Assembly: GCA_028712125.1 (NCBI GenBank)
Contig: JAQTQS010000004.1
Coordinates: 1 to 33,525, forward strand
Direction of reading: 5' to 3'
DNA: 33,525 bases
Source: Candidatus Altarchaeota archaeon
GTDB lineage: Archaea > Altiarchaeota > Altiarchaeia > IMC4 > SCGC-AAA252-I15
Both the position numbers and the translations under genes were made by a program. Within the stretch, counting starts at the first letter, position 1. Every line of letters begins with the position of its first letter. Below the pieces are notes generated by a model that worked only from the letters and a program-made list of their open reading frames with translations, made no database searches and had not been told where the DNA came from. Below, piece by piece: positions 1 through 33,525 of this stretch.

Positions 1-741
1 CAGCTCGAATGCCGCGGTGCCAAGCTCGCCCAGTATCTCAGCGATGCCTTCAGCCTTCTGCGCGAGCATGACCTTAATGGGTCGCATGGGCGTAAGGTTT
101 ACTTTCGCAAGCGCAATATTCCCGCCAGTCTTCGCAATCCTTGCGGCCTCCCCCAAATCCGACGTGTAATTGTTCGCCTGTTCGACCAGTTCAGCGTCGA
201 CGTTGAAGGCTTTTGCTATGGCGTCCCTGATGATGCCGTCTCCGACGCCGAGCCGGAGTTCGCCGAGTATCAGCTTTACGAGATAGCGCGAGTCAAGCGG
301 GGTCGCATTGGTCAAAAGCTCCTTAATGTAGCCCATCTTCCTGTCCTGCGCGCCCTTGCCTTCCAGCATTGCGGCCTTTGTCAGGTTGTCATAGACCCGC
401 TCGACGGTGAGAGGCTCCTGGAATAATGTAGTCTGGGCCTTTTTGACTAGAATCTGCTCTGCGACAAGCCCGGTGTCGCCCGCCTCCTTTATCAGCTTCT
501 CGATGTCGTCCTCCTTTAGGCCTGAAACTTCGGCCAATGATTTGACCATGAGCTTTCCGGCGACGCCGAGCTCCATGCCGCGCCATGTCGGGAACACCTC
601 TCCGCGTATCAGGTAGCATACGACCGGCAGGTTCTCCTCCGGGACTTTGGACAGGAATTCCGCGAGTATGTCGGCCATCTCAAGCCTGCCGCTCTTGTCG
701 TCCAGCACGCTGCATATCCGAACGAACTCGCTGAAATCCAT
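1..741 (-). CDS. lig: ATP-dependent DNA ligase, N-terminal part (truncated by window edge)
   Basis: Manual minus-strand translation from ATG at 741 (MDFSEFVRICSVLDDKSGRLEMADILAEF...) is open to base 1 and contains RYLVKLILGELRLGVGDGIIRDAIAKAF, typical of the archaeal DNA ligase N-terminal domain. Not in the ORF track because it runs off the edge. Confidence 0.85.
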   Translation of the reverse strand, partial: MDFSEFVRICSVLDDKSGRLEMADILAEFLSKVPEENLPVVCYLIRGEVFPTWRGMELGVAGKLMVKSLAEVSGLKEDDIEKLIKEAGDTGLVAEQILVKKAQTTLFQEPLTVERVYDNLTKAAMLEGKGAQDRKMGYIKELLTNATPLDSRYLVKLILGELRLGVGDGIIRDAIAKAFNVDAELVEQANNYTSDLGEAARIAKTGGNIALAKVNLTPMRPIKVMLAQKAEGIAEILGELGTAAFEL

Positions 742-751
742 AAAGGCACCT

Positions 752-2293
752 TCAGGCTTCGCCATCGTCCTTGATGAAAAAGCCCATGATGATATCGAAA
801 AGCCCGCGCTCCTCCTTTTCCTTCTTCTTTACGGCGCGCTTCTTGGGCAACGGCCGCTCCGTCTCCTCGGGCTCGTCGTCGTCCCTAGGCTTGACAGCCC
901 GCCCGTGCTTGGTCTCCCTGATTCTGACGCAGACTGTCACCGGCTGCTCGACGCACTCCCCGACGACAAGCGCATGCCCCACCGGAAGCTGCTTTATCTC
1001 GTTCTCCATGTTCGATGTGAAGCCCTCGATTGAACGCCCTATCGCCCGAAGGTCGTTGGGGTTCGTCACCTTGAGTATGATTTGCGTGCCGCACTGGGAC
1101 AATACGTTCTTGTCCACCCTCGCCGGCCGCTGGCTGACGACGCACAATTGGAAGCCGAATTTGCGGCCTTCGGATGCGACCGTCCTTATTATGTCGGATG
1201 ATATCGCGTCTCCGAAGCCGCGCTCGGGGCAGAAGTTGTGGGACTCCTCTATGAGGAAGAAGAATTCGGGTATCTGGTTGGTGCGGCGGGCGTCGAAGAG
1301 CTCTTTTATGAGCTTGGCGACGACAAGCTGCTGGATTCGCGGCTCGGCCCCAAGCAGGTTGATGATTGAAGCGTTGCCTTTTTTCACGATTTCATCGGGC
1401 TTGACGGGCGTTCCGTCGAAGACGCCGCTCTTCTTCAGCTCCTCAAGGCCTTCGATGACCTTCCATTTCAGGTTGATGGGCTCCTGCTCCACCCGGAGTA
1501 TCAGGTCGTCAATGGTATAGCCGCGGTTTATCACGTCGCTGTCCAAATCCCGGAGCGCGGTGAATATCACGCTCTTCTGCTTGTCTGAAAGGGCGAGCGG
1601 GAGGATTTCCGAGAGCTCCATCGTGTCTGCGACGAATGTGAGCGCGAGCTTTTTCGACTGAGCGTTAAGCTCGGTGTTTATCGCATACTCCAGTATCTTG
1701 TCCTTGTAGGAGGCGGCCTTGATGCCGTATTTCAGCATCGCGTCGTACTCGTCGTTCTCTACCTTCAGCGAAGCATATTCGCCGTGCGGGTCTATTATTA
1801 CGACCGGCATATTGGTCTTGAGCAGTTCCTCAAGTATGACGCCGACGGTGTAGCTCTTCCCGGCCCCGGTCTTTGCGAGCACGCTCATGTGCTTGCCGAT
1901 GGTCTTCTTTATGTCCAGGTAGACGGGAATGTCGTGGCCTTCGAGCATGCCGAGGTATATGCTTCCGGAACCGCCGGTCTTGAGGCCCAGTATCGACGTT
2001 ATCAATTCCGTGTCCGCGAGATAGACCTTCTCGTTCGGCTTGAACGGCGTCTTGGGAACGAGGATATTGTTCTCCTGCAGGTAGCCGATGGTCCTTGCGC
2101 CGGCCATGAGGGATTCCTCGTCGAAATCGTCCAGGTAGCGCTTCAACGACTCGATTCTTGCGAGCACCCAGCCGTAGGCGTCGTGCTTTACCTTGACATA
2201 GCTCCCACGCTCCACGCAAACGTCCGTTATCAGGACTTCGAACGTGTTCGGCCGGACCTCCCCTGAGATAGAACCCACCTGACGCAGCGCCAT
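752..2293 (-). CDS. herA: HerA-like hexameric DNA translocase/helicase
   Basis: 513 aa; Walker A AKTGAGKSYTVGVILEEL, VVIIDPHGEY, FFFLIEESHNFCPE, SEGRKFGFQLCVVSQRP and N-terminal HAS-barrel-like region. Confidence 0.9.
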   Translation of the reverse strand: MALRQVGSISGEVRPNTFEVLITDVCVERGSYVKVKHDAYGWVLARIESLKRYLDDFDEESLMAGARTIGYLQENNILVPKTPFKPNEKVYLADTELITSILGLKTGGSGSIYLGMLEGHDIPVYLDIKKTIGKHMSVLAKTGAGKSYTVGVILEELLKTNMPVVIIDPHGEYASLKVENDEYDAMLKYGIKAASYKDKILEYAINTELNAQSKKLALTFVADTMELSEILPLALSDKQKSVIFTALRDLDSDVINRGYTIDDLILRVEQEPINLKWKVIEGLEELKKSGVFDGTPVKPDEIVKKGNASIINLLGAEPRIQQLVVAKLIKELFDARRTNQIPEFFFLIEESHNFCPERGFGDAISSDIIRTVASEGRKFGFQLCVVSQRPARVDKNVLSQCGTQIILKVTNPNDLRAIGRSIEGFTSNMENEIKQLPVGHALVVGECVEQPVTVCVRIRETKHGRAVKPRDDDEPEETERPLPKKRAVKKKEKEERGLFDIIMGFFIKDDGEA

Positions 2294-2297
2294 AACG

Positions 2298-2323
2298 TAA
2301 ATACTTGAAAATGAGAGTATTTA
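2298..2323. promoter_or_regulatory. Symmetric divergent promoter (TAAATACT ... AGTATTTA)
   Basis: Perfect 8-bp inverted repeat (2298-2305 / 2316-2323) between herA (start 2293) and trmJ (start 2332); each arm lies about 26-30 nt upstream of one start, fitting archaeal TATA boxes for leaderless transcripts. Confidence 0.5.
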
Positions 2324-2331
2324 ACACAGAA

Positions 2332-3066
2332 ATGATTTTGGACAACTTCAGCGTTGTATTGGTCGAGCCGGTCTATGAGGGCAACGTCGGGTCGGTCGCT
2401 AGGGTGATGAAAAACCTCGGTTTTTCAAAGCTTGTGCTCATAAACCCGCCGAAGCTGGACAAGGAGGCGAGGGCAAGGTCCATGCACGGCCGTAGTATCA
2501 TGGAAAACGCGGTGATATTGAAGTCGTTTGGCGAGCTTTCCAAGCGCTTCGACTTCGTCGTCGGCACTACGGCAGTCGTCGGCAACGACAAGAACTACCT
2601 AAGGACGCCGGTCCTCCCCGAGCGCCTGTCCCGCACTCTCGCGGTCAAGGGCAACATAGCGCTCGTCTTCGGGCGCGAGGACAGGGGCCTTGAAAACGGT
2701 GAAATCGACGCATGCGACATGCTCGTGAGCATACCTGCGAACCCGGAATACCCGACTATGAACGTCTCCCAGAGCGTGGGAATCCTATTGTACGAGCTTT
2801 CCAGGGACGTCTGGCGCGCCAAAGCGAGGGAAAAGCGCAAGATGCAGGAGCTTTCAGGCGTTGAGAAGAACATTCTCATGGAGCGGTTCAGCGACCTTGC
2901 AAACATCGCATTGGACAAGGATTTCGACCGCATGCTGGCAAAAAAAACGTTCAGGCACGTCATATCCCGCTCCTTCATCTCAAGCGGCGAAGCCTCGACC
3001 CTGATAGGCGTCATCAAGAAGGCCTGCGGGAAGGCACTTGGGAGAAAACGCGGCAAACCGGCCTGA
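2332..3066 (+). CDS. trmJ: TrmJ-like tRNA 2'-O-methyltransferase (SPOUT family)
   Basis: NFSVVLVEPVYEGNVGSVARVMKNLGFSKLVLINPP...VFGREDRGLENGEI...IPANPEYPTMNVSQSVGILLYEL. Start moved from 2305 to 2332 to fit the conserved N-terminus and promoter spacing. Confidence 0.9.
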   Translation: MILDNFSVVLVEPVYEGNVGSVARVMKNLGFSKLVLINPPKLDKEARARSMHGRSIMENAVILKSFGELSKRFDFVVGTTAVVGNDKNYLRTPVLPERLSRTLAVKGNIALVFGREDRGLENGEIDACDMLVSIPANPEYPTMNVSQSVGILLYELSRDVWRAKAREKRKMQELSGVEKNILMERFSDLANIALDKDFDRMLAKKTFRHVISRSFISSGEASTLIGVIKKACGKALGRKRGKPA

Positions 3067-3100
3067 AACCGTATTTTAGCGCGCGTTCGAAAATAGTAGG
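3037..3100 (+). repeat. Direct repeat copy A (64 bp), spans trmJ 3' end and following intergenic
   Basis: 61/64 identical to 3667-3730 at an offset of exactly 630 bp (mismatches at 3042, 3044, 3071). Confidence 0.95.
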
Positions 3101-3127
3101 AATTTTAGGTATCCTGGGGGCAGTATA

Positions 3128-3664
3128 ATGAAACTCATAAGAATAACTTTGTGGTTTGTTGTTTTGATTTTTTCGTCCATAGCATTACTTGCCGGATATG
3201 AGATAGCTGATACTATCTACACTATTGTTTTTCATAGCGAAGGATTTGAGATTACCAATGCCAAAGTTTTTTATAACCAGACAAACCGTAGTGTATACGG
3301 TTATGTTTACGTAAATAATACCGGCCGTGCTTCTTATAGTCAATGTGACGTACGTCTTCGTACGGGTTCATGGGAGGAGGGATATGGTGGACCACGCTTA
3401 TGTGACTATGCCTTAGAATCAACTGAGGATGTTATTCCTGTAGGTCAGATGACTATTTTTAATTTCTATGGGTTAGACCCGAGGTCAGATAAACTTTGTC
3501 TCAACACTAAACCATTAAACGTAGAGAATATAGATAAGATAAAAACAATCTATGTGAGTTGCCGCATAGATCAACCATTCTTACTGGATTGGCGACTAAA
3601 GCTTTCCAGTGGTTATCCGGAACGTTCATATCTTAAAAAAATTGAGATAGAAGTTGTTGGATGA
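3128..3664 (+). CDS. Hypothetical secreted or membrane-anchored protein
   Basis: 178 aa; N-terminal hydrophobic segment ITLWFVVLIFSSIALLAGY, then a polar/beta-rich region with several cysteines. AT-rich compared with flanks. Confidence 0.7.
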   Translation: MKLIRITLWFVVLIFSSIALLAGYEIADTIYTIVFHSEGFEITNAKVFYNQTNRSVYGYVYVNNTGRASYSQCDVRLRTGSWEEGYGGPRLCDYALESTEDVIPVGQMTIFNFYGLDPRSDKLCLNTKPLNVENIDKIKTIYVSCRIDQPFLLDWRLKLSSGYPERSYLKKIEIEVVG

Positions 3665-3666
3665 AC

Positions 3667-3730
3667 CTTGGCAAAAAACGCGGCAAACCGGCCTGAAACC
3701 ATATTTTAGCGCGCGTTCGAAAATAGTAGG
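3667..3730 (+). repeat. Direct repeat copy B (64 bp)
   Basis: Second copy of 3037-3100, immediately upstream of the ORF starting at 3733. Confidence 0.95.
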
Positions 3731-3732
3731 CG

Positions 3733-4332
3733 ATGCTCAACGAGTTACTGTACGTGTTTTACGGCATGGTGGGGGGACCTGCGGTCGCGCTGTCGTTCGG
3801 CCTGAAGCAGTTTAGCGCGCTCTACTGCTTTGTCCTGCTGAGCATTTCCTACATCCTTTCCGTGGTCGTCATCAGCCTGCTGCTTTCGCGAATCGGGCTT
3901 GAGCGCATGTTCAGGGGGAGGATTTTTGAAAAGTTCAGCGCGATGGTCAAAAAAAGGGGCGGCGAACTAGCGGTACAGATTGACGACGTCGCCGGCCGGT
4001 TCAACAAGGAGCTGGGCGACCTCGGGTTCTATCTCGCATTGATGTCCTTCACCTTCATGTTCGGCGTCTACTGGGCGGCGGTCATCGCAGTCGTGCTCAG
4101 GCTGAACCTATGGCGCGCGATAACCTCCATGAGCGTGGGCGCGGTCCTGAGCGTCGGCTTCTGGATTTGGATACTGCGGGGCCGCGACATAGACCCCCAG
4201 ATGGTGACATTGATGTTCTTCGCGATAACGGTCTTTTTCGTCATCTACGGCTCGGTCAAGGAGAACAAGACACTGTCAAGGATGACTGAGATGCTGACTT
4301 TAGAGCTCGGGAAGCTTGAGAAGTTCATCTGA
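3733..4332 (+). CDS. Multi-pass membrane protein of unknown function
   Basis: 199 aa with several hydrophobic segments (FSALYCFVLLSISYILSVVVISLLL; FYLALMSFTFMFGVYWAAVIAVVL; MVTLMFFAITVFFVIYG). Confidence 0.7.
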   Translation: MLNELLYVFYGMVGGPAVALSFGLKQFSALYCFVLLSISYILSVVVISLLLSRIGLERMFRGRIFEKFSAMVKKRGGELAVQIDDVAGRFNKELGDLGFYLALMSFTFMFGVYWAAVIAVVLRLNLWRAITSMSVGAVLSVGFWIWILRGRDIDPQMVTLMFFAITVFFVIYGSVKENKTLSRMTEMLTLELGKLEKFI

Positions 4333-4416
4333 AAGCGCGAAGCGATAACGGCCCCTTGATTACTTACGCTCTCTTCGGCTGATTGGAATATTTAGGCCGC
4401 ATTCTATATGTATTAC

Positions 4417-5676
4417 ATGGCATCTACTGAGCTGGGCGACCGCCTGCTTTCAAGCCTCGCAGGAGAGTACGGCACGCCCCTCTATGTCTACGACGGAAAG
4501 ATGATTGCCGAGCGCTATGATGCGTTCTATTCCGCATTCTCAGGGAGATTTGCAAACGTCAGGATATGCTACGCCCTCAAGGCGAATACGAGCCTTGCTG
4601 TATGCAGCCTTCTTCGCGACCTTGGGGCGGGCGCGGACGTCGTATCGGCCGGAGAGCTGAAGACGGCGCTCGCGGCGGGCTTTAGCCCTGAGGACATAAT
4701 ATACACGAGCAACAGCAAGAGCGATAGCGACTTAGCATTGGCAGTGGATGCGGGCGTCATTATCAACGTGGATTCTGCCGGAGAGCTGGAAAGCCTCGGC
4801 AAAATAGCGGCCGGAAGAAAGAAGACGGCGCGCATATCATTCAGGGTGAACCCCGGAGTCAACCCGAAAACCCACCCCAAGATTGCCACCGGTCTTGCGG
4901 AAAGCAAGTTCGGACTGCACATCGAGGGGGGGCTCGCGCTCGCGGCCTACAGGAAGGCCGCGCGGATGAAGCATATCGCGGTCATTGGGGTGCAGGCCCA
5001 CATCGGCTCGCAGATACAGGACGCCGGCAACTTCGTTGACTCCGCACGACGTCTGTTCGACTTCGCACTGGAGTTAAAGAAGATTGGCATAGCGCTGGAT
5101 TTCATAGACTTCGGCGGAGGCCTTGGCATCTCCTATCAGGGGGCAAAGTCATTGCAGCCTGAGGAGCTTGCGAAAGCGCTCGAACCGGTCATCAGGGACG
5201 GCTTCAAAAGGCTTGGCTACCGGCCGGCGCTCGTCTTCGAGCCCGGACGTTACATCGTCGCGGAATCAGGCATACTCCTTACGAGAGTGAACTCCGTAAA
5301 GAAAACGCCGTACAAGAACTTCATAAACGTCGATTCCGGCTTCAACACCCTCATGCGGCCCGCAATGTACGACGCGTATCACCGCGTCCGAATCGTCGGC
5401 AGGAAAGGCTCGTCCGAGACTTACGACATCGCAGGCAACGTCTGCGAGACTGGCGACATACTCGCAAGAGACCGCATGCTTCCGAAAGCAAGGAAAGGTG
5501 ACATTATCGCAATACTCGACACGGGAGCCTACGGGATGAGCATGACCTCCAGCTACAACAGCCAGACGCTTCCGGCCGAAGTACTCGTCCGTGGCAAAAG
5601 AGCAGACCTAATCCGCCAGCGCGGAGAGCAGGACGACTTATACTGGAGACAGAAGATACCAGAAGACTTGTCCTAA
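4417..5676 (+). CDS. lysA: Diaminopimelate decarboxylase
   Basis: PLP fold-III decarboxylase: RICYALKANTSLAVCSLLRDLGAGADVVSAGEL, GVQAHIGSQI, FIDFGGGLGISY, EPGRYIVAESGILLTRV, CETGDILARDR, GAYGMSMTSSYNSQTLPAEVLV. Start 4417 preferred over 4408. Confidence 0.92.
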   Translation: MASTELGDRLLSSLAGEYGTPLYVYDGKMIAERYDAFYSAFSGRFANVRICYALKANTSLAVCSLLRDLGAGADVVSAGELKTALAAGFSPEDIIYTSNSKSDSDLALAVDAGVIINVDSAGELESLGKIAAGRKKTARISFRVNPGVNPKTHPKIATGLAESKFGLHIEGGLALAAYRKAARMKHIAVIGVQAHIGSQIQDAGNFVDSARRLFDFALELKKIGIALDFIDFGGGLGISYQGAKSLQPEELAKALEPVIRDGFKRLGYRPALVFEPGRYIVAESGILLTRVNSVKKTPYKNFINVDSGFNTLMRPAMYDAYHRVRIVGRKGSSETYDIAGNVCETGDILARDRMLPKARKGDIIAILDTGAYGMSMTSSYNSQTLPAEVLVRGKRADLIRQRGEQDDLYWRQKIPEDLS

Positions 5677-5679
5677 TGC

Positions 5680-6399
5680 TCACCAGTCGTCCGTCGTCAG
5701 GAACCGCTCCTTCCTGCGCTCCTCAGCCCTCCGGGCCCGCAGTCTGTCTGCGTATACTGCATGCAATACGCGGTCTTCGGCCGCTTCCAGAGGAAGGTCT
5801 GAACTGGTCCTCCATTCGTGGATTTTCATCTGGCCCATGCCGTGCAATTCGTCTATGAGCTCGCTTCTGGGCGGGAAGTCTATGTGCATGTACTTTCCCG
5901 GCTCCTTGTCCCAGCCGTTTACCCAGTTCTTTTCGGCCAAAATACCGGCATCGTTGAACAGGTACGCGCCGCCATGGTAGGAGAAGAACGTCCTGTCAAG
6001 CGTAACGCCGGCTTCGAGCAGCTCCCTCATCTGGCGGACGGGCATAAAGCCCTTCTCCACGCATCCCTCGAGCTTGCCGACGGTTCCGGCAAGCGACACG
6101 GCCGGCTGCTGGATTGCATCGCACCTCCGGGCATAGGCGATAGTGTCCAAGGTCACGGAAAAGGCGTCGTCATCGCCCTTCACCCTGTCCAGAACCTTCA
6201 TGACACGCTCCTTCAGGCCGGCCCTGCCGCCCAACGCGTCAAAGAGCGTCTCGAAACGCCTGGAACGCTCAAGCCTCACGGCCCTCGCCCGAAGCTCGTC
6301 CTCGAGCATGCGGCCCTGCTCAACCTTGTCGAACAATCCCGGCTGGGATAATGTGACCTTAAATGCGCCGGCAGGATGCTGCTGATGCTTTGCCTTCAT
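5680..6399 (-). CDS. Hypothetical protein
   Basis: 239-aa ORF filling the interval convergent with lysA; no recognised motif. Confidence 0.6.
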   Translation of the reverse strand: MKAKHQQHPAGAFKVTLSQPGLFDKVEQGRMLEDELRARAVRLERSRRFETLFDALGGRAGLKERVMKVLDRVKGDDDAFSVTLDTIAYARRCDAIQQPAVSLAGTVGKLEGCVEKGFMPVRQMRELLEAGVTLDRTFFSYHGGAYLFNDAGILAEKNWVNGWDKEPGKYMHIDFPPRSELIDELHGMGQMKIHEWRTSSDLPLEAAEDRVLHAVYADRLRARRAEERRKERFLTTDDW

Positions 6400-6487
6400 T
6401 AAAAAGAAATGCGAAAGACGAGGATAAATAGGAAGCGCGGCGCGGCAGGATTATTTTGACGGCCTTCCTTTTTAACAGGGGGATTAA

Positions 6488-8080
6488 ATGGTTAAGGGTA
6501 TTGCCATGGTCTGCCAGTCTAGGGACGTCGCCTTCGAGCGTTTGGCTGTGGGAAGTTTTTTCCTGATTTTTTTATTAATCGGCCTGGAGGTGTTCAGGGA
6601 CTACGGCCTTTCGACTGATGAAGTGTTTAACCGGGAGAAGGGCTTTTATTCGTTTTACTATGTCTTTAATGGGGATAACTCTTTGCTTACTTATTACAGG
6701 CGCGATTACGGCGTTGCCATTGAGCTGCCGCTGGTCATCATTGAAAAGGCCATGGGGCTTTCGGTCTTGAGGGATGTTTACTTCATGAGGCACCTTTGCA
6801 CCTTCCTCTTCTTTTACGTCTCGGTCTTCTTCTTTTACCTGCTGTGCAGGCGTTTTTTCGGAAGCTGGAAGCTCGCTTTACTCGGCTGCGTCTTTCTGGT
6901 GGTCAGCCCGAGGATATTCGCGGACTCTTTCTACAATTCAAAGGACATCGGCTTCATGTCCGCATTGCTCATATCGACTTACACATTCTTCCGCTTCCTA
7001 GAGCATAGGAGCCTGCCGTGGCTGGTCTTCCATGCCTTTGCGTCAGCCTTCGCCATCTGCACACGGATTGCGGGATTGTTTATAGCCCTTCTTTCCGCCC
7101 TGTTCTTGGCGCTTGATGGCTGCAAAAAACGCACTAATGAGGAAGGCATGCCAATCCACATCAGCCTTATTTCTTACGCCATGCTATCTTCCTTATTCGT
7201 CATGATGCTTTGGCCTTACCTTTGGAGCAACACGGCCAGCCATTTCGCGTATGCCCTTAAGAGTTCAGTAGAATTCACAAGGTTTAATGAGACGTTCCTG
7301 TACCGGGGGGAGTATATAGACGTCTATAACCGCCCATGGCATTACATCCCGCTGTGGATGGTTATCACAATCCCGGTGACGTATACCGCGCTTTTTATCA
7401 TCGGGTTTTCGTCATCTGTTTTTTCATTGGTTAAAAACCCTTTGGGATTCCTGGCCGACCGCGGGAAAAGGGATGAGTTGATTGTAATACTGATGTTTTC
7501 AATGCCCGTTATAGCGGTCTTGGCGCTTAATCTCGCAGTCTACGGAGGCTGGAGGCACCTGTTTTTCATCTACCCCTCATTCGTCATATTGGCCTTGATG
7601 GGCTTACGCAGGGCCTTGTCCTTCATCCGGAGCCGGTTCAGCGGCAGGGCGTACAGGCTGGCCATGGCGTCTTTTTTGGCAGTGATACTGCTTGACGTCT
7701 CAAGCGTGGCCGCATTCATGGTCCGAAGCCACCCTTACCAGAACGTCTACTTCAACCAGCTTGTTGGCGGCGTTCAATCAGTGAAAGGGTATTTAGAGTA
7801 CGACATGTGGGGGATTTCCTACAGGGAGGCGATTGAATACATCATGGAACGCGACAAGTCGGAATTAGTTGAAATTTCTGTAGATAACTGGCCGGGCGGA
7901 GTAAACCAGCTTATCCTGAAACCCGACGACAGGAAGAGGATACGCTATGTAGACCAAAAATACGCGAAATACTTCCTGACCAACTTCAGGTGGGGATATG
8001 ATTACAACTACACGAATGAATTTTACGCGATTGAGGTCGACGGGGCCAAAATCATGGTCGTCTATAAATTAAGGGATTAG
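6488..8080 (+). CDS. Polytopic membrane glycosyltransferase, PMT/ArnT (GT39)-like
   Basis: 530 aa; N-terminal DYGLSTDEVFNREKG (acidic motif in first luminal loop), many TM segments, GGWRHLFFIYPSFVILALMGL and C-terminal soluble region. Confidence 0.65.
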   Translation: MVKGIAMVCQSRDVAFERLAVGSFFLIFLLIGLEVFRDYGLSTDEVFNREKGFYSFYYVFNGDNSLLTYYRRDYGVAIELPLVIIEKAMGLSVLRDVYFMRHLCTFLFFYVSVFFFYLLCRRFFGSWKLALLGCVFLVVSPRIFADSFYNSKDIGFMSALLISTYTFFRFLEHRSLPWLVFHAFASAFAICTRIAGLFIALLSALFLALDGCKKRTNEEGMPIHISLISYAMLSSLFVMMLWPYLWSNTASHFAYALKSSVEFTRFNETFLYRGEYIDVYNRPWHYIPLWMVITIPVTYTALFIIGFSSSVFSLVKNPLGFLADRGKRDELIVILMFSMPVIAVLALNLAVYGGWRHLFFIYPSFVILALMGLRRALSFIRSRFSGRAYRLAMASFLAVILLDVSSVAAFMVRSHPYQNVYFNQLVGGVQSVKGYLEYDMWGISYREAIEYIMERDKSELVEISVDNWPGGVNQLILKPDDRKRIRYVDQKYAKYFLTNFRWGYDYNYTNEFYAIEVDGAKIMVVYKLRD

Positions 8081-8124
8081 AGTGCGAGTCTTTGCTTGCC
8101 GCGTGGTTCGTACGGCTTAGCTGA

Positions 8125-8176
8125 TGTAAACTATTTTTTACATTTATATACACGTACGTGTAATATATTTTTTACA
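8125..8176. promoter_or_regulatory. Two direct operator-like repeats TGTAAACTATTTTTTACA / TGTAATATATTTTTTACA flanking a TATA box
   Basis: 8125-8142 and 8159-8176, 34-bp spacing, with TTTATATA at 8143-8150 and palindrome CACGTACGTG at 8151-8160 between them. Confidence 0.6.
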
Positions 8177-8195
8177 TAATCAGAGGTGACAAAAA

Positions 8196-8621
8196 ATGCT
8201 AGGAAAACCAGAATGGTTCCAAAGGAGGAAATACGGCGGATGGGGCCTGACCCCAAAGACATGGCAGGGATGGCTTTACATCCTCGTCATCATAGCCCCC
8301 CTGTTCGTGCTGCAAATGCTCGGCGCGAACGGCGAAACAATATTCGCAGCCAACCTCGCCTGGATACTAGTATTCGGCACGGACATGCTCGACATCATGC
8401 GAAAACTCAAAAAAGACGAGCGCGAAACCCAGATAGAAGCAATGGCCGAACGAAACAGCGCATGGGCCATGGTCGCGATAATAGCGATTGGAGTAGGCTA
8501 CCAGGCCGCATCAAGCGCAGCAAGCCAGACGCTGCAGGTAGACCCCTTCCTCATAGCGGCCCTCATCGCCGGCGCGCTGGTCAAGGCGGCGTCAAACATA
8601 CACCTTGAGAGGAAGATGTGA
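8196..8621 (+). CDS. Small membrane protein, DUF2178-like
   Basis: 141 aa with predicted TM segments, paired with a downstream Xre-type regulator. Confidence 0.6.
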
Positions 8622-8812
8622 AAACGAGGATAAGGGAACTCCGGGAAGCCCTCGGCATGACCCAGCAACAGCTGGCCGATAGTGTGGACGTGACGCGCCA
8701 GACCATAATAAGCCTCGAACAAGGCAGGTACAACCCCTCTCTCATGCTCGCATACGGCATAGCAAAAGCGCTGAAAAAGACGAGAGTAGAGGAAGTCTTC
8801 GAAATGGAGTAG
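8618..8812 (+). CDS. Xre/Cro-type HTH transcriptional regulator
   Basis: [67 protein letters not shown] start overlaps the upstream stop by 4 nt. Confidence 0.9.
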
Positions 8813-8820
8813 GAGGACAA

Positions 8821-9249
8821 TTATATCCGCCTTGACTTAGGCGTCATGCTCGCAAGCCTGCCTTCCCTTGCCACTACCGGACAGGCCATTTCCCCCGTCC
8901 TTGCGATGACGTATCCCTTAAGGCCTGCCTTGTCTTCTATCTCGCCGCCCTTCATGAGCTCTTCCATCTCCTTGCGGCCGACTTGAATGACATTCTTGCT
9001 TGCTTCCTTCATCAGCATGGCGCCTTCGATTGACGGGCAGAACTGGCCTTCTACCAGCGTGCCGAAGTGCAGGCCGACCCATGCGGGAGGTACTGCCGGC
9101 ATCCTTTCGCCGGTGTAGAGGAATATCTTCTGGCCTTCCTTCTCGTCCTTAAGGTGGTATCCCAGCGCCAGGTCTATCTTGAAAGCGTATTGTTCTTCAA
9201 CCTTTTTTGCCAGCTCTTCCTTTTCTTTCTTGTCTAGTTCTTTGCGCAT
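8821..9249 (-). CDS. PUA-like RNA-binding domain protein, associated with the adjacent m5C methyltransferase
   Basis: 142 aa; GEMACPVVAREGRLASMTPKSRRI and the operon position after a NSUN gene (16-nt overlap) suggest a PUA-type role; family assignment uncertain. Confidence 0.45.
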   Translation of the reverse strand: MRKELDKKEKEELAKKVEEQYAFKIDLALGYHLKDEKEGQKIFLYTGERMPAVPPAWVGLHFGTLVEGQFCPSIEGAMLMKEASKNVIQVGRKEMEELMKGGEIEDKAGLKGYVIARTGEMACPVVAREGRLASMTPKSRRI

Positions 9250-10133
9250 TTTCTTATCCTGGCGATGAAGTAGCCGCCGGTGCCGTTGTAATGCGGAAGA
9301 ATCCGCATGCAGTCGAACGTCCCGTCGGTCAGGCCTTTCTTAGACTTAAGGCCTTCGTATTTTATCCGCTCGATTCGGGCGTCCTTGTTCTCCGAGATGA
9401 TGTGCTCGACGACCTGCTCGTTCTCCTCGACAGACGTCGTGCAGGTCGAGTAGACCAACACGCCGTCCTCCTTCAGGCGCCGAAAGGCCGCTGAAGCCAG
9501 CCTTTTCTGGAGCGATGAGAGCCGCAGGACGCGGCCGAAGGACCACGCCCTCGGTATGTCGTTGTTAATGCCGGTCCGGCCGACGTCGCTGCACGGCGCG
9601 TCGACGAGTATCTTGTCGAACGTTTCCTTGTACTGGTCGTATTTCACCCCGTCCTGCATGGTAACGACCGCGTTCGAGACGCCGCAGCGCTGGACGTTGT
9701 ATACGAGCGCGCGAATCCGGCGGTAGTCCTGCTCGTTCGCGACGAGCATGCCGGAATTCTCCATCAAGGCCGCGATATGCGTCGTCTTGCTGCCCGGGGC
9801 CGCGCACAAGTCCAGCACGCTCTCGCCGGCTTTAGGCTCCAATGCTATTGACGGCAACAGCGACGAAGCGTCCTGTATGTAATAGAATCCGAACTGGTGC
9901 TCCATAAAGCCGGCCGTCTCGGCATCAACCCAGTAGGCATCCTTGCACCACAGAACCTTTGCAAAGTCGATTCGGTTCTCATAGAGGAATTTCTCAACCT
10001 GCGCCGCATTAGCCTTGAGCGTGTTCACCCGGAGGGCATGCCTTGGAATAGACCGCATGCTGCCTAAAAACGCTTCATACTCCCGGCCCAGCAGCTTTTT
10101 ATGATAGGCTGCAAACTCCCTGCCCGGCTCCAT
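9234..10133 (-). CDS. tRNA/rRNA cytosine-C5 methyltransferase (NOL1/NOP2/Sun family)
   Basis: 299 aa; VLDLCAAPGSKTTHIAALM, DKILVDAPCSDVGRTG, LKEDGVLVYSTCTTSVEENEQVVE. Confidence 0.92.
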   Translation of the reverse strand: MEPGREFAAYHKKLLGREYEAFLGSMRSIPRHALRVNTLKANAAQVEKFLYENRIDFAKVLWCKDAYWVDAETAGFMEHQFGFYYIQDASSLLPSIALEPKAGESVLDLCAAPGSKTTHIAALMENSGMLVANEQDYRRIRALVYNVQRCGVSNAVVTMQDGVKYDQYKETFDKILVDAPCSDVGRTGINNDIPRAWSFGRVLRLSSLQKRLASAAFRRLKEDGVLVYSTCTTSVEENEQVVEHIISENKDARIERIKYEGLKSKKGLTDGTFDCMRILPHYNGTGGYFIARIRKCAKN

Positions 10134-10156
10134 TATTTTTCTTTCTTTTCTTTGTA

Positions 10157-10241
10157 CACCTTCGCAAGGTGCATGTGCCAGAAGGGCACATTTTCTTTCT
10201 TTTTCATTAAAATTTTTGCCAGCATTTTCATGCTGGCAAAA
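10157..10241. other. Three consecutive perfect hairpins upstream of the NSUN gene
   Basis: CACCTT-CGC-AAGGTG (10157-10171), TGTGCC-AGAAG-GGCACA (10174-10190), TTTTGCCAGCAT-TTTC-ATGCTGGCAAAA (10214-10241, 12-bp stem). Confidence 0.75.
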
Positions 10242-10402
10242 GTTTATTCAGCACTCATAAGTCTCATCATATGCCGCAAGGCGTCAGAGTATATTTGTCA
10301 TCACATGGTAGATGAATAGGATTTTTGGGCTTAATACAACCGGTTTTATGGCGGCATAACGTCGTATTGCATGAGGGCATGCCGGTAGAGTGCTGATGCT
10401 TT

Positions 10403-11731
10403 TTAGTTAAGGTGTTTTTTCACTTCCTTTTCTATCTCCGCCTTTATCTCTTCCAGCCCTTTTTTTGTCTTGCTTTCCATCCTCAGGATTAATGCGGGCT
10501 GGGTGTTGCTGGCCCTTATGAGGCCCCATCCGTCCTTGAACTGGATGCGTGCGCCGTCTATGGTGTTGACTTTGTTGGTTTTCTGGAATTCGGCCGAGAC
10601 TTCTTCAACGATTTGGAATTTTCGCTCGTCCGGGCATTCGATTCTTATTTCAGGGGTCGAGTAGTATTGCGGCATCTCGTCGACCAGTTCGGACAGTTTT
10701 TTCCGGGTGTTTGACAGCAGTTCCGCCATCTTTGCGGCGGCGTATATCGCGTCGTCGAATCCGTAGTAGCCGTCGGCGAAGTAGAAGTGGCCCGACATCT
10801 CGCCTGCGAGGAGCGCATGCTCTTCCTTCAGCTTTTTCTTTATGAAGGAGTGGCCCGTCCGGTACAGTATGGGGATTCCCCCGTCTTTTAGTATCTCCTC
10901 TTCGACGGCCTGGCTGCATTTGACTTCGTAGATGATTTTCGCCTTTTTGTGTTTTTTCAGTATTTCCCTTGCGAAGAGTATGAGCGCCTGGTCGCCGCGC
11001 AGTATCCTGCCCTTGTCGTCTATGAAGCCGGCGCGGTCGACGTCGCCGTCGAAGCCGATTCCGAAGTCCGCCTTCTCCTTTTGGACAGCGTTGATAAGGT
11101 CTTTCATGTTGTCGTCCACTGTCGGGTCTGGATGGTGGTTCGGGAAGTTCCCGTCGGGCTCGCTGTAGAGTTCGACCACCTCGCAGCCGAGCGCGCGAAA
11201 CAAACCGGGGGCGACGAGCCCTGCAACGCCGTTGCCGGAGTCCATGACGACCTTAAGCGGCCTTTTCGGCTTGATGCGCGCTTTAAGGTAGGCGTCGTAT
11301 TCGGGGACTGCGTCTTTTGCCGAGAGCGTTCCTCTGCCGGTTCGGTATTTTCCCGATTCTATCAGCTTCCTGAGCTCCTGGATTTCCTCGCCGGATAGCG
11401 CCCCGTAGTTTCGGACGAACTTGAAGCCGTTGTACTCCGATGGATTGTGGGAGGCCGTGACCATGACGCAGTTCGCGTGCTCCCAGCGGTTGGCGGCGAA
11501 ATAGGCGAGCGGTGTGGGCACTATGCCTATGTCGACGACGTTTGCCCCAGTGGAAAGAATGCCGTCAGCAAGGCTTTTTGACAGTGATTCGCCGCTGAGC
11601 CGGTTGTCGCGCGCTACGACGACTGTGCCTTTTAACGTTGAGCCGAACGCTTTCCCGATGGACTCGGCAAGGCTTTCGGTTATTTCGCTCCCGTAGACGC
11701 CCCGTATGTCATAAGCCCGAAAGACGGTCAT
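10403..11731 (-). CDS. Phosphomannomutase/phosphoglucomutase
   Basis: 442 aa; YDIRGVYGSEI, VMVTASHNPSEYNGFK, GIGFDGDVDRAGFID, LAGEMSGHFYF, RASNTQPALILRMES. Confidence 0.92.
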   Translation of the reverse strand: MTVFRAYDIRGVYGSEITESLAESIGKAFGSTLKGTVVVARDNRLSGESLSKSLADGILSTGANVVDIGIVPTPLAYFAANRWEHANCVMVTASHNPSEYNGFKFVRNYGALSGEEIQELRKLIESGKYRTGRGTLSAKDAVPEYDAYLKARIKPKRPLKVVMDSGNGVAGLVAPGLFRALGCEVVELYSEPDGNFPNHHPDPTVDDNMKDLINAVQKEKADFGIGFDGDVDRAGFIDDKGRILRGDQALILFAREILKKHKKAKIIYEVKCSQAVEEEILKDGGIPILYRTGHSFIKKKLKEEHALLAGEMSGHFYFADGYYGFDDAIYAAAKMAELLSNTRKKLSELVDEMPQYYSTPEIRIECPDERKFQIVEEVSAEFQKTNKVNTIDGARIQFKDGWGLIRASNTQPALILRMESKTKKGLEEIKAEIEKEVKKHLN

Positions 11732-12571
11732 CTAGATTACTCCCTTCCAGTTTTTTATCGCGAGCTCGTAGGACTCCGGCGTGCCCGTGTCAAACCACTG
11801 GCCGTCGAAGTGGTAGCCGTACAGCAGGCCTTTTTTAGCAAGTTTCGGGAAGACGTCCTTTTCCATCATCGCCCGTCCGGCCGGGATGTATTTCAAGACT
11901 TCCGGCTCCAGCAGGTAGACGCCGGCGTTAATAAGGCTTGATGGCTCTTTGCCCGGCGCGGGCTTTTCTATGAATTCGAGTATGTTGTCGCCCTTCAGCC
12001 TGGCGACGCCGAACCTTGAAGGGTCTGGCACGCCCGTCAGTGCGATTGTGGCAATCCCCTTCTTCTCCTTGTGGAACGATGCGAAGTCCTTAAGGTCGAT
12101 GTTGGCGAGGACGTCGCCGTTCAGCATCAGGAATGTGTCGGTCAGCTTGTCCTTCAGGAAGTTCAACGGCCCTGCGGTCCCGAGCTCATGGTCCTCCTCG
12201 GTGTAGGTTATGTTGACGCCGAACTTCGAGCCGTTGCCGAAATACTCCCGGATTTTGTCCTTCATATAGCCGACTGAGAACACAATCTCCTGCACCTCGT
12301 ACTTTCTGAGCAGCTCGACCAAATGCTGTATCAGCGGCCTGCCCTGTACTGGAATCATGGGCTTGGGGATTTCATAGGTGAACGGGCGCATACGCGTCCC
12401 CTTCCCGCCGGCCAATAGCACCGCGTGGCTGATGCTCCGCGTGCTTAACGCGCGGCTCAACAGGACTTCGATTGCGTGCGATCGGTTGCGTATCCTGATG
12501 TTGTCGACCATGCCGTCGACCTTCTTCAGCATGTCGTCCCGGAGCGTTATTGTAAGCCTTTCCCTGCCCAT
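11732..12571 (-). CDS. Sugar-phosphate nucleotidyltransferase with N-terminal ribbon-helix-helix domain
   Basis: MGRERLTITLRDDMLKKVDGMVDNIRIRNRSHAIEVLLSRAL (RHH/CopG-like) fused to HAVLLAGGKGTRMRPFTYEIPKPMIPVQGRPLIQHLVELL (NTP_transferase). Start 12571 preferred over 12652. Stop directly abuts the phosphomannomutase start. Confidence 0.88.
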   Translation of the reverse strand: MGRERLTITLRDDMLKKVDGMVDNIRIRNRSHAIEVLLSRALSTRSISHAVLLAGGKGTRMRPFTYEIPKPMIPVQGRPLIQHLVELLRKYEVQEIVFSVGYMKDKIREYFGNGSKFGVNITYTEEDHELGTAGPLNFLKDKLTDTFLMLNGDVLANIDLKDFASFHKEKKGIATIALTGVPDPSRFGVARLKGDNILEFIEKPAPGKEPSSLINAGVYLLEPEVLKYIPAGRAMMEKDVFPKLAKKGLLYGYHFDGQWFDTGTPESYELAIKNWKGVI

Positions 12572-12690
12572 TTTCAAAAATGTATGATAAGGTAAGGTAA
12601 TATATGAAAGAGGGGATAAATAAATCCGCCAGACCATGCAGGAACGCAACACGATGCCGTTAATAAACTCATCCTACCCTTGAGTATAAC

Positions 12691-14340
12691 ATGCCAACAA
12701 CGGTAGCAGACCGGCCCCGCAAGGCCGCGGTCGTCAGGCCTCCTGCAGGCCAGGTGGCTGAAATGCTGTTGAAGGCGGTTGAAGCAGGCAGAAGCCCGCT
12801 TGAGTTTGTTTCGGAGCCGCTTAAGCGCCTGCACACTGGCAAAAGGATTCTCATAATAGACGACTTCGAGCCGACGGCGAAAGACGTTCAGAGCGACCTT
12901 ACGCGTTTCTTCCCCGCGTCAATGGGGAATGCCATAGAAATCGAGTCTAATCCCCTGAATGCCGTCGCGCGCATGAAGGTAACGAAACAGGCAGGCAGGC
13001 CCTACGATGCCATAATACTCGACCTTCGCATGCCCGGCAAGAACGGCGATGAATTGCTGCGCGACATAAGCAAGGCGGATTTGCTCTGCCCGGTCGTGAT
13101 ACATTCCGCAAGCCATGCAAAAGCGATACAATGCCAGCTCCTCCCCAAGATAGACGAGCTTAGGACTGACGAGGTCGAGAAAAGGATTGCAGAGCTCGGA
13201 AGGCTTGATGCCATGCTTTCCGACGTCAAGACGCCGCAAGGGCTGAAGGACCTGGCGAAGACCCTCGCAAGAAAATCCGACGGCGTGCCCGCGCGCTTCG
13301 TATTGAAATACGGCCCGGGCTACTCGCCCGAACTGCTCTCGCGCTCGCTCGAGGCCGTTATGGTGACCGGAGGGGAGACTGATTGGACCGGCTTCCAGCA
13401 GGCGGTTGCTAAATTCAAGCCCGTCTTGTTTGACGCCGGCGACAGGACCGAGTACATCGAAGAGCTTTCGGAGATGACGAAGTTCCTGGCGAAGAAAACG
13501 AGGGGGCTCAGGCGGAAGGTTGTGGCCGAGGTGCCGGATGTAATGAAAACCGAGGCTTGGAGGGATTTTAACAAGGCTTTTATGGAGATTACAAGCGGGA
13601 ATTATTCAACTGAAAAGCTCGCCGAGGACAAAGACGACCTTGGGGCGGCAAGGAGGCACAATCTGGCGGGATTATTCGGGTGGGTGGGTGATACGGCAAA
13701 GGCATTGACGCGCTCGCCAGACAGAGAAGGTATTAATCCAGTCTTCGATGGCAGATCCGACCTTGTCAAGGAGATATTCTCCTTCAAGGAGATGGCGAAC
13801 AAGCTTGCCCACATGCTCTACATGCCCCGGTGCCTCAAGGGAGAGACTCATGTAACCGACCTGCATTTCTTCCTTGAATGCACCAGGGATTTCTCCAGAT
13901 GCGACCACCGGTTGTCTGAGGAAAAGCTTATGATAAAATCACCGGAAATGCTGGGGCAGCATGTCATCGAGCAGCCTATAATGAACGCGCTGCAGGCCGT
14001 CAAGGGAAGGGATGGCGGGAAGGTGGAGGTCGTATTGGACAAGCGCAGGGTCTCGGAGCTGGACTATAAATCCCAACAATACTTCGAAAAACTCGGCCTC
14101 AAGAGGGATGATTATGTCGCAGAAGTCAGCGTGAACGACAACGGTCCGGGAATAGCGCCTGAGAATCTGGAGAGGATGTTCGAGTCAGGGTTCACGACCC
14201 GCAGGGGCGGGACGGGATTCGGATTGTATTTCCTGAAGAGGTACATCGGAAAGCTTGACGGCACTTGTAATGTCGAAAGCGAAGTTGGGAAAGGCACGAG
14301 ATTCCACATGTACTTCAGGCTGGCCGAGCCTGAGAAGTGA
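12691..14340 (+). CDS. Hybrid receiver-kinase: N-terminal REC domain, C-terminal HATPase_c
   Basis: 549 aa; REC: KRILIIDDFEPTAKDV...YDAIILDLRMPGKNG...PVVIHSASH. HATPase: IEQPIMNALQAV (N box), VNDNGPGI (G1), TRRGGTGFGLYFLKRYI (G2). Confidence 0.88.
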   Translation: MPTTVADRPRKAAVVRPPAGQVAEMLLKAVEAGRSPLEFVSEPLKRLHTGKRILIIDDFEPTAKDVQSDLTRFFPASMGNAIEIESNPLNAVARMKVTKQAGRPYDAIILDLRMPGKNGDELLRDISKADLLCPVVIHSASHAKAIQCQLLPKIDELRTDEVEKRIAELGRLDAMLSDVKTPQGLKDLAKTLARKSDGVPARFVLKYGPGYSPELLSRSLEAVMVTGGETDWTGFQQAVAKFKPVLFDAGDRTEYIEELSEMTKFLAKKTRGLRRKVVAEVPDVMKTEAWRDFNKAFMEITSGNYSTEKLAEDKDDLGAARRHNLAGLFGWVGDTAKALTRSPDREGINPVFDGRSDLVKEIFSFKEMANKLAHMLYMPRCLKGETHVTDLHFFLECTRDFSRCDHRLSEEKLMIKSPEMLGQHVIEQPIMNALQAVKGRDGGKVEVVLDKRRVSELDYKSQQYFEKLGLKRDDYVAEVSVNDNGPGIAPENLERMFESGFTTRRGGTGFGLYFLKRYIGKLDGTCNVESEVGKGTRFHMYFRLAEPEK

Positions 14341-15855
14341 CTACTCCTGTCTTTTCGCGTCAAGGTTCAGAAGAATCCTCATCTTCAAGCCGCCTTTCTT
14401 TGGATTCTCGACGCTGTGTATTGCAACACCGGCTTCTTTAGCCCCGCCCAGCTTGTAGATAAAGTCCCCGTAGGCCTTGTCCACGCTGGCGGGCGACGGA
14501 GCGTCGTCCGTGACTTCAACGAGGCAGCAGCGGCCGCAGCCAATGCCCTGAAGCCTCGAGCGCTCGTCTTCCCGGAGCATCTTGCTTCCGGCGATGTCTT
14601 TGGTGTAGTCTATCCTGACTTTCATGCTCGAACCAGGATTGTCTGCCACGCGCTTTTTCGCGACCTGCACGGGCACGCTGACCAGCTCTTGGAGCGACTG
14701 CTTGTCGCCGTGGACCACAAGGTTTTCATAAGGCGATTCGACCGTTCCGGCACCCCCCACCAGTTCCCTGACGAAGACTGGCACGTTCACCTCTGGCTTG
14801 TAGTGCTCCCGGTAGCCTGCGAAGAGCTGGGATATCATCCGGTAGGGACCCCGCACGGACTCGTTCCACAGGGCCACGGCATCCTTGAACTTTGGATTGC
14901 GGGCGTATTCTCCGACGCCTTCCATTGCCAGCCTTTCAGCGTCCGGGCCGTTGATGAATACCATGAGGTTGGCGAGCCTGTGCAGGCGGTTGCCGGTTTC
15001 CTCCGGTTTTCCGGCGTATGTCGTCCTGAAGGATACGCCGCCGAACTCCCTGAGGGTTTCCACCACGCGGCCTTGGCTCCTTTTCCACCATGCGGTCTTT
15101 TTAAAGCCCGGGAATTCCCTGCCCATTTCCTTTAGGATGCCTGAAACCTCGACCGCGCAGTTGTGCGTCTCTTCAGCAATCTTGTGGGTCACCTCGGCGG
15201 AAAAGTCCCATTTCTCAACGAGAGCGGGGTTGAACTCCCGCAGAAACGCGTCGGTGTCGCCCAAACCCTGCCGGCCTACGAGCATGGCGACGTCCAGCAT
15301 GTCGGTCAGGCTTGAAAGCGTGCCGTCCAGCTTGTCGTGGAACAGGACGGGCCTTGGGAAATGCTTTCTGTTCCTCGCGTGCCAGTCTTCCATCGCCTTC
15401 CGGGTCCGGAATTCATCGAACTGCTTTGCAATCCCAGACACCACGGGGTCCATCATGGAGGCCGTGTTTATTACGACGGGCACGAATGCGCCGGCCGTGT
15501 GTATGTCCTTCATCAGCTGGGCGCCCTGCAACCCCTCCATGAAGAGGTCGAGGACGAGCGCGTCATACGGCCTGCCGGCCTGCTTGGATGCGATTATTCT
15601 ATCCCTTGCTTTGATGGGGTCGGTCTCGTATTCCACGGCGTTGCCCGAATCTTCCGGATAAATCTTGGACAGGTCGGCGTGCAGCCTTTTGCAGGTGGAC
15701 GCCATGTCGTCAATGATGAGAATCCTGCGTTTCTTGTGGAACATCTCCCTCCGCTCAGGGCTCAGGCTGTTGTAGACCAAGTCCTGAGGATTATAATCCA
15801 TCAAAGCATCCCTATGCGGCGCGGCCGCCCTGGCTTTCAACTGCGTGGTTGCCAT
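14341..15855 (-). CDS. Paralogous REC protein with degenerate HATPase-like C-terminus
   Basis: RRILIIDDMASTCKRLHADLSKIYP...YDALVLDLFMEGLQG...PVVINTAS; C-terminus VEVTDDAPSPASVDKAYG...GGAKEAGVAIHSVEN lacks intact G1/G2 boxes. Start 15855 (MATTQLK) preferred over 15891 from operon spacing. Confidence 0.8.
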   Translation of the reverse strand: MATTQLKARAAAPHRDALMDYNPQDLVYNSLSPERREMFHKKRRILIIDDMASTCKRLHADLSKIYPEDSGNAVEYETDPIKARDRIIASKQAGRPYDALVLDLFMEGLQGAQLMKDIHTAGAFVPVVINTASMMDPVVSGIAKQFDEFRTRKAMEDWHARNRKHFPRPVLFHDKLDGTLSSLTDMLDVAMLVGRQGLGDTDAFLREFNPALVEKWDFSAEVTHKIAEETHNCAVEVSGILKEMGREFPGFKKTAWWKRSQGRVVETLREFGGVSFRTTYAGKPEETGNRLHRLANLMVFINGPDAERLAMEGVGEYARNPKFKDAVALWNESVRGPYRMISQLFAGYREHYKPEVNVPVFVRELVGGAGTVESPYENLVVHGDKQSLQELVSVPVQVAKKRVADNPGSSMKVRIDYTKDIAGSKMLREDERSRLQGIGCGRCCLVEVTDDAPSPASVDKAYGDFIYKLGGAKEAGVAIHSVENPKKGGLKMRILLNLDAKRQE

Positions 15856-15856
15856 T

Positions 15857-16354
15857 TTAGAGTATCGTTGACCTGAACTGGCTTTTGTCAAGCATTATCC
15901 GCTCCCTCTTAACGCCGAGGTCTGTAAGGACCTTTACGGCCTTCTCGGCCCTCGGGCTGCCTTCAATGCTGTCAAGTATGAACGTTTTTTCCGGCCCGTC
16001 CATTGTGACGTTAAACCTTACGCTTTTCCCGGCTATAACCATGGGGTCGGCGTCATTTGACAGCCCTTCAGTCTCCATCAGGTACCTGTTTATCAAGCGG
16101 AGGTTCCTCCCATGAAAGCCGCTAGTGGTGGAGAGTACTCGCGTTTTGTCGCCTATGAAAATCCTACCCACGTCGGCCGGCCCCAGACGGTCGAACCTCT
16201 CGCCGATGACCACGATATCGCCCTTCTGGCCCTGGCCTTCGAAGATGTCGACAGGCTCATTGTCCACGGTCAGGGACGTGATGGGCATTCTCTTCGGAGG
16301 CTCGAACTCGCCATGATGTCCTCCTCCGCCATTCTGTATCGTCTTCTCTACCAT
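15857..16354 (-). CDS. Tandem paralog family, member 1 (unknown function)
   Basis: MVEKTIQNGGGG...VDIFEGQGQKGDIVVIGERFDRL...RVLSTTSGFHGR...MDGPEKTFILDS...AVKVLTDLGVKRERIMLDKSQF. Confidence 0.8.
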   Translation of the reverse strand: MVEKTIQNGGGGHHGEFEPPKRMPITSLTVDNEPVDIFEGQGQKGDIVVIGERFDRLGPADVGRIFIGDKTRVLSTTSGFHGRNLRLINRYLMETEGLSNDADPMVIAGKSVRFNVTMDGPEKTFILDSIEGSPRAEKAVKVLTDLGVKRERIMLDKSQFRSTIL

Positions 16355-16357
16355 CGC

Positions 16358-16852
16358 TTACCTCCTCTTGAACTGCGAGGGGTCGAACCTTATCCTGTCT
16401 TTCGAAACGCCCAATTCATTCAGCATCGCAAAAACCTCAACTGCTTTGGTGTCGCCGGGCTTCAAGTCTACTGTGAAGACCAAATCCGGTCCGTCAAAGC
16501 CTGCGTCGAACCGGATGCTCTTGAACATGAGATCTTCCAAGTCAGGCCGCCTGATGCCCTTTTCCCGCGCGTAGCTGTCTATCAGGCATGCTGCCGCGGG
16601 ATGGTCTACGCCCCGGCTGGATAGGAAGCGAAAGCCCGCCCATGGATAGATTACGCCCTGCCTCGGGCCTTCCATCCCATCAGGCTTTTGGCCGATTACC
16701 ACAATGTCCTTATCGCCTCCAAGGCCTTCATGTACGCTCCATCTTGTATTGGAAGCGCCGACAATGATTTCAGTGACGGGCTTAAGGTCAGGGAGCTTTG
16801 GCGCAGCATGCCTCTGCCCCAGCCCGCCGTCCTGTATGGTCTTTTCAGTCAT
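16358..16852 (-). CDS. Tandem paralog family, member 2
   Basis: Start 16852 gives MTEKTIQDGGLGQ...VHEGLGGDKDIVVIG...RFLSSRGVDH...FDGPDLVFTVD...LNELGVSKDRIRFDPSQF; the tracked ORF start at 16930 would overlap member 3. Confidence 0.8.
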   Translation of the reverse strand: MTEKTIQDGGLGQRHAAPKLPDLKPVTEIIVGASNTRWSVHEGLGGDKDIVVIGQKPDGMEGPRQGVIYPWAGFRFLSSRGVDHPAAACLIDSYAREKGIRRPDLEDLMFKSIRFDAGFDGPDLVFTVDLKPGDTKAVEVFAMLNELGVSKDRIRFDPSQFKRR

Positions 16853-16856
16853 CCTG

Positions 16857-17348
16857 CTATCCAACAACCAGCGAATGGAATTCCCGCGGATCGAATTTAA
16901 TGTGTTTTTTATCAACGCCAAGGTCTTCAAGAACCTTCGCAGCCCTCAAACCCTTTTCATCGTCGGGCTTGCTATCTAGGCTATAAATCCTGTCCGGTCC
17001 TTCCAGGCTAAGATTCACCCTTACACCTTTTATCTGCGCTTGCATGAAGTCCCAAAGGCCGTCCAAACCTTTCATGCGCCCATACTCGGCTATCTGGCTT
17101 GAATTGCGGGTGTGAGTCCCCTCGCTTATGGAGGACAATATGCGGTCCTTGCCTACGGCGTACGCGCTTATGATGTAGGCCGGCTTCAATTCATCCAGCC
17201 TGAATCCGATGACTGTGATGTCCCCACCGCGGCCTTGGTTTTCATACACCCTGGCGCCCCTTGAAAGCTGGGTGACTGCCTTTGACTCCGGAAGCTTGGG
17301 CGTGTCTTGCCCCCACATTCCGCCGTCTTGAATCGTCTTTTCGGTCAT
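16857..17348 (-). CDS. Tandem paralog family, member 3
   Basis: MTEKTIQDGGMWGQ...VYENQGRGGDITVIG...RILSSISEGTHTR...LEGPDRIYSLDSKPDDEKGLRAAKVLEDLGVDKKHIKFDPREF. Confidence 0.8.
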   Translation of the reverse strand: MTEKTIQDGGMWGQDTPKLPESKAVTQLSRGARVYENQGRGGDITVIGFRLDELKPAYIISAYAVGKDRILSSISEGTHTRNSSQIAEYGRMKGLDGLWDFMQAQIKGVRVNLSLEGPDRIYSLDSKPDDEKGLRAAKVLEDLGVDKKHIKFDPREFHSLVVG

Positions 17349-17353
17349 CTTTC

Positions 17354-17860
17354 TTATGCTATCACTATCGGCGGGAATTCCTTCGGATTGAATTTTATCA
17401 TTTTCCTGTTCACGCCAAGGTCTTCCAGCACCTTTGCGGCCCTGACTCCGGCGGGATTGTTCGGCTTGCTGTCAAGCGTGTACGTCCTGTCCGGCCCGTC
17501 CATGCCGAGTTTCACCCTGATGCTTTCCTTTTGAACCTTCTGCCGGTACCATAGGCCTTTCAATTCTTTCCGATGCGCGTATTCTTCTATCTGCATCGCG
17601 CAGCGCATGTGCCCCGGCTCGTTTGAGGATGAGATGAAGCGGTTCTTGCGGTCGGTGTGCACGCTCACTATATAATCCGGTTCAATTTCTTCCAGACGGT
17701 AGCCGATTACCACGATGTCTTTTCTTGGACCCTGGTTCTCGTAGACCATGACGTCGCCTGAAAACCACATTTTCGGAAGCCTTGTGATTGCCTTAGACTC
17801 CGGCATCTCAGGCTCTTCATGCCTTTCACGCCCTCCGGCTTGCCTCGTCTTTCCCGCCAT
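17354..17860 (-). CDS. Tandem paralog family, member 4
   Basis: MAGKTRQAGGRERHEEPEMPESKAIT...VYENQGPRKDIVVIG...RFISSSNEPGHMR...MDGPDRTYTLDSKPNNPAGVRAAKVLEDLGVNRKMIKFNPKEF. Confidence 0.8.
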   Translation of the reverse strand: MAGKTRQAGGRERHEEPEMPESKAITRLPKMWFSGDVMVYENQGPRKDIVVIGYRLEEIEPDYIVSVHTDRKNRFISSSNEPGHMRCAMQIEEYAHRKELKGLWYRQKVQKESIRVKLGMDGPDRTYTLDSKPNNPAGVRAAKVLEDLGVNRKMIKFNPKEFPPIVIA

Positions 17861-17861
17861 T

Positions 17862-18419
17862 TTAAACCATTACCTTCGGCTTGAATTTGCCGGGGTTGTA
17901 TTCAATGCTCTTCCTGTCTATCCCAAGGTCTACCAGCAATCCGGCGGCCTTTCTGGCCTTCGGGTCGTTCGACCTGCCGTCTATTATGAATGTCTTTTCA
18001 GGCCCGTCCATCTCGACAAGAAGCCTTGTGCTGTTGTTCGCCACATGCTGGAATAAATCGAAGGATTGTCTGAAAGGCGTTGTGCCTCCTGAAATCCCTT
18101 GCTCTGCCGACTTCGCGCGCATGTAATCGCATATCAAGGCTGAAGCCCGTGTGTGGTGCAGCCCGTGGGCGGATATGAAGCGCCGGCCGCCGTGCTGGAA
18201 AACGCAGACATTGTCGCTTGATGTAAGTTTGTCAGGCATCTTGCCGACGGCGATGATGTCCTTCTTTTTAGAGCCCAGCCCTTCAAAGGCCGTTACTTTT
18301 ACGCCCTCTTCTTCGGCGAAAGCGCTTTGAAACCTGTAGGATGTCACATGCTTTGATTCAGGGAATTCCGGCTCGTCATGCCGCTGCCTTCCGCCGCCCT
18401 GCCTCGTCTTTCCCGCCAT
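17862..18419 (-). CDS. Tandem paralog family, member 5
   Basis: MAGKTRQGGGRQRHDEPEFPESKHVT...FEGLGSKKKDIIAVG...RFISAHGLHHTR...MDGPEKTFIIDGRSNDPKARKAAGLLVDLGIDRKSIEYNPGKF. Confidence 0.8.
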   Translation of the reverse strand: MAGKTRQGGGRQRHDEPEFPESKHVTSYRFQSAFAEEEGVKVTAFEGLGSKKKDIIAVGKMPDKLTSSDNVCVFQHGGRRFISAHGLHHTRASALICDYMRAKSAEQGISGGTTPFRQSFDLFQHVANNSTRLLVEMDGPEKTFIIDGRSNDPKARKAAGLLVDLGIDRKSIEYNPGKFKPKVMV

Positions 18420-18435
18420 CTTCCGTTTAATTCGC

Positions 18436-18912
18436 CTATGCCTCTCTCGCGCTTAGTATCTTCGGGTCGTGCCGTATGCTTTCTTCGCCAACGCCCAATG
18501 CTTTCAGAACTTCGGCCGCTGTCTTGAACTTATAGTTGTCTTTAGGGCGTTCGAGGTAGAACACCCTGTCTGGACCGTCGAACCCGACGTTGAACCTGGC
18601 GGTCTCTTCGAGCAGTTCCCAGTGATCCGGCGGCTTGGCCCCAACATCCCGCAGGCGGCGGAGTACGGCCATACCGCTTTCAGCGTGCGTCGTCCCCGCC
18701 GATGAGACGTACCATTTCCCCTTCCACAACCCCATGAAGCCCGTCGCCGAGTCGGCCATTTCTTGCGGTTTTTTTCCCACGAGGACGACGTCCTTGGGGT
18801 CCACCTTAATGTCGAACTGGAATCCGGGAGGAAGGCTGCCCGCATCCTGAGGGCCGGCAATGCGAGCCTTATTGGGTTCATGCTCGCCCGGCCGTCTTGT
18901 CTTATGTGCCAT
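18436..18912 (-). CDS. Tandem paralog family, member 6 (diverged)
   Basis: MAHKTRRPGEHE...DPKDVVLVGKKPQEM...WYVSSAGTTHAE...FDGPDRVFYLERPKDNYKFKTAAEVLKALGVGEESIRHDPKIL. Confidence 0.75.
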   Translation of the reverse strand: MAHKTRRPGEHEPNKARIAGPQDAGSLPPGFQFDIKVDPKDVVLVGKKPQEMADSATGFMGLWKGKWYVSSAGTTHAESGMAVLRRLRDVGAKPPDHWELLEETARFNVGFDGPDRVFYLERPKDNYKFKTAAEVLKALGVGEESIRHDPKILSAREA

Positions 18913-18928
18913 TCTTTAAAAGGGGGGT

Positions 18929-18954
18929 GTTTAGTATACGGGCTTTTTGTGTTA
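18929..18954 (-). promoter_or_regulatory. Shared promoter-like motif upstream of member 6
   Basis: Plus-strand gtttagtatacgggctttttgtgtta; 22/26 identical to the motif at 19516-19541, at the same distance from the ATG. Confidence 0.6.
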
Positions 18955-18980
18955 TTATACTCCCAATGATGGCGGCTTTC

Positions 18981-19499
18981 CTATTTCGGCTTGAATTGGT
19001 TGGAGTCGAGGCGTATTCGGTTCCGGTTTATGTTGATGTCTGCCAGGACTGATGTTATTTTCTCTTCTTTTGCATCGCCATGTTGCATGTCCAGTATGAA
19101 CACGTCATGCAAGCCTTCCCTGACGATGCTCACGCGGACTCTTTCGGGGCGTATCTTCGCCGATGCCGCGATTAATGTGCCCTCTCCCAAGACGCCCTTT
19201 TGGAGGAGGTATCTGGCAACCAGCCCTGACGCCCCTATTCCCGACCCCTCCTCGCTCTTCGCCCGGGATATGACGCGATGGCCTTGCCCGACGTATATTG
19301 CCAGATGGTCTCCAGCGCGAAGCAAGTCGGAACGGCATCCTATCGTGGTTATGTCCCCTGAACGGCCCGCTCCTTCGTAGACTTGGAAATGCTCGCCGTG
19401 GTGGATTACTTCTTTGAGCTGTATTGACGGCGGGAGGCCGGGTCCGGGCGGCTTGCGCCCTTCCATTCCTCCGCCCGGTTGTACTGTTGTAGTGCTCAT
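18981..19499 (-). CDS. Tandem paralog family, member 7 (most diverged)
   Basis: MSTTTVQPGGGMEG...VYEGAGRSGDITTIG...RVISRAKSEEG...HDVFILDMQHGDAKEEKITSVLADININRNRIRLDSNQF. Confidence 0.75.
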   Translation of the reverse strand: MSTTTVQPGGGMEGRKPPGPGLPPSIQLKEVIHHGEHFQVYEGAGRSGDITTIGCRSDLLRAGDHLAIYVGQGHRVISRAKSEEGSGIGASGLVARYLLQKGVLGEGTLIAASAKIRPERVRVSIVREGLHDVFILDMQHGDAKEEKITSVLADININRNRIRLDSNQFKPK

Positions 19500-19515
19500 T
19501 TACTTGACGCTAGCC

Positions 19516-19541
19516 GTTTAGTATACGGATTTTTAGTGTAA
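19516..19541 (-). promoter_or_regulatory. Shared promoter-like motif upstream of member 7
   Basis: Plus-strand gtttagtatacggatttttagtgtaa; see 18929-18954. Confidence 0.6.
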
Positions 19542-19665
19542 AAACATGGCTGGTATTGATGCATTTCATGCCGGCCTGCATGCGGGAAATGCAAGTTATG
19601 CCACCATAAAAGCCGGTTGCGGAATGTTTTATCCTGCCGCGCTTAAATAAAATACGCGCATTAAC

Positions 19666-20055
19666 ATGGACAAGAGCAAGTGGGCTGTCGCTATCGTGCT
19701 GGCGAGCACGCTGTTGACTTCGAGCGGCCAGATTCTCCTCAAGATGGGGTCGGGTAATCTTAGCCTAGATTTGATTGCGCAATTGTCTAATCTTCCTTTG
19801 CTTGCCGGCTGGTTTTTGTACATTGTCGGGGCGGTCATGCTTATCGTCGCGTTGAAGTACGGCGATTTGTCAGTGCTTTATCCGATATACTCACTGAATT
19901 TCGTCTGGGTCAGCATCCTTTCGCCATATATCTTCGCGACCGACTCGATGAATACCGTAAAGTGGGCGGGCGTGGTCGTAGTCGTCCTCGGCGTAAGCTG
20001 CGTCGGCATAGGGAGCGCGAGGGCCGCGGCGCGGCAGCGGGAGGCTGGGAGATGA
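19666..20055 (+). CDS. Small 4-TM DMT-superfamily membrane protein, subunit 1
   Basis: MDKSKWAVAIVLASTLLTSSGQILLKMGSGNL...GDLSVLYPIYSLNFVWVSILSPYIF: EamA/SMR-like pattern. Confidence 0.75.
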   Translation: MDKSKWAVAIVLASTLLTSSGQILLKMGSGNLSLDLIAQLSNLPLLAGWFLYIVGAVMLIVALKYGDLSVLYPIYSLNFVWVSILSPYIFATDSMNTVKWAGVVVVVLGVSCVGIGSARAAARQREAGR

Positions 20056-20408
20056 ATGCAGAGCCTTGGGCGGTTGCGATGATAATCGTCGCGAGCCTGC
20101 TGGGGGCGTTCGGCTCGATATACCTCAAGAAGGGCTCAGGACGGCTTGAGTTCTCGCCAAGAAAGCTCGCAGGCAACCGCGACCTTATCTACGGATTCCT
20201 CCTGTACGGCCTCTCGTCCCTCTTCTTCATCGTCGGCCTGAAGGGCGGCGAGCTTTCAGTCCTTTATCCCCTGGTGGCCTTGAGCTATGTGTGGATTTGC
20301 ATCCTATCTGTGAGGATACTTAAGGAGAGTATGGGATTCTGGAAGTGGCTGGGCGTCGTCCTCATAGTCGCGGGCGTAGGCCTTATCGGCATGGGGGGCG
20401 CAGTATAG
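20052..20408 (+). CDS. Small 4-TM DMT-superfamily membrane protein, subunit 2
   Basis: ATG overlaps the upstream TGA (ATGA). MNAEPWAVAMIIVASLLGAFGSIYLKKGSGRL...GGELSVLYPLVALSYVWICILSVRIL. Start 20052 preferred over 19962. Confidence 0.75.
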   Translation: MNAEPWAVAMIIVASLLGAFGSIYLKKGSGRLEFSPRKLAGNRDLIYGFLLYGLSSLFFIVGLKGGELSVLYPLVALSYVWICILSVRILKESMGFWKWLGVVLIVAGVGLIGMGGAV

Positions 20409-20422
20409 CTTTGCTCCTTTTT
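20407..20422 (+). repeat. Left terminal inverted repeat
   Basis: AGCTTTGCTCCTTTTT, exact reverse complement of 26929-26944. Confidence 0.9.
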
Positions 20423-20496
20423 AATGCTCCTTTATTCCAAAAAGGAGCAGACAAAGATAAAAAGGAGCAGAAGATACGTGAGTATAAAATAAGATT

Positions 20497-20928
20497 TTAC
20501 TTGTTTTGTTTACAATAACCATAACCCGCACCAAAACCCCCTGCAAAAATTACTAGGATGGTCATTATCTGGTTTAATAATTCTGTATTTTGGTCCTTCA
20601 GTAAATAAATCAAAGTAATAATAAATATCATAGCTAGTACCAATGTACAAAATACATATTTTCTAATAGAAAATCCATGTTGTGAGTGTATCTCCTGTTG
20701 TCTGCCTGCAAGGTCTAATGTTTTGGATATATGCTCTGGACTAACTTTTTTTAATATTTCGAGAGGTACTGGTCCTGATGATGCTTGCATCATAAAAGAC
20801 ATAACTTCTTTTACTTCTTTAGGAAGGTCAGGTGCGTCTATACTATCTGGATTCTTAGATTCTCCGTTATTAACAACTTCAACTAATTTATTTTCTTCAA
20901 CCACATTTGGTTTATTATCTTGGGCCAT
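20497..20928 (-). CDS. Two-TM membrane protein, DUF2335-like
   Basis: 143 aa; SSGPVPLEILKKVSPEHISKTLDLAGRQQEIHSQ followed by two hydrophobic segments resembles the DUF2335 layout. Confidence 0.5.
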   Translation of the reverse strand: MAQDNKPNVVEENKLVEVVNNGESKNPDSIDAPDLPKEVKEVMSFMMQASSGPVPLEILKKVSPEHISKTLDLAGRQQEIHSQHGFSIRKYVFCTLVLAMIFIITLIYLLKDQNTELLNQIMTILVIFAGGFGAGYGYCKQNK

Positions 20929-20929
20929 A

Positions 20930-21157
20930 TTAACGAATATTGCTGAAAGACGAATCTACTCTTTTAAATGAATCTATTAAATTATGTTCAATTAGTGAAG
21001 CGGTCATAGTGAGTATAATCATTTTCGTTAGGTACTGGTCATTGGCAAAGTTAGAAGATTTGATACTTTTACTTATCTCTAAAAAATTTTCTATCATTTC
21101 ACCTTCCGTTTTTTTACAATAGTATTTTGACATCATTTTACTATAATTACATTTCAA
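20930..21157 (-). CDS. Small hypothetical protein
   Basis: 75-aa ORF with its stop adjacent to the next gene's start; same strand, likely co-transcribed. Confidence 0.45.
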   Translation of the reverse strand: MKCNYSKMMSKYYCKKTEGEMIENFLEISKSIKSSNFANDQYLTKMIILTMTASLIEHNLIDSFKRVDSSFSNIR

Positions 21158-21209
21158 TTATCTTATTAGTGCATTTATTCGTTTAAAAGTATGTGTAGTG
21201 CCTAATTTT

Positions 21210-22418
21210 TTATAAATCAGGCTTAAAATCTGGTTTAATCTTTAATTCGTGCATTTCTTGGATTAGTACACAGATATTATGGGCTATCAACTTACATAGC
21301 ATTTCGTTTTCCTGTGCTTTGTAGTTTTTGCTTTTCAGTTTGTCGCCGAACTTTGCCTTTATCATGTTGAAAGCACTCTCAACATTCGAGCGTTGGTGGT
21401 AGTGTTGCATGAACTCATCACGGTTTAGCATGAAGTAGTGATACATGCGCTTCCATGTTACCGAACCCCTGCTTTTACCACCGTCTTTACTCTTGAACGG
21501 CAGGTAAGCGGTCGCTCCTAGTTCGTTGACTAGGTTGTAGTTCTCGCGGCTTGTATACGCCTTGTCTGCGACTACTTCTTTTATCGTAAACCCGCCGTTG
21601 TAGGCTTCGGTTAAAAGAGGGTTGAATTGTAGGCAGTCTGCGCCGTTTTCCGGCGTGATTTGTGCGGAAGCTATTACGTTGGTTTTCGTACCTACGAGGA
21701 TATGCGCCTTAACCCAATGGTGCTGTTTCTTTGTGCCGTGTTTTTCCACGCAATACTGGTTAAACTGAGTAGTCCTAAAACCGCTTGAATCAGGGGCGAA
21801 GGTCGTCTCAACACTCTTTAAAGGTAAGGCGGTTAGGGTTAGTAATTGATGTAGTAACGGAGTTATTTCCTCTCGGTTTAGGAACTTGTTTATGGCGTTG
21901 AAGTTCGGCACTTTGTTTAACTGCTCCTTCTGGCTGGCGTTCTTGTATAAGGTGTATGCCCTCCTGCTGGAAAGTTGCGAGTAAACCTTCTGTATAGAGC
22001 AGAATAAGCCGTCTCTAAGGGTTAATGGCTTACGCCCAATAAGGGAAGGGTCTCTAATAGGCTCTTCCACGTTTTCCACAAGGTCTTTCAACAGTTCGTC
22101 AAAGCTCGTTATCTCGCCGGTCTGAGCTTTGTTGTAAGCCTTCCAGTTTTGGGAATAGGTAACCTTCTTGGTTTCGGTTACTGTGGTGTTGCCCTGTGTG
22201 TCGGTGGTTTTCTGTATGGTGTGCATTACTGCGTAGGTGTGTTTGCATGTCAAATTTCTTGTCTGGCAATCTGGACAGTCGCATACATAACGTCCTCCCT
22301 TACGCTGGACAAAGTAATGCCCGCTTCCCCATTGTGCTGGAACAATCCAGCCGTGTTTTGTCTGTTCAAGACCGCCTTTCTCGGCGATTTGTATCCCCCG
22401 TATTTCTCGTGCTTCCAT
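21210..22418 (-). CDS. DDE transposase with N-terminal SWIM-type zinc finger
   Basis: 402 aa; CDCPDCQTRNLTCKH (SWIM-like CxC...CxH); candidate DDE: FAPDSSGF, VVADKAYTS, HQRSNVESAFNMIKAKFG. Confidence 0.85.
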   Translation of the reverse strand: MEAREIRGIQIAEKGGLEQTKHGWIVPAQWGSGHYFVQRKGGRYVCDCPDCQTRNLTCKHTYAVMHTIQKTTDTQGNTTVTETKKVTYSQNWKAYNKAQTGEITSFDELLKDLVENVEEPIRDPSLIGRKPLTLRDGLFCSIQKVYSQLSSRRAYTLYKNASQKEQLNKVPNFNAINKFLNREEITPLLHQLLTLTALPLKSVETTFAPDSSGFRTTQFNQYCVEKHGTKKQHHWVKAHILVGTKTNVIASAQITPENGADCLQFNPLLTEAYNGGFTIKEVVADKAYTSRENYNLVNELGATAYLPFKSKDGGKSRGSVTWKRMYHYFMLNRDEFMQHYHQRSNVESAFNMIKAKFGDKLKSKNYKAQENEMLCKLIAHNICVLIQEMHELKIKPDFKPDL

Positions 22419-22442
22419 CTTTGTTTTCCTCTACTTATATTA

Positions 22443-22513
22443 TATACTTATAAGTATATATACTTATCGGTATATAATAGAAACTATGGTGTTTATATAC
22501 CCATAAGTATATA
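22443..22513. promoter_or_regulatory. Three related TATACTTATAAGTATA-type motifs between the transposase and rightward genes
   Basis: Perfect palindrome TATACTTATAAGTATA (22443-22458), variant TATATACTTATCGGTATATA (22457-22476), variant TATACCCATAAGTATATA (22496-22513). Confidence 0.5.
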
Positions 22514-22543
22514 CTATTAACCGTTGAACATAGGTGATAACTA

Positions 22544-22708
22544 ATGACAAAATGCCCTAAATGTGGACACACATTCACGGAAGAACTAAAATGCCTACGG
22601 TGCGGACACAAATGGAAGCCTAGAAACGACAAACCTCCTACGGTATGTCCAAACCTAAAATGTAAAAGCCCATACTGGAATAAACCACGAAAAAAGCGTG
22701 ATGCGTAA
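22544..22708 (+). CDS. 54-aa zinc-ribbon protein (below ORF-track cutoff)
   Basis: Manual translation MTKCPKCGHTFTEELKCLRCGHKWKPRNDKPPTVCPNLKCKSPYWNKPRKKRDA*, with CPKC, CLRC and CPNLKC metal-binding pairs. Confidence 0.7.
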   Translation: MTKCPKCGHTFTEELKCLRCGHKWKPRNDKPPTVCPNLKCKSPYWNKPRKKRDA

Positions 22709-22718
22709 TTAGGGCAAG

Positions 22719-22856
22719 GTATTAAATACAACTGATATATACTTCTGTTTATCAACAGTATTAAATATAACTTCATACGCACCCACATGCACTATCTAAC
22801 CACCGATTTTGAAAAAATAATGCTTTTTAAGCATTGGATACTAGTATTAAATACAA
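22719..22856. promoter_or_regulatory. Three GTATTAAATAYAA repeats upstream of the wHTH gene
   Basis: 22719-22731 GTATTAAATACAA, 22758-22770 GTATTAAATATAA, 22844-22856 GTATTAAATACAA (2 nt before the ATG at 22859). Confidence 0.6.
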
Positions 22857-22858
22857 AG

Positions 22859-23344
22859 ATGGACTATAATGTAATCTTTCCAAGGATATTACCGCCCGAA
22901 AAGTATAGGTCATTATCTCCACAAGACCAAGAGGAGTATGTGGCAAGGAAGATTGAGGAAATTTTAATGATAAACACAAACGGGGTAACAATATCCGACG
23001 TTAGTTTGAATACCCCGTTTACTAGACCCACAATAATAAAGCATCTCGAAAAGATTGTCGCTACAAGAAAAGGGTATAAGATACGACGTGGTAGATTATC
23101 CATGTATTTTCCAAATGGGCGTGTTGTCCACCCGGAAGGTCAAATAGAAACCAAAACTGATACCGGAAATCAGTATCGCGCCACATTTTTGAACAATAAT
23201 TTTGGGGAGTTCATATACATTGAAGACCTAACTCCGAATACCGTATCTGGGGGTAGTATTCTTATTAAAAAACATGATTATCCTAATTTCCTAAACTTTT
23301 TGGATAGTGTGGAGGAGAACAGAAAAGCTATCAGGAATGAATAG
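22859..23344 (+). CDS. Putative winged-HTH regulator of the RM module
   Basis: EEILMINTNGVTISDVSLNTPFTRPTIIKHLEKIVATRKGYKIRRGRLSMYFPNGRVV resembles a wHTH; start 22859 preferred over 22787. Confidence 0.55.
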   Translation: MDYNVIFPRILPPEKYRSLSPQDQEEYVARKIEEILMINTNGVTISDVSLNTPFTRPTIIKHLEKIVATRKGYKIRRGRLSMYFPNGRVVHPEGQIETKTDTGNQYRATFLNNNFGEFIYIEDLTPNTVSGGSILIKKHDYPNFLNFLDSVEENRKAIRNE

Positions 23345-23349
23345 AAAAA

Positions 23350-24714
23350 ATGAAAACACTTCAAACTGAGGTTGAGTTCCAAGCTCATAAACTACAATCC
23401 AATAGCATTAAAGTTAATGGAAAGTTAGTTCACACACCCTTCGTAAATTTTGTACCTACCAGCAAGAATGATGTTGAACTACTGCTTGAAACTATAAAAA
23501 AAAGTAATGATGAACATTATTTTGTAGACCGAGTACAAGCCGTAACTTATAGAGTTTTCGATGAAGAACGAATATTCGGGGGACTTACGAAAAAGGTAAC
23601 ACAAAATCAATCACCGAGTCCAATAACTATTAAAAGTGATGAGAATGCATTACGGTACATGGATGGTTGGTTGAGATTCATTGACCCCTGCACAAATTTC
23701 TATCGTAAAAGATACAACGGATATACAATCGGATTTCTTAAGTTAAAATCCATTCCAAGTTACGTTGAAAGATACTTTCAAAAGCTTAACAGGTGTGAAA
23801 AGGATAGTTTAGATGAATGTCATTCTCAATTTTGGGAAACGCTCTCTAAACCTAATTCAGAGGGAATAACCCAAGAGACGCTATCTAAGTTAATCATCTG
23901 GAATGCGAAATTACAAAAGGACAAAAACGCAGATATTTTCTTACCTCCATCTCCCTTTATTTCTCTCACGTACTGCCAAGAGTTGGCAAAAATAGCTATT
24001 GAAGTCAATAAGGATGCTCAAGAGCTTGTATCATGGGATACTGCAACATTTTTCAATATAGACGCCTCAACGTTTCAAGATAAGCCAACAATCCAAATGA
24101 TTTTAAATTATATAGCCGATACAAATAATCCTACCCCCCTTACCGTGTTTAAGTTGAATGATGCTAAGAAACTATCTGATTTGACCTACGGGGAACATGC
24201 TCTAAACAATTTTGAGTTTTTCCTAAAAGTCCTCTATGAAATAAAAAATGATTATCCCCCAAAAATTATTGGATTATTGAATAGTGGTGGTTTTGGTTAC
24301 TGCCTACTAGGGGCTAAATTCGACTTCTTTACGGACTACATCTCTAATTATGAAGCGTATATACCCCCACGGGGTAAACGCCCAACTCATAGAGCTGCGT
24401 TACACCCTATAACACTAATACCTGAAAAATTTAACAATATTGTATCTGCTAGGAAAGAAGATGGTTATGTGCCGTTATCTTACCACCCGGATAAGAAGTA
24501 TCATAATACACAGCAATTCAATAAGGAATCGGTTGATGGGGACGTATGGGGTAAGGATGCTAAATTAGCTGGTATGTGCATGTGGAACATTTATACTCGC
24601 GAAGTAGTGGAGGCTATGCGAGATAAGAACAAGATAGACTCACTTTTCTTTGATAGGGTTCAACAGTCTGCATTTTCTCGTCTCGGACCTATTATACGAA
24701 AATTGAATGCTTAA
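23350..24714 (+). CDS. Unknown 454-aa protein in the RM operon
   Basis: Begins 5 nt after the wHTH stop and ends 17 nt before the methyltransferase start; no confidently recognised motif (KIIGLLNSGGFGYCLLGAKFDFFTDYISNYEAY...). Confidence 0.75.
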   Translation: MKTLQTEVEFQAHKLQSNSIKVNGKLVHTPFVNFVPTSKNDVELLLETIKKSNDEHYFVDRVQAVTYRVFDEERIFGGLTKKVTQNQSPSPITIKSDENALRYMDGWLRFIDPCTNFYRKRYNGYTIGFLKLKSIPSYVERYFQKLNRCEKDSLDECHSQFWETLSKPNSEGITQETLSKLIIWNAKLQKDKNADIFLPPSPFISLTYCQELAKIAIEVNKDAQELVSWDTATFFNIDASTFQDKPTIQMILNYIADTNNPTPLTVFKLNDAKKLSDLTYGEHALNNFEFFLKVLYEIKNDYPPKIIGLLNSGGFGYCLLGAKFDFFTDYISNYEAYIPPRGKRPTHRAALHPITLIPEKFNNIVSARKEDGYVPLSYHPDKKYHNTQQFNKESVDGDVWGKDAKLAGMCMWNIYTREVVEAMRDKNKIDSLFFDRVQQSAFSRLGPIIRKLNA

Positions 24715-24731
24715 CATTTAGGTACTATATA

Positions 24732-25835
24732 ATGACTAGAAAAAAGAAAGAAACCTTCAAGTTGATTGATGCCTTCTCAGGAGCGGGCGGTCTTACGTTG
24801 GGGTTCACAAAAGTTTTCAATCATAAATTTAAACCGGTATGGGCTAACGACTTCAACGCCTATGCAGCCGCAACCTATAACGAGAATTTTGGAAAACACT
24901 GCATATCTGAGGATATAAACAAGGTAATAAACAAATCCTCGGTAAAAATCCCTAAGGCGGATGTGGTAATCGGAGGTCCGCCATGTCAAGGTTTCAGTTT
25001 GTTAAATAAGAATCGTGAAGGCGACCCACGTAAGCAATTATGGAGACAATATATGGATTTGGTTGAAAAATCCTGTGCAACGATTTTTGTTATGGAGAAC
25101 GTACCGCAACTTCTCGACTCCTTCGAACACGGAGAGTTACTAGGAGTTGCGGAAGCTAAGGGTTTCTCGGTTAGATGGGCTAAACTAAACGCCGCCGATT
25201 ACGGTGTTCCCCAGACTCGGTACAGGGCGTTCATAATAGGGTGCAATTTTACCGACCCTAAATCCGTGTTTCCACCTAAGAAAACCCACTACAAAAATGA
25301 TAAGATATTAGCTGAAAACCGAGATGAGTATGTTAAAAATCCTAACTTGTGGATAACCGTCCGGGATGCTATTGGAGATTTGCCTGAACCGGAAGGGACG
25401 GAAATACGTTCAGAAGCTTCGCCGCTTAATCTTCACTTCGGGCGCAATCCAACGGAAGTAAGTAGAAATAGATTTAAAGCCATCCCTAGAGAGGGTATGA
25501 ACCGTTTTGACTTACAGAGAAATGCACCGGAGCTTACCCCGGAGTGCTGGAAGCGTAAGAAATCGGGGGGGACTGATTTGTTTGGTAGAATGTGGTGGGA
25601 TAAGCCAGCAGTCACCATTCGAACCGAATTTTTTAAGCCGGAGAAGGGACGTTATATACACCCTGTCCAACATAGGGCGATAACTCATAGGGAAGCAGCA
25701 CGGCTGCAATCCTTTCCGGATGATTTCGTGTTTAAAGGCACAAAAATAGAGATAGCAAAGCAGATAGGAAATGCCGTGCCTCCGTTGCTGGCATCCCGGA
25801 TTGCTGATTGTGTTGAATCGTTGCTTGAGAGGTGA
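24732..25835 (+). CDS. DNA (cytosine-5)-methyltransferase
   Basis: LIDAFSGAGGLTLGF (motif I), GGPPCQGFSLLNK (IV), MENVPQ (VI), AADYGVPQTRYRAFIIG (VIII), REAARLQSFPDDFVF (IX), QIGNAVPPLLA (X). Confidence 0.96.
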   Translation: MTRKKKETFKLIDAFSGAGGLTLGFTKVFNHKFKPVWANDFNAYAAATYNENFGKHCISEDINKVINKSSVKIPKADVVIGGPPCQGFSLLNKNREGDPRKQLWRQYMDLVEKSCATIFVMENVPQLLDSFEHGELLGVAEAKGFSVRWAKLNAADYGVPQTRYRAFIIGCNFTDPKSVFPPKKTHYKNDKILAENRDEYVKNPNLWITVRDAIGDLPEPEGTEIRSEASPLNLHFGRNPTEVSRNRFKAIPREGMNRFDLQRNAPELTPECWKRKKSGGTDLFGRMWWDKPAVTIRTEFFKPEKGRYIHPVQHRAITHREAARLQSFPDDFVFKGTKIEIAKQIGNAVPPLLASRIADCVESLLER

Positions 25836-25839
25836 TTTC

Positions 25840-26265
25840 GTGACCGACGTGTTTAGTCGGGATAAAAGAAGCGAGATTATGTCTAAAGTCAGGGGTGTGG
25901 ATACAAAACCGGAATTGATTGTTAGACGAATATTGTGGGGTATGGGTTTCAATTATCGTCTTAATGTAAAAACGATACTTGGAAAACCGGACATCGTATT
26001 GCCACGCCGCCGAAAAGTTATTTTTGTACATGGTTGTTTTTGGCATGGACATAAGGGATGTAGACGTTCAAAACGACCGTCAAGCAATACCCAATTTTGG
26101 AATGCCAAGATAGGGAGCAACATACTACGTGACCGTAAATACCGCAGGGCGTTAAAACAGCAGGGTTGGAAGGTTTTAACCGTGTGGGAATGTCAAACAA
26201 AAGCTCCTGAAAGGTTAAAAAGGATGTTGTCTAAGTTCTTAATTGACAATGAGCGCACGGGATAA
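25840..26265 (+). CDS. vsr: Very-short-patch mismatch repair endonuclease
   Basis: GTG start; VFSRDKRSEIMSKVRGVDTKPELIVRRILWGMGFNYRLN...GKPDIVLPRRRKVIFVHGCFWHGHKGCRRSKRPSSNTQFWNAKI...RRALKQQGWKVLTVWECQ. Confidence 0.95.
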   Translation: MTDVFSRDKRSEIMSKVRGVDTKPELIVRRILWGMGFNYRLNVKTILGKPDIVLPRRRKVIFVHGCFWHGHKGCRRSKRPSSNTQFWNAKIGSNILRDRKYRRALKQQGWKVLTVWECQTKAPERLKRMLSKFLIDNERTG

Positions 26266-26860
26266 ACTACGGGCATATTTTGAGGAACACGTAGGCGAAA
26301 TCGTAGAAACCCGCATGTTGAAAGAAGTGGGTGGAATCAGTGAGTACGCTAGAAGAATACGTGAACTAAGGGATGATGAGGGAATGCAGATTCTGTCCCA
26401 TAAAGACCGACACGACCTCAAATCCGGTCAGTATATACTTATTAGTGCTGATAGAGTTCCTAGAATCAGTAGTGGAATACACCCCCAATTACGGTTGGAG
26501 ATACTTGAGCGTAATGGATTTACATGCCAGTTGTGTGGTGCTGGTGCTGGCGACTCCGACCCATACAATCCAAGGCGAAAAGTCGTACTCCACATAGACC
26601 ACATAAAGCCAAAAAGTCAGGGCGGCACAGACGACAGAAGTAATTTACGTGTTTTATGTTCAACATGTAATCAAGCGAAGGCAAATATCGGAATGCCGAC
26701 GGAAACTACACTTAACCTGTTAGCTCGCTTTAGACGCGCGCCACGTGATACCCAAAAGGAAGTTTATGAACAATTAAAAAAACGATTTGGAAAAGACGAC
26801 CAAGAAACGGGAGTAACAAGCGAAGAAGATGATAAGGACACGGGAGTAATAAACTGCTAA
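26249..26860 (+). CDS. HNH endonuclease, probable cognate restriction enzyme
   Basis: RLEILERNGFTCQLCGAG...VVLHIDHIKPKSQGGTDDRSNLRVLCSTCNQAKAN; ATG at 26249 overlaps the vsr end. Confidence 0.85.
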   Translation: MSARDKLRAYFEEHVGEIVETRMLKEVGGISEYARRIRELRDDEGMQILSHKDRHDLKSGQYILISADRVPRISSGIHPQLRLEILERNGFTCQLCGAGAGDSDPYNPRRKVVLHIDHIKPKSQGGTDDRSNLRVLCSTCNQAKANIGMPTETTLNLLARFRRAPRDTQKEVYEQLKKRFGKDDQETGVTSEEDDKDTGVINC

Positions 26861-26928
26861 AATAATTAATGAAACCAGCGTACGTCGTCTAAAAAGGAGC
26901 AACTTCTTTCAAAAAGGAGCAGAACACT

Positions 26929-26944
26929 AAAAAGGAGCAAAGCT
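26929..26944 (-). repeat. Right terminal inverted repeat
   Basis: AAAAAGGAGCAAAGCT. Confidence 0.9.
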
Positions 26945-26992
26945 GCGCAGTATAGGCTATTTTTAGACATATACACAGAGTATTAAGATATC

Positions 26993-28111
26993 ATGAGCAA
27001 ACGCGTACTCGTCACCGGCGGCGCGGGATTCATAGGCAGCCATATCGTCGACCGTCTTGTAGAGGGCGGGCATGACGTCCGCATACTCGACAACCTCGAC
27101 TACCAGGTCCACAAGGGCAGGAAGCCGCATTACTTGAACAAGAAGGCCGAATTCGTCAAGGGTGATGTAAGGGTCAGGAAGGACGTCGAAAGCGCGGTTG
27201 AAGACGTGGACGTCGTGTTCCACGAGGCGGCTGCGGTCGGAGTCGGCCAGTCCATGTACAGGATAGGCTATTACGTCGGCGTGAACACTGTCGGCACTGC
27301 AAGGCTTCTTGACGTGCTCGTCAACAAGGAGAATTCGGTAAAAAAGGTCATCGTCGCAAGCTCGATGAGCATATACGGGGAGGGAGCCTACAACTGCGCG
27401 GAGCACGGGCTCGTCTATCCGAAACTGAGAACCGTCCAGCAGTTAAAAAAGCACGACTGGGAGGCCAAATGCCCAAAGTGCGGCAGGGACGTTGCGCCGG
27501 TCCCGACAAACGAGGAAAAGCCAGTCAAGCCGACGTCCATATACGCGATAACCAAGCGAGACCAGGAGGAGATGTGCCACTCCATCGGAAAGGCCTACGG
27601 CATCCCGACGGTCGCGCTCAGATACTTCAACGTCTACGGACCGCGCCAGTCGCTCAACAATCCGTATACGGGGGTCGCAGCCATATTCTCATCGCGCATC
27701 AAGAACGGCAATCCGCCGCTCATCTTCGAGGACGGCCGGCAGTCGCGGGACTTTGTCTATGTGACGGACATCGCCGAAGCCAACATGCTCGTAATGAAGG
27801 AAAAAAGGGCGGACTACGAGTCTTTCAACGTCGGCTGCGGAAGGCAGACGAGCATCCTTTCAATCGCCGAAACGCTCGCCAAGCTCTACAAGAAGGACAT
27901 AAAGCCGACAATCGTGAACAAGTACCGGGCCGGAGACATCAGATACTGCTTTGCGGACATCGGAAAGATAGGCGGAATCGGCTTCAAGCCGAAGGTAACC
28001 TTCGAGGAAGGAATGCGCAGGCTGGTGGAATGGGGCGGGAAGCAGGACGCGAAAGACCGCAGCGAGCAGGCCACCCGCGAGCTTCTGCAGCGAAAGCTGG
28101 TCGAGGAATAA
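26993..28111 (+). CDS. NAD-dependent sugar-nucleotide epimerase/dehydratase with CPKC insert
   Basis: VLVTGGAGFIGSHIVDRLVEGGHDV, SSMSIYGEGAY, YAITKRDQEEMC (YxxxK), ALRYFNVYGPRQSLNNPYTGV; insert EAKCPKCGRDVAPVPTNEEKPVKP as in a known epimerase subfamily. Confidence 0.9.
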   Translation: MSKRVLVTGGAGFIGSHIVDRLVEGGHDVRILDNLDYQVHKGRKPHYLNKKAEFVKGDVRVRKDVESAVEDVDVVFHEAAAVGVGQSMYRIGYYVGVNTVGTARLLDVLVNKENSVKKVIVASSMSIYGEGAYNCAEHGLVYPKLRTVQQLKKHDWEAKCPKCGRDVAPVPTNEEKPVKPTSIYAITKRDQEEMCHSIGKAYGIPTVALRYFNVYGPRQSLNNPYTGVAAIFSSRIKNGNPPLIFEDGRQSRDFVYVTDIAEANMLVMKEKRADYESFNVGCGRQTSILSIAETLAKLYKKDIKPTIVNKYRAGDIRYCFADIGKIGGIGFKPKVTFEEGMRRLVEWGGKQDAKDRSEQATRELLQRKLVEE

Positions 28112-28113
28112 TT

Positions 28114-29577
28114 CTACCTGTCCCTGACGGCGGAAAGTATCCTTCTTACTTCTGAAGGCGAAAGCGCCCTCAACACAAGGGCGCAAAGGCTGTAGACTGC
28201 GACAACCACCGCCACAAAGCCAATCCAAAGAAGAGGCGAGACGACAAGGTCCTTGAACGGCCATAGAATAATAACTGTTGCAAAGGAGGCGGCGACGGGC
28301 TTTGCGGCCACTGCAGTGTGCGGGTGGATTTTCAGCTTCTCGAAGACGTAGATTGTGATGAGCAGTGAGAAGAGCGTCCGTACTGCCGTAATGGCGGCCG
28401 CAACGCCCAAGATGCCGTACGATGATGCGTATATCGCGGCCATGATGCTGGCAAGGCCTGAGAGCAGCGAGTATTTCGTGTATGCGCCGATTCTTCCGAC
28501 GCCCTGCAGTAGAGGCGAGTTTATGGCGTTCAGGGAGGACTCTATCGCGAGGAACGACATTATCAGGACGACGGGCACCGCTTTTTCGTAGGCCATGCCG
28601 TAGAGCATTGTTATGAAGTAGTCCGACGTCAGCCAGACGCCGGTTATTAGCAGGAATGCGATAATCAGCGAGTAGCGGAGGCTGTAGGAGTAGACCGTCG
28701 AAATCTTGTCATGCTCCAATGATTCCGTCTTCTCGGAGTATAGGGCGAGCAACACCCGGCCCGAGAACGGGATGAAAAGCCAGACGACCCCCATCCACAT
28801 CACCCCGACGCGGTAGAACGCAAGCTCGGTAGAGTTGATGAAGACGCCGATGACGAGAGAATCCATCCACTGGATGAACAACACCCCGAGATAGCCGAGC
28901 GAGCCGTAAAAGAAGTACTTTTTCATCGTCCGGTAATCCAAAACGCCCCTGCCTTCCTCAAGCACCCTCACCGAACGCTTCAACAAGAACCCGGCGATAA
29001 AACCCATCAACGCGGCCAGACCAAGGCCTAACAGGACGCTGACATAGCTCCGGTACAAATAGTAGGACACCAAGGGGAGGGCTATCCGGCACGACTGGAA
29101 GACCGCGTTAAGGTAGAATACAAGCTTGTTCTTCTTCACCGACGCCAGCACAGTATCGTAAAACCCGTACAATGAGTAGGAAAAAAGGAACAATGCGCTC
29201 ACCCTCACACCCAATCCGAGGTCCGGCCGCCTGAAGAGGGAGGAGGCCAGCAAGTCCGAGAAGATGAAAAGCGCGGCGGACGACGCGACGACAAGGACGT
29301 ACTTCAAGGTCGAGAAGAACCGGTAGTACGACGCCGTATCCTTCCTTACGACGCTCGATGGGAGTAGCTTCATCAAAGCGGACCCTAGACCGAACTCGCA
29401 GAAGAATAAGAAAAGATTCGCAAGCGCGAAGACGAGGGAAAAATCGCCGAAACGCTCTGGCCCTAGAATCCTCGGGAAGACTATCGCGAAGATTATGCCA
29501 GCAAGTATCATAATGGCCTGCGACAGCACTCCGTAGGCGTTCTCCTTGACGAGCACCGAATACCATCTGCTGGCCAT
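28114..29577 (-). CDS. Wzx/MATE-like polysaccharide flippase
   Basis: 487 aa, many TM segments; ENAYGVLSQAIMILAGIIFAIVFPRILGPERFGDFSLVFALANLF typical N-terminus. Confidence 0.85.
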   Translation of the reverse strand: MASRWYSVLVKENAYGVLSQAIMILAGIIFAIVFPRILGPERFGDFSLVFALANLFLFFCEFGLGSALMKLLPSSVVRKDTASYYRFFSTLKYVLVVASSAALFIFSDLLASSLFRRPDLGLGVRVSALFLFSYSLYGFYDTVLASVKKNKLVFYLNAVFQSCRIALPLVSYYLYRSYVSVLLGLGLAALMGFIAGFLLKRSVRVLEEGRGVLDYRTMKKYFFYGSLGYLGVLFIQWMDSLVIGVFINSTELAFYRVGVMWMGVVWLFIPFSGRVLLALYSEKTESLEHDKISTVYSYSLRYSLIIAFLLITGVWLTSDYFITMLYGMAYEKAVPVVLIMSFLAIESSLNAINSPLLQGVGRIGAYTKYSLLSGLASIMAAIYASSYGILGVAAAITAVRTLFSLLITIYVFEKLKIHPHTAVAAKPVAASFATVIILWPFKDLVVSPLLWIGFVAVVVAVYSLCALVLRALSPSEVRRILSAVRDR

Positions 29578-29604
29578 GTGATAGATTATTTGGTATGGCG
29601 TTAA

Positions 29605-30735
29605 TTAACCGCCCTTGCCTGAAAGCTTGTATTCCCGGACGATGACTTCCGCGTTGCGCTCGGAATAGGTGCGTTCGGCATAAGGCCGGACTTTCTCCCG
29701 GAGCCTTGCGAGCTCTCCTGGAGAGTCATAGTATTTCTTTATCACATTGGCAAGCTCCCTGGCGTTGCCGGGCTCGACAAGAACGCCGACCGTCTCGTCG
29801 AACTCCTCTGGAATGGAACCGGTCCTTGACCCGATAACCGGCGTCCCGCAGGCGAGCGCCTCGACGACAACCCTTGCAAAGCCCTCGACATAGGTCGAGG
29901 GTATCGTGAACAAGTCCGCGGCGCTGTAATAGAGCGAAAGCTCGTCGTACGAGACAGTCTTTACTATCGGTATGCTCTCCTTCAGGAAACTCTCCAGCGG
30001 CCCGCTCCCGGTCGCCATGAACACAATGTCCCTGTCGTCTCTGAGAAGGCGGTAAGCTTCTGCAAAAATCCGCACGCCTTTCTCCTCGATAAACCTGCCT
30101 GAGAAATGCACGACGAACTTGCCCTCAAGGCCGAGCTTCTCCTTCGCGCCGGGCACAATCTTGAATTTCTCAAGGTCGGTCCAGTTCCTGAACAAGACGA
30201 CTTTTTCTTCAGGAACGCCGTAGGAGACTATGTCCGCCTTCACGCTCTTGCTGATGCTGAAGACGGCGTCGCACCGCCTCAGGCACCAGCGCATTATCCG
30301 GCTGCGGTAGGTTCCGTGAAAATCAAGCGGAGTGTGCTGGGTGTGGAAGACCCTCCTGCCGGACAACATCTTGCCGAACAATATGCCGGCGGCAAGCGAT
30401 GACGAGCAGTGCGCGTGTATTACCTCAACGTCCCTGTGCCGGAGGAGGAAGAGCGGCAGGTGAATGAAAAACGTGAGGAACAGCTTGACGGTCGGGAAAA
30501 GGAAAGGGACGTTGATAAGGCCAACCCTGCGGACTTCGAGAATGCCGTCCCGCTCGAAACCCTTGGTCTCGGCCGGGTTCCTGATGTTGTATATGCCGGC
30601 GGCAGAGCGCGGGTGTATCGTGAGGACGTAAGTCGGAACGCCGCTTCTCTTGAGATAGTCGGCAAAATCCTTCATGTGGGACTCGACGCCCCCAACGTTC
30701 GGGTAATACAGGCTCGAAGTGAACAAGACAGCCAT
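29605..30735 (-). CDS. Glycosyltransferase family 4
   Basis: FTSSLYYPNVGGVESHMKDFADYLKRSG...VHFSGRFIEEKGVRIFAEAYRLL...EGFARVVVEALACGTPVIGSRTGSIPE. Confidence 0.9.
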   Translation of the reverse strand: MAVLFTSSLYYPNVGGVESHMKDFADYLKRSGVPTYVLTIHPRSAAGIYNIRNPAETKGFERDGILEVRRVGLINVPFLFPTVKLFLTFFIHLPLFLLRHRDVEVIHAHCSSSLAAGILFGKMLSGRRVFHTQHTPLDFHGTYRSRIMRWCLRRCDAVFSISKSVKADIVSYGVPEEKVVLFRNWTDLEKFKIVPGAKEKLGLEGKFVVHFSGRFIEEKGVRIFAEAYRLLRDDRDIVFMATGSGPLESFLKESIPIVKTVSYDELSLYYSAADLFTIPSTYVEGFARVVVEALACGTPVIGSRTGSIPEEFDETVGVLVEPGNARELANVIKKYYDSPGELARLREKVRPYAERTYSERNAEVIVREYKLSGKGG

Positions 30736-30827
30736 CTAAGACACCGCACGCCATAGAAACATGGCAGCTTATTAATGGACGGGCGATGTTTTAAATAATA
30801 AAGGCCAGTATTAAAAGGATTAGGGAC

Positions 30828-31481
30828 ATGAAATTCTACATCGACACCGCGAACATCGAGGAAATCAAAAAAGCAGCACGCTGGGGCGTAATAGACGGGG
30901 CGACGACGAACCCGACACTCATGGCAAAAGAAGGCCGCGACTTTTCGACCGTCGTCAAAGAGATTACTGCAATACTCGACGGCCAGCTCAGCGTCGAAGC
31001 CATGGGTCCTGAGGCTGAAAAGCTCATAAAGGAGGCTAGGGAATACGCGAAGATGTCAAAGAACATCGTAATCAAGATACCCATGACCCAGGACGGCATA
31101 CAGGCCGTAAAGACATTGAGCAAGGAAGGGATCAAGACGAACGTAACGCTCGTATTCTCGCCAAACCAGGCGCTCCTCGCAGCCAAAGCCGGCGCGACCT
31201 ATGTCAGCCCGTTCATCGGAAGGCTCGACGACATCGGCCACGACGGCATGCAGGTCATAAGGGACATAATGGCGATATACAAAAACTACGGCTTCAAGAC
31301 GCAGGTCATAGTCGCAAGCATCAGGAACCCGATGCACGTCACCGAAGCCGCGAAAGCAGGCGCCGACATCGCGACCGTACCATACAACGTCCTTGAAAAG
31401 ATGTTCACACACGCCCTCACAGACAAAGGCCTTCGCATGTTCAGCGACGACTGGGCGAAAGTAGCCAAATCTAGCAAATGA
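30828..31481 (+). CDS. Transaldolase / fructose-6-phosphate aldolase-like
   Basis: [36 protein letters not shown]...[56 protein letters not shown]. Confidence 0.93.
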
Positions 31482-31978
31482 ACAAGGCTGTATTCTTGGA
31501 CCGGGACGGCGTCCTCATCATAGACACCGAATACCCCGGCGACCCGAAGACGATACGATTCATACCCGGCATCGGCCCGGCAGTCAAATCCCTGAACCAG
31601 AAAGGCTTTAAGGTCATCGTCATCAGCAACCAATCAGGCATAGCACGCGGCTTCTTCCCAGAGGAGAACGTCAATAAAATCAACGAAAAGATAAACAAAA
31701 AACTGGGAGAAGAAGGCGCCCGCATAGACGCATTCTACTACTGCCCGCATCACCCGGACGAAAACTGCCAATGCAGAAAACCAAAGACCGGGATGCTGGA
31801 ACAGGCCGGAAAAGACTTCGGCATAGACTTCAAAAAAAGCTGGATGATAGGCGACGCAATAAAAGACGTCGAATGCGGGGAAAAAGCAGGATGCAAGACG
31901 ATACTCTTGTCAAAAGAAAAACACGAAAAATACAAGACGGCGGAAAACCTGCTAGAAGCGGCTAAGATAGTAGAGTGA
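31478..31978 (+). CDS. gmhB: D,D-heptose-1,7-bisphosphate phosphatase-like HAD phosphatase
   Basis: [83 protein letters not shown] overlap with the upstream gene. Confidence 0.88.
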
Positions 31979-32128
31979 AAGCAGCAAAAAAAATCTTAAA
32001 ACTACAGACGATTTACAGAAGAATTATTAACAGAGATAGATGGGGATAATATAGTGCTTATCTTATTGTTTCTTTTTATCAAATTATTTAAAACCTAAAG
32101 AAATGTGCTAGTCCACCAGCTAGCTATT

Positions 32129-33525
32129 TTAACCGCTTAAACTGCTCCCGCGGCTGCTGCTGGAACTAGCCCGGCTGGAGCTGGAGGAAGCAATACTAGC
32201 GATGCTAGAGCTTCTCTTGCTCGAACTGGATGACAATCTGCTGCTGCTGGAAGAAGCCTTGCTGGTGGTGGCAAAACTCTTCTTACTGGAAGATGAAGAA
32301 GCCCTACTACTGCTGGAAGAAATCTTGCTGCTGCTCCGGATTTGGTTGTAGGAAGCCTTGCTGCTGCTGGAACTAACCTTGCTGCTGGAAACAGAACTCT
32401 TCCTGCTTGATGATGATGACGCCCGGCTGCTGCTTGAGGAAACCTTGCTGCTGCTTTGGATGAGAGTGTAGGATGCCCTGCTGCTGCTGGAACTAACCTT
32501 ACTGCTGGAAACAGAACTCTTCTTGCTTGATGATGATGACGCCCGGCTACTGGTCGAGGAAGCACGGCTGCTACTGCTAGTTGAATTCATATAATAGCCG
32601 TCCGCCCTGATAACTAAATTGTAGTCGAAATCAGTGCTTTGAAGACTATACCATCCCTCGCCATTAGGTTTAACAAATGAGCGATGGTACTGGCGACCGT
32701 TTGTATCCATGCCTAAACCGACGTCCATGCCCAAAAACTGGCGGTAGCCGAGGTAAAAGTCGCCAGACGCCACAACCACGCTCAGATTAGTGATGTTATT
32801 CCATCCCAAGACAGGCGTGTAATTGAAAGGCCTATAGAGTATGCTATTCGGAAGCGTCTTCGTATCATCACCGGCATTCCCTGAACCCTTTGGAAAAATC
32901 CCGGACGCTAAAGCCAAACCATAGCCAATATCACGGCCGATGGCGCGCGAGGGATTCAAACGGCCGTCATCATCCCAGACGTTTATCTCCACTTGGGATG
33001 CAAGGTTCCCTGAATGCACGTAAAAGTGCATGGACGTCAGGTTAAACGGGTACCGGGCGGGCGTGAACTTCACCGCCCACGCGCCCGGAACGCCCGCATC
33101 GTTAAAAGTCAATCCGTTCTCGCTACTGCCGTCGTCATAGGCAAGCTCCACACTGATCGCAAGGCTTGAGCCTACCGAATTCAGGCTGGAAACAACGCTG
33201 CTCGAACTGCTGCTACTGCTGCTGCTTGAGCTTATCTGGCTGCTGCTGGTGCTGGCGATAATACTGCTGCTCGAAGAACTGCTGCTGCTACTGCTTGACG
33301 ATGAACTCGGCACTTCGTATAAATTGGACAATTCAGTTGATGAAAGCATTCCATCATAGAGCACCATCTCATCCAGGTACTTTTCCTCAACGCCGCAGCT
33401 AGGACCGCCCGCGCACCTGGCGCCCATAAAGACCAACCCATTGCTGTCAACCTTGGCACCAGAATGGGCTAAACTAGCATTAAGAACATTGTCTATATAG
33501 ATGTATACGACGCTGTCATTCACCT
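32129..33525 (-). CDS. Ser-rich surface protein with LamG-like domain (probably truncated by window edge)
   Basis: VVYIYIDNVLNASLAHSG...EKYLDEMVLYDGMLSSTELSNLYE (LamG-like end), poly-Ser linkers, central beta-rich domain, C-terminal Ser/Lys/Arg repeat tail. Confidence 0.7.
   Translation of the reverse strand, partial: VNDSVVYIYIDNVLNASLAHSGAKVDSNGLVFMGARCAGGPSCGVEEKYLDEMVLYDGMLSSTELSNLYEVPSSSSSSSSSSSSSSSIIASTSSSQISSSSSSSSSSSSVVSSLNSVGSSLAISVELAYDDGSSENGLTFNDAGVPGAWAVKFTPARYPFNLTSMHFYVHSGNLASQVEINVWDDDGRLNPSRAIGRDIGYGLALASGIFPKGSGNAGDDTKTLPNSILYRPFNYTPVLGWNNITNLSVVVASGDFYLGYRQFLGMDVGLGMDTNGRQYHRSFVKPNGEGWYSLQSTDFDYNLVIRADGYYMNSTSSSSRASSTSSRASSSSSKKSSVSSSKVSSSSSRASYTLIQSSSKVSSSSSRASSSSSRKSSVSSSKVSSSSSKASYNQIRSSSKISSSSSRASSSSSKKSFATTSKASSSSSRLSSSSSKRSSSIASIASSSSSRASSSSSRGSSLSG
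32226..32585 (-). repeat. About three tandem 120-bp (40-aa) coding repeats in the Ser-rich tail
   Basis: Near-identical columns recur exactly 120 nt apart (32346-32465 against 32466-32585; more diverged copy 32226-32345); protein unit about SSSSSRASSSSSKKSSVSSSKVSSSSSRASYTLIQSSSKV. Confidence 0.8.

What the first reader, a model, noticed from the sequence alone, without database searches (positions are those of the whole stretch)
12691..19499. Candidate undescribed system: REC/HATPase pair plus seven-member tandem paralog operon
Seven consecutive minus-strand genes (15857-19499) encode diverged versions of one ~160-190 aa protein that I do not recognise. Shared signature: M-x-x-K-T-[IR]-Q-x-G-G tag; [VF]-[YF/H]-E-x-x-G-x(2-4)-D-I-x-x-[IV]-G; R-[FIV]-[IL]-S-[ST/A/R]-x(3-6)-H; [DE]-G-P-[DE]-x-x-[FY]-x-[LIV]-D; L-x-x-[LI]-G-[VI]-x-[RK]-x-x-I-x-x-[DN]-P-x-x-F. 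Gaps between most genes are only 1-16 nt, and the last gene is a REC protein (14341-15855) starting 1 nt after member 1. A second REC/HATPase gene (12691-14340) is convergent with it. Two signalling paralogs beside an expanded diversified family suggests a sensor/effector system in which the small proteins are interchangeable ligands, adaptors or outputs. Homology of the seven and the operon layout are seen directly; the functional link is inference.
Basis: partly seen in the sequence, partly recalled or inferred. Interest (0 to 1): 0.85.

Follow-up and report, generated by a model that had tools for sequence, protein, structure and literature searches.

The report
Tagged seven-paralog array with phosphorelay genes
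In one archaeal genome, a 7-kb block absent from its nearest sequenced relative carries a histidine kinase, a dead-kinase partner and seven diverged copies of an otherwise unknown small protein that share one short N-terminal tag, which looks like a self-contained signalling cassette with plug-in parts of unknown job.

Summary
Seven tandem minus-strand genes (15857-19499) encode diverged, truly homologous proteins (leave-one-out profile E 1e-17 to 1e-49) of a family with no match in Pfam, NCBIfam, PADLOC, PHROGs, PDB or fold libraries. It was found only in this genome (about 790 archaeal genomes by profile; about 85,000 genomes by a less sensitive pattern scan). Their N-terminal KTxQxGG tag is the best-conserved stretch of the alignment, yet it is predicted disordered: a shared docking-type peptide. 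The 'REC/HATPase pair' is unequal. 12691-14340 is an apparently complete REC-helical-DHp-CA kinase (Asp111, His323, N/G1/G2 boxes). 14341-15855 is its paralog, with Asp and His kept but the ATP-binding motifs lost, as in ChpT-type phosphotransferases. New evidence for one unit: in the same-genus genome ('Ca. Altiarchaeales' MAG) the two flanking genes lie about 30 bp apart, so the extra block holds exactly these nine genes. Two near-identical 24-bp promoter-like elements, found nowhere else in the genome, precede members 6 and 7 at the same spacing. Most likely: a lineage-specific phosphorelay cassette whose hub binds seven tagged client proteins. Physical link, signal direction and biochemical role are inferred; related kinases in the genus occur without the array.

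The parts
12691..14340 (+). kinA: REC (Asp111) - ~180-aa helical region - DHp (His323) - CA (N-box QPIMNA, G1 DNGPG, G2 GTGFGL) histidine kinase, soluble
   Evidence: Pfam Response_reg and HATPase_c over cut-off; profile alignment puts His323 on the HDFNNLL His of CckA 5idj; Foldseek matches CckA and LvrB; motif positions; no hydrophobic segment
14341..15855 (-). pkB: paralog of kinA; REC Asp103 and DHp-like His292 kept, ATP-binding motifs lost; candidate phosphotransfer or pseudokinase hub; ATG at 15855, 1 nt after member 1
   Evidence: 28.7% identity to kinA over 293 aa, E 2e-29; no HATPase hit in Pfam; G1/G2/N-box absent; alignment A2
15857..16354 (-). m1, array member 1 (165 aa), tag MVEKTIQNGG
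16358..16852 (-). m2, array member 2 (164 aa), tag MTEKTIQDGG
16857..17348 (-). m3, array member 3 (163 aa), tag MTEKTIQDGG
17354..17860 (-). m4, array member 4 (168 aa), tag MAGKTRQAGG; 51% identical to m3
17862..18419 (-). m5, array member 5 (185 aa), tag MAGKTRQGGG
18436..18912 (-). m6, array member 6 (158 aa), most diverged, tag MAHKTRRPGE
   Evidence: leave-one-out E 6.7e-18
18981..19499 (-). m7, array member 7 (172 aa), tag MSTTTVQPGG; lacks the conserved His and GP of the others
   Evidence: leave-one-out E 3.3e-25
18929..18952 (-). promoter-like element ACACAAAAAGCCCGTATACTAAAC, 16 nt before m6 ATG
   Evidence: 88% identical over 24 nt to the copy before m7; only these two sites match with 0-1 mismatch in the genome; same spacing to ATG
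19516..19539 (-). promoter-like element ACACTAAAAATCCGTATACTAAAC, 16 nt before m7 ATG
12620..19640 (.). extra block relative to the same-genus genome G001, in which the flanking nucleotidyltransferase and SMR-transporter genes lie ~30 bp apart (approximate borders)
   Evidence: L170 5519-7146 against window 11733-12577 and 19660-20422

Best explanation
A nine-gene, lineage-specific phosphorelay cassette. Shown by sequence: kinA is a soluble REC-DHp-CA kinase with all catalytic motifs; pkB is its paralog that kept the phospho-accepting Asp and His but lost the ATP-binding motifs, so at most it can relay or scaffold phosphate; the seven array proteins share an alpha/beta core and a disordered, strongly conserved N-terminal tag; the nine genes are present or absent as a block between conserved neighbours. 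Inferred: the common tag docks all seven proteins onto one partner, most likely the helical region of kinA/pkB, which have no PAS, GAF or membrane sensor of their own. The diversified cores then give the cassette several cytoplasmic inputs (fan-in; I rate this somewhat above fan-out to several targets). kinA phosphorylates itself on His323 and phosphate passes through the REC domains to pkB His292 and onward.
For: Block presence/absence between conserved neighbours. Operon packing and coupling of m1 to pkB. The tag is the most conserved 7-column window of the alignment (mean pairwise identity 0.65, against 0.24 for the linker and 0.30 for the core) with many synonymous codon changes, although the model calls residues 1-20 disordered (pLDDT < 50). 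A genome-wide search of the tag finds no other gene start with it in full. Kinase motifs and the CckA and LvrB matches. No PAS/GAF hit and no hydrophobic segment. Block codon usage fits the host core, unlike the neighbouring Dcm/Vsr island. Precedents: ChpT keeps the His but cannot use ATP (PMC3433190); LvrB is a kinase driven by its own REC (PMC13269768).
Against: No direct evidence of binding. kinA-type kinases occur without an array next to them in G000:C36 and G001:C11 (the G001 copy lies at a contig end, so only its downstream side is known). The tag is degenerate in m6 and m7. The array core matches no known sensor or adaptor fold. kinA carries His-Asn where the C36 and G001 kinases have His-Asp, which may weaken autophosphorylation. 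pkB can be called degenerate only from its sequence. Polarity of the block (gain in G000 or loss in G001) is not settled by outgroups, where the two flanking genes are not adjacent within the 1.5 kb seen.
Confidence: 0.4

Rival explanations
1. Regulon without contact: kinA/pkB merely control or accompany an operon whose seven products do a separate cytoplasmic job (for example enzymes or stress proteins with different substrates); the tag serves folding, localisation or processing.
For: Two near-identical promoter-like elements drive the array; kinA homologs live without the array; conserved polar residues of the core (Asp46, Ser75, Arg113 of m1 and a His kept in six of seven) could be a binding or active site.
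Against: pkB is the last gene of the array operon with a 1-nt gap, which favours coupled production; all nine genes come as one block.
Confidence: 0.25
2. A multi-paralog assembly: the seven proteins build one heteromeric structure (ring, shell or filament), the tag being the polymerising or packaging peptide, and kinA/pkB regulate its assembly.
For: Seven same-family soluble paralogs in one gene cluster; shared N-terminal peptide more conserved than the core.
Against: Divergence to 19-38% identity for all pairs but one and a pI range of 6.3-9.5 fit poorly with interchangeable subunits; no similarity to known shell or filament proteins.
Confidence: 0.15
3. A conflict-type array: diverged immunity or decoy proteins accumulated by arms race (a polyimmunity-like locus) beside a signalling pair.
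For: Tandem, fast-diverging, lineage-restricted paralogs; a transposase and a Dcm/Vsr island lie within 8 kb.
Against: No significant PADLOC, Pfam or PHROG match; no toxin or effector gene in the block; codon usage is that of the host core, unlike the Dcm/Vsr island; a conserved tag is not expected of immunity proteins.
Confidence: 0.1
4. Chance neighbours: the array and the kinase pair are functionally unrelated and were brought together by rearrangement.
For: Kinase homologs occur without the array.
Against: Exact block of nine genes between neighbours that are adjacent in G001; 1-nt coupling of m1 to pkB; pkB and kinA are paralogs that abut each other.
Confidence: 0.1

Closest known systems
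LvrB-type Rec-controlled histidine kinases (PDB 8vc9; PMC13269768)
   Same: N-terminal REC, then DHp and CA, no membrane sensor; long Foldseek match to kinA
   Different: kinA has ~180 mostly helical residues between REC and the DHp His; archaeal; accompanied by a degenerate paralog and seven orphan proteins
Archaeal REC-HisK proteins (Galperin et al. 2018, PMC5847659)
   Same: N-terminal REC fused to a cytoplasmic kinase core, an abundant class that paper calls experimentally uncharacterised
   Different: That class carries PAS and/or GAF domains between REC and HisKA; kinA, pkB and the C36 copy have none detectable
ChpT / Spo0B histidine phosphotransferases (PMC3433190)
   Same: Kinase-like protein with phosphorylatable His and a CA domain that cannot use ATP, as inferred for pkB
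   Different: pkB has an N-terminal REC and the helical region of kinA; phosphotransfer untested
AF_1472-type archaeal response regulators (REC + HisKA without HATPase; PMC5847659)
   Same: REC plus DHp without a functional ATPase
   Different: pkB still carries a degenerate CA-length C-terminus and no PAS/GAF
CckA (PDB 5idj)
   Same: DHp-CA core aligns over 230 residues with the His in register
   Different: CckA has PAS domains and a C-terminal REC (general knowledge)

Membership tests
Rec-controlled histidine kinase (LvrB type), for kinA | N-terminal REC with phospho-accepting Asp | tested here: met
   Pfam Response_reg 32.2 bits against cut-off 30.2; Asp111 in IILDL, acidic pair at aa 57-58
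Rec-controlled histidine kinase (LvrB type), for kinA | DHp domain with conserved His | tested here: met
   His323 invariant in four homologs and aligned with the CckA phospho-His
Rec-controlled histidine kinase (LvrB type), for kinA | CA domain with N, G1 and G2 motifs | tested here: met
   HATPase_c 63.6 bits; motifs at aa 428-433, 483-487, 506-512
Rec-controlled histidine kinase (LvrB type), for kinA | Short coiled-coil alphaS helix joining REC directly to DHp | tested here: not met
   About 180 residues lie between REC and His323; the region models as several helices at low confidence
Archaeal REC-HisK (Galperin class), for kinA | PAS and/or GAF between REC and HisKA | tested here: not met
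   No PAS or GAF hit at E up to 1
ChpT/Spo0B-like histidine phosphotransferase, for pkB | Phosphorylatable His in a DHp-like hairpin | tested here: inconclusive
   His292 aligned with His323 of kinA, followed by Arg instead of Asp/Asn; transfer not testable here
ChpT/Spo0B-like histidine phosphotransferase, for pkB | CA domain unable to bind ATP | tested here: met
   No HATPase Pfam hit at E up to 1; G1, G2 and N-box patterns absent; sequence inference only
Known protein family for the seven array proteins | Match to any curated family, solved structure or fold | tested here: not met
   No significant hit in Pfam, NCBIfam (two members), PADLOC, PHROGs, PDB sequence, Foldseek PDB/BFVD (no E <= 0.001)
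Polyimmunity or defence array | Adjacent toxin/effector or match to defence or immunity families | tested here: not met
   No PADLOC or significant Pfam match; no other gene in the block

The most novel reading that the evidence does not exclude
A tag-addressed signalling bus: one kinase/pseudokinase hub reads seven interchangeable cytoplasmic client proteins, each carrying the same N-terminal docking peptide and a diversified binding core of a fold not yet described, inherited as a cassette.
Probability: 0.25. Interest if true: 0.8.

Novelty: new variant of a known kind. Interest (0 to 1): 0.52.

Why it matters
Archaeal kinases with an N-terminal REC were described in 2018 as abundant yet experimentally uncharacterised (PMC5847659), and their inputs are unclear. 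Here such a kinase, a degenerate partner and a seven-member family with a common tag come as one block, which makes the question 'what feeds a sensorless REC-kinase?' directly testable with nine soluble proteins. The array also offers an orphan protein family with a confident model (pLDDT 82.5) that matches no known structure.

Tried and rejected
Profile or DNA-pattern searches for the array family elsewhere: none in 394 relatives including the 28 other genomes of its class, 398 more archaea (this search had no positive control inside it), the pattern scan of ~85,000 genomes (would miss members as diverged as m2, m6 or m7), viral contigs, plasmids and phages, or the flanks of 80 loci with similar kinases. 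Weak Foldseek hits to ADF-H/cofilin-like folds recur but TM is 0.23-0.33 and E above 0.02: rejected. PF15635 toxin hit on m5 (E 0.048, below cut-off) and PDB 3kv1 (E 0.29): rejected as noise. Other tag look-alikes in the genome are short, inside longer frames or not homologous. An 8-bp direct repeat (TAAATAAA) at the block borders is AT-rich and expected by chance at about this frequency; not claimed as a target-site duplication. Similarity of neighbours in array order as a trace of stepwise tandem duplication: only m3/m4 supported (permutation P 0.058).

Full report
WHAT IS THERE. The seven array proteins (158-185 aa) are homologous beyond doubt: a profile built from any six finds the seventh at E 6.7e-18 to 8.9e-50. 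Pair identities are 19-51%, so apart from m3/m4 these are old or fast-diverging copies. Genes are packed with gaps of 1-16 nt, 68 nt between m7 and m6, and the REC gene follows m1 by 1 nt. Codon position composition and host-like codon usage show normal, long-resident genes, in contrast to the low-GC transposase/Dcm/Vsr region to the right.

THE TAG. Columns 4-10 (KTxQxGG) are the most conserved seven-column window of the whole alignment (mean pairwise identity 0.65; linker 0.24; folded core 0.30), with 37 synonymous codon pairs against 18 non-synonymous at the five key positions, so selection is on the peptide. The AlphaFold2 model of m1 (mean pLDDT 82.5) is confident for the alpha/beta core but has pLDDT below 50 for residues 1-20. 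A conserved, disordered N-terminal peptide followed by a variable linker is what a docking motif looks like (inference). Within the genome no other gene start carries the tag in full. The core gives no significant match to solved or viral structures.

THE TWO REC PROTEINS. kinA (12691-14340) has REC, a ~180-residue mostly helical region, DHp and CA. The profile of its family aligns with the CckA DHp-CA with the His in register, and Foldseek ranks CckA and the Rec-controlled kinase LvrB on top (the model itself is low-confidence outside CA and part of the DHp). pkB (14341-15855) is its paralog (28.7% over 293 aa) and keeps Asp103 and His292, but has no HATPase hit and lacks the N, G1 and G2 motifs. 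ChpT shows that such a protein can be a phosphotransferase (PMC3433190). Neither protein shows PAS or GAF at E up to 1 nor a hydrophobic segment.

THE BLOCK. G001, the only other genome of the genus held here, is 'Ca. Altiarchaeales archaeon M_DeepCast_200m_m2_220' (its contig C11 matches record VGJA01000011.1 in length and hit position). On its contig C3 the nucleotidyltransferase next to kinA (84% identical) and the SMR transporter pair next to m7 lie about 30 bp apart. In the window they are separated by 7 kb that holds kinA, pkB and the seven array genes and nothing else. This supports one unit, though gain and loss cannot be told apart from outgroups. Absence of the array family elsewhere makes gain the simpler reading.

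PROMOTER ELEMENTS. A 24-nt sequence ending in CCGTATACTAAAC precedes m7 and m6, 16 nt before each ATG, with unrelated spacers. No other site in the genome comes within two mismatches of its 18-base core. The position fits an archaeal core promoter of leaderless transcripts (general knowledge), so m7 and m6-m1-pkB are probably two transcripts under one control (inference).

DISTRIBUTION. The array family was found in 1 of 394 related archaeal genomes, namely its own, in none of 398 others, and not in the pattern scans. kinA-type full-length architecture is confined to the genus among the nine genomes examined for it: kinA, pkB and G000:C36 901-2559, plus G001:C11 2-1207. The C36 and G001 copies have no array beside them, so the kinases can work without it, while the array has never been seen without the kinases (one instance only).

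READING. I favour a phosphorelay cassette in which a kinase and a degenerate relay partner share seven tagged clients. Shown: catalytic motifs, their loss in pkB, tag conservation, block presence/absence, shared elements. Inferred: tag-mediated docking, phosphate flow, input direction. Literature found no description: no paper in the open library joins Altiarchaeota with histidine kinases.

Noticed in passing
L030 (G000:C36) 4830-5600, + strand: A bacterial-type ECF sigma-70 gene (Sigma70_r2 45 bits, Sigma70_r4_2 48 bits) in an archaeal genome, on the same contig as the third REC-DHp-CA kinase, a LeuRS and a ThiC-like gene; Sigma70_r2 matches over the curated cut-off also occur in four of 60 other archaeal genomes, two of them of the same family. 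Contamination of single contigs not excluded.
   Followed up: partly
L030 (G000:C36) 5705-8560, + strand: 951-aa orphan protein directly after the sigma gene, no Pfam match.
   Followed up: no
window 20497-26860: Second extra block relative to G001: transposase, orphan proteins, Dcm methylase and Vsr at low GC (down to 0.36) between the SMR genes and an epimerase that are neighbours in G001.
   Followed up: partly
L170 (G001:C3) 2499-4052: 517-aa protein present in G001 between genes that are neighbours in the window (RsmB/F methyltransferase and phosphomannomutase): the same chromosomal stretch holds different inserts in the two genomes.
   Followed up: no
L032 517-2298: Serine-rich, laminin-G-like protein with near-identical internal repeats and a run of unknown bases.
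   Followed up: no
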